Origin: Laspinema palackyanum D2a
Lineage (GTDB): Bacteria; Cyanobacteriota; Cyanobacteriia; Cyanobacteriales; Laspinemataceae
Length of the DNA: 49,873 nt
Reading direction: 5' to 3'
Assembly (NCBI GenBank): GCA_025370845.1
Contig: JAMXFF010000036.1
Location: 27,099 to 76,971 of the forward strand
Positions 1 through 49,873 of the stretch are shown in pieces. Positions within the stretch are counted from its first letter, which is position 1; each line of letters begins with the position of its first letter. The position numbers were made by a program, and so were the translations under genes. The notes under the pieces were generated by a model. That model made no database searches. It saw nothing but the letters and a program-made list of their open reading frames with translations, and was not told the DNA's origin.

Positions 1-285
1 TTTCAACCGACTTGATTCTGTTAGGCGGGGGATAAATCCCCCGCCGGTTGTTGAGAATGGTGCAAGATGTCAGTTAACAACCGACTGCAAGTCTGATACC
101 GTGGGGTTTTCAGTCGGTTTCAACCGACTTGATTCTGTTAGGCGGGGGATAAATCCCCCGCCGGTTGTTGAGAATGGTGCAAGATGTCAGTTAAAAACCG
201 ACTGCAAGTCTGATACCGTGGGGTTTTCAGTCGGTTTCAACCGACTTGATTGTGTTAGGCGGGGGATAAATCCCCCGCCGGTTGT
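1..285. repeat. 117-bp tandem repeat, about 2.4 copies
   Basis: Copies begin at 1, 118 and 235, giving a period of 117 bp, and differ by only a few substitutions. Each unit contains a strong hairpin with arms GGCGGGGGAT/ATCCCCCGCC (first at 24-45) and a second palindromic module around CAGTCGGTTTCAACCGACT. The array may begin before the window edge. The same hairpin modules recur at 27823-27955, so this is a dispersed palindromic element that has been amplified here. No credible coding function is seen. Confidence 0.9.
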
Positions 286-304
286 CGCCACTTATCCCGA
301 ATTG

Positions 305-1309
305 TTAACGAGAGTGAACTGCGGGTCGGCGATTACGACGCCAGAGATTTGCTAGACCCGCTAAACCGATGAGTCCAGGTAACCCTAACAGTCCCCAATT
401 TGTGGTTCGTTCGCGGGTTCGGACTGTTTGAGTCGCTGAACGGGTTGTCCCTGGGGTCGTTGTAGTTTCGGTATTGGTACGTTCGATAATAGTGGTACTA
501 CCGGGTGTCGTCGTTGTATTCGGTGTCGTTGTACGCGGTGTCGTCGCAGGCGGTACAATCATTGTACCTCCGGGAGTTGTGTTCGGAGTTGTGCCTGGAT
601 CGGTCAGATTTGGACTGGTCGTAGTACCCGGAGTCGTACCTGGAGACATCATCCCTGGACTGGTGGTAGTACCCGGAGTCGTATCGGGTGTGGTTGTCCC
701 TGGAGTCGTACTTGGAGACATCATCCCTGGACTGGTAGTACCCGGAGTCGTACCTGGACTGGTAGTACCCGGAGTCGTATTTGGAGACATCATCCCTGGG
801 GTTGTACCTGGACTGGTAGTATCCGGAGTCGTCCCTGGGGTTGTCATATCCGGAGACATCCCTGGGGTTGTACCTGGGGTTGTACCTGGGGTTGTACCTG
901 GGGTTGCACCGGGGGTTAGAGTACCATCGGGTTGAGTCGGATCCGAGTCAAACGTGTCGGGAGTTGGGGTGCCCTCCGGTGAGGTGGTATAAGGGTCAGT
1001 GGTATAAGGGTCGGTTGTCTCAGGGGTGGTTGTCTCAAAATCCGTTGTTCCTTCTGGGTTCGTCGTTTCGGGGGGGGTTACTCCCTCCGGGTCCGTGGTA
1101 TAAGGGTCAGGATTAGTATAATAAGGGTCAGTGTTTTCTAAATCGGTGGTTCCCTCGGGATCGGTCCCGGCAGGTGCCGTGGGGGAAGTCGTTCCCATGC
1201 CATCGGGTGAGGTTTGAGCAAAACCGGGGAGATTGAATAAAGGCACAGTCAGTACACTCAATGTACAGGCACTTGCCAAAACTATTTTAGAGAGATTAAC
1301 AGGTTGCAT
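305..1309 (-). CDS. Thr/Pro-rich secreted surface protein with WGxxGxxGxxG C-terminus
   Basis: 334 residues. An N-terminal signal peptide (about residues 1-32, hydrophobic core ending in FAQ) is followed by a low-complexity body of TTPGTTP, DPYTTDP and GMMSP repeats (about 35-290). The C-terminus carries the tripartite sorting-like signal WGLLGLPGLIG, then a hydrophobic stretch and an Arg-rich tail (WRRNRRP). This matches the WGxxGxxG-type C-terminal anchor seen in exported cyanobacterial proteins. The body looks like an extended, possibly glycosylated stalk. The repeats show at DNA level as near-identical tandem units around 640-910, so copy number may vary between strains. It is a single gene between a repeat array and a 417-bp spacer. 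The export call is firm; the function is unknown. Confidence 0.8.
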   Translation of the reverse strand: MQPVNLSKIVLASACTLSVLTVPLFNLPGFAQTSPDGMGTTSPTAPAGTDPEGTTDLENTDPYYTNPDPYTTDPEGVTPPETTNPEGTTDFETTTPETTDPYTTDPYTTSPEGTPTPDTFDSDPTQPDGTLTPGATPGTTPGTTPGTTPGMSPDMTTPGTTPDTTSPGTTPGMMSPNTTPGTTSPGTTPGTTSPGMMSPSTTPGTTTPDTTPGTTTSPGMMSPGTTPGTTTSPNLTDPGTTPNTTPGGTMIVPPATTPRTTTPNTTTTPGSTTIIERTNTETTTTPGTTRSATQTVRTRERTTNWGLLGLPGLIGLAGLANLWRRNRRPAVHSR

Positions 1310-1726
1310 GGTTATGTTTTGTTGAGTTTGACTGGTAACTTAGGGTTGCTTGTTAATGGAACTGAGAACCCGTTCTCCTTCAGGGGGATGCACCACTGAA
1401 AATATAATAAGTTAGAGACTCGGGAATCTAAGGGGTAAAAACTGGGTTAGTCTTGTTTTAGAGTAAGAGATGAAATGAGGGGTTGCCAATCCTCTGTAGG
1501 CATAGTTTGATCCGGGGGAAAACTGGGGAGGGAGGAATCAGAAGAGTCCGAGGATTTTTTTCAGGAATCCCCCTGAGAATTCAGGTGCTAGGATTGCAGC
1601 GATCGCCTCAGCATTCAAGCCACTTCACACTAATTGGCTGACAGGGCGAGTTGACATCCTCCTGTGGATAGATTTAGTTTGAATCCCCGGGATGAAACGT
1701 GCCGTAGGGGGAATTGAGGGGGAGTT
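1310..1726. other. Intergenic spacer, no gene seen
   Basis: 417 bp upstream of the surface-protein gene. It must hold that gene's minus-strand promoter. It contains one HIP1 site near 1600 and no convincing ORF, RNA gene or strong hairpin. Confidence 0.5.
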
Positions 1727-3043
1727 TTAACGAGGCGATCGCCAGCGATTTAATCCCATCCAACTCATTCCGGCAAACAGTATTCCCAGGAAAATACTGG
1801 GGAAAAATATTAACCCATAATTTAATCCAATCTGAGTGGGTGTGAATTCACCGGGGGATTCGGATGGCGATATTTGGGATATCGTCTGCGTTAGAGAAAT
1901 AGTTGATGCGGTGGTGGTGCTGACTCCGATCGCCGCAGCGGCGATCGCATTTTCCAAGCGGCGATCGCGTTCTTTCATTTGAGCGCGCTTTAGCACTGCT
2001 TCTATGTCTTGTAGAGATTGTTCTCGACCCTGCAATCCCATTTTAAATCCCCGCCATTGTTGTTCCAGTTCCGCTTGATATTGGGGTGCGATATAATCTC
2101 TAAATTCAACCCAAACTTTTAAGTCACTGGTGGCAATGTCATCTTTGAGTTGCTCTTGAAGACGCTGCAACCGTTTCTCATACTCTCTTAAATGGGTGTT
2201 TAAAGCATGGCGCTGGGTTTCTAATCCTGCCACTCCCGCGCGATGTTGTGCTAAAATGAGGAGAGTTTGAGACCATTGGGATTGGAGATTTGGCAAATTT
2301 TGAAGGGCCGCCGGGGACGATCGCATGAGTTCGGGGATCTCAGGTAAAATAGCTCCAGTTCTGAAAATTCCTTGTTTTTCCAAGGCGGTTTGGATGAGTT
2401 GACTGTTGCGATAGGCAGACCCAATTTGATGGCGATTCAAAAATAACCACAACCACTCGGAATATAAGTCTGTGATTCGCTTTAATGCAGATTTTGAAGG
2501 GCAAATACAAATCATAACGCCTTCAAGCTCTGGGTCATGATTCTTCCCATTTTGAGGAGAATTCCGGACTTCAAACCATGAACAATTCAGCAATTTGCTA
2601 GGATGAAAAGCCGGAACAGATTTGGAGGGATAAAATCCTTGATAGGCGGCGTGAGCGGCTTGAAAATGAGCTGAATCTGAGCGACTGTTGACATAGCCTA
2701 AAATTAGCCAAGTTTTGCCCACATTGGCAGAAACATCAAGGGTTTGGCGAAAGCGAGATAAGAGGGTAATATCGGAGGTTTCTTCAGAATGAGGCATCAA
2801 TGCCACCATCAGACTTTGGGTATCTCCAACGCCATAGCGTAGGTAAAACCCTTGTCCATCGGGGTTGCGAAACAGATAATCGCGATCGCCGGGTTGATTC
2901 GCCTCGGGATGAATTTGGAGGCGATCGCGTAACGCATCCCAGTTGTTCCCATTTCCCCCTTCAGAACCGGGAACCTGTCGGTCATAAGCAAAGAGAAAGA
3001 GTTGAGGGTAACTTAAATAAGTTTGCACGATTGCTTGACCCAA
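1727..3043 (-). CDS. Conserved coiled-coil protein with C-terminal membrane anchor, unknown function
   Basis: 438 residues, not recognised as a named family. The N-terminal two-fifths looks globular, with many Trp/Tyr residues. Residues about 260-370 are rich in Leu, Gln, Glu and Arg in a heptad-like pattern (ETQRHALNTHLREYEKRL), suggesting a coiled coil. The final 60 residues hold one or two hydrophobic segments (around GLIFFPSIFLGILFAGMSWMG), so the protein is probably tail-anchored with its bulk in the cytoplasm. The layout resembles cyanobacterial CorA-like hypothetical proteins, but no metal-channel motif is visible. It stands alone, divergent from the hybrid kinase to its right. Confidence 0.65.
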   Translation of the reverse strand: MGQAIVQTYLSYPQLFLFAYDRQVPGSEGGNGNNWDALRDRLQIHPEANQPGDRDYLFRNPDGQGFYLRYGVGDTQSLMVALMPHSEETSDITLLSRFRQTLDVSANVGKTWLILGYVNSRSDSAHFQAAHAAYQGFYPSKSVPAFHPSKLLNCSWFEVRNSPQNGKNHDPELEGVMICICPSKSALKRITDLYSEWLWLFLNRHQIGSAYRNSQLIQTALEKQGIFRTGAILPEIPELMRSSPAALQNLPNLQSQWSQTLLILAQHRAGVAGLETQRHALNTHLREYEKRLQRLQEQLKDDIATSDLKVWVEFRDYIAPQYQAELEQQWRGFKMGLQGREQSLQDIEAVLKRAQMKERDRRLENAIAAAAIGVSTTTASTISLTQTISQISPSESPGEFTPTQIGLNYGLIFFPSIFLGILFAGMSWMGLNRWRSPR

Positions 3044-3273
3044 ATTTTAGCATAAATATTTTAAATATTAGCATAATTTGCGATAAAATTACTATGAATT
3101 AGCGCCAATTTAAAAGTCTATAGTCAAGGCAATACCCGGGCTATATTCATTAAAGTTAGAGCCTAGAAAAGCTTATTCCCCGTCTGCTTTCGGCAGAATT
3201 TGTCCAGGCAACTGCTGCAAATCTTCTAGGGGTTCCAACTGTTACAGGACTTAGGCAGATTTTGAGAATCCGA

Positions 3274-3316
3274 GCTAAATGTAGAGGCGAGCAAGGGAAT
3301 TGCCTCTACATTTAGC
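3274..3316. repeat. Perfect 15-bp inverted repeat
   Basis: Arms GCTAAATGTAGAGGC (3274-3288) and its exact reverse complement (3302-3316) flank a 13-nt loop. It lies in the spacer between divergent genes, so it is not in a usual terminator position. Outer sequences (AGGACTT / AAGTCCT) are also partly complementary, suggesting a larger palindromic repeat element. Confidence 0.75.
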
Positions 3317-3415
3317 GCTTAATCTTAAAGATTCCAGAAGTCCTGAGTTTTTTGCGGACAGGATGAGTCGAGTCGGTTTAGACTAAGGGGATTGCAAAAA
3401 ATAAATCATCCAAAT

Positions 3416-3477
3416 GTTCGTAGTAACCCCTTCAGGGGTTTCTTTAAATGATGACTCCTGAAGGAGTCACTACAAAC
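3416..3477. repeat. About 60-bp palindromic element (GTTCGTAGTAAC family)
   Basis: The ends GTTCGTAGTAAC and GTCACTACAAAC are imperfect inverted repeats, and the inside contains CCCCTTCAGGGG and CTCCTGAAGGAG hairpins. A sister copy lies at 9419-9478 and the left half is amplified at 49797-49873. The size and terminal inverted repeats resemble REP or MITE-like elements. The rest of the 3044-3771 spacer holds the inverted repeat at 3274 and an AGAAACCCGGTTTCT palindrome at 3568-3582. Confidence 0.8.
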
Positions 3478-3771
3478 GTTTTGAAGGTTTTATTTTTTGG
3501 ACTTCCCTAAGTTGGAAACCGGCGTTCTTGACAAAATGTCTGCTCATAAGTAAGTTTTTCTCGGGTCAGAAACCCGGTTTCTTCTGCTTGGGATCTCAAT
3601 CCATACCGGGGTCCTAGGAGGGTCGAGTGCCAAGTCTAGCCTCTGCTGTCCATGCTAAAATCATAAGTTCACACCCCAGAAAAATTTGGCCGTATTCGAT
3701 TGACCTGCTCCCAAACTGGCGATTCACCTGATGCCCTGGGTTCCATCATTCACCATTGACGAGAAAACTTG

Positions 3772-6700
3772 ATGAAACGCCCTATTCGGATTGATACGCT
3801 TCAATGGTTTATTGGCATTTATCTTGCTATCCGGGGAACATTGATGCTGATGTTGCCACACAAGGTCGCCAGCGATATTTTTGCTCCGTTTCAATCTTAT
3901 GTGACGGGGTTGGGCGCGTTGCAAGTGATGGTGGGCGCGGCGTTGATTGGGGTGGCGACCCTGCTACCCCTGCGGTGGAGTATCCTGGGCGCTCATCTGA
4001 TGGCGGGGGTGGTGTTGTTCCAGATTGGCATCGGATATGCCTCTGGGGGTAACTTGATGGAGGTGGTGGGGGCGTTAATCTTGGGATTGGCGCTGGCGAT
4101 CGCCCCGTTTCTAGGCAATGAGGATGAGCGTAGATATGGGCAGAGGGAGGCGCAGACTGGGGCGATCGACCTGTTTGCTGTGGCAATGGGATTGAGAATG
4201 GCGATCGAAGCGCTGCTGTTTCTCATCCTGTTGAATCCAGCATTACAGGACTCCTTGTCCCCGGTGCTGCCTTCTTACCGAATCCCCTACGCCCTCCTCT
4301 ATTTAGCGATCGCCATGAGTGTTGTAGGGGTTCAGCTTTATCCGAAAGTCCCTCGCTGGCTATTTCAAGGGGTGCATTTCTTCGCCGGGATCTTCCTTTG
4401 GACCTGGATTCTGGGGATGGGGTTTTCTCTTTGGAATGGGGTGCTCTCCTACGCGGGATTGGGAACGGCTTTGGCATTTCTCCCCGGGATTGGCAAGCGC
4501 CTGAATCGGCTCGATCCTCACTCGTTACAAACCCGAGTTGCTGTCGCATCGATTGGCATCGTTACCTTACCCCTGGTCTCTTTAACCACCCTGGTGTCCC
4601 TCCCCCAAGAGCAAGCGACCATCGATCACTCCCTGACGGTCCAGCAGTCCCTGGCAGTTGCCCTCTCTCAGGATATCGCCACCTATATCAACCTGCACAG
4701 TTCGGCGCTGATTGCCTTGGGGAATCAGCCCGGATTGGCGGAAATGGAGCCGGAACAACAGCAGGCTCTCCTCCAGGTCGTTCATAAGGCTTATCCGGAT
4801 ATTCAGGCGTTAAGCACCTTTAATGCCAATGGTCAGGAGATTGCCCGCAGCGATAATCGGCCCCTGGGTCCGCCGATTCGAGATATGGCCTTGCTTCAAG
4901 AGGTCCGCCTGAGTGATCGCCCTATTCTGAAGTTCCAGGTGGGTAGAACTTTGAATCTGCCGGTGGCATTTTTTCTGGTGCCGATCAAAAATTCTCAGGG
5001 AGAATTTGCAGGGGCTCTCTCGGGTTCGATCGCCTCGTCACGGATTACGGATCAACTCGGTCGGATGGCGGCAGATACGAATCTGAAAGCTTATCTGGTT
5101 GATAAGAAAGGAGTGGTGATTGCTCATCCGAATGTCGAGTTGGTCAATTCCTTTGCGGACTTCGCCCAAGTGCCTCCGGTGGCTGCCCTTTTGAACAGTT
5201 CTATTTCCTTGGGAAAACTCAGCTACTGGAATGGACCCGTCCGAGAATTGGTGGGGTATGCCCGAGTCCCGGATTTTGGCTGGGGTGCGATCGTGGAACG
5301 TCCGGCAGATGAAGTGTTAGGGGCCCTAAATGTTAGACGGGAGCGGGATTTTGCGGTGCTGTTGTCCGTGGCAACGGCTTCGCTGGCGATCGGGGGGTTC
5401 CTCTCTCACCGCTTGACCCACCCCCTGAGAACGCTGGCATTTGCGGCACAAGAGTTAGGCAAGGGCAATTCAATGGCGCCTCTGCCGGATAGCAATATTA
5501 CGGAACTGGCGAATTTATCCTTGGTGTTTGGGACTATGCGCGATCGCCTGGTTCGACGCACCAACGAACGCGATCGCGCTGAGGCGGAGTTACGGCAAAG
5601 TGAGGCCAAATTTCGCCGCTTGGTGGAATCCAATATTATTGGGGCGATCGTGGTGGAAATTAAAGGTCCAGTGATTGAAGCCAATGATGAATTTCTTCAG
5701 ATGATGGGCTATACTCGCACTGATTTAGCCTCGGGTAAAATCCAATGGCTGCAAATTGCTCCTCCGGAATATTTTGAGGGCGATCGCAGCATCAGTCAGG
5801 AATTACAAGAAACTGGGGCGTTCACTCCCTTTGAAATGGAATGTATCCGCGCCGATGGTCGTCGGGTTCCGGTGTTACTGGGGGCGGCCCGGTTAGAAGA
5901 AACCGAGGATAAGGCGATCGCTTTTGTCCTGGATTTGACCCAGCGCAAACAGATGGAACAAGAGCGCGAACAACTCCTCAAGCGGGAACGATCCGCCAGA
6001 GAAGATGCGGAATCCGCTAACCGAATTAAGGATGAATTTTTGGCAGTCCTCTCTCATGAATTGCGATCGCCCCTGAATCCGATTTTAGGCTGGGCCAAGT
6101 TGCTCCGTTCTCGCAAGTTTGATCAGAAAACCATTGATAAAGCCTTGGAAACCATCGAGCGTAATGCCCTCTTACAAACTCAATTAATTGAGGATTTACT
6201 CGATGTTTCTCGGATTCTGCGGGGCAAATTAACTCTGAATGTCCAACCTGTTAATTTAATCTCGACCATCACTGGGGCGCTCGAAACCGTTAGCTTGGCA
6301 GCAGAGGCGAAATCCATTCACATCGAAACTCGATTTGATAACGCCGCTAGTCCCGTCGCCGGTGATGTGATTCGCCTCCAACAAGTGCTCTGGAATCTGC
6401 TCTCTAATGCGGTGAAATTTACTCCGGCTAATGGGAAAATTGAGGTGATTTTGGGCCAGGTGGATTCAATGGCTCAGATTCAGGTCAAGGATACGGGAAA
6501 AGGCATTGCTCCCCAGTTTCTGCCTTATGTGTTTGAATATTTTCGCCAGGAAGATGGCGGGACAACGCGCTCTTTTGGGGGTCTGGGTTTGGGATTGGCG
6601 ATCGTTCGCTATATTGTGGAACAGCATGGGGGTTCGGTGATGGCAGAAAGTCCCGGTGAGGGCTTAGGGTCAACCTTTACGGTCCATTTACCCCTGATGT

Positions 6701-7155
6701 CTGTGGAACCCACTCCGGATGAGGACGATCGCCCCCCGGTGGGTCGGATGGAGAATTTACAGGGCCTGCGCGTGCTGCTGGTGGATGATGAACCCGATCT
6801 GCGGGAGTTGGCCGCTTTTACGTTGGAGGAATCTCAAGCAAAGGTGACTTCCTGCGCCACTGCTGCTGAGGCACTCATTGCCTTGAATCACAATCCCTAT
6901 GATCTGCTGGTTTGTGATATCGGAATGCCCGATATGGATGGCTATATGTTGATGCGTCAGGTGCGCTCATTTCCTCCAGAACTCGGGGGCAAAATTCCGG
7001 CGATCGCCCTCACCGCTTATGCCAGTGAACTCGATCGTCAACAAGCCCTTTTAGCCGGTTTTCAGTTACATTTATCTAAACCTATTGAGCCGGATCTGTT
7101 CATTCAGGCGATCGCTAAACTTCTCCAAACCCCTCAAGGGGTTGACTCGCAGTAG
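3772..7155 (+). CDS. Membrane hybrid sensor histidine kinase (multi-TM, Cache, PAS, HisKA, HATPase, receiver)
   Basis: 1,127 residues. About eight hydrophobic segments (1-245) form an N-terminal membrane domain that I do not recognise. A further membrane helix follows near 255, then a periplasmic Cache-like sensor (about 275-520), another helix and a HAMP-like linker, a PAS domain (about 620-725), and HisKA with SHELRSP carrying the phospho-accepting His762. The HATPase has N-box NLLSNAVKF, DTGKGI and GLGLGLAI. A C-terminal receiver has acidic DDE near 1003-1005 and phospho-acceptor Asp1049 in CDIGMPDMDG. All catalytic residues are present, so it should autophosphorylate and pass phosphate to its own receiver. 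There is no DNA-binding output, so a separate phosphotransfer partner is expected. The ATG at 3772 is preferred over an adjacent TTG. The ligand is unknown. Confidence 0.9.
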   Translation: MKRPIRIDTLQWFIGIYLAIRGTLMLMLPHKVASDIFAPFQSYVTGLGALQVMVGAALIGVATLLPLRWSILGAHLMAGVVLFQIGIGYASGGNLMEVVGALILGLALAIAPFLGNEDERRYGQREAQTGAIDLFAVAMGLRMAIEALLFLILLNPALQDSLSPVLPSYRIPYALLYLAIAMSVVGVQLYPKVPRWLFQGVHFFAGIFLWTWILGMGFSLWNGVLSYAGLGTALAFLPGIGKRLNRLDPHSLQTRVAVASIGIVTLPLVSLTTLVSLPQEQATIDHSLTVQQSLAVALSQDIATYINLHSSALIALGNQPGLAEMEPEQQQALLQVVHKAYPDIQALSTFNANGQEIARSDNRPLGPPIRDMALLQEVRLSDRPILKFQVGRTLNLPVAFFLVPIKNSQGEFAGALSGSIASSRITDQLGRMAADTNLKAYLVDKKGVVIAHPNVELVNSFADFAQVPPVAALLNSSISLGKLSYWNGPVRELVGYARVPDFGWGAIVERPADEVLGALNVRRERDFAVLLSVATASLAIGGFLSHRLTHPLRTLAFAAQELGKGNSMAPLPDSNITELANLSLVFGTMRDRLVRRTNERDRAEAELRQSEAKFRRLVESNIIGAIVVEIKGPVIEANDEFLQMMGYTRTDLASGKIQWLQIAPPEYFEGDRSISQELQETGAFTPFEMECIRADGRRVPVLLGAARLEETEDKAIAFVLDLTQRKQMEQEREQLLKRERSAREDAESANRIKDEFLAVLSHELRSPLNPILGWAKLLRSRKFDQKTIDKALETIERNALLQTQLIEDLLDVSRILRGKLTLNVQPVNLISTITGALETVSLAAEAKSIHIETRFDNAASPVAGDVIRLQQVLWNLLSNAVKFTPANGKIEVILGQVDSMAQIQVKDTGKGIAPQFLPYVFEYFRQEDGGTTRSFGGLGLGLAIVRYIVEQHGGSVMAESPGEGLGSTFTVHLPLMSVEPTPDEDDRPPVGRMENLQGLRVLLVDDEPDLRELAAFTLEESQAKVTSCATAAEALIALNHNPYDLLVCDIGMPDMDGYMLMRQVRSFPPELGGKIPAIALTAYASELDRQQALLAGFQLHLSKPIEPDLFIQAIAKLLQTPQGVDSQ

Positions 7156-7271
7156 CAAGTCGGGGCAATAGATGAATTACCCGAACCAGGGATATGGGTC
7201 ATCCTCAACATCCCTGATTCATGTCAGAAATCCAGATTCTTAACCCTTTTTTATAACACCGGGAGTTTTTG

Positions 7272-7379
7272 ATGAGTCACGATTGGCTAGTTTTTATCGC
7301 CTGTATGGGGGCGTTAATTCTCTATTTAATGTTTTCTGCTCTCACGGAAATGGGGACAAAATGGCCGGGTAAAAAATAG
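7272..7379 (+). CDS. 35-residue single-pass membrane peptide
   Basis: A short ORF reading MSHDWLVFIACMGALILY at the start and ending TKWPGKK. It has one clear transmembrane helix (about 5-24) and a positively charged C-terminus. A GGGAG ribosome-binding site sits 6-7 nt before the ATG. It lies 116 bp after the hybrid kinase, on the same strand. I do not recognise it. The size is typical of small photosynthetic or NDH-1 accessory subunits, but no such identity can be claimed from sequence. Confidence 0.5.
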   Translation: MSHDWLVFIACMGALILYLMFSALTEMGTKWPGKK

Positions 7380-7467
7380 CAAAATCCCCAGCGATCGGCT
7401 GGTCTATATTATTTCCATAATACAATTAAGTGGGAGCATCTTGCTCCCTACCCTGTCCATCGATGGA

Positions 7468-7788
7468 TTAGGATTTAACCAGACGACAAATCAGATCTCC
7501 CACTCCCTCTTCATCAAAAGAAACCCGCGTTTTATTAGCTTGAACTCGAATGCGATCGCGACAGTTGTAGCGTTCCAAAGGTTGATCTACCCCGTCAAGG
7601 CGAAGAGCAACTCGATATTCCCAATGATATTTAGCACTGCGCTCAATCCGCACAATGCAGACCGAGCGATGATCGCCCAGGGTGCGACAGACTAAGGCTT
7701 GGGCGGGAAATGCTACGCTCAAAGCTAAGATGATACTGAGGAACAGGGCTGTTGCTTTAATCCATTGTCTGGGTTGAATGCTGCTCAT
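7468..7788 (-). CDS. Small secreted protein, unknown function
   Basis: 106 residues. A classical signal peptide (Arg/Lys then ALFLSIILALSVAFPAQA, cleavage after about residue 31) precedes a mature domain of roughly 75 residues with four cysteines (in VCRTLG, SVCIV, YNCRD and LICRL). These could form two disulfides in the periplasm. Charged beta-strand-like segments dominate. The family is not recognised. It converges with the 35-residue peptide gene on its left, and the 331-bp spacer to its right holds its promoter. Confidence 0.65.
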   Translation of the reverse strand: MSSIQPRQWIKATALFLSIILALSVAFPAQALVCRTLGDHRSVCIVRIERSAKYHWEYRVALRLDGVDQPLERYNCRDRIRVQANKTRVSFDEEGVGDLICRLVKS

Positions 7789-8119
7789 ATTGTGACCTAA
7801 TTTCTGAATAAAATGGGCGGGATTGGGTCTGTCTGTTGATAAAAAGTTAGGACTCTATCCTTAGATAGAGACATAAAATATCTATTTCGTCAATAATTAG
7901 GATGGCTTAATCTATGTGATAAACTCACTTCTAATATTGCAAGTGCTGAAACGGGCGGGGGGAGGGAATTGAGGTTAGAGGCTATGGGACATCTAGTCTC
8001 CGGACTAGAGAGGGTCAAAAATATCCGAGTCAATCCCCAAACGGTGAAGCTCACTGCAATATTAGCGGAAAAGGGGAGTCATATAGTGAGATTAAACCGG
8101 AAAATGACGAGGAGAAACA
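7789..8119. other. Divergent promoter spacer, nothing specific seen
   Basis: 331 bp between the divergent secreted-protein and phospholipase-D-like genes. The stretch around 7850-7930 is AT-rich and probably holds promoters. The right end carries a GAGGAG ribosome-binding site just before 8120. No RNA gene is recognised. Confidence 0.4.
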
Positions 8120-9403
8120 ATGAATTCGGTACTGGTATGGATTCTCGGAACAATTATTGTACTGGCGATACTTCTCCTGATTTCCCTGTATATTCGCGGA
8201 ACCTTTCGCGATCGCGTAGAATACAAGGTGAAAAATCCGCCGACTCCGGGAGAACCCCGCTTTACCATCGCCCAAGCAAGCTTATCCAATTCTCTAATCA
8301 CCTCTGCTTTAATTACCGATGTTTGGAATGATTCACCCACGATTCAACAAGTCAGACTTGATGCGATCGCCAAGGCAAAACATTCTATCCATTTTGAGAC
8401 CTTTTTCATCACCCCGGGACGACGAGCCAATGACTTTGCCTCCGCCATTGCCGAGCGCGCAGCAGCGGGCGTGGAAGTTCAATTACTGGTAGATAGCTAT
8501 GGGAGTAAAAAAATTTCCGATAAATATTGGAACCGCTTAAAATCGGCCGGAGTTAAAGTGCTGTTTTTCAATCCCTTTGACTGGAAAGCTCCGGCGGATT
8601 ATGCCGGGAGAACCCACCGAAAATTACTCTCGATTGATAGTAAAGTCGCCTATATTGGGGGTGCGGGAATTTCTGATTTTTGGGATGGCGAGTCCGGTTC
8701 CGGAGAAAAAGAACCGTGGTTTGATTGTGAATTTCGTTTAGAAGGAGAGATTGTTGCGGTATTAGAAGGGGTCTTTGTTCAACATTGGACTTATGCCAGT
8801 GGGGTGTCAAATCTCGGTCCAGAAACCTTTAAAAAAGACCCGGCACAGAAGCCAATTACCCTCGTGACTCCTTCATTTAATCCCACTTACCGATTTTCTC
8901 CGATTCGCGCTTTATTTCAAACCAGTTTATTAGCCGCCCGAAAGCGAATTTGGTTAGCGAGTCCCTACTTTTTTCCGGACCTGAATTCCCGGGATTTGCT
9001 GATTGCAGCCAAAAAGAGTGGGTTGGATGTCAAAATTCTCACCACCAGTTCAGTCAGTGATAAAAAGAAGGTTTATTACGCTTCTTATGAAGGATATGGA
9101 CCCCTGTTAGCCGCAGGCATTGAAATCTATGAATATCAACCGAGCATGACCCATGCTAAGCTATTATTAATAGACGATCGCTGGATGACCACCGGAAGTG
9201 CTAATTTTGACCCTCGCAGCTTTTTCCATAACGATGAATTAGATTTTTCCACCGGGGAACCGAATGTTTTAAAAGAAGTTGAGCAAATTTTTCAACGGGG
9301 GTTTTCTAAATCCAAAGTCGCCAGTTTGGAAGATTGGCGCAAGCGATCGCTCTGGAAGCGCATGGTGGGACAAACTGTTCGCTTCTTTGAATGGCAACTC
9401 TAG
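8120..9403 (+). CDS. Phospholipase D / cardiolipin synthase-like membrane protein
   Basis: 427 residues. An N-terminal transmembrane helix (about 4-26) is followed by two PLD half-domains. The first HKD motif is THRKLLSIDS (HxKxxxxD, near residue 170) with a GGAGI turn. The second is THAKLLLIDD (near 347) followed by GSANFDPRS. Both catalytic His/Lys/Asp sets are intact, so it is expected to catalyse phosphatidyl transfer or phosphodiester cleavage at the membrane. Cardiolipin synthase is the best guess because of the membrane anchor and size, but PLD-family substrate cannot be read from motifs. A GAGGAG ribosome-binding site five bases upstream fixes the ATG. Confidence 0.85.
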   Translation: MNSVLVWILGTIIVLAILLLISLYIRGTFRDRVEYKVKNPPTPGEPRFTIAQASLSNSLITSALITDVWNDSPTIQQVRLDAIAKAKHSIHFETFFITPGRRANDFASAIAERAAAGVEVQLLVDSYGSKKISDKYWNRLKSAGVKVLFFNPFDWKAPADYAGRTHRKLLSIDSKVAYIGGAGISDFWDGESGSGEKEPWFDCEFRLEGEIVAVLEGVFVQHWTYASGVSNLGPETFKKDPAQKPITLVTPSFNPTYRFSPIRALFQTSLLAARKRIWLASPYFFPDLNSRDLLIAAKKSGLDVKILTTSSVSDKKKVYYASYEGYGPLLAAGIEIYEYQPSMTHAKLLLIDDRWMTTGSANFDPRSFFHNDELDFSTGEPNVLKEVEQIFQRGFSKSKVASLEDWRKRSLWKRMVGQTVRFFEWQL

Positions 9404-9418
9404 TGCAATTCCTGGGTG

Positions 9419-9478
9419 GTTTGTAGTAACCCCTTCATGGGTTTCTTAAGATGACTCAATCAAGGAGTCACTACGAAC
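9419..9478. repeat. About 60-bp palindromic element, second copy
   Basis: Ends GTTTGTAGTAAC and GTCACTACGAAC pair as imperfect inverted repeats, and the interior CCCCTTCATGGG and TCAAGGAG modules match the copy at 3416-3477. It fills the gap between two convergent genes and may act as a bidirectional terminator. Confidence 0.75.
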
Positions 9479-9497
9479 ATTCCTAGTGCTAAGGGGT

Positions 9498-11975
9498 TTA
9501 TCCTGCGGTATCAACGGCTTGAACAGAAGTTGGATAAGGCTGCTTCGTGGGAATTTCCAGGATAAACTCGGCACCCTGGGACAGTTCGGAAATACAGCGA
9601 ATCTCACCTTGATGTTTCTCCACGACAACTTCCTTGGCGATCGCCAACCCAACCCCGATGGATTTTTTCGTGGATTTGGTGGTAAAAAATGGCTCAAAGA
9701 TTTGCTCTTGAAGGGTTGGGTTAATCCCCACCCCGTTATCAGCAATCCTAATTAAGACGCGATCGCCTCCCAGGGCTTCCGTGCGAATCAAAATGGTTTT
9801 TTGTCCCGGGTGATTGGGGTGGAACTCTAACGCATCGATCGCATTGGAGAGCAGATTCATAAACACTTGATTGAGTTGGCTGGGATAGCACTCCACCTCG
9901 GGCAGATTTCCATAAGCTTTGACAATTTGAATTCCCGGCAAACCCCCTTTCCCTTTTAATCGATGTTGTAAAATCAATAACGTGCTATTAATTCCCTCAT
10001 GAATGTCCACCGCCTTCAAGTCCGATTCATTCAAACGCATGAAATTTCGCAAGGCATGAACTAAATCTCGAATGCGTTCCGCCCCCCCTTTCATCGATTC
10101 AATCACGTTGGAAAAATCTTGGGAAGTAAATTCCAGGTCGATTGATTCTATGGTTTCTAAAATTTCAGGGGCAGGTTCAGGATAGTGCTGTTGATAAAGA
10201 TACAAGAGATTAAATAAATCCTCCGCATACTCCTGAGCATGAGACAGATTTCCCGTGATGAAGTTAATCGGATTCGTAATTTCAGCCGCAATACTGGCAA
10301 TTAACTCCCCCAGTTCCGACATCCTTTCTTGTTCGATTAACTGAGTTTGAGTCCGCTGGAGTTCTTGCAAGGCTTTTGCCAGTTGATGGGCTTTTTCCTT
10401 GGTTTTCGCTTCGGATTCCTGCAAGGCGACATTTAATTTAGCCAGTTCATCCGCTTGCCGCAAAACGATGGTGACGATCGCATTTTTGAGGTCTAATGCC
10501 GCATCAATTTCACAGGGTTTCCAGGGTAAAGAGGTTAATTTGACCAGTTCTTGCCACACTTCAAAGGATTTTCGAGGATGCAGTCGAGGATTTCTGCCCG
10601 GTAACAGTTCAAAGGGGGTATTCGGGTCTCCCGCCCAACTGACTTGATGAACCACTTCAGTTCTAAACCATAACACATAATGCTTGGGTTCTTTGGAAAT
10701 CACCACCGCCAGCAATCCACTGGCGATATCTTTATAAGTTTCGGCTTCTGGATAAACACTCGCCAGGGAATCTGTATGATAAACGCTGGGAAAGTTCTGT
10801 TGTTCCAACCAGTGAATCAGCCGCTCAATGCGATCGCGACTGGGAGTATTCCCCACTTGCTGATAAGTTTCTTTGAAATAAATTACCGCCCCATCAGCCC
10901 TGACCAGATTCAGTAAGTTCGGTTGAAAGTTTACTAATCCGTCAATAAAATCAGTCTCCCTTGACATATATTCGACTAATTTTGCCGTCGTTGCTTGCAA
11001 TTGCAGGCGATATTCATAGAAGCTATCATCTTCTTTAGACCGGAGTTCCAATGCCATCACCTTGCCAAAGAATTCGCAGGCTTTCCTCACTTCATAAGAC
11101 ACATATTTGGGCGAGTTATGATGGCAGGCAACCAGTCCCCAAAGTTTCCCCTCTTTGACAATCGAGATTGACATTGATGCACGAACCTTCATATTTTGAA
11201 GATACTCGATATGACAAGGGGACACACTGCGAAGAACCGAATGGCTCAAGTCAAGAAGTTTTTGGTCTAGGGGATTAATGGTCGGAACAATGGCAACCGG
11301 TTTGTAGTTGACATCGGCAATTAAGCGAAGCAAATTAATTGAATAAAGTTGTCTTGCCTGGAGGGGAATATCCTCTGCTGGATAATTTAAGTTTAACCAA
11401 GAGTCCATAGACTCCTGTTTTTCCTCGGCCAAAACCGTTCCATGTCCGGCCGGGTCGAATCGATAGAGCATTACCCGGTCAAATCCCGTAATATTTCTAA
11501 CTTCTTTGACTACAAACTCACAAAGTTGTTGAAAATTTTTGGAATTTTGAATGGTCGATGCAGCCGCTTCAACCAACTTATAAAAGCTTAAAAATCCCAC
11601 GGTTTTCGGAGAAAGAGCGGGTTCGAGTTCTAAAATTAAACAATCGGGATGAGAGTGATGAACGATGCCATCAAAGTAGAGGGTTTTCCAGTCCGTATGA
11701 ATCGTGATGTTGAGAGGATTGATACTCCCCAAGGTCTGATAATTGATAGATTCTTTGATAACATTGATCTGAGTGGCATCCAGTAAAGTCTCTAAGGGTT
11801 GGTCCAGAAATGTTTCCGGTGGGCGTCCAAAAAACTTAACGGTATTGTTGCTAACTTGTAATATTTTGAGTTCCGTTGACAAGACAAACAGGACCCCGTG
11901 GGGTTGGATTAAACCGGGACTTTGGATCGGTTCTCGTTCGTAGTTTGCCCAACTTAGTGTTTCTGACTGCATCAT
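9498..11975 (-). CDS. Cph1-like phytochrome with degenerate histidine kinase domain
   Basis: 825 residues: PAS (about 15-125), GAF (about 140-310), PHY (about 320-495), a coiled-coil linker and a C-terminal kinase. The bilin-binding motif SVSPCHIEYLQNM puts a cysteine at residue 254, where Cph1-type phytochromes attach phycocyanobilin. The DIP-type motif (AEDIP) and the PHY tongue PRxSF motif (PRKSF, near 467) are present. There is no N-terminal biliverdin-type Cys. In the H-box, where relatives read AHEINNP, this protein reads AAEITNP, so the phospho-accepting His is Ala564 (codon GCT at 10284-10286). The ATPase boxes (NQVFMNLLSNAIDAL, DNGVG, GVGLAI) look intact. Photosensing is likely; autophosphorylation by the usual route is not. 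Confidence 0.9.
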   Translation of the reverse strand: MMQSETLSWANYEREPIQSPGLIQPHGVLFVLSTELKILQVSNNTVKFFGRPPETFLDQPLETLLDATQINVIKESINYQTLGSINPLNITIHTDWKTLYFDGIVHHSHPDCLILELEPALSPKTVGFLSFYKLVEAAASTIQNSKNFQQLCEFVVKEVRNITGFDRVMLYRFDPAGHGTVLAEEKQESMDSWLNLNYPAEDIPLQARQLYSINLLRLIADVNYKPVAIVPTINPLDQKLLDLSHSVLRSVSPCHIEYLQNMKVRASMSISIVKEGKLWGLVACHHNSPKYVSYEVRKACEFFGKVMALELRSKEDDSFYEYRLQLQATTAKLVEYMSRETDFIDGLVNFQPNLLNLVRADGAVIYFKETYQQVGNTPSRDRIERLIHWLEQQNFPSVYHTDSLASVYPEAETYKDIASGLLAVVISKEPKHYVLWFRTEVVHQVSWAGDPNTPFELLPGRNPRLHPRKSFEVWQELVKLTSLPWKPCEIDAALDLKNAIVTIVLRQADELAKLNVALQESEAKTKEKAHQLAKALQELQRTQTQLIEQERMSELGELIASIAAEITNPINFITGNLSHAQEYAEDLFNLLYLYQQHYPEPAPEILETIESIDLEFTSQDFSNVIESMKGGAERIRDLVHALRNFMRLNESDLKAVDIHEGINSTLLILQHRLKGKGGLPGIQIVKAYGNLPEVECYPSQLNQVFMNLLSNAIDALEFHPNHPGQKTILIRTEALGGDRVLIRIADNGVGINPTLQEQIFEPFFTTKSTKKSIGVGLAIAKEVVVEKHQGEIRCISELSQGAEFILEIPTKQPYPTSVQAVDTAG

Positions 11976-12469
11976 CTGAATTCTCCGACTGTTTGGGTGA
12001 ATCTAGGACCTTGTTTCCCGACAACTGGGTTTAAAGAAAGAGGAAATTGGGCCTTTCGGGTTATTGCAATGGACGCTTTATATTAGCCGGTTATTTTCCT
12101 TAATATTTTCTTAAAATTTTATCATAATCGTTGGCTCATACTTTACTTTTCACCGAAAAAAATCTTTTTGTAACAATTCTTAATCTCCTGATTGTGCGAG
12201 TCCCAATTGTGTCAGAAAACCGGGGAAGCCGAGAGGGCTCAGGATTAGCAAAACCCAGACCGATCGCCCCCTGTAGCTGAAATTTCGGGTTTGTGAGAGG
12301 GGGCAACGGAATCGGCTGCGATCGCCCTTTTGCAGCCCCAGGACAGCGAGTTTGCCCCGTCATCACCCCTCCCACGCCCTAATTCCCATCGTCCCTCCTG
12401 GGCTATACAGGGAGTCAATGGCCGAATTTACCCGCATCATCGGGCAAAATCCGAGTTTCCCAAGGGGAA
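11976..12469. other. Intergenic spacer, no gene seen
   Basis: 494 bp between two minus-strand genes. The part near 12070-12130 is AT-rich and lies upstream of the phytochrome gene, so its promoter probably sits there. The rest contains a HIP1-like site and no convincing ORF or structured RNA. Confidence 0.4.
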
Positions 12470-13921
12470 TTAATGGCTGTCTTTAAAAAACTGGAATTGG
12501 CAGTCAGTGATGCGCCCTGCATCATAAAGGGTTTCGGCTATTTCCGAAAGGGTCAAGACCGAATGTGCTTGATACCCATTGTCTTTTAATCGCTGTTTCA
12601 CCCCTTTTTCATGGTCGATAAAGACCACAATATCCTCCACCTTCAACCCGGTCGATTGCAGCTTTTGCGCCCCTTCTATCGCACTTTTTCCACTGATTAA
12701 AATATCATCCACCACCACTACGGTTTCCCCGGGATTAAAATGACCTTCCACTAACCGTCTTGTTCCATGTGCCTTCACTTCTTTCCGGGGGAAAATCATC
12801 GGGTAATTCAACCGCAAAGAAAGTCCCGTTGCCGTGGGTAATGCCCCGTAGGGAATTCCGGCAATTCTGTCAAAATTTAGGGTTTTTAAAACCTCAGCAT
12901 AAGCCCCAATAATTTTATCAAAAATTTGTGGATTTGAGATAATCGTTCGCAAGTCAACATAATAGGGAAAAGTTTCCCCCGATGCTTGGACATATTCTCC
13001 AAACATGATGCAACCCAAATCATAGAGTTGCAGAATTAAATCCGTATGGGGATGAGCATCGGTGGTGGGAATATCTGGAAACCACACCGGACAAGCTTGG
13101 GCCTCTGATGGGATGCGAACTCTCACTTGATTAATCGTTTCTCGCAGTCCTAAAATTAGGGAACCGGCATTTTCACTGCTTAAATAATCTTGGGGAACTG
13201 GCAGGATTAATCCATCCCCTTGACTGTTTAAACCGGCTTTGAGAATGTTAGCTAAAACCGTTCCTTCTGACCAGATACTGCGGGCCAGAATCAGCCGTTC
13301 TGGGGCAACGGACCGGACTCGTTTCAAGACTTCTGGCGTATTGGTTCCCACCTCAACTGCCACCTGTTCCGGAGTCCCCCAAGTCCGAGTTTCTTTGACA
13401 ATTTGTAGATACAATGGCGCATCATTTTTAGGATAATGTTGCAAGATTTGCGCCGCAGGATTGGAGGTGTGACACAGGACAAAGACGGCTTTATCGGGAT
13501 ACAGTAAAAATGGGGCGGCTAAATCTTGCCCGGGATAGGGACTCAGGGTCACCGCATCCACTTGCCAGCGTTCAAAAATGGTCTGGGCAAATACGGTACT
13601 ACTGTTCAAATCCGAGTGTTTGACATCTAAAATCACTGGGAGTGAACTGGGAATCGCTTCTAAAATTTGCTGCAATAAATTAAGGCCCTCCGCACCCAAT
13701 GCGGTGTAAAATCCGAGGGTTGGTTTGTAGGCACAGACCAGTTCAGCAGTTTGGGCAATGATAAAATGCAGCCAATCCGTCAAATGCGCGATCGCAGTGG
13801 CGGGATTATCCGGGGTCCCGAACCGAGAAGGCAGGGCCTCGGGATCCGGGTCGAGTCCCACGCAAAGTAGGCTATTATTGCGCTCGATCGCACTTTGCAA
13901 TTTATCGCTAAAATTAATCAT
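12470..13921 (-). CDS. pyrFE: Bifunctional orotidine-5'-phosphate decarboxylase / orotate phosphoribosyltransferase
   Basis: A fusion of the last two steps of UMP synthesis. The N-terminal half (about 1-275) is a group-2 OMP decarboxylase with LCVGLDPDP and the catalytic DVKHSDLNSST (Asp-x-Lys-x-x-Asp type). The C-terminal half (about 290-483) is orotate phosphoribosyltransferase with the PRPP-binding motif VVVVDDILISGKS. Order is PyrF then PyrE, opposite to the eukaryotic UMP synthase. I choose the ATG at 13921, where the protein begins INFSDKL as in other group-2 enzymes. An in-frame GTG at 13963 would add 14 residues but has no well-spaced ribosome-binding site. Confidence 0.92.
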   Translation of the reverse strand: MINFSDKLQSAIERNNSLLCVGLDPDPEALPSRFGTPDNPATAIAHLTDWLHFIIAQTAELVCAYKPTLGFYTALGAEGLNLLQQILEAIPSSLPVILDVKHSDLNSSTVFAQTIFERWQVDAVTLSPYPGQDLAAPFLLYPDKAVFVLCHTSNPAAQILQHYPKNDAPLYLQIVKETRTWGTPEQVAVEVGTNTPEVLKRVRSVAPERLILARSIWSEGTVLANILKAGLNSQGDGLILPVPQDYLSSENAGSLILGLRETINQVRVRIPSEAQACPVWFPDIPTTDAHPHTDLILQLYDLGCIMFGEYVQASGETFPYYVDLRTIISNPQIFDKIIGAYAEVLKTLNFDRIAGIPYGALPTATGLSLRLNYPMIFPRKEVKAHGTRRLVEGHFNPGETVVVVDDILISGKSAIEGAQKLQSTGLKVEDIVVFIDHEKGVKQRLKDNGYQAHSVLTLSEIAETLYDAGRITDCQFQFFKDSH

Positions 13922-14188
13922 AATGGGTGGAGATTGAATCGATTTTGCACGAATTTCGCTCACCTCCCCCGGTTTTACTCACCGGGGAAATGACCCACGG
14001 TGATCGTCGCCTAACCCGGTCTAAAATTAGCAATTTGCAATTCACCAATCCTGGGAATTCTTGTTAAAACCGGAGATTCACGATATCAATGGAGTATAAC
14101 TTAGGGAATGAACGGACGAGGTAGGAACAGAGGAATCTGTTGTTGCCCTCACTCTGGCTTATTTTACCATTAATGAGCGATCGCAACG

Positions 14189-14764
14189 ATGACTGGAGAA
14201 AAAATTGGCAAATACCTCACCCTAGAAGAATTTTGTACCTGTACGCAAACTTATCGAACCTACAAGGATCAGATTAATCCCTTTCCCGAGAACCCCCAGG
14301 AAACGATTCCGGCAATTTCGGCGTTAATCGAGGCAATTGTCGATCCAGTTATCGACGAGTTCGGACGCGATCGGTTCCAGTTGACTTATGGATTTTGTTC
14401 CAAAGATTTAAAGCGCTATCTGGAGAAAAAAGACCCGGTAACGGGACAAAAAAATGGTCGGGTGGCCCCGGAATTGGACCAACATTTGGCCCATGAAGTC
14501 AATCAGAAGGGGAAGTATTATTGTCAGCGCCTTGGGGCCTCCTGCGATTTTCTGATTAGGGATTTATCCAGTGCAGATTTAGTGAATTGGATTTTGGCCC
14601 ATCAATTACCTTTTGATTCTCTCTATTTTTATGGGGAAACTCGACCAATTCATATTAGTTATGGTCCGCAACAGAAGCGGGATATTTGGACTTTTACTCG
14701 GGGGAGACAGCCGACTAAAAAGGGGATTGAGGCGTGGGTGGATTTGGCGAAATTGATTCAATAA
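14189..14764 (+). CDS. Peptidase M15-like conserved protein
   Basis: 191 residues, no signal peptide. The central section (TYGFCSKDLKRYL, then QRLGASCDFLIRD, then RPIHISYG) has the spacing of the M15 D-Ala-D-Ala peptidase / Hedgehog fold: a Ser/Lys region, a GxxxDF strand, and a late H-x-S strand. The usual first zinc His appears to be missing (QRLG instead of HxxG), so it may be inactive or bind something else. This is pattern-based inference; the protein could be an unrelated cyanobacterial family. It sits just outside the phosphorothioation island and converges with the Uma2 gene. Confidence 0.55.
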   Translation: MTGEKIGKYLTLEEFCTCTQTYRTYKDQINPFPENPQETIPAISALIEAIVDPVIDEFGRDRFQLTYGFCSKDLKRYLEKKDPVTGQKNGRVAPELDQHLAHEVNQKGKYYCQRLGASCDFLIRDLSSADLVNWILAHQLPFDSLYFYGETRPIHISYGPQQKRDIWTFTRGRQPTKKGIEAWVDLAKLIQ

Positions 14765-14799
14765 ACCCGCACCTTAAAGGGTGGGGCTATACGGACAAA

Positions 14800-14863
14800 G
14801 CCCGTGGTTCGACCCTTCGACTAGCTCAGGGCAGGCTTTGCTCACCAGAACCCTGCGCGGGCT
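14800..14863. repeat. Palindromic element between convergent genes
   Basis: GCCCGTGGTTC (14800-14810) pairs imperfectly with GAACCCTGCGCGGGC (14848-14862). The inside reads TTCGACTAGCTCAGGGC, a common cyanobacterial dispersed repeat. It may serve as a bidirectional terminator. Confidence 0.5.
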
Positions 14864-14905
14864 AATATATAAAAGCTAATTTCATTAGAAAAACAAGCGG
14901 TTTTA

Positions 14906-15448
14906 TTACTCAAATACTGGCGGCCATAAATCAGCGATCGGCATTTCCCAACCGGGGAATAATTCAGGAATGGTTAGTGTATCTTCAGTATTGAGTAGGG
15001 TGGTTTCTCCCGTGGGACGATAGACGGTGACGGTTTCTTTATCCGGGTCAACTAATATCCCGACGGTGCTTCCTAATGCTAAAAATAGTTTAATTTTATC
15101 GGCGAGGGGATTAAGGCGATCGCTTTTGGATTTAATCTCCACCATCAAATCGGGAACGAGGCGCACAAAATCCCGATTGCTGCGCTTAATTCGGTCCGCC
15201 AGAACAAAGGATACATCCGGTGCCCGCAAGTCCGTATTTGGCAGGATAAATCCCCCACTGGAATCATAAACTCGTCCTAATCTGCGGGGATTGACCCACA
15301 GTTTTAGTAAAAAGGTAAATTGAGCACCAATTTCGCTAGAGGTGTCGTCAGATGGACCCATTGCCTTAATTCCTCCATCGATTAATTCTAGGTTCCACTC
15401 GGGATGTTCTATTTGCAGTTGTTCCAAGTCAGCAATTGTTAAACTCAT
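14906..15448 (-). CDS. Uma2-family (DUF820) putative endonuclease
   Basis: 180 residues, the normal length for this family, which is greatly expanded in cyanobacteria. The PD-(D/E)XK-like core is seen as DLRAPDVSFV (conserved Asp) and LMVEIKSKSD (ExK), followed by a GILVDPD strand and a VYRP segment. The family is assigned to the restriction-endonuclease fold, but its biological role is mostly unknown and many members have been linked to mobile DNA. It lies next to the phosphorothioation island with 30 bp to the methyltransferase stop, but Uma2 genes occur in many contexts, so a functional link is not implied. Confidence 0.85.
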   Translation of the reverse strand: MSLTIADLEQLQIEHPEWNLELIDGGIKAMGPSDDTSSEIGAQFTFLLKLWVNPRRLGRVYDSSGGFILPNTDLRAPDVSFVLADRIKRSNRDFVRLVPDLMVEIKSKSDRLNPLADKIKLFLALGSTVGILVDPDKETVTVYRPTGETTLLNTEDTLTIPELFPGWEMPIADLWPPVFE

Positions 15449-15478
15449 GATTTAACCTCTCGGTTGCTTTATTTTAGT

Positions 15479-18430
15479 TTAGCTTAAGTCCGGTTCAGGT
15501 TGCATTTGCTTTTTCTGACGCGATCGCAATGCTGCTGCTGCTTTGAGGATTTTCAAGCGATAGGGGTCGGCATCTTTGCGCCAATACACGATATTTCCCC
15601 GAATTTCAGCACAGTTTTCTTCTAACCTTTTTTGCCAATTTTTAAGGGTTTTAATCTCCCAGGGTCGGTCTAGCAATCCCCGATTTTCTTCCTGATGGGT
15701 CAGTTTAACCAGTTTCTCATACTGGGGATAGTCCGGAGTCACACAGGCATCTTTTCGATGAAGGATTGGCGGATTATCGTCGTTATCATAATCTCGATAA
15801 ATCACCCGCAAATCGATTAAGTCAATATCCATCCGGGTATGTAAAATGGGATGGGTTTCTTGGTCAAAATTGGGGTAAAATAAATAAGATATTCTCGGCT
15901 TTTTCAGGCTGAAATTAATTAAAGTGGCCTCATCCATCCGGCCAATTGCTCGACTCACCACCCCTTCATAAATTCTCAGCAAGGGTTCAAGGGTTTCTAA
16001 CGCGGAAACATGAACTGTAAAACTATTGGGTTTCAGCAACCCTACGGAACTATTTTTACAACTCCGCGCCACTAATTCGATATCATTTAAACTAAACACC
16101 AGTTGTTCTGCCATAATGCAGGCAGTCCGATAGGAGGGAAATAGCGCTTTGATATCATTTTGAATTTCTAACGGTAAATGAGACAGTTGGACTCGTTTTA
16201 ACAAGTTTGTGACGGCAATATAAGTGATGATATCCTTGCGACGTTTTTCGGTAATTGCCTCCCATTCTTCGGGGTGAGTGAACTCCATAATCACTTTAAA
16301 GGCGCGGCGCAAATTGCCAAATTCGGCGATGATTTGGGGTTCTTGGGGGAGTTCACCGGGAACAGGGAGTCTGCCGCGATCGCTGGCAAATTCCATGAGT
16401 GGCGTTAGGATTTCCCGATATTCATCAAAACTTTTCAGCAGTTTGGGAACCGTCGTCCGACTGCGGAAGCGATAAGATTGAATCCGTTGTGCCAATTGTT
16501 GGTCCCGAAAGACGAAATAAATCCCCAATGCCACCGGAATTGCTTCTACTTGCAGAACAGTTTCAATGTACTGTTTCAGTTCTTCCTGTTCATAATATTT
16601 CTGAAAAGTATGGCGGCGAGTAATTACCCCATCTCCATAAGCAACTTGACCACTATTTCGGTCATCCACTAAGACTAATGACGCAACAATTAACACTTTT
16701 TGGGTCAATTCCCAGGATTGAATTAGCGCTTGTCGGCGTTCTTCTAAATCTTCAATCACATTAATAATATAACCCAAATTCACTACGTCTGCGGGAGTCC
16801 GAGGTGTATCTGGGGAATAATACGGGTCCCAACCACTACTCGAAAATCCTTGTTCGGCAATTCGTTTAATGTCCCCCCCATGACCACATCCATAATCAAA
16901 AAAGGTCGTTCCTTCAGTAAAAAATCCCGCTTCTAATCCTAATCGCATCGGACGGGAGATAGCATTACGAACAATTGCAGCGCGATGGCGTTCGATTTTG
17001 GGGGTGGTTTTTAGGGGTTTATAGGTTGTCTTGGATTCGGAGGAGACAATGACCGTATGTCCCTGAATTTCGACCCCAGCAGCGGCCAAATAGTCTAACC
17101 ATCCATTCCGAGTTCCAATCCCCCGGGACTTGTTTAACAGTCCTAATTTTTCTTCTTCTCGGGTGAGGGTTTCAAACAGTTCATACAGCGGATAATCTGG
17201 GGTGACAAAGGTTTCTTTACGATGGAGAACCGGAGGATTATCCGCTTGGCGATAGTCTCGATAGCGAATTCGACCCTCGGGGAAATGAATCCGGAGACTT
17301 GCCTCTAATGCCGGATGTGGGTCAGTGTCGAATTCCGGGTAAAATAGATAAGAAATAATCGGTTTTTCAAGGTTAAATTTAATTAAAGTTGCGCCATCGA
17401 CTTGTCCTAGATGACGACGGACAACTGCTTCATATAATCGCAAAATTGGGTCTAAGGATTCTATCGCCCAAAAATGAACATACAATGCACCAGGTAGTTT
17501 TTTCCCCAGAGGACTATTTTGGCAAGCGGTGGTGACTGCATCTGGGGATTCTAATTGGGATAACAAGTTTTGCGCGGATTCTTTTGCGGTGGTCCAATTC
17601 CCAAATAAGGCGCGAAAATTAGCGGCAATTTGCGGAGAGAATTCGGAGAAGGAGGGAACGCACTGTTTTTCCCATATCAGACTTGCTAGATAAATTAAGG
17701 CATCTTGACGGCATTTTTCCTGAATTTGCTGCCAAATTTCCTCGGAGGTTGCTGCTTGAATTTGATAAAATGCCTGTTCTAAACTGCCAAATTGTCGGAT
17801 AATTGCTTTGGCGGTGGATAACTCCTTAATCTTAGGTAATCGTCCCCAGTCCGCGACAAACTCCATCAACGGGGTGAGGATTTCTTCTTGTGCAATTAAC
17901 GCTGTCGCATCGGGGTTGAGGGGAGGAATTATGGAACGCGATCGCCCTTGATTGAAGTGATAAATTTGAGCATCTGCCGGATTGCGAAAGATGAAATAAA
18001 CCCCCAATCCTGCTGGGGTTGCCTCTACGGATAAAATACGTTCCAGTTCCCTTTTCAGTTCTACTTTTTCATAATAGGTATGAACCGAATTCATGGGAAT
18101 CACGCCTTCTTTCCCATAAGCGATTTTTCCTTGATTGACCTCGGAAACGGTAACTGATGCAGCGACAATTAAAACATTTTCGGTCAATTTCCAGGCATCT
18201 TGCAAGACATCCTGACGTTCTTCTGGGGACTGGATTATATTGAGGATATCGGCAAGATAAACAACATCCGCAGGATGGTGATTGGCATCTCCCCCATAGT
18301 CCAAAAACGTGGTTTCAGCAGTCAGAATTCCCGCTTCTCCGGCGAGACGCAGGGGACGGGGGAGATGGCGGTGAACCGATGCCAAACGGTCTAGTTTGGT
18401 TTGGGGTAGCGGCAAACTGGATTTATCCAT
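15479..18430 (-). CDS. Phosphorothioation-associated methyltransferase, tandem duplicated
   Basis: About 983 residues from the ATG at 18430 (a GTG at 18499 would add 23 residues that do not look conserved). The protein holds two homologous copies of the Dnd-associated putative methyltransferase. Copy 2 (second half) has an intact SAM-binding segment, DYGCGHGGD, followed by SGWDPYY. Copy 1 matches it on both sides (TFLDYGGD joining directly to ADVVYLADILNII) but lacks about 20 residues covering the end of motif I and motif II. Both copies then share GVYFIFR/GIYFVFR, ISYLFYP and the NPPVLHRK/NPPILHRK plus VTPDYP motifs. Copy 1 is therefore probably a structural pseudo-enzyme. It is downstream of dndC-D-E on the same strand. 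The substrate is unknown. Confidence 0.85.
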   Translation of the reverse strand: MDKSSLPLPQTKLDRLASVHRHLPRPLRLAGEAGILTAETTFLDYGGDANHHPADVVYLADILNIIQSPEERQDVLQDAWKLTENVLIVAASVTVSEVNQGKIAYGKEGVIPMNSVHTYYEKVELKRELERILSVEATPAGLGVYFIFRNPADAQIYHFNQGRSRSIIPPLNPDATALIAQEEILTPLMEFVADWGRLPKIKELSTAKAIIRQFGSLEQAFYQIQAATSEEIWQQIQEKCRQDALIYLASLIWEKQCVPSFSEFSPQIAANFRALFGNWTTAKESAQNLLSQLESPDAVTTACQNSPLGKKLPGALYVHFWAIESLDPILRLYEAVVRRHLGQVDGATLIKFNLEKPIISYLFYPEFDTDPHPALEASLRIHFPEGRIRYRDYRQADNPPVLHRKETFVTPDYPLYELFETLTREEEKLGLLNKSRGIGTRNGWLDYLAAAGVEIQGHTVIVSSESKTTYKPLKTTPKIERHRAAIVRNAISRPMRLGLEAGFFTEGTTFFDYGCGHGGDIKRIAEQGFSSSGWDPYYSPDTPRTPADVVNLGYIINVIEDLEERRQALIQSWELTQKVLIVASLVLVDDRNSGQVAYGDGVITRRHTFQKYYEQEELKQYIETVLQVEAIPVALGIYFVFRDQQLAQRIQSYRFRSRTTVPKLLKSFDEYREILTPLMEFASDRGRLPVPGELPQEPQIIAEFGNLRRAFKVIMEFTHPEEWEAITEKRRKDIITYIAVTNLLKRVQLSHLPLEIQNDIKALFPSYRTACIMAEQLVFSLNDIELVARSCKNSSVGLLKPNSFTVHVSALETLEPLLRIYEGVVSRAIGRMDEATLINFSLKKPRISYLFYPNFDQETHPILHTRMDIDLIDLRVIYRDYDNDDNPPILHRKDACVTPDYPQYEKLVKLTHQEENRGLLDRPWEIKTLKNWQKRLEENCAEIRGNIVYWRKDADPYRLKILKAAAALRSRQKKQMQPEPDLS

Positions 18431-18548
18431 AAGATTGGAGGTGTAACTCAGCAGCGATCGTGACCCACCTTGTTCATACCACAAAACGGCTGCCGCCACT
18501 CTAAATTTTTATTGCCGCTACCCCGTCACGGCAGAAACCGATGTCCAA

Positions 18549-19076
18549 CTAGGCAGTAAATTTACTGCGGATTTCTTCGATTCGTTTGCGGTTCACCCCT
18601 AAATCAGATTGTCCTAACCGCGATGCCGATCGCACTTGAATCACTCCCGACTTGCGATCGAGAAAAAATTCCACATCATCCACATATCCCATTAAAGAAC
18701 TGGTAAATTCAGCATACAGATAATGGGCGTCGGATTTAATGACTTGAGCATTGTCCATCTCTTCAAGAATCTCCTTGAGATGAGCAAATGCCCGTTTTGC
18801 CGAAGACTCATATTTTAACGGTTCAATTTGATGCTTTTTATCCGTTGCTTCCGCTTGGGAAGAGACACAATTCGGAGAAGTCGGACAAGGGGCTAATTTT
18901 CCCATGCTTACCCCTAAATTATCGGGACGTTCCCCGGAAAAGGAGAACAAACTGGCGATCGCATTCGGTGAAATATCAGCAGCGAATGCCGCAGGAGTTG
19001 CACCAAAATAACACAAGATTGCCAAGGTGACCGAAAAACACAGGGTGAGAACTTTGACAGGAGATAACTTGTACAT
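18549..19076 (-). CDS. DUF1499 secreted protein
   Basis: 175 residues. A signal peptide (about 1-33, ending AAFAA) precedes a DUF1499 domain with the typical opening LAPCPTSPNCVSSQA and the later YLYAEFTSSLMGYVDDVEFFLD and IQVRSASRLGQSDLGVNRKRIE blocks. The family is common in photosynthetic organisms and has no established biochemical role. It is 58 bp after dndE and about 118 bp before the methyltransferase start, on the same strand, so it may be transcribed with the island. Nothing in its sequence suggests a role in DNA sulfur modification. Confidence 0.88.
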   Translation of the reverse strand: MYKLSPVKVLTLCFSVTLAILCYFGATPAAFAADISPNAIASLFSFSGERPDNLGVSMGKLAPCPTSPNCVSSQAEATDKKHQIEPLKYESSAKRAFAHLKEILEEMDNAQVIKSDAHYLYAEFTSSLMGYVDDVEFFLDRKSGVIQVRSASRLGQSDLGVNRKRIEEIRSKFTA

Positions 19077-19134
19077 AAATCACCGTTTGATGTAAAATGC
19101 TCTTTTCATTCTAGCGGCAAATTTGACGACTGGT

Positions 19135-19554
19135 TCACCGTTTCCCCTTGGATTCTTTCTCCCCAGTCTGACTCGCTACTGCCACCTCGATTAAATGCTC
19201 AATTTTCTTGATATTCGGGTCTCCTGCCAGATATCCAATTCCGCGATGCAGATGCAAGCGAAACTGATTTGCCAAGGTCTCTTTATCCGTCCCCAATCCA
19301 TCTTGGTGACATCGTTGTTTCAAGGCCAAAATTAAAATATCCGACATTTCCCCCCCAAAGACTCGCCAACTCATTTCGACGTTACTATCGGCAGGAATTG
19401 GTACTGGAGAAGGGGTGGAAGTTTCGGATAAGGATTTACAAAATGCCCAACGGCATAAAATATTCCATTGGTCAATTTTGGTATAACGTTTGAGTTTGCT
19501 AAGTTGTTCTTTTGCCGTTTGAGAGAGTTTAATTCGGTCGAGGGGTGGTTCCAT
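19135..19554 (-). CDS. dndE: DNA sulfur modification protein DndE
   Basis: 139 residues. It matches DndE in size and pattern: an N-terminal helix-rich segment (IKLSQTAKEQLSKLKRYTKIDQWNILCRWAF) and a C-terminal block with FRLHLHRGIGYL. DndE is a small basic protein reported to bind nicked DNA and needed for phosphorothioation with DndC and DndD. The Lys/Arg-rich tail (EKESKGKR) fits DNA binding. It is 30 bp downstream of dndD and so in the same operon. Confidence 0.88.
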   Translation of the reverse strand: MEPPLDRIKLSQTAKEQLSKLKRYTKIDQWNILCRWAFCKSLSETSTPSPVPIPADSNVEMSWRVFGGEMSDILILALKQRCHQDGLGTDKETLANQFRLHLHRGIGYLAGDPNIKKIEHLIEVAVASQTGEKESKGKR

Positions 19555-19584
19555 TGATGGTGTAAAATAAATAGGGTGAATAGT

Positions 19585-21567
19585 TTACCAGAAATAGCCT
19601 TTTTCTACAACAGTTTTTCGAGTTTCTGGTTGATATTTGAGCAGGTAGCTGTTGGCGATCGCCTCCTGTTCTACAAGATGCTCATACTCAGTTTTGCTAA
19701 TTTCTGTATCCGTAGACAACAGAATCACTTGATGAGATGCTGAGGGAAAATAGCGTTCAATCAGATTATTCCGATGGGAAGAATCCAACCGTCCCAATGG
19801 CGTATCGATCGCCACCGGGAGATGCCGTCCCGAGACTCGCGCCAATCCCCACAAAAAGGCGATCGCCAACAACTGCTTTTCCCCCGCAGAAAGACGATGT
19901 TTCGGGACAGGTTGACCCTCGGGGTTGTACAGGGATAATCCAAAACTTTGCGTATCAATGGCAATCCGATGGACTAAATCAACTTTATGTAACAGATAGC
20001 GGAAACAATCCGTTACCTCCACCTCTAACTTATTTAACTTCCGCAGAGTCAACCGTTCTTTAAACAATTTCAGGGTTTCCTGAACCTTCTTCGATGACTC
20101 AATAATATGTTCATCATTTTGGCGTTCAATACTCGTTTCACTATACACCGCCAGTTCTTTCTTAAACCCATCAATATCTTTGTTTAACTTATCGCATCGC
20201 TGCTGACCATTATTATAGTCCCCTTGCGCCTTCACCACTGCCGCTTGTGCCGCCTTCAATGCCGCATCCAGTTGTTCATAAATCTCCGGAGAAGGCGCAG
20301 ATGCCAGTTGCCGTTCATTGAACGTAATTTCTACCTCCAATGCTTCCAAAGACTGCAACTTTTCCCCGGCCAATTTTACCTGACTCGGCAGTTCATGACG
20401 CAAAATATTGGCCAACAAAGAAAGAGTTTCCTCATCTGCCGATAACCAGATATCCTCTTCCGAACCAATTTCGCGATCGAGTGCCTCATCCTCCTGTTCC
20501 AGAAAGAACTTAATCTTATCCACCTGTTGCGGTTTCAACTTCAATTTGTCCAGATATTCCACCAGACGACTACTGCGTTCCTTCACCACATCCCGCGCAA
20601 TTTTCGCCTGAAGAGACTTCGCCTCCTGTTCCCCTTGAACCTGCACCTCAGTCAGCAACGGTTGAATCAAAGCTAGGGGTAAACTCCCCCCAGCTAATTC
20701 TCCCAAAGACTCGCGCATCTGTTCCAAACTTCCCTCTAAACTGCGCTTTTGCTTTTCTAACTGAGTACGTTCCGCCGCAATTTTTCCCCCTTCCGAAATA
20801 AACTTATCCCAAGCATCCCGCTGCCGTTCATGGGCTTTTTCTAACTGATTTTGTAACCCTCCTAACTCTTGCTTTGCCTCATCCAAATCCTCGTTAGACT
20901 TAGACAACTTCTGTTCAATTTCTTCCAAACTCGCCAACTGCTTTGCACTTGCCAACTTCTTCTGTTTCCGCCGGACCAAAATATCCAAATCTATCGATAA
21001 CCGTTCCGCCAACTCCAACCCCAATAGAGATTGAATCGCATCCACCACCACCGGAGGCGGAGTTTCCTGTTCCGCCAACTCCTTCACCTGTTCCCCATCA
21101 AATAGAAACAGATTAGAAATCCCCAACGGCAACAAATTCTCGATATATTCATCCCAAATATTCGTCAAATCCGTTCGCGGCCAATCTCCTTCCAAAATCC
21201 CTAAAGTATCCTTCCCATCCTTCGGATTTGCTTCCCAATAGCGCACAATCCGCAACTCCACTGCTGCATCATTTTCAAAATGCTCAAACACCAACTCAAT
21301 CCGAGTTTTTTCCACCGGATCCGAGTCCCGAGTCACACATTGAGTCAGGAAATCACTATAATTCAAATTGCCTCGGGTCGAACATTGAGCCCGAGGACCA
21401 TAAAGCGCCAACCGAATGGCATCCATCAGGGTAGTTTTCCCCCCACCATTCATCCCCCCAAACAGGATAATCGGACGAGTTTCCCCATGAATTTGAGGAC
21501 GTAAATCAATCACCTGTCGTCCCATATAAGGACCAAAGTTTTGCAGAACCAGTTCAATAAAAATCAC
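19585..21567 (-). CDS. dndD: DNA sulfur modification protein DndD (SMC-like ATPase)
   Basis: 660 residues, the usual DndD length. Walker A is GGMNGGGKTTL (about 37-47). A long coiled coil occupies roughly 190-490. The ABC signature is LSAGEKQLLAIAF (about 556-568), followed by Walker B/D-loop VAIDTPLGRLDSSHR. This is the RecF/SMC architecture of DndD, which supplies ATPase activity to the sulfur-insertion complex and is thought to alter or nick DNA. No ATG is available: translation starts at GTG (21565-21567), giving the expected IFIELVLQNFGPY start. It is separated from dndC by 124 bp that include an inserted palindromic repeat. Confidence 0.93.
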   Translation of the reverse strand: MIFIELVLQNFGPYMGRQVIDLRPQIHGETRPIILFGGMNGGGKTTLMDAIRLALYGPRAQCSTRGNLNYSDFLTQCVTRDSDPVEKTRIELVFEHFENDAAVELRIVRYWEANPKDGKDTLGILEGDWPRTDLTNIWDEYIENLLPLGISNLFLFDGEQVKELAEQETPPPVVVDAIQSLLGLELAERLSIDLDILVRRKQKKLASAKQLASLEEIEQKLSKSNEDLDEAKQELGGLQNQLEKAHERQRDAWDKFISEGGKIAAERTQLEKQKRSLEGSLEQMRESLGELAGGSLPLALIQPLLTEVQVQGEQEAKSLQAKIARDVVKERSSRLVEYLDKLKLKPQQVDKIKFFLEQEDEALDREIGSEEDIWLSADEETLSLLANILRHELPSQVKLAGEKLQSLEALEVEITFNERQLASAPSPEIYEQLDAALKAAQAAVVKAQGDYNNGQQRCDKLNKDIDGFKKELAVYSETSIERQNDEHIIESSKKVQETLKLFKERLTLRKLNKLEVEVTDCFRYLLHKVDLVHRIAIDTQSFGLSLYNPEGQPVPKHRLSAGEKQLLAIAFLWGLARVSGRHLPVAIDTPLGRLDSSHRNNLIERYFPSASHQVILLSTDTEISKTEYEHLVEQEAIANSYLLKYQPETRKTVVEKGYFW

Positions 21568-21611
21568 GATACAGTCAAGGTAATAAAGTCAACAGTAGGC
21601 AAAATTCCAAT

Positions 21612-21690
21612 TCTCCCCCTTAGCAACAAGTTAGGGGGGTCTCTTCCAATCCCCCCCCTTAGCAAGGGGGGGTTAGGGGGGGTCTCTTCG
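21612..21690. repeat. Palindromic C/G-tract repeat inside the dnd operon, two copies
   Basis: Two adjacent copies of a CCCCCTTAGCAA...GTTAGGGGGGTCTCTTC unit, each able to form a strong hairpin. They lie in the 124-bp gap between dndC and dndD. Such elements are common between cyanobacterial genes. Here they could attenuate or stabilise the dnd transcript. Confidence 0.8.
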
Positions 21691-21691
21691 A

Positions 21692-23320
21692 TTAATTCTC
21701 TCCATCCTCATCATCAGAATTAATACTGGGATATTTCATCGTCCCCCAACTTAACTGTTTAATCCCTGCCACATCCCCATCAGTTACAGCAGCTTTCATC
21801 TCCCGATTTTTGAGCTGTTTAATCGCATAAACATCCCCTTCCTGAGCAGCAGCTTTTAGGTCCCGCTTGTAATGAGCATTTTCAATCGCTTCTTCCTGCG
21901 ATCGCGAACTACTCTCAAAGCATTTCTCTAACGCATCATACACCCCAGTACGCCGGGATTTAGTATGATACTTGTACTCCGTCCCAATCAATTTCGACAT
22001 CAATTCCAAGTGCATCGTATCCGGTTTGCAGATTTCATCCAAAACCTCCCACTCATCACTTCCCCACAACTGATTACCAGCGCCAGGACGAGGATCCTCA
22101 AACGGTTCCCCCGTCACTTCTTCATAAATCTTAGGCAAGCTATCGTCAAATTCATGCTTTTCTTCCAGCCAAATTCTCCGAATTTCACTAAGCTCGTCTA
22201 ATGTGATGAGGGTGATATCCCGCATATCTTCGGGACCATTTTTTCGGATTCCCGTTTGAGCCGAGAGAACTTTTCTCAGCCAATGCTCCCGCCATTTTTT
22301 TAGGTAAGGTCCAGGAATAGGCACGACAGCCATTTCCCCTTCATTATTGCGCTCAAAGAGTTCAACTTTTCCATAAATACGACGGAAGTCTCGTTTATCG
22401 TGGTCTTCATGAATATCTAATTCATTGCGAATTTCCAATAGTGGCATCATCCATTCTTTTTCATCATCATTTTGAATCATGGCTTGCATGGATTTATCTT
22501 GATTGACAAGGGTACAAACCCAGCAACCAAAACGAGAATCCCCACAACTTGGGGTACTGGTATCAACGACGAGGGGACATTCATTGTCTGCGGTTGCACC
22601 CCGATACATCGTAAATAAATCTTTATTGCTTTGTCCCCAGGGATTTGACCATTGATTCAAATAAATCCAGACTTCATCATTTCGCCAGTCTTCGATAGGA
22701 GTATAGACTAAAGAATTAATCAAACTTGATCTAGGACTTAGGCGATCGCGTACCCTTTTTTCTTCGTGTTTTTGCATGGTTGCCGAACGGCTGACGCTTT
22801 CAGCCTTACGCATACCTAAAACAAGAATGACTTCCCCATTGTCCCGAACCACGCTACGAATGAAGTTGTTAGCTGGCTGAATTTTTAAACGATCTGTACA
22901 CCAGCGAAAGCGGGATCGAGGTGCTGGATAGCCTTTTCCAATTAAACAAACCCAGAATGTATCTTTAACTTTGGGGTGAAGCAGATGTGGCTCAAATGGC
23001 ATTTTTTGTTCCATCGCTGCTTCTTTGATTCGGTCAAGTGATCTGCGAACCCACGTAGCAACAATTGGATTTTCGACCAAGGTGTCTGTTGTAATTACAT
23101 GAATAGTTTTGGTTCGTTTTTCTATTGGAAGTTGAGCGACTGCATTCCAGATTAACTGTAATGTTGCCGTGCTGTCTTTTCCTCCTGAATATCCTACAAT
23201 CCAGGGAACTTCATCTAAACAATATAAAGATTGAACTTCTTGAGTTAGTTTTTCTATGTCCTCTACTAATTCATCCACAGTGCGAGGTGGGAATAATGAC
23301 ATTTGCGATTGTTCTGACAT
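21692..23320 (-). CDS. dndC: DNA sulfur modification protein DndC (PAPS-reductase-like ATP pyrophosphatase)
   Basis: 542 residues. The PP-loop reads GYSGGKDSTATLQ (about 44-56), as in DndC and PAPS reductases. The Cys set for an iron-sulfur cluster is seen as SCGDSRFGCWVC (about 262-273). DndC uses ATP to activate DNA and carries the sulfur given by a cysteine desulfurase. The C-terminus (about 490-530) contains two imperfect repeats, DLKAAAQEGDVYAIKQL and EMKAAVTDGDVAGIKQL, followed by an acidic tail. I do not know if these are standard for the family. The start is supported by AAGGAG 10 nt upstream. It heads the dndC-D-E operon and is divergent from a DGQHR-protein gene. Confidence 0.94.
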   Translation of the reverse strand: MSEQSQMSLFPPRTVDELVEDIEKLTQEVQSLYCLDEVPWIVGYSGGKDSTATLQLIWNAVAQLPIEKRTKTIHVITTDTLVENPIVATWVRRSLDRIKEAAMEQKMPFEPHLLHPKVKDTFWVCLIGKGYPAPRSRFRWCTDRLKIQPANNFIRSVVRDNGEVILVLGMRKAESVSRSATMQKHEEKRVRDRLSPRSSLINSLVYTPIEDWRNDEVWIYLNQWSNPWGQSNKDLFTMYRGATADNECPLVVDTSTPSCGDSRFGCWVCTLVNQDKSMQAMIQNDDEKEWMMPLLEIRNELDIHEDHDKRDFRRIYGKVELFERNNEGEMAVVPIPGPYLKKWREHWLRKVLSAQTGIRKNGPEDMRDITLITLDELSEIRRIWLEEKHEFDDSLPKIYEEVTGEPFEDPRPGAGNQLWGSDEWEVLDEICKPDTMHLELMSKLIGTEYKYHTKSRRTGVYDALEKCFESSSRSQEEAIENAHYKRDLKAAAQEGDVYAIKQLKNREMKAAVTDGDVAGIKQLSWGTMKYPSINSDDEDGEN

Positions 23321-23444
23321 TTGATGAAGACTCCTTGATATCTTGCTAAATTTAGTGACTTGTGGTAAAATGAAAGCTATTTTTAATTAAATGAGGTGAC
23401 TTGCATCCTCAATTTTTGACTTCTTTCACATATTTTATTCATGC

Positions 23445-23471
23445 TTGATACCCTCTAGTTACTTTTATAAT
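23445..23471 (+). promoter_or_regulatory. Candidate promoter for the first DGQHR gene
   Basis: TTGATA (23445-23450) and TATAAT (23466-23471) are separated by 15 bp, slightly short of the ideal 17. The site lies about 120 bp upstream of the start codon at 23595 in the dndC/DGQHR divergent spacer. Confidence 0.4.
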
Positions 23472-23594
23472 GAGTGAATAGACTTGTATTAATCTATCCG
23501 AGATGTCCCCTCCTGAATCGAGGTTACCAACTCGGGTGGATCTCTGGTCAATTTCGTTATCGGATGACAGTTCTCCCTACTCTTACGATTTTAT

Positions 23595-24770
23595 ATGATG
23601 GACAACCACTTACCTGAAACAGAAAGTTCCCCCCGCCTCGATCCCTTCCTTGAACCCTATTTCGCAAAGCATCATCGGGAAAAGTGTTATCCCGGTCTGC
23701 TTTTCCGCCAGGGGAAACGGCAGATGGTGCAAATCAATGTCCCTGCCGATGATTTGCCGACGCTTCTCCAAGCCAAACCCTCTAGTGACAACGACCCTGA
23801 TTCGGGTAAAAATCGCCCAGAAGTTAAGGGTCATGCCGAGGAAATCAAAGAATATATTCTCAAACGTGCCACCAAAGGCATACCCTGGATTTTGGGAACC
23901 CTAACGGCAAATGTCGATCCCAGCAAGATTGATATCATTGAATTGGGGAGAGGGATTTGCTTAGTCGTCATTCCTCGGGGGGTCAAGTTGGACATTACCG
24001 ATGGACAACATCGTAAAAGTGCCATCCAAGATTTGATTATGGGTGAATTTGGCGAGGTAATTGGCGATAATGATTTCCCCATTACTCTCGTCTTAGAAGC
24101 AGACTTTAACCAGTGCCAAACTGATTTTAGAGATATGGCGCAAACGAAACAACTTGATAAATCACTGCTGTTGTCGTTTGGGGAATTTGAAGGTCGGGTC
24201 GGCATCACTAAACGAGTTGTCGATGAAGTTTTCATGTTTCGAGGCAAAACGGAAAAGATTAAAAACTCTCCTGCTCTTAAAAAGAAATTGATTTACACAA
24301 ACAATTACATAATTAGGGCGGTTAGTTGTGCGTTTACTAATGACCCAAACAATGAATTACGAGAATATGATGTAAATCAAGCATCGGATTCTTTGGTGAC
24401 AACCCTGAACCAGTTCTTTTCAGAATGTAGTCATACTCGGCATATTTATGAAACCGAAGCTGAAAACTTAACGATTGAACAAGTGGCAGAATTTCGAGAA
24501 AATTGTGTTTTGGGAATAAGTGTAGGCTTGGATATTCTAGGCCGACTACTTTATTACACTTACAATCAACATACTATGTCTTTTGAATCCAGTCAAGTAT
24601 CGCAAATAGCCCTCCTAAATTGGTCAAGAAACAGTCATTTATGGAAAGACAATGTGGTATTAATCGATCCTAAGCCTAAAAATCCAGCCAAACCCTACAA
24701 AATTTCTTATGTTTCAAGCGCAGTAAGAATTGCTGTAAATCGGGCAAAAACTCATCTAGGATGGATGTAA
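23595..24770 (+). CDS. DGQHR-domain (DndB-class) protein 1
   Basis: 391 residues. The family motif is TDGQHRKSAI, with Asp at residue 136, set in a DndB-like context: a preceding VIPRGVKLDI strand and a following ITLVLEAD strand. DGQHR proteins are found in phosphorothioation and related modification islands. DndB itself acts as a transcriptional regulator and is not essential for modification. This protein is clearly diverged from the canonical DndB next to it, with its own C-terminal helical region (about 220-391). It faces away from dndC and converges with dndB, 80 bp apart. Its separate role is unknown. Confidence 0.85.
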   Translation: MMDNHLPETESSPRLDPFLEPYFAKHHREKCYPGLLFRQGKRQMVQINVPADDLPTLLQAKPSSDNDPDSGKNRPEVKGHAEEIKEYILKRATKGIPWILGTLTANVDPSKIDIIELGRGICLVVIPRGVKLDITDGQHRKSAIQDLIMGEFGEVIGDNDFPITLVLEADFNQCQTDFRDMAQTKQLDKSLLLSFGEFEGRVGITKRVVDEVFMFRGKTEKIKNSPALKKKLIYTNNYIIRAVSCAFTNDPNNELREYDVNQASDSLVTTLNQFFSECSHTRHIYETEAENLTIEQVAEFRENCVLGISVGLDILGRLLYYTYNQHTMSFESSQVSQIALLNWSRNSHLWKDNVVLIDPKPKNPAKPYKISYVSSAVRIAVNRAKTHLGWM

Positions 24771-24850
24771 AATTGGCCGATTAGCAACCAGGAGGAGGGA
24801 GTCGATCGCCCTAAATTGCTCTCTAATTACTCCCTCCTGAATTCCTACTA

Positions 24851-25918
24851 TTATTCCAAACGCTTCTCTTCCTCCGTTAGTGGCAAATTTAAGCGCTGTT
24901 TTAGATAAGCAGTCATCCGCATCACGCTGATTGACCCTGGGGACAGTTGACCCTTGAAAATCACCCTCCCTTCCCAGTCTAAATTCGATCGCGACCAATC
25001 GACTTGCCGCAAGGGGTCCAAATGGTCTCGCCAGGTGTCTGGATAGGTCCGGAGTAACGTTGCACCCACTGCGCCTAATCCGATTAAGACGATCGCCTGG
25101 GTATGCAGGTAATCTCGCCGCATCTCCAAGGCGCTGACTTTTCGTTCTAATACCAATTGCCAATCTGGAATCTGCCGACTGACGGCATTCCAGTAATCCA
25201 CTGCCTGTTGGATTTGTGCCTCTAGGGGTTCCCCTTCCCGGTCGGCCAATAATGTCAAGGTTGCCTGACAAATATGGGGGAGTATAAAGAGTTTACCAGA
25301 CCGGGTGCTTAAATGGCTGCGTTCGGTTTCCGTGAGGGTGCGGAATACCTCCACTTGCTGATATACGCCTCTCCCTAATGCTGCTGCGCGATCGCGATGG
25401 TCATACAGCAGATTTAAGGCAGGGTCCGATCGCACCGGGTAGCGGTTGAGGTCACTAAAAATTTGCTGCGATCGCTTCAAACCCACATCCAGAAACAAAA
25501 TCAGGGGAATGGTTTCATACCCCAACTCCGGATTTTCCTTCAATGCCGACTCAAATGCCACCCGCCGATGTTGGCCGTCATTGATGGTAAATCGCGCATC
25601 CATTGGCACTCGCAAGCGTCCGATTTTTCGCCCTTCCGCCTCGGTTCCCAGGGGTTCAAAGGTGATATCCGCATCAATCGAGGCCGTAATCGCCGAGACC
25701 GTATAACTCTTGGGATTATCCAAAATATACTGGGTAATTTGTGGCACCCGGGTCCGATTCAGCGATCGCCTCGCCCGATTTTCTGGCGGCGTTTCCCCCT
25801 GTTCCAAAGGGAACAGTTTCGGCAGCAGTCGCAGAGGACACATGGACACATAGTATTCCCGTCCTGCCTGTATTCCTCGGATTACAGGTAAGACATATTC
25901 AAACGCCGTATTTAGCAC
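24851..25918 (-). CDS. dndB: DNA sulfur modification protein DndB
   Basis: 355 residues, the usual DndB length. It has the expected N-terminal region (AFEYVLPVIRGIQAGREYYV), then RVPQITQYILDNPKSYTVSAITASID, and INDGQHRRVAF with Asp114 in the DGQHR motif, followed by IPLILFLDVGLKRSQQIFSDLN. Known DndB proteins repress dnd transcription and influence modification frequency. It is transcribed in the same direction as dndC but is separated from it by a plus-strand paralog. It is divergent from a second paralog, with a candidate operator between them. Confidence 0.9.
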   Translation of the reverse strand: MLNTAFEYVLPVIRGIQAGREYYVSMCPLRLLPKLFPLEQGETPPENRARRSLNRTRVPQITQYILDNPKSYTVSAITASIDADITFEPLGTEAEGRKIGRLRVPMDARFTINDGQHRRVAFESALKENPELGYETIPLILFLDVGLKRSQQIFSDLNRYPVRSDPALNLLYDHRDRAAALGRGVYQQVEVFRTLTETERSHLSTRSGKLFILPHICQATLTLLADREGEPLEAQIQQAVDYWNAVSRQIPDWQLVLERKVSALEMRRDYLHTQAIVLIGLGAVGATLLRTYPDTWRDHLDPLRQVDWSRSNLDWEGRVIFKGQLSPGSISVMRMTAYLKQRLNLPLTEEEKRLE

Positions 25919-25988
25919 GATCGCCCTCCCGGTATGTGCGGTAGATGGTATCCCACCGGCAACTCCCCCCTTTTTTTTCTGATGACCC

Positions 25989-26017
25989 TTGACAAATTAA
26001 CATAACTGTGTTAAAAA
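25989..26017 (+). promoter_or_regulatory. Candidate promoter with palindromic operator between dndB and a paralog
   Basis: TTGACA at 25989-25994 is followed immediately by the palindrome TTAACA-N6-TGTTAA (25997-26014), which lies where a repressor would block polymerase, between the -35 site and a weak AT-rich -10 near 26012. It is about 110 bp before the DGQHR gene at 26127 and about 70 bp upstream of dndB on the other strand. Confidence 0.45.
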
Positions 26018-26126
26018 ATGGCCGAATTTAATCGCTTTATTTTAGTAAAGCACAAAAAGTTTTTAAAAACCAGCTTTTTAGCAAAATAGCCCCCAAACCC
26101 TTACGAATAGGGAGTTTTGAGTAGAG

Positions 26127-27788
26127 ATGAGTCAGTCGGGGAACTTTCCTGCTATGTTTAAGGATGTGCCTATCGATGTGAAAGTCCCCATGAACCCTCC
26201 CCGGAATCCAGCAACAGACCTTGCCAGCAAAATCCTGGAACAGGAAAATAGCGATCGCGAAGCGTTGGCGTTATTGCTGGATCGCCACCTCTCCCGTAGC
26301 GATCGCCTCCTGGTCCAGAAAACCCAGATGGGGAATACCGAGGCATTTATCGGGTCCGTGACCTTAGAATGGTTAAGCAGTCGGGTTCGTTTCGCCTCCC
26401 AACTGCCACTCTTTCAGAAAAAATATGACCCCCAAACCGATAATGTCGTCCGGGACCGAGAAACCATTGACGAATTGCTACAACGTCCCTTAGATTGGTC
26501 CCGCCAAGCAGCTTTGACCCTGTATTTAGTGGCACGAAAAAACCATAAATTTCCCGCTTTGTTGGTAGTGCAAAGTCCGCCGTGGGTGGATAATCCCGAT
26601 GCGCCAGAGTGGGATAAAACTGGGCGATCGCGTCAATCCACTTGTGATTTCGTTGCTTTAGACAAAGACAACACTATCGGACTCTTAGATGTGTCGGAAA
26701 AAGTCGCAATTTTTGCTCTTGATGGTCAACATCGACTGATGGGAGTCCAGGGATTAATGGAACTGATTAAAACCGGACGACTCCAACGCTATAACAAAAA
26801 TAAAAAGGCCGTGGGTGCAGCAATTACCATCGATGATTTAAAACAACAATATCAGGTGGAATCGGCAGACCTGCAAAATTTAGCCTCGGAACGAATTGGC
26901 ATCGAATTTATTCCCGCCGTCCTGGAAGGAGAAACCCGAGACGAAGCAAGGCGGAGGGTCCGGTCAATTTTTGTTCATGTTAACTTAATGGCGGTAAACC
27001 TGAGTAAAGGACAACTTGCTGTTTTAAATGAAGATGATGGATTTTCGATTATAGCGCGGAAAGTTGCCGTTACTCATCCTTTATTGAAAGAGAAAAAGAA
27101 ACGGAATGCGCGGGTGAATTGGGACAGTGCGACTGTGGCGGCAAAATCAACGGTGTTAACCACGCTTCAGGCGCTTAAGGATATGTCAGAACGCTACTTA
27201 GGTCCGAAATTTCCCCAGTGGCGATCGGCGAATAACAAAGGGTTGGTTCCGATTCGTCCTGAAGATGACGAACTAGAGGAAGGGTTAGAGGAATTTAACG
27301 CATTATTTGATGGATTATGCACCTTAGTCAGCTATCAGCAACTTGACTCCGGGACCGAAACCCCAGAAATGCGCCGGTTTAGTCATGAAAAAGGGGGTGG
27401 TGATGGAAATTTACTGTTTCGTCCCATTGGACAAATTGCCTTAGCGCAAGCGATGGGAATTTTAGTATTTGAGAAAGGGTTTTCCCTGAAAGAGTTGATA
27501 GAAAAGTTGCAAGAATTTGATGTGGATGGGGGATTTAGTGGGATGGAATATCCCCAGTCCCTATGGTATGGGGTGTTGTATGACCCGAGTAAACGGCGGG
27601 TGTTAGTTTCCGGTCGAGATTTGGCGGCGAAGTTGTTGGTTTATATTTTAGGGGGAATTGAGGATGATTATGAACGTGCAAATCTCCGCAAGGCATTAGC
27701 GGATGCGCGGACTTTTGAAGGGAAAGCAGTTAGTTTTGAGGGGAAATTTGTGAAACCGAAGGAGGTGGGTTTGCCGGAGGTTTTGTGA
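26127..27788 (+). CDS. DGQHR-domain (DndB-class) protein 2, long form
   Basis: 553 residues, about 200 longer than DndB. The motif ALDGQHRLMGV is centred on Asp199. The N-terminus (about 1-190) includes a segment on a dense run of HIP1-like DNA, and the region after the motif has FVHVNLMAVNLSKGQLAVLNEDD, which resembles the DndB fold's SDLN segment but with an insertion. The C-terminal 200 residues are helical and Glu/Lys-rich. It probably forms a separate DGQHR subfamily within the same island. It diverges from dndB across 208 bp. Confidence 0.85.
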   Translation: MSQSGNFPAMFKDVPIDVKVPMNPPRNPATDLASKILEQENSDREALALLLDRHLSRSDRLLVQKTQMGNTEAFIGSVTLEWLSSRVRFASQLPLFQKKYDPQTDNVVRDRETIDELLQRPLDWSRQAALTLYLVARKNHKFPALLVVQSPPWVDNPDAPEWDKTGRSRQSTCDFVALDKDNTIGLLDVSEKVAIFALDGQHRLMGVQGLMELIKTGRLQRYNKNKKAVGAAITIDDLKQQYQVESADLQNLASERIGIEFIPAVLEGETRDEARRRVRSIFVHVNLMAVNLSKGQLAVLNEDDGFSIIARKVAVTHPLLKEKKKRNARVNWDSATVAAKSTVLTTLQALKDMSERYLGPKFPQWRSANNKGLVPIRPEDDELEEGLEEFNALFDGLCTLVSYQQLDSGTETPEMRRFSHEKGGGDGNLLFRPIGQIALAQAMGILVFEKGFSLKELIEKLQEFDVDGGFSGMEYPQSLWYGVLYDPSKRRVLVSGRDLAAKLLVYILGGIEDDYERANLRKALADARTFEGKAVSFEGKFVKPKEVGLPEVL

Positions 27789-27822
27789 TAGGTATTGGGG
27801 GGAGAGAACGACTGAAGCTCAA

Positions 27823-27955
27823 CTCCGGCGGGGGATAAATCCCCCGCCTAACAGCTCAAGTCGGTTGAAACCGACTGAAAACACCACTGTATAAGACTTG
27901 CAGTCGTCTTTAGACGACTTTAGCTATTAGGCGGGGGATTTATCCCCCGCCGGGT
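27823..27955. repeat. Large palindromic element with two GGCGGGGGAT hairpins
   Basis: Two hairpins with arms GGCGGGGGAT/ATCCCCCGCC lie at 27827-27848 and 27930-27951. The whole element is an imperfect inverted repeat about 130 bp long with a central AGTCGTCTTTAGACGACT module. It is the same family as the 117-bp array at the window start. It lies between the convergent DGQHR protein 2 and Dnd-associated protein 4 genes and probably terminates both. Confidence 0.8.
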
Positions 27956-27969
27956 GTTGCTAAGAACAA

Positions 27970-28440
27970 TTATAAGAATCGACTGAGGTCAAATTCATCG
28001 GGTTCTGAGGTGTTTTTTTTGAAGCGTTCGGAGAGGAGGATGAGCAGGATTCTTTCGGTATAGTCTACGGCACCTCGTAACTCTTCTCGTAAGATTTCTA
28101 AACCCCCATTAGCATATTCTTCAAAGATATGAGCGCGGATTTCTTCGGAATCGGGGTCGTTGGGGGCGATAATTTTGGAGTCTTTGGTTTCAGCGATCGC
28201 CAGTAATTTAATCACCAAATCATATCCTTTCGTGACGAAGGTATCGATGTCGATTGGACCCGGTTCGGTTTTTGAAATTGCGCCGAGGGGAACTCGTTTT
28301 TTGCGTTTGGCACCCAAGGCGGCAGCAAAAACTAGAACATCGGTAAAGTGACGAAAGACGCCGGTTTTGTTGTCCGATGAAGTTAAGGATGTGACTAAAT
28401 CTGCTTTATCTTTGGCAACCTTAATTCGATATGCACCCAT
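27970..28440 (-). CDS. Dnd system-associated protein 4-like
   Basis: 156 residues. Size, the opening YRIKVAKDKADLVTSL, the FRHFTDVLVFAAALGAKRK block and the C-terminal EYANGGLEILREEL segment match the small family annotated as Dnd-associated protein 4. No catalytic motif is visible. Proteins of this type are found next to phosphorothioation genes and have no known activity. It is the leftmost of the minus-strand restriction-side genes. Confidence 0.7.
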   Translation of the reverse strand: MGAYRIKVAKDKADLVTSLTSSDNKTGVFRHFTDVLVFAAALGAKRKKRVPLGAISKTEPGPIDIDTFVTKGYDLVIKLLAIAETKDSKIIAPNDPDSEEIRAHIFEEYANGGLEILREELRGAVDYTERILLILLSERFKKNTSEPDEFDLSRFL

Positions 28441-28487
28441 TGCGATCGGCCTGTATTGTATTCAACCGTGAACAGGATTCAGGAAGC

Positions 28488-28527
28488 AATGCCTCCATCC
28501 TACTAATCTAGCATAGATGGAGGCATT
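28488..28527. terminator. Terminator-like hairpin
   Basis: Perfect 12-bp arms AATGCCTCCATC (28488-28499) and GATGGAGGCATT (28516-28527) with a 16-nt loop. It follows the lectin-like gene on the minus strand and precedes the Dnd-associated gene. There is only a short T run, so termination is likely but not certain. Confidence 0.6.
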
Positions 28528-28550
28528 TTCATCATTAGGGAAGCACAAAT

Positions 28551-29504
28551 TTACGGTTCGACTCGATACACACCCACATCATCAATGATAAATTCTGTGG
28601 AATCTTGACCATCTGTATTTCCTGTAGAAAAGAACAAATAGTCCAAATTATCAAACTTAAATCCATAAGGAGTATAAGTCGCAGCAGCAGACTGAGAACC
28701 AGCGCGGAAGGTTAATAAATCTCTCGGTGTTAAATCATCAACTCCCGGACTGGCATAGTAACTAATTGACCCATCCGGATTGAATGCCATGCCAATTGTC
28801 CACCATCCTGTATTGGTAAATTTTTGTTCGCTGGCATTGACATCTACGCCTTCATTATTAGCGCGAACCACCCAGCGAAAAGAGCGCCGACCGCTACTTT
28901 CTTTGTCCATCCAAATCCAAATTCCCGGCCAATAATCCGCTAATTGACCATCCGATTTCCGTCCCGTTGCACCGACGCGAAATCCGATATGATATCCACC
29001 CATATCGTGCCATTCATTCAGGGGAGGGAGATAAATTCGGGTGATGACACTCAACCCAGAACCTAGAGGAATATCCCCGATGGTTTTTCCGGGAATAATA
29101 TTCAGCAAATCATCTTGCTGAACTGTCCCTTCCGTAATATTAGGAGTGCCAGAATTTCTAGTTCTTAAACGTAGGGAATATTGACTTTCTGGGATGCCTC
29201 CGGGTGGGGTTGTGACTTGTTCCACAATATCCGGATGTCCCCGAGTCGGTCCCTCAATCCACCTGCCATTGGTGGAGACCCCAGTGGGAGCATTCCCCGC
29301 ATGAATCACTTCCACGGGACCCGAACCGGGATTGTGATATTGATTGTGGAGTTTAGGGTTATTAAAGTTATAACTCCAACCGACTTCCTCGAAGGTATCC
29401 CCCAACTCAGGGAGGCGGGTCCCTCTCCCCGGTGGCATCAATTCGGCGCCATTGGGTAGGGTGAAGGCGACTAAAATGCCTGCTAGGACTTGTGCTGCTT
29501 TCAT
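28551..29504 (-). CDS. Secreted lectin-like beta-sandwich protein
   Basis: 317 residues. A short signal peptide (about 1-20, MKAAQVLAGILVAFTLPNGA) precedes a single domain of alternating hydrophobic strands. The region FDNLDYLFFSTGNTDGQDSTEFIIDDVGVYRV at the C-terminus and HDMGGYHIGFRVG in the middle resemble concanavalin-A-like (LamG or polysaccharide-lyase-type) folds. No active-site residues can be named. It sits inside the phosphorothioation island but has no sequence link to DNA modification. Confidence 0.65.
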   Translation of the reverse strand: MKAAQVLAGILVAFTLPNGAELMPPGRGTRLPELGDTFEEVGWSYNFNNPKLHNQYHNPGSGPVEVIHAGNAPTGVSTNGRWIEGPTRGHPDIVEQVTTPPGGIPESQYSLRLRTRNSGTPNITEGTVQQDDLLNIIPGKTIGDIPLGSGLSVITRIYLPPLNEWHDMGGYHIGFRVGATGRKSDGQLADYWPGIWIWMDKESSGRRSFRWVVRANNEGVDVNASEQKFTNTGWWTIGMAFNPDGSISYYASPGVDDLTPRDLLTFRAGSQSAAATYTPYGFKFDNLDYLFFSTGNTDGQDSTEFIIDDVGVYRVEP

Positions 29505-29707
29505 TAAATTATCAAGTTTTACGCGGTCTTAAGACGTAGTTGTAGCCTCAATTGTGCCAGTTTACAGCAGAATTGTGCCAGTTTGCGCTTTGGGGGCAGT
29601 CATTGGTCATTGGTTATTGGTTATCTAGGGTTGATAAAGGCGATCGCCCTCTAGTAAATAGAAGGCGATCGCAATTAATTTCCCTCTAAAATTTGGGAGT
29701 CAAAGAT

Positions 29708-30691
29708 TTAGTCATTTTCAGAAAATCTCCCTAATAATTCTTCCCGAGATAGAGTTGCTAATTGCAGCATAAGGGCGCTCAATTCCTCCTGGGATAATGC
29801 CAAAAGCGGGTCAATTAGCGCGGAAAGTTCCTCATCTAATTCCCCAAAGCGTACCCGCAAGAAATTTTCTATCAATTGGCGCTGTCCCTGCTGAATACCT
29901 CGCTGTTCTCCAAGTTGAATACCTCGCTGTTCTCCGATTTGAATTCCTCGCTGTTCTCCAAGTTGAATACCTCGCTGTTCTCCTTCGCGGATTGCTTGTT
30001 CTCGGTCTTGTTGATAAAGTGGTGCTAATCGCATAATTAACTCCCGTTCTTCTGCATCGTTACTTTGATTAACTTGTAAGTTTTGTCGCAGGTTGTAAAG
30101 CATTTCTAAGGCAACTGCCCGAAACGGGTTATCCTGTGGAAGTGCTTCGAGTTCGTCGATCGCTCGTTTTTGGACGCTTCCCCTTCCCAGAAGTCTCAAC
30201 CAGAGGGTTTCTGAGGTTCGGGGTAGTTGGTGAATCACGACGATCGCCGTTCTCAGAGAGTCCCCCATCAAGTACACCCCAGGCAACCAATTTGGTTCTA
30301 TTATAGCTCTAAATCCATTTAAAAGGTTGGCTGAAGCGGTGGGGGTGAGTATCCATAATTTGGGTAAGTCAGACTCTTGAATCCGGGTATTATTCCGGTT
30401 CGCTTCTCGTTGGTAGTCTCCCCGAACTTCCAGCAATTTCAAGAGGCAATTACAGATATCGTCGGTGTTAGCGGGGTTACGAAAGGGTTCAAAGATTGCT
30501 GGAGTCCCGGCGAATCGTCCTAATAATCCTAATCCGGCAAGGTTGGCATCGGATTCGGGAGAGGGTGCAAACCAAACATCGATTTCTCGGACTTCTCCGG
30601 CAACTCGTCGGGAGGGTTTGACTTCGCCGTAGGGGGAAAGCAATTCTTCTAAGTAATCTTTGGCAAATTGGTCATGGATAAATCGGGTCAT
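29708..30691 (-). CDS. Rpn/DUF4351-like cyanobacterial protein with GEQRGIQ repeats
   Basis: 327 residues. The N-terminal 110 residues contain REIDVWFAPSPE, a likely PD-(D/E)XK-type Asp, in a pattern shared with Rpn-like putative nucleases. After a helical middle come four 8-residue repeats of the form GEQRGIQL (about residues 235-265), encoded by 24-bp DNA repeats at about 29885-29990. The C-terminus (ELDEELSALIDPLLALSQEEL) is like the DUF4351 tail. Such genes are very common in cyanobacteria and often mobile. Activity is not established. Confidence 0.7.
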   Translation of the reverse strand: MTRFIHDQFAKDYLEELLSPYGEVKPSRRVAGEVREIDVWFAPSPESDANLAGLGLLGRFAGTPAIFEPFRNPANTDDICNCLLKLLEVRGDYQREANRNNTRIQESDLPKLWILTPTASANLLNGFRAIIEPNWLPGVYLMGDSLRTAIVVIHQLPRTSETLWLRLLGRGSVQKRAIDELEALPQDNPFRAVALEMLYNLRQNLQVNQSNDAEERELIMRLAPLYQQDREQAIREGEQRGIQLGEQRGIQIGEQRGIQLGEQRGIQQGQRQLIENFLRVRFGELDEELSALIDPLLALSQEELSALMLQLATLSREELLGRFSEND

Positions 30692-30811
30692 TGGTCATTT
30701 GTCATTTGTCGGTGGTCATTTGTCATTGGTCATTTGTTTAAGGTTAGAAACCGGGTTTCTTAATGAAGTTTATGCTAAATTGCAGCAATTTTGGCTACAA
30801 ACCCGGTTTCT
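30690..30811. repeat. CATTTGTCATT tandem tract and AGAAACCGGGTTTCT palindromes
   Basis: GGTCATTTGTCATT-type units are repeated at about 30690-30738. A 15-nt palindromic AGAAACCGGGTTTCT lies at 30746-30760 and a related AAACCCGGTTTCT at 30799-30811. Another copy of this palindrome is at 3568-3582. These are common cyanobacterial dispersed repeats and fill the gap between two minus-strand genes. Confidence 0.65.
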
Positions 30812-30839
30812 GGTTCCTTGGATAAAAGCTACCGTTGTT

Positions 30840-32912
30840 TTAAAACGCCTCGTCTACCTCCACAACTTCAGTATATTCAAATTCATTGGGACTAAACTTC
30901 ACTAAGGGGTAGCGCATCCCTTTTAATTCAATCCAATCTTCTTCGCAATCGGGTTTGGGAGAGTTGTAAACTAGGACATATTCTTTGCCGATATAAGGTT
31001 TCATTTCTTGGGCGACTTCTCCCCGCCATTGGGTTTTGGTGACTAAAACGACGAGTTGGTTGGCGAGTTGGGGGAGGATTTTGGCAATTTGGCGGCGATA
31101 AATTTCATCTAAGCTGCCAAAGGGGGAGTCCATGACGATGGGGAAGGTACTGCTATCCGGTCCCATTAATGTGTTCTTTTTACTCCATTCGCGAACGCCG
31201 TCGATGATACCGCCAATGAAGGATAAACTGAGGATTTGATTTTCGCCGGTGGAGGCGGCGACGGGGACTTCAAATCCGCTAGTATTTTCGATTAAGGTGA
31301 GTTCGTATTTGTCGTTGAGTTTGGGGAGATAGGGGGTAAAGGAAATTTCGCTAAAGATTTCCTGAACTCGTTGTTCGAGTTGGGTTCTAAATTGGTTTTC
31401 TAGGCGCGATCGCACCTCGGTTAAGCGGTCGATCGCATCCTGGGTGGCGAAAACTCTTTTTTTGGCTAACTCTTGTTTCTCTTCGTTGGTTTTTTGCTTT
31501 TCCACTTGTTTATTCAAACGGTCTATCGCCCCTTGCAAACTATCAATCTGGGTTTGATTAGAACCAGATTCTCGGTCAAGTTCGCTCATTTTACGCTCGA
31601 TTTCATCGAGACGTTTTTGCAATTCTTGGATGTTTTCATCGGGATAGCTTCTCAGTTTATCTTTGATTTCATCGAGTTGGGTTTCTATGGCAGAAAGTTC
31701 GGTTCTAAATCCCTCGATCGCCTTCTGTTGGCGGTCCATTTCTTGCCAAAAGTCGGGGACTTGTTTATCGATCGCCTCGACTTGGGTACTCATGCGAATG
31801 GCGGTTTCTTCAATGTCTGCCATGCCTGCTTTATCCATCCACGATCGCACCAGTTGTCGGGCGGGATTGCCTTCACTGAGTTCGGCCCCACAGATACAGC
31901 GTTGGCGATCGAGCAATTGTTGGACGAAGGGTTGTTTAATCCCTGCCGGTAGTTCCCCTCGGTTGCGTAAATCATTGACTAGGGTTCTAAATTCGCTGGT
32001 GAATTCTCCCAGTAAGGTGATATAACCTTGACTAGAAATAGCCCGTTTGAGCGTTTCTTTCGCTTGTTTTAATTGGTTGCGGATGGAAGTATTTTGTTCT
32101 TCCAGGTTTTTGCGGCGCTTTTGCAATTCTTCCGCCCCGCCTAATTCCAGGAGGCGATCGCTGATAGTTTTCTTCAGTTGCGCTTGTGCTTCTAACTCTT
32201 GGGTAATCTCCGTTTGTCGTTTCTGGAGGCGAGTTCCGTCTTTCTCCCGGGTTGCCTTTTCTTTTAATAACTGTTTGGTTTGGGGGTCGCCAATCGCTTT
32301 TAATTCAGTTTCTAAGTTTTTGCGAGTTTCCCCGAGATGCCGAATTGCCCGATTTAAGACTTCTAATCCCAGTAATTTCTTCGTCGCCTCGGCAATTTCG
32401 GCTTTTTTCTCGGATCTGACAATATATTCGATTCGTTCTCCATCAAAAAAGAAATATTGATGTAAACTTTCGGGTAAAATCCGGCCAATGATATCATCGG
32501 GATGTTGTTGTGGGGGAGGCGGGGACCATCTGCCATCATCTCCGGCGATCGTCATAAATAATTCACTTGACCCGTGGGTAATTCCCGTCTCGGTATTGTA
32601 AGCGCGAATTAGGCGTTTTGCCTGATAGCGTTTGCTGTCATGTTCAAATACCAATTGCACCCAGCAGGCAACGGGTTCACCGGGTTTCGCTTCCGTGATA
32701 GCGCGTTTATTCACGAGGCGATCGGGTCCGGCAAAAGCAGCAGAAAATTGTTCATAAAGTACCCAAGTAAAGGCATTCATGAGGGTAGTTTTACCGGACC
32801 CGTTATTGCCATGAATGATGGTGGTATTATGCGACCCTCGGGATAAGAAAATTTCCGGGGTTCTGCCATAAAATTGGCGAAAATTACAAAGGGTGAGAGA
32901 AATCAATTTCAT
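30840..32912 (-). CDS. Second DndD/SMC-type ATPase of the Dnd island
   Basis: 690 residues. Walker A is HGNNGSGKTTLMNAF (about 35-49). Two coiled-coil arms (about 200-330 and 390-520) flank a zinc-hook-like CICGAEL near 338-344. The C-terminal Walker B/D-loop is PIVMDSPFGSLDEIYRR. It resembles DndD but is clearly distinct from the dndD at 19585, which lacks the CxC hook. The start ATG overlaps the stop of the 97-residue gene by four bases (ATGA), so the two are translationally coupled. With the helicase gene it probably forms the effector side of the island. Confidence 0.88.
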   Translation of the reverse strand: MKLISLTLCNFRQFYGRTPEIFLSRGSHNTTIIHGNNGSGKTTLMNAFTWVLYEQFSAAFAGPDRLVNKRAITEAKPGEPVACWVQLVFEHDSKRYQAKRLIRAYNTETGITHGSSELFMTIAGDDGRWSPPPPQQHPDDIIGRILPESLHQYFFFDGERIEYIVRSEKKAEIAEATKKLLGLEVLNRAIRHLGETRKNLETELKAIGDPQTKQLLKEKATREKDGTRLQKRQTEITQELEAQAQLKKTISDRLLELGGAEELQKRRKNLEEQNTSIRNQLKQAKETLKRAISSQGYITLLGEFTSEFRTLVNDLRNRGELPAGIKQPFVQQLLDRQRCICGAELSEGNPARQLVRSWMDKAGMADIEETAIRMSTQVEAIDKQVPDFWQEMDRQQKAIEGFRTELSAIETQLDEIKDKLRSYPDENIQELQKRLDEIERKMSELDRESGSNQTQIDSLQGAIDRLNKQVEKQKTNEEKQELAKKRVFATQDAIDRLTEVRSRLENQFRTQLEQRVQEIFSEISFTPYLPKLNDKYELTLIENTSGFEVPVAASTGENQILSLSFIGGIIDGVREWSKKNTLMGPDSSTFPIVMDSPFGSLDEIYRRQIAKILPQLANQLVVLVTKTQWRGEVAQEMKPYIGKEYVLVYNSPKPDCEEDWIELKGMRYPLVKFSPNEFEYTEVVEVDEAF

Positions 32913-33202
32913 TGGATTGCTTCCTTAACAATTTTGAGGATATCATCATTAATATTTCGGGGCGCTTTCATGTAAAGTTTATCTTTTTCCGCTTGCAAAA
33001 CGCGCTCAATAATGGTGCGGACTTCTGGGGAGGCACTGGTAATCGGTTCTTCGATATCGCGCAGTTCCTCATGGGGTCGATTGCTGGGGTGATAGGCGGG
33101 CTGATTTTCCGCAAAAATGAGGTGCTTTTTGACAGGAACTGTCTCGGAAGGATAGGCGACTCCCAAGGTTGTCTCTGATTCTGGCGGGTCACTGGCGTAC
33201 AT
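32909..33202 (-). CDS. 97-residue small protein of the helicase/SMC operon
   Basis: A charged, mostly helical protein. Residues 1-40 are loosely conserved-looking; residues about 45-97 (HEELRDIEEPITSASPEVRTIIERVLQAEKD and DDILKIVKEAIQ) look like helices. It may correspond to the small protein annotated beside DNA-modification helicases in other genomes, but I cannot confirm the family. Its stop overlaps the SMC start (ATGA), and the helicase stop is 69 bp upstream. Tight coupling suggests a stoichiometric partner or adaptor of the SMC ATPase. Confidence 0.7.
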   Translation of the reverse strand: MYASDPPESETTLGVAYPSETVPVKKHLIFAENQPAYHPSNRPHEELRDIEEPITSASPEVRTIIERVLQAEKDKLYMKAPRNINDDILKIVKEAIQ

Positions 33203-33271
33203 TTGATGATTTTCTCCCCGATTGAAGTGTTACCCAATTGTCCTTAATTTTACCGGGCTTGACCCGAACTG

Positions 33272-34669
33272 TCAAAGACTTAATAATCCGTAAGATTTTT
33301 GAAGTTGGAGTAATTGCATTCGCGCTTCTCCGGCATTGTCGGCTAAGTCGGCAAATTCTATGAAGCGTCGGAGTTCTTTTTTCAAGATATTTCGCTCTAT
33401 TTCTAACGCTTCTCGGTCGAGTTTGGGAGGCATGACAATGGTATCAAAGAGAGTCGCTCTATCCTTGTTTGGATGGGGGCGCAAAATCCGGCCTCGACGT
33501 TGGATAAACTGGCGGGGATTGCCACTAGAAGCGAGAATCACAGCGGTTTTAATCGCCGGGATATCTACCCCTTCATCTAAACAGCGAATTGCCACTAATC
33601 CTTGTAATTCTCCGCTTTCAAATTGTCGCCGCAATTCTTCTCGTTCCTCGATCGCCGTGTCAGCGGTATAGGTATTCACCCGATAGCCAAGTTCCGACCC
33701 CAGCAGGTGGGAAACTGCTTCCAGTTGGCGATCGCCACCCCGGGAAGCGGACTGTTCCACGGTACCATCGCCACAATAAAATAAGGTATGGCTGGTATGT
33801 AAACGAGTTTTCATTAACTCGCGCAAAGCATTTAATTTATTACTCGCTGACCCCACTAACCGGGCGCGTTGCATGACTAATCCTCTTAAATCGTCATGAT
33901 TCAAATCCATCGTTTCTTGATGACTTAATATCCAGCCAATTCGCTTGGTTAATTTCAAATAAGCATAGCCTTCATTTTCAGTTAAATTAACCAAAATCGG
34001 ATAATAGAGATACCGCACCAAGGCCCCGGCTCGAATTGCATCGGCTAGGGTCAATTCCGGAGGGATAACCGGGCCGAAATAGTCGAGTAAACCCGCTGTT
34101 CCAGTCTCATCAAAATAGCGTTCAGGAGTGGCAGAAAGGGCTAATCGTAAGCCAATTTGCCGGGGTAAACTTTCTTCGAGACGCGGTGCACCCAGGTTGT
34201 GTGCTTCATCCCCAATAATCAAGGTTTTTGGAGGAAAGTAGCGCAATTGAGACTGTAATCCCTCACTAATCAGGGTGGCATTGGTGGTAATAATAGTGAG
34301 AAAAGGTTGGAGATCGGCGCTGACGTTGTAAAGTTGGGTGGAAAGCTGACTCTGCCAGGTGTTAACATTTTCAAAGGCTAAAATCGGGGCCAGTCCAAAC
34401 ATCTCACATTCTCGCGCCCACTGATTGACGAGGTGGCGGTAGGGACAGAGGATGAGCAATACTTGTAATCCGATGCGGTGATAGAGTTCCGTGGCGATCG
34501 CCAAGGCAGCGATGGTTTTGCCACTTCCCGTTGCCATTTTCAGGGTTCCTCGTCCCTGATTGCCAAACCAACTGGCGATCGCCTGTTTTTGATACGATCG
34601 CAGATGCAAATTAGGCGGCAGCGTCGGAACCCCCGGTCCCGATCTTTCAGCAGAATTCGATGCACTCAT
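33272..34669 (-). CDS. DNA phosphorothioation system restriction enzyme (SF2 helicase)
   Basis: 465 residues. SF2 motifs in order: ATGSGKTIAAL (Walker A, about 45-55), IIGDEAHNLG (DEAH box, about 150-160), SATPERYFDE, and the C-terminal RecA-like motifs IRCLDEGVDIPA and QFIQRRGRILR. This matches the family named as the phosphorothioation-dependent restriction enzyme. No separate nuclease domain is visible, so cleavage may need a partner such as the following SMC ATPase. It leads the three-gene minus-strand operon and is divergent from the Ap4A phosphorylase-like gene. Confidence 0.88.
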   Translation of the reverse strand: MSASNSAERSGPGVPTLPPNLHLRSYQKQAIASWFGNQGRGTLKMATGSGKTIAALAIATELYHRIGLQVLLILCPYRHLVNQWARECEMFGLAPILAFENVNTWQSQLSTQLYNVSADLQPFLTIITTNATLISEGLQSQLRYFPPKTLIIGDEAHNLGAPRLEESLPRQIGLRLALSATPERYFDETGTAGLLDYFGPVIPPELTLADAIRAGALVRYLYYPILVNLTENEGYAYLKLTKRIGWILSHQETMDLNHDDLRGLVMQRARLVGSASNKLNALRELMKTRLHTSHTLFYCGDGTVEQSASRGGDRQLEAVSHLLGSELGYRVNTYTADTAIEEREELRRQFESGELQGLVAIRCLDEGVDIPAIKTAVILASSGNPRQFIQRRGRILRPHPNKDRATLFDTIVMPPKLDREALEIERNILKKELRRFIEFADLADNAGEARMQLLQLQKSYGLLSL

Positions 34670-34851
34670 TCGTCAAATTGGGGATAAAAAAATATTTTTT
34701 ATTTTATCTTAAAATCCTGGACTTTTTCTTCACCCTCTGATAAAATAGATAAATTCATCACCCTAGAATTGTTCCTACCTACTCCAGTCTAGTCAAATGT
34801 CCGAATCTGTTCTACAGTAGATCCGGTAATCCTATCTATCACATTGCCATC

Positions 34852-35790
34852 ATGCTAGAGGACAAACCGAGGATGCAAGGCAGCCTCACCCTAGAACCAG
34901 ATACCCTATGGTTTAAGGTGAAACACTGTACGCAACATGGAATAGAATCCGGTGCACTCCAATCGATTCCCACGGATTCTGAGTTTTTAGAAACCCTGGG
35001 ACTGCGCTTTTTAGTACGGATTTTGTCGAATCTGGTTCGCAAGCAGGAGGCCAAGCAATCTGAAGCCGAGAAAACTCAGAAATCGGGTCAAGAATTTAAT
35101 CCCTTTTTGCCTTATGAACGCGATTTATTTGTCACCGATATTTCCCCCACTCATGTTTGTTTATTAAATAAATTTAATGTCGTAGACTATCATCTGTTAT
35201 TAGTGACGCGGGAATTTGAGGAACAGGAAATGTTACTCAACTTGGCCGATTTTGAAGCGATGTGGGGCTGTTTACAGCAGTTTGATGGGTTAGGGTTTTA
35301 TAATGGCGGAAAGGAAGCCGGGGCGAGTCAAAGACACAAACATTTGCAATTAGTCCCCCTGCCGATCGCCTCCGATGGACCGAGGATTCCTTTGGAACCC
35401 GCAATCATCTCGGCGACGGTGGTTGATGGGGTGGGAACGATCGCCGCCTTTCCCTTTGATTGTGCCGTCACCTTTTTTAAACCCGACTTATTTAACCATC
35501 CCTTGGAAGCAGCCGAAATCACCCTCAAATCCTATCTAAAACTGTTAGCAACGGTGGGATTAGAACCCGAGGAAACGAACCCAAAACAACCAGGTCCTTA
35601 CAATCTTTTAATGACCCGAGACTGGATGCTAATTGTCCCGCGATCGCAGGAAAATTTTGAGTCCATTTCCATCAACTCCCTCGCCTTTGCCGGTTCCCTA
35701 TTTGTCCGGAATTCCCAGGAAATGCAGATTCTCAAAGCAGTTGGTCCCCTGAAAATATTAGAAACCGTCGGGCGAGTTCCTCGGTCCTAA
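34852..35790 (+). CDS. ATP adenylyltransferase / Ap4A phosphorylase-like
   Basis: 312 residues, the normal length. The histidine-triad region reads QRHKHLQLVPLP (HxHxQ type), with the preceding FYNGGKEAGAS and the upstream NPFLPYERDLFV segment as in Ap4A phosphorylase. It would cleave diadenosine tetraphosphate with phosphate to ADP and ATP, controlling this stress dinucleotide in the cytoplasm. It is transcribed alone and converges with the giant kinase gene, 21 bp apart. Confidence 0.85.
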   Translation: MLEDKPRMQGSLTLEPDTLWFKVKHCTQHGIESGALQSIPTDSEFLETLGLRFLVRILSNLVRKQEAKQSEAEKTQKSGQEFNPFLPYERDLFVTDISPTHVCLLNKFNVVDYHLLLVTREFEEQEMLLNLADFEAMWGCLQQFDGLGFYNGGKEAGASQRHKHLQLVPLPIASDGPRIPLEPAIISATVVDGVGTIAAFPFDCAVTFFKPDLFNHPLEAAEITLKSYLKLLATVGLEPEETNPKQPGPYNLLMTRDWMLIVPRSQENFESISINSLAFAGSLFVRNSQEMQILKAVGPLKILETVGRVPRS

Positions 35791-35811
35791 TCCGGATTAA
35801 ACCCTCCGGTT

Positions 35812-38800
35812 TTAAGGGCGAATCGGAATCTCAATGGTAAACGCTGTGCCTTCCCCGGGTTGGGAATTGCACAGGAGTTTGCCATGATGACGTTCCACAA
35901 TAATTTGATGACTAATGGATAACCCTAGTCCCGTTCCTTTTCCTTCCGGTTTCGTCGTAAAGAAAGTATGAAATAATTGTTGCTGCACCTCCTCACTCAT
36001 CCCCGATCCATTGTCAGCAATTTGAATAGCGACACAATTCTCTTTCAATTCGGTCCGAATGCGAATAGTTTTAGGTTCGGGTTCTTTCGCCAAAAGTGCA
36101 GGATGATTCTCTTCTAATGAACCCCTGGTAACCGAGGACAAATGACTAGAGACCCCCGCTTCTAACGCATCGATCGCATTAGCAATCAAATTCATAAACA
36201 CCTGATTCAGTTGTCCAGGATAGCAGGAAACTAAGGGAAGGTTTCCATACTCTTTGATAACCGTGACCGATGGTTTAGAACCTGTCGCTTTTAAGCGATT
36301 AGATAAAATCAGCAGAGTGCTATCTATTCCGGCATGAATATCCGCTTTTTGAAACACTCCAGGGTCTTTGCGAGAAAAATTCTTCAGGGATTTGACAATT
36401 TCCTTGATGCGATCGGTTCCCAGATTCATGGACCGCAGCATTTCCAGGAAATCTTCTTGCAAGTATTCTAAATCGATCGCCGTGGCATGATTTTGGATCT
36501 CGGCAACAGGTTCAGGGTAACATTGCCGATAGAGTTGCAGATGATTCAGTAAATCTTCGCCATATTGGAGGGCCATATTCAGATTGCCGTGAACGAAACT
36601 GAGAGGATTGTTGATTTCGTGGGCGACTCCCGCTACTAACTGTCCCAAAGTAGACATTTTTTCCGTCTGAACCAGTTGCAATTGGGCTTCTTTCAAGTCC
36701 TGAAGCGACTGTTCTAAATTCTGGTATAATCGGGCATTTTCTAGGGAAATCGCCGCTTGAGACGAAAGTAACTTTAACACTTCCAGGCGATCGCGGGTAA
36801 ACACCCCGGTACTCAAGTTATTTTCTAAGTATAAAATCGCCACAGTATGGCCTTGGTAGGCGATCGGGAAACAAAGAATTGATTTCGGTTTTTTGGCGAT
36901 AATATACGGATCCCTCGTAAAAACCGACTCAACCGCCGCATTATTGAGAACCAGAACTTCCCCGGTCCGATGCACATAATTAATAATACTCAACGGCAAA
37001 CAGGAGAAATCTTCCAGAGGAATTCCCGCGCAACTAATTTCAATAGACGGTATCGTAGTCGTCACCGTCTCTTCCTCAATATTTCCCGCCGCTTGGATGA
37101 CTTGTTTTCCCTCTTGTTCTAGGATTAGAAACCCAGTTTGTGCCCCAGCATTTTCCAGAATGACCCGCATTAACTTATTGAGGAATTTATCGAGAACCAG
37201 TTCTTCGGAAAGCGCTAAAGCAGCTTTCATCACCGTGGTCATATCTAAGGAGGAAGAATTTTGGCTGATGCTCGTACTGTTGGTGGAAAAGGAGGAAATG
37301 GTTTCCTGAATGCTGAAAGGCCGAATCACTGAGCGTTGGGTGACTCGGGCCAACACTAAGGGATATTTTTGTTCTAAACATTTCACCTTAGCACTGGCTG
37401 ACCAACGCACATATCCATAGTAGGCTTCCGTTAAATAAAATTGGGCGATTTGTTGATTTCCTCGCTGGAGATGAAATTCACCGGCGAGTTCATTCGCGAG
37501 GGCTTCTTCTTGAATATACTGGCTTTCCCGGGCGTGGAGAATGGCCCGGTCATAACCGGCGATCGCCTCGGCAATATCCCCCTTAACTCGGGCTTTTTCC
37601 CCTTCCACCAATTCATACTTATGGAGAAAATTATCCGGGGCAAATTCTGACCATTTTTTCATCTTCCCTTGATTTTCTTCTACCTTATCCCACAGCACTT
37701 TTTGTTCCGCTTCGGGCCGATTGCCATAGACCCCCAATGCAGCCAGGGAGTCATAAAAATAGAAGAGAGGTAACGGATAAACTGCGGTCAAGCCATCTAA
37801 ATAAGTCGCCGCCATCCCGGCATTTTCAAAAGCGGCGTTGCTTTGTCTGAAGAGATAGCTGAGCATGAGTTTGTTCAAGTACAAACAACATAAACCGTAG
37901 CGATCGCTGGTTTGTTCATGGAGGGGTAACATGGTGAACTCATTATAGAGTTCCCCCACCAGATGCTCTGGATGATCAGCCCCTCGAATTAAGTGAGAGA
38001 GGACCTGCCAGTACATTTTTTGATAGTTGAGGGTATTCGTCTGCTTGAATTTCTCCATCAGCAGGCTGTAGGAAGACATTTCCGCTTCCAACTGGCCCAA
38101 TTCTTTTCCGGCAAAATAGGAATTAATGCAGTAATTATAAGCACATAACCCGGCATATTCTAAATCTCCAGTTTCCAGTCCACTCTCATAGCCAATCAAT
38201 AAAGGGGGAATCGTGTGCTGGAGGGGTTCCTTCCAGAACCGGACATTATTATTCACCACCATCATCGTCCGGGCTTTGAGTTTCTGATTCTCGAATTGGG
38301 CCAACACCGTTAAGGCTAATTGCCCAAATTGATGGCCGGTTTCGATATCTCCCACAATGCCACATAAAATTAATCCATAACAGCCGTAGGCATAAGTGGA
38401 CTCATCGGTATTGCCATATTCGAGGGATAGCTTAACTTCTTCAAACACCAGTAAGGGTAACAATAAAGGGGCGGATTGATAGGCGGGAGCAATGGCACTA
38501 TTGAGAATCCGCATCGCCGCTTTTTTGTCAGGATTGCTCATTTTGGGCAATTCGCTTAAGGCTTTGACAGACTGATTTGTTAACCGGGAAAACAGTTCCC
38601 CCAGTCCATTCTGAATATGGTCAAAACTGGGCTGTTCCGGTAAGTTAACTCCCAATAAAGCCAAGGATTCTTGGGCGGTAGCTAGGGCTTCGAGTTGTTT
38701 ATTTTGGGCGGTGTAGGCTTGAATTTTGACTTCATAAATTTGAATTTTGTCCAGGAGGGTTTCGGCTTTTTCGAGGACGATTTGGGCGAGGCACTCCATG

Positions 38801-41250
38801 CGTTCAAAGTCGGTACTCAAATAGGCCGATTCGGCGGCGGCCAGATGAAGCGGGAGGGTTAAATCATAGCGATCGCCCCAACTGGTGGGATTTAATAAAG
38901 CCAACCCTGCCTCCAAATACCGTAATGCCGGTTCGTAAGCGGTGGCCGCTTTGGCTTTATGTCCCGCTTGCAGATTCAAGGCTGCCAATTGATATTTTTC
39001 GGGTTCACTCTCGATTAAATCGGCGCCGATATTCAATTGATTGACTAAATCAAAAACTTTTTCTTCTACCGCTTTCACCGGGGTATTTTGTAACAGTAAC
39101 CGTCCGATTTTGAGGTGGGTGGCTTGTTTGTCCGGGTCAGGAATTAGAGAATAAGCGGCTTGTTGGACGCGATCGTGTAAAAACTTATACTGCACTGAAG
39201 GGACTTCGGTGTTGAGTTCTTCTCCCCCAGAGCCCGAATCCGATTGGAAAAATTTATACAATTCGCTCACCGGAATCACCACCCCCGCTTGCAGGGCTTC
39301 CCACAACTGGGCTGAGGTTTCCCCGAGGGAATGCTGGTAGACGACGGCTAAGGTAGCGAGGTCGAATTGATGTCCGATACAAGCGGCTAAGGTTAAAACG
39401 GTTTGGGTGGAGGACGGTAACCGTTGCAACTGAGTCGCCATAAAGTCTACAATGTTCTCGGAAACCGCTAAGGATTTAACTTGGGTGAGATCACACTGCC
39501 AATACCCGCGATCGCGATCGTACTCTAGTACATGATCCTCATCCAGGGATTTTAAAAACTGGGTGATGAAGAACGGATTCCCTTGAGTTTTCTGAAACAC
39601 CAGTTCGGAAATCTTTTGTGCGCGCTCTTGTGGACAGTTTAAGGCATCCGCAACTAGCTGATTCAAATCCTCTGGCTTCAGGGGTGGAACTTGAATGCGG
39701 TTGATCGGCACCCCCTGAGTTTGTTCGAGACGATTGACCATTAACATCAAGGGGTGCACCGGACTCACTTCGTTATCCCGATAAGCCCCAATTACCAGCA
39801 GGTGATGTAAATCTGCGTCGCTTAACAGCAACTCTAGTAACTTTAATGACGCGATGTCCGCCCATTGTAAATCATCTAAAAACAACACCAAGGGATGATG
39901 TTCATTGGCAAACACCCGAATAAAGTTTTGAAAGACTCGATTAAAGCGATTTTGGGATTCTGCCGCCGGGAGTTCCGGAAGGGCCGGTTGTTTTCCTAAC
40001 AGAAATTCAAGTTCAGGAATCACATCAATGATCACCTGGGCTTGTTTTTCTAAGGCAGCGGTGAGTTGTTTTTTCCAGGTGGCGATCGCCTTGGGACTTT
40101 CCGTGAGGATGTGGTAGCGAATTAAATCCTGAAACGCTTGAATCAGCGGTGCAAACGGAATATTGCGCTTGAACTGGTCAAATTTTCCCGAGATAAAATA
40201 ACCCCGTTTTGCCAGAATCGGTTTATGGACTTCCTGAACCAATGCCGATTTTCCAATCCCTGAATATCCCGCCACTAACATCAGTTGAGCAGTCCCGCCA
40301 GCGACGGATTCAAATGCCCCCATTAAGCGCTCAATTTCCCCGGATCTGCCGTACAGTTTTTCCGGAATCTGGAATCGCGCCGCCCTATCTTGCTGGGCGA
40401 TTGCAAAGGGTTGAATGCTGCCCGTGGTTTGCTGTTGCATCAAACAGGTTTCTAAATCCGCTTTTAACCCTCGCGCGGTTTGATATCTTTCTTCCGCATT
40501 TTTCGCCATCAATTTCATGACAATCTCAGCGATCGCCTCGGGAATATCCGGAACTACTCGGTTCGGGGGGACTGGTTGTTTGGCGATATGATAATGGACT
40601 AATTCCATCGCATCCGTCGAGGCAAAGGGTAAGGTTCCCGTTAAGAGTTCATAAAACGTTACCCCCAAGGAATAAAAATCCGTGCGATAATCAATGAATC
40701 GGTTCATTCTCCCCGTTTGTTCCGGGGAAATATAAGCCAAAGTTCCCTCTAAAGCATTGGGATTGACCAAGGTCAAGGTTTCTTTTGGCAACCGCGAAGA
40801 AATACTAAAATCGGTCACCTTAACCTGTTTGGTCAGGGGGTGAATTAAAATATTATCCGGCTTGATATCTTTATGAATGATGCGATTTTGATATAATGCT
40901 TCTAAGGCATCGGCAATTTGGATCCCAATATAGAGAAAATCGGCAATAGAAAGGGGATGAGATGTGATATAATCCGTTAAAGAAATTCCGCCAAAATCTT
41001 CCAGAATCAGAGCCAATCCATTGCGATCGCGTTCTAAGCTTAAGGGTTTGACAATTCCCGGGACGTTGAGATTTTTGGCGATCGCATATTGATTCCGCAA
41101 CCGAACCAGTTCCCCCATCGTCGGATATTCAGCATTGGGAATTTTAATCATCACGGAGGTGTCATCCCCGGGCCGCGATCCACGGTACACAAGGGTATGA
41201 ATACTTTCATGAATTTTTTCGGTGATCAAATAGTCAGCGATCGCTTGCAT
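35812..41250 (-). CDS. Trifunctional Ser/Thr kinase, AAA ATPase and GAF histidine kinase
   Basis: 1,812 residues. An N-terminal Ser/Thr kinase domain (about 10-270) has HKDIKPDN and VTDFSISSRL (DFS instead of the usual DFG). An AAA/ORC-like ATPase follows, with Walker A GYSGIGKSALV near 328-338 and LVLFLDDLQWAD. A long TPR-like helical middle (about 720-1330), a GAF domain (about 1370-1520) and a histidine kinase come next, with H-box VAHEINNP and phospho-accepting His1544, then N-box NQVFMNLIANAIDAL and a GTGLGLSI box. This is the cyanobacterial HstK-type architecture. It is convergent with the Ap4A phosphorylase gene and 172 bp downstream of another histidine kinase. Confidence 0.92.
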   Translation of the reverse strand: MQAIADYLITEKIHESIHTLVYRGSRPGDDTSVMIKIPNAEYPTMGELVRLRNQYAIAKNLNVPGIVKPLSLERDRNGLALILEDFGGISLTDYITSHPLSIADFLYIGIQIADALEALYQNRIIHKDIKPDNILIHPLTKQVKVTDFSISSRLPKETLTLVNPNALEGTLAYISPEQTGRMNRFIDYRTDFYSLGVTFYELLTGTLPFASTDAMELVHYHIAKQPVPPNRVVPDIPEAIAEIVMKLMAKNAEERYQTARGLKADLETCLMQQQTTGSIQPFAIAQQDRAARFQIPEKLYGRSGEIERLMGAFESVAGGTAQLMLVAGYSGIGKSALVQEVHKPILAKRGYFISGKFDQFKRNIPFAPLIQAFQDLIRYHILTESPKAIATWKKQLTAALEKQAQVIIDVIPELEFLLGKQPALPELPAAESQNRFNRVFQNFIRVFANEHHPLVLFLDDLQWADIASLKLLELLLSDADLHHLLVIGAYRDNEVSPVHPLMLMVNRLEQTQGVPINRIQVPPLKPEDLNQLVADALNCPQERAQKISELVFQKTQGNPFFITQFLKSLDEDHVLEYDRDRGYWQCDLTQVKSLAVSENIVDFMATQLQRLPSSTQTVLTLAACIGHQFDLATLAVVYQHSLGETSAQLWEALQAGVVIPVSELYKFFQSDSGSGGEELNTEVPSVQYKFLHDRVQQAAYSLIPDPDKQATHLKIGRLLLQNTPVKAVEEKVFDLVNQLNIGADLIESEPEKYQLAALNLQAGHKAKAATAYEPALRYLEAGLALLNPTSWGDRYDLTLPLHLAAAESAYLSTDFERMECLAQIVLEKAETLLDKIQIYEVKIQAYTAQNKQLEALATAQESLALLGVNLPEQPSFDHIQNGLGELFSRLTNQSVKALSELPKMSNPDKKAAMRILNSAIAPAYQSAPLLLPLLVFEEVKLSLEYGNTDESTYAYGCYGLILCGIVGDIETGHQFGQLALTVLAQFENQKLKARTMMVVNNNVRFWKEPLQHTIPPLLIGYESGLETGDLEYAGLCAYNYCINSYFAGKELGQLEAEMSSYSLLMEKFKQTNTLNYQKMYWQVLSHLIRGADHPEHLVGELYNEFTMLPLHEQTSDRYGLCCLYLNKLMLSYLFRQSNAAFENAGMAATYLDGLTAVYPLPLFYFYDSLAALGVYGNRPEAEQKVLWDKVEENQGKMKKWSEFAPDNFLHKYELVEGEKARVKGDIAEAIAGYDRAILHARESQYIQEEALANELAGEFHLQRGNQQIAQFYLTEAYYGYVRWSASAKVKCLEQKYPLVLARVTQRSVIRPFSIQETISSFSTNSTSISQNSSSLDMTTVMKAALALSEELVLDKFLNKLMRVILENAGAQTGFLILEQEGKQVIQAAGNIEEETVTTTIPSIEISCAGIPLEDFSCLPLSIINYVHRTGEVLVLNNAAVESVFTRDPYIIAKKPKSILCFPIAYQGHTVAILYLENNLSTGVFTRDRLEVLKLLSSQAAISLENARLYQNLEQSLQDLKEAQLQLVQTEKMSTLGQLVAGVAHEINNPLSFVHGNLNMALQYGEDLLNHLQLYRQCYPEPVAEIQNHATAIDLEYLQEDFLEMLRSMNLGTDRIKEIVKSLKNFSRKDPGVFQKADIHAGIDSTLLILSNRLKATGSKPSVTVIKEYGNLPLVSCYPGQLNQVFMNLIANAIDALEAGVSSHLSSVTRGSLEENHPALLAKEPEPKTIRIRTELKENCVAIQIADNGSGMSEEVQQQLFHTFFTTKPEGKGTGLGLSISHQIIVERHHGKLLCNSQPGEGTAFTIEIPIRP

Positions 41251-41422
41251 TATATTGTCTCTCCAGTCCCTGGCACTTTTTTAAGTGTTTTGCTTTCTTT
41301 CTATTCTACCGCGCTTGCTCTGAGAGTTAACGAGGATTGCGATTTTTTTAAGGATCGATGGGGAGGGGGAGATCGGGAGGATGGGGGAAATGGGGGAGAT
41401 GCCTAATATTTATCAGTCCCTT

Positions 41423-44400
41423 TTATCCTTTTTCATCCTTGTGAAATTGGTCCTGGTGGATGGGGAGTTCAAGGGTGAATTCCGTCCCTATCCCTGGGGT
41501 GGAGGTACATTGGAGTCCCCCTTTGTGGCGATCCACCGTAATTTGATAGCTAGTAGCCAATCCTAACCCCGTCCCTTTCCCGATGGGTTTGGTAGTAAAA
41601 AAGGGGTCAAAGAGGCGGGGGAGGGCATTTTCTGCAACGCCACAGCCATTATCTTTAATCTGGATCGCAATGCGATCGCCCGGTAGAACCTGAGTTTGAA
41701 TCCAGATTTTACCCAGTTCCTGGCGATTTTTCTGGCGAGAATATGCTTCATCAATGGCATCGATCGCATTGGTCAGAATATTGATAAACACCTGATTCAG
41801 TTCGCTGGCAAAACACTGTACCTTCGGAAGGGTTCCATAGTTTTTAATCACTTCAATTTCTGGACGATTCCCTTGAGAGTCTAACCGATTTTTCAGAATC
41901 ATTAAGCTACTCTCGATTCCCGAATGGATCTCTACATCTTTGAGGGCCGCTTCATCATACCGGGAAAAAGTCCGAAAGGAAGTCACAATTTCTCGGATGC
42001 GAATCGCCCCCTGTTCCATTGAGTCTAAAAGTTTGGAAAAGTCTTCCTTCAAAAACTCTAAATCCACCTCATCTACTTTATCCATAATCTCCGGCCCCGG
42101 ATGCGGATAATGTTGGTCATAGAGTTCCACCACTTCTAACAAATCCGACAGATATTCTCTAGCATGAATGATATTTCCAAAAATAAAATTAACGGGATTA
42201 TTAATTTCGTGAGCAATTCCGGCCACCAGTTGGCCCAGACTCGCCATTTTCTCACTTTGAATGAGTTGAGTTTGAGTTTTTTGGAGTTCTTTGAGGGTTT
42301 GTTCGAGTTTTTGCGATCGCGCCGTGGCTTCTTTATACAGTTCGGCCTGAGAAATGGCAATTTCCATGCAGTCCCGGACCGCCTCTAACAATTCAAAGTC
42401 CGATGTTTTCCAGGGACGGGGTTCGCCCAATGTGGCACAACAAATCACCCCTAACTTGCCATTATTTTTTCGGAGGGGAACTAACAAAATCGCCCTGAAG
42501 CCCTGTTCTAAATAAATACTATGCCAGTCCGGATCCGGCGATTGGACCAAATCATCGCACCAGACCATTTCCCCTGCTGTGAGTTGCCCATACAAAGAGT
42601 TATTTTCTAAAATCGGGTATTCTCCCAAAAAACTGTCTAAATTGGGCCGTTTAGCCTCTTGAATGCAAGACCAAACCGTAGTCGGTTCCGTTTGATGCCA
42701 TAAAAAGTAACAGCGATCCAGAGTCAAAACCCGATGCAGTTCCGTTACCACCGTTTGCAGAATCCGATTCAGATCCAGGGAATTGCGAATTTGGGAAGTC
42801 AGCCGATTCAGCAGTTCCTCTCGGGCCACTTTTTCTCGCAGTTTAGCCTCACTTTTGAGTCGGTCCGCTTCAGCCTGCTTGCGATCGCTGATATCTTCTA
42901 TCACCGAAATCCAATAATTCCCGTCTTGCTCCATCGCCACGGTTAAATTCACCCAAATCCAGGTCTGATCCTGGCGAATGTAGCGCTTCTCAATGGAATA
43001 ATGAGTAATTTGCTCTCGCTTCACCTGCTGCGCCAATTCCCAATCTACATCTAAATCGTCGGGATGGGTAATCTCCTGAAAGGTCAGGGCTAACATTTTT
43101 GCTTTGGAATATCCCACAATGTCACAAAACCGTTGATTGATGCGAATAAACCGGCCCTCAAAATCCACATGAGCCACCCCCACTGCCGCTTGCTCAAAAG
43201 TCGTCCGAAAGCGCGCTTCACTGTCTTTTAAAGCCTGTTCTGCTTGTTTGCGATCGCTGATATCCGTGTTAATTTCTAAAATAGCCCGAGGATGATTCTG
43301 TTCATCCCGTTGCAAGCTCCAGCGACTTTCCACCACCACTGGAGTGCCATCTCGCTTGGTATGGACCAACTCTCCTCGCCAATGCCCCTCCCGTAAACAA
43401 ATTGCCATAATTTCTGACAACGGTTCAGGAAACCGCGTCTGCAAAAACTGATGAATATATTCTCCCCTAACCTCGGTGAGACTCCATCCATATAATCGTT
43501 GAGCACCTTGATTCCAATATTCGATTTGGTTGTTTAAGTCGCGAATGATAATCGAGTCATTCGCTTGGTCCAACATCTCGATCTGTTGACGCATCGACTC
43601 TTCGGCCAACTTGCGATCGGTAATATCCAGAACCATCCCATCCCATAACATCGCACCATCGGGTTGAGGTGACTTTTTGGCCGCCCCTTGCAGCCATTTC
43701 AGTTTTCCCGAACCCGTGATAATCCGCCACTGATAATACCATTCTTTCCCCGTTTGGGCCGCGCGGATGAAGGAGCCAGCAAATCCCGTACTATCCTCCG
43801 GATGAATGATCTGCCACATTAAGTGACAATTATTGAGGACCGCTTCGGGGTCGAGTTCATAAATCTCTCGACAAGCCGGGGAAACATAAGTAAAAATATC
43901 CTCCCCGGGTTGGTTCAAATACTGACGATATTGATAAACCATTCCCGGTAAAGTTTTCGCTAACCGTTCAAAGCGAGCTTCATATTCATGCAAAGCCGCT
44001 TCGGCGCGTTCCCGTTCCGCTTTCTCCTGTCTCACCTCATCTTTGAGGGGGTGAATTTTACCTTGATCATCGGTAATTTCGGTGATAAAACCCATGACGG
44101 AATGCGCCAGTCCCTTGCCATCCCGGACCAAATTCACCCGCAGGGAAACTCGGGCGATCGCCCCATCCTTTCTCAAATATCGCTTTTGTAGGCAATAGGT
44201 ATCAATCTCGCCTTTGACTAATTTTTTGGCCCAGACTAATTCTCCATTCAAGTCCTCGGGGTGGCTCAGGTCCTCAAAACTTCGCGATCGCAACTCCTGC
44301 GCTGTGTATCCGACGATCTCGCAGAATTTCTGATTCGCCTGCCAAATTTGACCGTCTAATCCACACTGCACCATACCCATCGGGGCTTGACTAAAGCTCA

Positions 44401-44488
44401 CCTGCAACAAGGTTTCACTCTCCTGAAGCCTTTTCTGGAGTTCGGCGTATTCTTTTTGCATCGCGACCAGTTGGGACTGTGTGACCAT
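41423..44488 (-). CDS. Four-PAS, GAF sensor histidine kinase
   Basis: 1,021 residues, with no transmembrane segment, so likely cytoplasmic. Four PAS domains lie at about 15-130, 170-295, 300-415 and 425-550, separated by DRKQAE-type linkers. A GAF domain (about 565-720) precedes HisKA with IAHEINNP and phospho-accepting His760, and HATPase boxes NQVFINILTNAIDAI, DNGCGV and GTGLGLA. All key residues are present. No receiver is fused. The C-terminal kinase is closely similar to those of the giant kinase and of the phytochrome, so the three share a recent kinase module. Confidence 0.9.
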   Translation of the reverse strand: MVTQSQLVAMQKEYAELQKRLQESETLLQVSFSQAPMGMVQCGLDGQIWQANQKFCEIVGYTAQELRSRSFEDLSHPEDLNGELVWAKKLVKGEIDTYCLQKRYLRKDGAIARVSLRVNLVRDGKGLAHSVMGFITEITDDQGKIHPLKDEVRQEKAERERAEAALHEYEARFERLAKTLPGMVYQYRQYLNQPGEDIFTYVSPACREIYELDPEAVLNNCHLMWQIIHPEDSTGFAGSFIRAAQTGKEWYYQWRIITGSGKLKWLQGAAKKSPQPDGAMLWDGMVLDITDRKLAEESMRQQIEMLDQANDSIIIRDLNNQIEYWNQGAQRLYGWSLTEVRGEYIHQFLQTRFPEPLSEIMAICLREGHWRGELVHTKRDGTPVVVESRWSLQRDEQNHPRAILEINTDISDRKQAEQALKDSEARFRTTFEQAAVGVAHVDFEGRFIRINQRFCDIVGYSKAKMLALTFQEITHPDDLDVDWELAQQVKREQITHYSIEKRYIRQDQTWIWVNLTVAMEQDGNYWISVIEDISDRKQAEADRLKSEAKLREKVAREELLNRLTSQIRNSLDLNRILQTVVTELHRVLTLDRCYFLWHQTEPTTVWSCIQEAKRPNLDSFLGEYPILENNSLYGQLTAGEMVWCDDLVQSPDPDWHSIYLEQGFRAILLVPLRKNNGKLGVICCATLGEPRPWKTSDFELLEAVRDCMEIAISQAELYKEATARSQKLEQTLKELQKTQTQLIQSEKMASLGQLVAGIAHEINNPVNFIFGNIIHAREYLSDLLEVVELYDQHYPHPGPEIMDKVDEVDLEFLKEDFSKLLDSMEQGAIRIREIVTSFRTFSRYDEAALKDVEIHSGIESSLMILKNRLDSQGNRPEIEVIKNYGTLPKVQCFASELNQVFINILTNAIDAIDEAYSRQKNRQELGKIWIQTQVLPGDRIAIQIKDNGCGVAENALPRLFDPFFTTKPIGKGTGLGLATSYQITVDRHKGGLQCTSTPGIGTEFTLELPIHQDQFHKDEKG

Positions 44489-44876
44489 TGGAGCCTACCT
44501 CACTCACTACATTTTGGGGAACAACTCGGAGGTTTCAACCGCTTTTGAACTCGCTACTCTCCGGAGTAGTCGGACTGATTTGATATCCCGCCCACCTTAC
44601 TCTCCCTCTTTATTTCTTAAGAGACTTGACAAAATTTTAAAACCATGTTTTATAAATTTTAAAAAAGTCTTTATATTTATTTTATGTTAATAATAATATC
44701 CTGTTTTATACCCAATCCGCTTATTACCCACCTGTTTTGTATTGAACTCCAATAGGAGCAGATTCGTCCGGTGAGTCTCCCCCCCTGCGTGGCGTTGACT
44801 GTTGACAGACTATCCCAAACTATCCCACTGCCAATCATGCACCAACGGCTTCATCCGTCCCTCGCCACCCCAGTTC
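44489..44876. other. AT-rich upstream region of the PAS kinase
   Basis: The stretch 44630-44700 is strongly AT-rich (TTTTAAAAAAGTCTT, TATTTTATG) and probably holds the promoter of the kinase gene at 44488. No ORF is supported. Confidence 0.4.
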
Positions 44877-44922
44877 ATACTAAATCCGGTACTGATAGAC
44901 CTATCAGTACCGGATTTAGTAT
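44877..44922. repeat. Perfect 22-bp inverted repeat with 2-nt spacer
   Basis: The left arm (44877-44898, starting ATACTAAATCCGGT) is exactly complementary to the right arm (44901-44922) around AC. It lies in a spacer where no gene is supported. There is no following T run, so it is not a clear terminator. Confidence 0.9.
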
Positions 44923-45126
44923 CATCTTCCCCAGAGACATCAACGGACTCTGCCGTTGAAATCAACGGGGGATGATCCGGTTCAGGTTCCCGGCGCGATC
45001 GCCAGACTCTCTCGGTTTTATTCAAAATGCTGCTGGGGTTGCTCTATCGGACCAGCAGTTTCTATCCCTCCAAAACCGACCCTCGTCATTACCCCTGGGT
45101 TGAAAGAGTTTTGTAGCGCTCAACTC

Positions 45127-45363
45127 TTAATCTGAAGCATTCATGACCTGTTCTGCCATTGCTGCGGCGACAGTATAGCTCATATTGCCTTCGTGGGATT
45201 TCCCAAAGGGAAGATTGGGCGGTTGTTGCCGTTGAATTGACCCCGCCAAGTCATAGATTCCCACCGATTTATTGAGGTCAGTTTGGGCATGGGAGTGACC
45301 ACCCGGGGGATAAAATGGTTGGGTGCAGAATTTGTCCGGGGATTTCTGAGGGGTGGACTCGGA
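45127..45363 (-). pseudogene. Possible remnant of a coding region
   Basis: An open frame of 78 codons ending SYTVAAAMAEQVMNASD with a stop at 45127-45129, bounded upstream by TAA at 45364-45366. It has no ATG near its upstream end, but the composition (DLNKSVGIYDLAGSIQRQQPP) looks more protein-like than the overlapping frames. It may be the 3' end of a decayed gene, or a small gene starting at an internal ATG, TTG or GTG. Not recognised. Confidence 0.3.
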
Positions 45364-45391
45364 TTAACCAAACAGGATTAAGCATGATTAC

Positions 45392-45574
45392 TTATTCAGG
45401 TAAGGCTTTATAAGTAGCAATTACGGCCAATAATAAGACGACAGTCCAGGACCAACTGGGAATTGCGGCGATTAATAACCATACATCCCCAAAGATGGCG
45501 GCAAATAGCTCTAGGAAGTAAGCGATCGCTATCGTGCCAAGGGCCAAGAGGATAACCGGGAATATCTCAGACAT
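45392..45574 (-). CDS. Small two-helix membrane protein
   Basis: 60 residues from the ATG at 45574, chosen because GAGGAA lies about 6 nt upstream; an upstream ATG would add 11 unsupported residues. Two hydrophobic segments (about 4-22 and 33-54) are joined by a short FAAIFGD turn. No family is recognised. It has the size of thylakoid or plasma-membrane accessory proteins. Confidence 0.6.
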   Translation of the reverse strand: MSEIFPVILLALGTIAIAYFLELFAAIFGDVWLLIAAIPSWSWTVVLLLAVIATYKALPE

Positions 45575-46113
45575 AACATTTCCTCGTCTAGTTCTCATAC
45601 TCAGCAAGGCGATTCCTCGCTGGTCTTTGCTTGTCTCTTCTGTAACAGATTATAAAGCAAAAGTTACAAAACTCCAAGAAATTGGTTAAGAATTATTAAA
45701 TCAAGGGTCCGATCAACGGCGATTTGCTAAAATTAAGAGTTGAGTAGAAACCAGCACCTGAATTGCCGAGGTGGGGTAGATTCTCCGTAAATTCAGAAGG
45801 GGGGGCGGTTGGATGGACCTATCGGTTCTAATACCTACAGCCTAAGCGGTTTAAACCCTTTGATAGAGAAAACTATGACAGTTTGAGATTTGGCTGGAAC
45901 CGCTGATTTTTCTGTGAGACGCGATCGCCCTCAATCCGGTTTCTTTCCTTTTAGTTTACACCGCAAAACAACCCCATTAACTCAGTAATAATACTTATTA
46001 AAAAGGGAACTCCATCATCATCCCTTACAAAGAGACTCCCCGGATAAAATCCCATGAAAATTCAACCCCACAGGGACAGTGCGGTGAAGGGTGGGGGTCA
46101 ACTCATTCTTGCC
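45575..46113. other. Intergenic spacer, no gene seen
   Basis: 539 bp upstream of the small membrane protein and downstream of the P-loop ATPase. It contains an AT-rich part (45640-45740) likely to hold a promoter and a short AATAATACTTATT palindrome near 45987. No ORF or RNA gene is supported. Confidence 0.4.
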
Positions 46114-48009
46114 CTAAACGGTGTCAGAGGTGGCTAAATTAATCCCTTTAACCGATTCAGACTCGGGAGTGAGCGTGGCCTCTTGGACCCGTTCCGGAGA
46201 AAGGGTACTGCGGGCGATCGCCTGTAACAGAGGATTTTCCGTGGCGAGTTTTCGGTAAGCGATAAACTCAAAAATTTGTTCCGCCCGAAGTCCATACTCA
46301 ATCCGGCGCTGATACACCCGCCAAATGGCAATCAGAGGGAGAATCTCCAGGGCTTTCAAATCCACCCACTGTCCCCCCCGTTCTCCGGCGAACTGTTGCA
46401 GATAACGGGATGCTTGCCAATGGGGGGGAATCACCTGCTCGTAAGGGCGAACTAAACAGCCACAGGTGAGATCAAAGGTTTCATATTGAACCAACCGTTT
46501 TAAAGCCGCTTCCACTTTTTGGCTCTGCATCTCTTGGACGACTGCCACACCCAGGGTGGATAAACGGCCATTCTCACGAGTGGTCAAGGTAAAGTGAATA
46601 TAACCGCGATTGTGGCGATCGCCCTGAATGCGATCGCTCACCGACTCCACTGCCACCCCAGCCATCTTCTGTCCCAAAACCCGTTGGAACCCAAAATAAA
46701 TCGCCTGAGCCACTGTCCCATTATCGAGCCCAGAGTCCGGAGTCTGGGGAAAATTCTGTTCCCGTTCAAACGCCGCTTCCACCTGTTCAAAGGGGTCTTC
46801 TTCCACCGGATGGAAATTTTCCGCACACCATTCCAAAATCTCCCGAACTGACAACTGTTCCCGCGCTAACGCCCTCAATTGACCCGCTTCAAAGGGATAA
46901 ACTGGGTTCGGTGGGGTTAAATGGTAGTGATCATAAAACCCTTGTAACCAGAGGCGCACCAACTCCACAATGCCATCAGGACTGATTTGGTATAACTGCA
47001 TCGGTTCCCCTTGTTTGCACAGGTAATTGGCAATTCCCGGGGGAAGCGCTTGGACCTTATTGCGCCAGGTTTCCTCTGTCATGACGCTGAATAGGACCAA
47101 TCCCCGTTCTAGGGAGGCGCGAGGCAGGGTATCCCAGATTCGTTTAATAATGCTGGCAACCACCCGTTCTCGTTTTAAGCCCGTATCGCTTTTATCTGCC
47201 GCCTCCAACTCGTCAAAACATATTATTAGGGGGTAATAAGCACTAATCAGGGTTAAGGTATGCATGAGGATTTCCCAGGCATCGGCATCACGGGAGTCTC
47301 GGGACCGATTGGGTAAACCGAGTTCCGTGGCTTTAGAAGGGGCGATCGCCATCCCGGACAACCATTTAATACTGTACGGGGCTTCGGTGTTCGATAGGGT
47401 CCAGATAATCCCCCGGACGATATCCGGATCGGCGATATCGGGTTTAAGTTTGCAAAACCCTTCCGTGAGTTGAGTCACCCAAGTTTGATTTTTAGCCCGG
47501 GTATGATTGTTGAGTTTGGCAATCAGTTCGCAGGGAGAAAAGGTCCGTGCATTGGAGTCGATCGCATGAATAGCATGATTGGCGATCGCTGCTGCCAGGG
47601 ATTGCCACTGCATGACGCCCCCTTGACCCGCATAGCGTAAACTCTCCACAACGCGCTGATGAAATTGATAGCGCAGGAGGTTTAAATCGGTTAATTGACC
47701 GGCATTGATATAAACGAACAGTGCACTATCATCTTGTTGGACCTGATGACGCAGGGTGCTGATCAGATGACTTTTGCCCATACCGGGATTCCCGGTTACC
47801 GCGATCGCACTCAAAGCAGAACGACCCTGGCGAGAGCGCTCAATGGCTTGAAAAACCACCTGACGAATGCGATCGTTCAAGCTATTGAGATTGGGAAGGT
47901 CATCGCGCCAAATTTCGCGATCGCTGACCGATGCCGGGTAAGGGAAAGGATTCTGAGCGGCGATCGCCGCATTGAGGTCTTTAATCGAAGAAATAGAACA
48001 ACTATCCAT
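46114..48009 (-). CDS. P-loop ATPase (ORC/STAND-like) with unassigned C-terminal domain
   Basis: 631 residues. The N-terminal half is a P-loop ATPase with Walker A VTGNPGMGKSHLI (about 70-82) and Walker B YPLIICFDELEAADK (about 260-274), followed by a sensor-like GLVLFSVMTEETW. The winged-helix-like zone comes next. The C-terminal third (about 450-600), with GYIHFTLTTRENGRLSTLGVAVVQEM and LTCGCLVRPYE, does not match a family I can name. An ATPase of this type could be a DNA-loading or signalling factor, or a defence effector. It is a lone gene with large spacers on both sides. Confidence 0.75.
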   Translation of the reverse strand: MDSCSISSIKDLNAAIAAQNPFPYPASVSDREIWRDDLPNLNSLNDRIRQVVFQAIERSRQGRSALSAIAVTGNPGMGKSHLISTLRHQVQQDDSALFVYINAGQLTDLNLLRYQFHQRVVESLRYAGQGGVMQWQSLAAAIANHAIHAIDSNARTFSPCELIAKLNNHTRAKNQTWVTQLTEGFCKLKPDIADPDIVRGIIWTLSNTEAPYSIKWLSGMAIAPSKATELGLPNRSRDSRDADAWEILMHTLTLISAYYPLIICFDELEAADKSDTGLKRERVVASIIKRIWDTLPRASLERGLVLFSVMTEETWRNKVQALPPGIANYLCKQGEPMQLYQISPDGIVELVRLWLQGFYDHYHLTPPNPVYPFEAGQLRALAREQLSVREILEWCAENFHPVEEDPFEQVEAAFEREQNFPQTPDSGLDNGTVAQAIYFGFQRVLGQKMAGVAVESVSDRIQGDRHNRGYIHFTLTTRENGRLSTLGVAVVQEMQSQKVEAALKRLVQYETFDLTCGCLVRPYEQVIPPHWQASRYLQQFAGERGGQWVDLKALEILPLIAIWRVYQRRIEYGLRAEQIFEFIAYRKLATENPLLQAIARSTLSPERVQEATLTPESESVKGINLATSDTV

Positions 48010-48419
48010 AGCAAAACGTATAAAGGAGCAAACCGAATTCAGCTTCAGCTCTTACTTAAAGTGTGCCGCGAAACTCATTTAACCTGACACCATGCCCATC
48101 GGTTCTCTAGTCCCACCCCTTTCTCCGGCGTCGATACCGGATGAAATCACCAGGACGGACAAGTAACCGGGTTTATGGACTAAATGGGTTACTCATGAAC
48201 AGCAATTTGGCATAGGGGAGCATCTCAATTTTGCCTAAAAACCAGTCTGACCTCTCCGGTGGCCCTCTCCTCTGAGGAGAGGGAGAATAAATCTAATTTT
48301 TTTACTGCTCTTAAGGGGGAATTTACCTCTTTCTCCCCCTTCCCTCTGAGGGAAGGGGGCTGGGGGGTTAGGTCTCTTTCCAAAGATCTACAAACCTCCG
48401 ATTTGCCAACGGACTTGAG
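48010..48419. other. Spacer with C/G-tract palindromes
   Basis: Two strong palindromes: CCCTCTCCTC/GAGGAGAGGG at 48263-48283 and CCCCCTTCCCTC/GAGGGAAGGGGG at 48335-48359 (perfect 12-bp arms, 1-nt loop). They follow mdh on the minus strand and could end its transcript. No gene is supported in these 410 bp. Confidence 0.6.
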
Positions 48420-49403
48420 TTAACCCAAGGTACTGCCTGATAAAATTTCGTGAGCTTGCTTGAGATGCTGGGCAACGGATTCAGCAGAAGCCTGGAAAGC
48501 CGCCCGTTCTGCCTCGTCCAGTTCGAGTTCTAACACCTGAGCAATCCCTTGGCGTCCTAACTGGCAAGGAACCCCGATGAACAAATCGCGTAACCCATAT
48601 TCACCCTGAAGATAAGCCGCAGCCGGAACGATTCGCGACTGGTCGAGCAAAATGGCTTCAATCATCAGACTCACCGAAGAGGCTGGCGCAAAATAAGCAC
48701 TCCCGGTCTTCATTAATTCTACGATTTCCGTGCCCCCATTGCGCGTGCGTGCCACAATTCGCTCAATGGTTTGAGTATCCAGCAGTTCCATTAAGGGAAT
48801 CCCATCAACCGTTGTGTAGCGGGGCAGGGGGACCATTAATTGTCCGTGATCTCCCAGGACCATTGCCTTGATATCCTGGATTGACACTCCCAGTTCCATC
48901 GAAATAAACGTTTTAAACCGCGCCGCATCCAGGACTCCCGCCATGCCAATCACCCGACGGCAGGGGAGTTGAGTCGTTTCCCAGGCGACGTAGGTCATCA
49001 CATCGAGGGGATTGGTGACCACAATTAAGATGGCTTCCGGCGATCGGGCGATCGCCTCCTTTGCCGCTGTCTTAACAATCGCCGCATTAATCTCAATCAA
49101 ATCATCGCGATTCATCCCCGGTTTGCGAGGACGACCGGCAGTGATCACCACAATATCCGAGTTCGCCGTATCATCATAATCATTAGTCCCCACGATTTGC
49201 CGGTCATGACCCTCCACCCCCCTTGCTTCCATCAAGTCCAGGGCAAGCCCTTGGGGCATCCCTTCCAGGACATCCAACATCACCACATCGGCTAAATTTT
49301 TTTCAGCCACTCGCTGGGCGAGGGTACTGCCAACTTTACCCGCACCAATAATGGAAACACGAGCCTGAGGACAAGAGGGAGGAGAAAAGGGGGAGGAGGA
49401 CAT
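48420..49403 (-). CDS. mdh: Malate dehydrogenase (LDH-like type)
   Basis: 327 residues. NAD-binding VSIIGAGKVGSTLA, then TAGRPRKPGMNRDDLIEIN with the substrate Arg residues, VTNPLDV, and the active-site His block VLGDHGQLMVPLPRY. It interconverts malate and oxaloacetate with NAD(H) in the cytoplasm. The usual family sequence at the His block is GGHGD; here GDHGQ, so the residues on both sides of the catalytic His differ. It lies 30 bp downstream of ndhO on the same strand and is probably in one transcript with it. Confidence 0.9.
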   Translation of the reverse strand: MSSSPFSPPSCPQARVSIIGAGKVGSTLAQRVAEKNLADVVMLDVLEGMPQGLALDLMEARGVEGHDRQIVGTNDYDDTANSDIVVITAGRPRKPGMNRDDLIEINAAIVKTAAKEAIARSPEAILIVVTNPLDVMTYVAWETTQLPCRRVIGMAGVLDAARFKTFISMELGVSIQDIKAMVLGDHGQLMVPLPRYTTVDGIPLMELLDTQTIERIVARTRNGGTEIVELMKTGSAYFAPASSVSLMIEAILLDQSRIVPAAAYLQGEYGLRDLFIGVPCQLGRQGIAQVLELELDEAERAAFQASAESVAQHLKQAHEILSGSTLG

Positions 49404-49433
49404 GATTAATAAAACCGTTGAACAGTTTAGGGT

Positions 49434-49649
49434 TTACTTGAATTCTTCGAGTTGGTCGATTCGCAGCCAGACATTCGGGGCAGGCATCTGACCAAACTTG
49501 ATCAGGGCATAGTCCCCATTCATGTCTACAACTTCCCCTTTAGTTTCAAAGATATAACTGGGGAAGCGCGAATCACTAGCACTCGCTTCTAAACTATTGT
49601 CCAACGTTTCGCGAACGGCGCGAACCATACTACCTTTTTTAACTGCCAT
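49434..49649 (-). CDS. ndhO: NAD(P)H-quinone oxidoreductase subunit O
   Basis: 71 residues, the full NdhO length. The sequence [20 protein letters not shown], the [21 protein letters not shown] beta-barrel-like segment and the LRIDQLEEF end match the hydrophilic NDH-1 subunit of cyanobacteria, which helps cyclic electron flow and respiration at the thylakoid. It starts with ATG and is followed 30 bp later by mdh. Confidence 0.93.
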
Positions 49650-49710
49650 AACTTGCTCTGCACTGTTTAAAACGCTTTCTATTCCTAATTTTAATCCCTC
49701 TGGGGGTCGG

Positions 49711-49796
49711 GGGATGGGGAGGATGGGGAGGATGGGGAGGATGGGGAGGATGGGGAGGATGGGGAGGATGGGGGAGATGGGGAGGATGGGGAGGAT
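49711..49796. repeat. 9-bp minisatellite (GGATGGGGA)n
   Basis: About nine near-perfect tandem copies of a 9-bp G-rich unit, upstream of ndhO. A shorter, degenerate version lies at about 41358-41400. Copy number is expected to be unstable. An in-frame translation as MGRMGRM is an artefact of the repeat. Confidence 0.9.
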
Positions 49797-49873
49797 GTTC
49801 GTAGTAACGACTTCAGTCGTTCTCTTCGTTCGTAGTAACGACTTCAGTCGTTCTCTTCGTTCGTAGTAACGAC
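49797..49873. repeat. 31-bp tandem repeat, 2.5 copies, running off the window
   Basis: Copies start at 49797, 49828 and 49859. Each contains GTTCGTAGTAAC and the hairpin AACGACTTCAGTCGTT. The unit is related to the left half of the elements at 3416 and 9419. No unique spacers separate copies, so this is not a CRISPR array. Confidence 0.85.

Follow-up and report, generated by a model that had tools for sequence, protein, structure and literature searches.

A tandem TIGR04096 methyltransferase with a dead first copy and two conserved C-terminal domains at the dnd locus of Laspinema palackyanum

Methyltransferases with a live and a dead domain related by duplication include METTL3-METTL14, Trm6-Trm61 and PRMT7, the last of which holds both domains in one chain. 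Among DNA base methyltransferases, [DNS]PP[YFW] is the catalytic motif of the N4/N6-amino enzymes and a conserved Pro-Cys dyad marks the C5-cytosine enzymes. TIGR04096 (dnd_rel_methyl; NCBIfam, DNA phosphorothioation-associated putative methyltransferase) is a model of one unit of 478 residues. In the open-access literature searched, its full name was found in one paper, as a gene-table line, and the main text of a 2024 survey of phosphorothioation systems does not name TIGR04096. DndH, a component of a phosphorothioation-linked system, contains an adenine-methylase domain that is inactive, its SAM loop being absent; this domain is a DNA adenine methylase with a nested target-recognition domain and lies beside a nuclease (Rakesh, Aravind and Krishnan 2024, PMC10853773).

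In this study, we describe a tandem TIGR04096 protein from the cyanobacterium Laspinema palackyanum D2a, encoded in a stretch of 49,873 nucleotides (contig JAMXFF010000036.1, hereafter the window). Both of its halves match the TIGR04096 model and at genome level the family is a partner of DndC; the window protein consists of two units instead of one, the first without SAM pocket. On the published description of DndH, both proteins have dead methyltransferase domains, but that of the window is of another class and is the fused paralog of a live enzyme. The paralogous dead domain lies in the same chain across species, as in PRMT7, in 14 proteins of five lineages; unlike METTL3-METTL14, Trm6-Trm61 and PRMT7, most of the TIGR04096 family does without a dead domain and has kept the domain behind it. 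A close relative is a shorter form (about 640-850 aa), one example of which is encoded on pSYSM of Synechocystis PCC 6803; it has the same order, a C-terminal domain (CTD) followed by methyltransferase, helical part and CTD. This CTD+unit form differs from the window protein in having no methyltransferase remnant before its first CTD and in being rarely located beside dndC.

Two units and one SAM pocket in a single chain

The gene, delimited by the ORF list, hmmscan and dN/dS, lies on the reverse strand at 15479..18430 and encodes 983 aa from an ATG. The full open reading frame (15479-18499) starts with a GTG at 18499 and encodes 1006 aa; residue numbers follow this longer version. The ATG at residue 24 (18430) is the more likely start, because residues 1-35 show a dN/dS of 0.74 and a very low dS, unlike the remainder; in the AlphaFold model, residues 1-42 have a pLDDT below 50. 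Hmmscan finds two TIGR04096 stretches with 1032.8 bits in all, above the curated cut-off of 150 bits, and the halves scored alone reach 647.7 and 378.3 bits. A PDB sequence search with the whole chain gave nothing significant (best E 0.37).

Each copy is ordered methyltransferase, helical/HNH-like stretch, CTD, all on the reverse strand. Copy 1 comprises a pseudo-methyltransferase domain (17945..18382, residues 40-185; hmmscan, AlphaFold 2 model, dN/dS), a helical stretch with a sub-threshold HNH_repeat match (17525..17944, residues 186-325; 23.2 bits, cut-off 26) and CTD1 (17039..17524, residues 326-487), delimited on its AlphaFold model, which has a pLDDT of 93.4 over residues 317-490. Copy 2 comprises the live methyltransferase domain (16460..16993, residues 503-680), a helical/HNH-repeat-like stretch (16049..16459, residues 681-817) and CTD2 (15575..16048, residues 818-975).

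The SAM pocket of copy 2 (16826..16897, residues 535-558, DYGCGHGGD to GWD) reads DYGCGHGGD (residues 535-543) and then SGWDPYY, just as given in the initial annotation of this DNA. That annotation let copy 1 run from DYGGD straight into ADVVYL with a loss of roughly 20 residues. DYGGD is indeed there (residues 67-71) and the pocket is lost, but ANHHP stands between the two motifs, and the loss amounts to 25 residues (7 from DYG to ADVV as against 32 in copy 2) at a junction reading DYG-GDANHHP-ADVV (18272..18295, residues 69-76). Invariants were defined as columns at least 97% identical in cyanobacterial live units. Window copy 1 retains 3 of the 13 in the SAM-pocket stretch; the flanking blocks, said to be conserved, are so to differing degrees, with 23/40 methyltransferase invariants outside the pocket, 16/20 in the helical/HNH part and 20/22 in the CTD. 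Every one of the 124 full-length live units compared, window copy 2 among them, has both the glycine-rich motif and the strand-2 acid, which lack their place in copy 1 with its 25 missing residues; given also the 14 double proteins described below, chance does not account for the difference. The two ways that the initial annotation named for the reading of a lost pocket to fail, a homolog with an intact copy 1 or a SAM site in the structure of this copy, were both looked for: neither appeared, the former among the double proteins found, the latter in the AlphaFold model. There, strand 65-68 of copy 1 is followed at once by strand 77-82; the elements of copy 2 are strand 532-535, helix 542-549, strand 553-557 and strand 570-576.

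The best Foldseek matches of the live methyltransferase domain are class I enzymes, at weak scores (best E 2.0e-3). The [DNS]PP[YFW] motif occurs in 0 of 124 live domains and the Pro-Cys dyad is unconserved, with PC in only 9 of 124. An N4/N6- or C5-type DNA base methyltransferase was thus rejected.

Distribution of the double form and conservation of its parts

We found 14 distinct double proteins in the window genus (the window and seven further members) and in other lineages; the SAM pocket is absent from copy 1 in all 14, across five lineages. The seven further genus members and three other lineages, from other assemblies, share the same gap, and a fourth lineage has a more worn version. 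Erosion has gone further in the dead domain of G393, and in G229 the HNH-like stretch that follows this domain is gone. In the form most common among cyanobacteria only a CTD precedes the live unit: 87 of 96 cyanobacterial segments before a live unit contain the CTD and no methyltransferase match. The relatives compared were 80 of 246.

In the CTD tree, 94 of 94 cyanobacterial N-terminal CTDs form one clade (FastTree support 0.803), which splits into 9 with a dead domain (0.902) and 85 without (0.821); CTD1 of the window thus falls in one clade with the N-terminal CTDs of the CTD+unit form. Proteobacterial homologs have an N-terminal CTD in 5/5 cases, on long branches in this tree, and the CTD duplication may therefore predate the cyanobacterial event or be separate from it. 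A tree of the methyltransferase alone placed copy 1 with a support of only 0.158 and was replaced by a unit tree (unit positions 64-470, a hand-picked part of the set), from which copy 1 of G229 was left out, hmmalign having failed to place its methyltransferase part. Copy 1 forms a clade there with 97% UFBoot, split from single units and copy-2 units at 91; several nodes have low support (16 to 50), and the long branches of copy 1 may draw it to the root.

Selection was estimated from eight genus members as dN/dS with 95% bootstrap ranges. The dead methyltransferase domain, at 0.15 (0.105-0.222), is under purifying selection which is relaxed compared with that on the live domain at 0.062 (0.031-0.096), and the HNH-like stretch behind it is looser still (0.267); CTD1 and CTD2 have values of 0.119 (0.076-0.172) and 0.073 (0.037-0.116). 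Between genera the dead domain drifts fast, while CTD1 is as conserved as CTD2. The window protein shares with that of Oscillatoria princeps 42/107 identities in the dead and 73/107 in the live domain, 99/158 in CTD1 and 94/158 in CTD2; the corresponding figures for Planktothricoides are 48/107, 83/107, 97/157 and 91/158. The part retained in evolution is the CTD, not a second active site.

For the CTD fold, no match in the PDB reached E 0.001 (best 0.14); there is one viral match (E 5.7e-6), to an unnamed protein of 1232 aa. A PHROGs search gave nothing convincing. An uncultured phage of 485 kb has one gene for a CTD standing alone and, within a few hundred bases, another, small gene that is methyltransferase-like, an arrangement which suggests that the CTD can work as a module of its own. 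It may be the nucleic-acid- or partner-binding part of the enzyme.

The dnd neighbourhood and an M15-like partner gene

In the window, the TIGR04096 gene follows downstream of dndC (21692..23320), dndD (19585..21567) and dndE (19135..19554) on the same, reverse, strand, with a DUF1499 protein (18549..19076, reverse) between dndE and the methyltransferase. Beyond dndC lie genes for a second DndB/DGQHR-domain protein (23595..24770, forward), DndB (24851..25918, reverse; 451.3 bits, cut-off 328), a third DGQHR-domain protein (26127..27788, forward), DNA phosphorothioation-associated protein 4 (TIGR04062; 27970..28440, reverse), a PbeC-like ABC ATPase (30840..32912, reverse) and a PbeA-like or dnd_restrict_1 helicase (TIGR04095; 33272..34669, reverse). 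In 386 genomes searched, TIGR04096 was present in 104 and DndC in 94; 92 had both, i.e. 92 of the 94 DndC genomes. Gene neighbours at 80 loci were followed for dnd genes and for the 191-aa family described below. Of 68 CTD+unit entries, 3 lie within 20 kb of dndC as against 2 of 2 double entries. Most CTD+unit forms, and also the double forms L009 and G393, do not lie beside dndC.

Directly downstream of the methyltransferase gene is a Uma2-family gene (14906..15448, reverse), a bystander or candidate partner, and further on a gene for a putative partner of 191 aa resembling M15 peptidases (14189..14764, forward). Its likeness to M15, its fusion to TIGR04096 and its co-occurrence with it are new here. 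In other organisms the methyltransferase itself carries a homolog of this protein at its C-terminus as a fusion, and TIGR04096 is present in 49 of 49 genomes with a strong match to the 191-aa protein. Against Pfam this protein has no match at gathering score, and Peptidase_M15_3 is absent up to E 5; a PDB sequence search with the family gave nothing significant (best E 0.13). By hhalign, the family aligns to a member of PF08291 (Peptidase_M15_3) with a probability of 97.8. H99, D120 and H155, which we take to be zinc-binding, are invariant in 21/21 and aligned to H, D and H of that member. The protein is thus like PF08291 in its His-Asp-His and unlike it in lacking a Pfam match of its own and in being tied to a methyltransferase of the dnd system.

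Evolution and possible function of the tandem protein

A pseudo-enzyme pair built into one chain, as the initial annotation proposed, is borne out by the pocket loss common to five lineages, the open frame and the dead-domain dN/dS. The partner role it suggested, allosteric or DNA-binding, fares less well, as the evidence speaks against the dead methyltransferase being the part that is conserved. In our best reading, copy 1 is an additional CTD that has a dead and eroding methyltransferase domain attached; an allosteric partner is not our first reading. The chain as a whole is probably a single working SAM-dependent methyltransferase, copy 2, to which CTD1 adds another substrate- or partner-binding domain, the product of an old tandem duplication.

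Had the dead domain a role like that of METTL14 or of the dead part of PRMT7, it would pack on the live one and be needed for substrate positioning or activation. Its dN/dS, the absence of any gap column over residues 36-185 among six genus members, the 21-25 of 40 methyltransferase invariants kept outside the pocket by copies 1 and a block pLDDT of 78-95 over residues 51-180 are all in keeping with such a role. We nevertheless consider it rather unlikely: the domain is missing from most segments before a live unit, is further eroded in G393, has lost its HNH-like neighbour in G229 and changes far more quickly from genus to genus than the live domain does, and the full-chain AlphaFold model, with a pTM of only 0.51, does not place the two halves confidently relative to each other. 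Plain decay, by which the domain is roleless and on its way out, would explain the relaxed constraint, more so in the HNH-like stretch, and the graded erosion among relatives; it is improbable given a dN/dS far below 1 even at its upper bound, a frame open in the members translated and the survival of the domain in five lineages.

A rebuilt pocket in which copy 1 would still bind SAM or some other nucleotide is very improbable. The window genus does retain the strand-1 DYG and the strand following the gap, but the AlphaFold model lacks glycine loop, helix A, strand 2 and ribose-binding acid, and on the substrate side the unit invariants T126, F127 and Q128 are replaced in copies 1 of 3/3 lineages compared and D118 in 2/3. 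A sequencing or assembly error in the window genome, for which we saw no sign, can be dismissed almost with certainty, and was rejected, as the gap recurs in other assemblies and the pocket is missing from every double protein found.

We favour the second-CTD reading, under which a unit of methyltransferase, helical/HNH-like stretch and CTD would have been duplicated in tandem long ago, making the first catalytic site dispensable, although this order of events is inferred. The SAM pocket would then have been excised, probably a single time, in the common ancestor of a few filamentous genera, where what remains of the dead domain may persist as a spacer under structural constraint; in the form most cyanobacteria have, the dead domain would have gone, leaving CTD1 alone before the live unit. 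Purifying selection on the dead domain is clear and above what is expected of a mere relic, which speaks against the spacer reading. The CTD pair may be the functional unit, contacting two half-sites or two faces of DNA or of a nucleoprotein around a single methylation centre. The family can do without a second CTD in the chain, because the single-unit genomes have one CTD only (9/9 checked), although these proteins could dimerise. The enzyme would belong to the phosphorothioation system and act on DNA or a DNA-bound target; DNA as the substrate is our first guess, held at somewhat less than even confidence, and the M15-like neighbour may work in the same step.

Cyanobacteria with DndC almost always have TIGR04096 as well. 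Tentatively, we picture a standard but unrecognised companion of cyanobacterial phosphorothioation in which a methyltransferase with one active site and two CTDs, its first catalytic domain dead or removed, and an M15-like metal hydrolase share a substrate, the CTD serving for recognition, perhaps of DNA that is phosphorothioated or carries another mark, and the window form being a fossil intermediate that reveals its origin. Its fusion and co-occurrence with TIGR04096 point to the M15-like gene as a partner in the same step. The double form shows which part of the unit matters in a duplicate, the CTD and not the second active site, and suggests a possible route from an enzyme pair to one working enzyme with a built-in helper.

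The tandem gene and its locus

The window represents a phosphorothioation locus from a cyanobacterium, in which dndC, dndD and dndE are followed by a DUF1499 gene (18549-19076) and then by the TIGR04096 gene, and dndB with two further DGQHR/DndB-type genes lies upstream of dndC-D-E. The DUF1499 gene recurs in six of the 80 related loci (L003-L008) and in L116. Adjoining the dnd genes is a CxC/Pbe-type cassette (27970-34669; dnd_assoc_4, two unassigned genes, an ATPase resembling PbeC and a helicase resembling PbeA), and at 35812-41250 an 1812-aa protein combines Ser/Thr kinase, AAA_16, GAF and histidine-kinase domains. The TIGR04096 gene is a tandem methyltransferase ORF on the minus strand (15479-18499) of 1006 aa from GTG, the numbering used here, or 983 aa if translation begins at the ATG (18430) chosen in the initial annotation. 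Because synonymous divergence is low and dN/dS is 0.74 over residues 1-35, the stretch upstream of the ATG (18430-18499) seems to be conserved non-coding rather than coding. In a profile search TIGR04096 ("DNA phosphorothioation-associated putative methyltransferase") matches the ORF twice (1032.8 bits) and only copy 2 has the SAM pocket, which bears out the proposal that a single chain joins a live to a dead methyltransferase.

Loss of the SAM pocket in copy 1

Copy 2 carries DYGCGHGGD and GWDPYY, the full motif and acid being present in all 124 full-length live units compared. Copy 1 reads DYGGD-ANHHP-ADVV, with 7 residues from DYG to ADVV as against 32 in copy 2. In an AlphaFold model of the full chain (80 sequences, mean pLDDT 84.6, pTM 0.51), strand 532-535 of copy 2 is followed by helix 542-549 and strands 553-557 and 570-576. 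Since strand 65-68 of copy 1 passes directly to strand 77-82, helix A and strand 2 are missing there, in line with the gap first noted in the sequence. The likeness of the model to class I SAM enzymes, e.g. glycine sarcosine methyltransferase, Trm9 and cg3271, is weak (best E 2.0e-3), the structure search giving no match at E 0.001 or better. None of the 50 matches listed is a DNA methyltransferase by description, and [DNS]PP[YFW] occurs in 0/124 live methyltransferase domains.

Among the best 80 of 246 relatives the double form was found in seven (L003-L009). A scan of the window's family detected TIGR04096 in 13/14 genomes, with the double form in all eight members of the window genus (the source genome among them), in three genomes from a second genus and in a single genome from each of two others; that of G396 is split over contig ends. 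Removal of six pairs with identical cores left 14 distinct double proteins: eight from the window genus, three Planktothricoides-like, G229, G393 and Oscillatoria princeps (L008). No copy 1 among them has a glycine motif, so the loss is real and conserved, and a sequencing error as its source is rejected. The junction reads LDYGGDxNHxPADVVY in the window genus, LDYATAELRHPADIVY in the Planktothricoides-like group, LDFSQDDPQAADVVY in G229 and LDCSGDGNTPRTPADIVN in O. princeps, while copy 1 of G393 (L130) is more worn than the window's, without a recognisable strand-1 motif, and retains the CTD. The copy 2 pocket is present in every double group read (window genus, Planktothricoides-like, G229, O. 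princeps, G393).

The loss of the copy 1 pocket is old. With proteobacterial homologs as root, a tree of unit positions 64-470 groups all six sampled copies 1 in one clade (support 97), and a split with support 91 sets them, together with the outgroup and the remote single unit L117, against the other single units and all sampled copies 2. The branching order within copies 1 matches that of their copies 2, the deepest copy-2 node being weak (24).

The C-terminal domain and the forms of the family

In 96 cyanobacterial segments preceding a live unit, used as a control, the C-terminal domain (CTD) was found in 96/96 and a methyltransferase match in 9/96, these nine being the nine double proteins of that set. 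In a FastTree tree of the CTD, all 94 of these segments that it includes form one clade (0.803), which splits into 9 double-protein segments (0.902) and 85 others (0.821). Single-unit genomes tested have one CTD each (9/9), and proteobacterial plasmid proteins have a CTD-like stretch at their start (5/5), one of the five adjoining dndB-C-D-E and another SspG/SspH-like genes. Modelled alone (122 sequences), the CTD reached pLDDT 93.4, with a best PDB match of only E 0.14. An uncultured 485-kb phage (L157:4947-6638) encodes a standalone CTD of 190 aa and, a few hundred bases further, an independent ORF (at most 225 aa) that resembles the methyltransferase; the latter match is weak (13.7 bits), and one or two small overlapping ORFs lie in between. 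Seven IMG/VR contigs, some of which may be proviral or cellular, include a single unit (L162), CTD plus unit (L165, L166), a CTD alone (L163), a CTD whose only methyltransferase match is partial (L167) and two partial cases (L164, L168). Two small standalone methyltransferase-domain relatives (303-305 and 214-232 aa), both with SAM motifs, are oppositely oriented neighbours in two window-genus genomes (L153:1408-3158 and L154:344-2151), and an Arthrobacter plasmid homolog (L126:5971-7432) is split over two overlapping reading frames.

Among 386 cyanobacterial genomes TIGR04096 was above cut-off in 104, DndC in 94 and both in 92, an association whose Fisher value ignores kinship. From 102 genomes (G159 and G385 gave no full-unit row, G170 and G197 two each), 104 full-unit rows were sorted by ORF length into CTD+unit (640-850 aa, 68), single unit (<580 aa, 27), 580-640 aa (7) and double (2). 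As far as contig breaks do not hide linkage, dndC lies within 20 kb in 3/68, 20/27, 0/7 and 2/2, respectively. Of the loci of the best 80 of 246 relatives, 43 extend 7 kb or more on each side, and one or more of dndC, D and E is present at 8 of these. The double forms of L009 and G393 have no dndC, D or E in the stretch examined, so linkage is not universal. On a Methylobacterium plasmid (L121:971-9938) the neighbours of a CTD+unit methyltransferase are SspG/SspH-like genes, and the 17.8 kb shown contain no annotated dndC, D or E. In Rhodococcus qingshengii RL1 a TIGR04096 gene is listed straight after dndA-E (PMC8416521), the one paper in which a literature search retrieved the full name, as an entry in a gene table.

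Convergent to the TIGR04096 gene is a neighbouring 191-aa M15-peptidase-like gene (14189-14764), a candidate partner, without match in NCBIfam, Pfam or PADLOC. The family retains DQH, DF and HxS, which hhalign lines up with a PF08291 Peptidase_M15_3 protein (probability 97.8). In Methylibium, Massilia and L165 its relatives make up the C-terminal portion of the TIGR04096 protein, and in L166 a relative is a separate gene just ahead of the TIGR04096 gene. Matches at E 0.001 occur in 55/386 genomes. The 49 counted as strong reach at least E 2.8e-44, four of them having a stop codon within the matched region; left out were G185 (fragmented, with a best E of 1.2e-21 and TIGR04096 below cut-off) and G382, G112, G202, G269 and G279 (E between 2.4e-4 and 4.4e-7). 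All 49 genomes hold TIGR04096, the two genes being at most 7 kb apart in 25. Sorted by ORF length, with other or mixed classes left out, the gene is found in 45/68 two-CTD or double genomes versus 2/26 single-unit genomes.

Constraint on copy 1 and its role

Columns with 97% identity or more across the live units of cyanobacteria are retained in the copies 1 of the window, L004 and L006-L009 as follows: 0-3/13 in the SAM pocket, 21-25/40 elsewhere in the methyltransferase domain (the aligner left the first domain residues of L008 and L009 unplaced, so that seven of the 40 columns and strand 1 score as lost), 16-19/20 in the helical/HNH-like stretch and 19-22/22 in the CTD. For eight genus members dN/dS in copy 1 is 0.15 (0.105-0.222) in the dead domain, 0.267 in the stretch behind and 0.119 in its CTD (CTD1), compared with 0.062, 0.057 and 0.073 (CTD2) in copy 2; for six members the values are 0.149, 0.269 and 0.106 versus 0.067, 0.064 and 0.072. 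Between the window and O. princeps, 42/107 residues are identical in the dead and 73/107 in the live methyltransferase domain, 99/158 in CTD1 and 94/158 in CTD2. Together, these rates and identities indicate that CTD1 is as firmly conserved as CTD2, and that the dead domain drifts, yet is not free of constraint.

Pseudo-methyltransferase pairs have precedents in METTL14, Trm6-Trm61 and PRMT7. Within phosphorothioation systems the nearest precedent for the dead copy 1 in the literature retrieved is DndH, which carries an inactive adenine-methylase domain with an eroded SAM loop (PMC10853773); the main text of that paper does not contain the strings TIGR04096, M15 or cyano. The word "methyltransferase" is absent from PMC8569181, and dndBCDE is reported in Microcoleus in PMC8546630. 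It is possible that the dead domain helps the live methyltransferase. It appears to be a constrained remnant, and the better reading of the role of copy 1 is that the CTD, rather than the dead methyltransferase, carries the weight.
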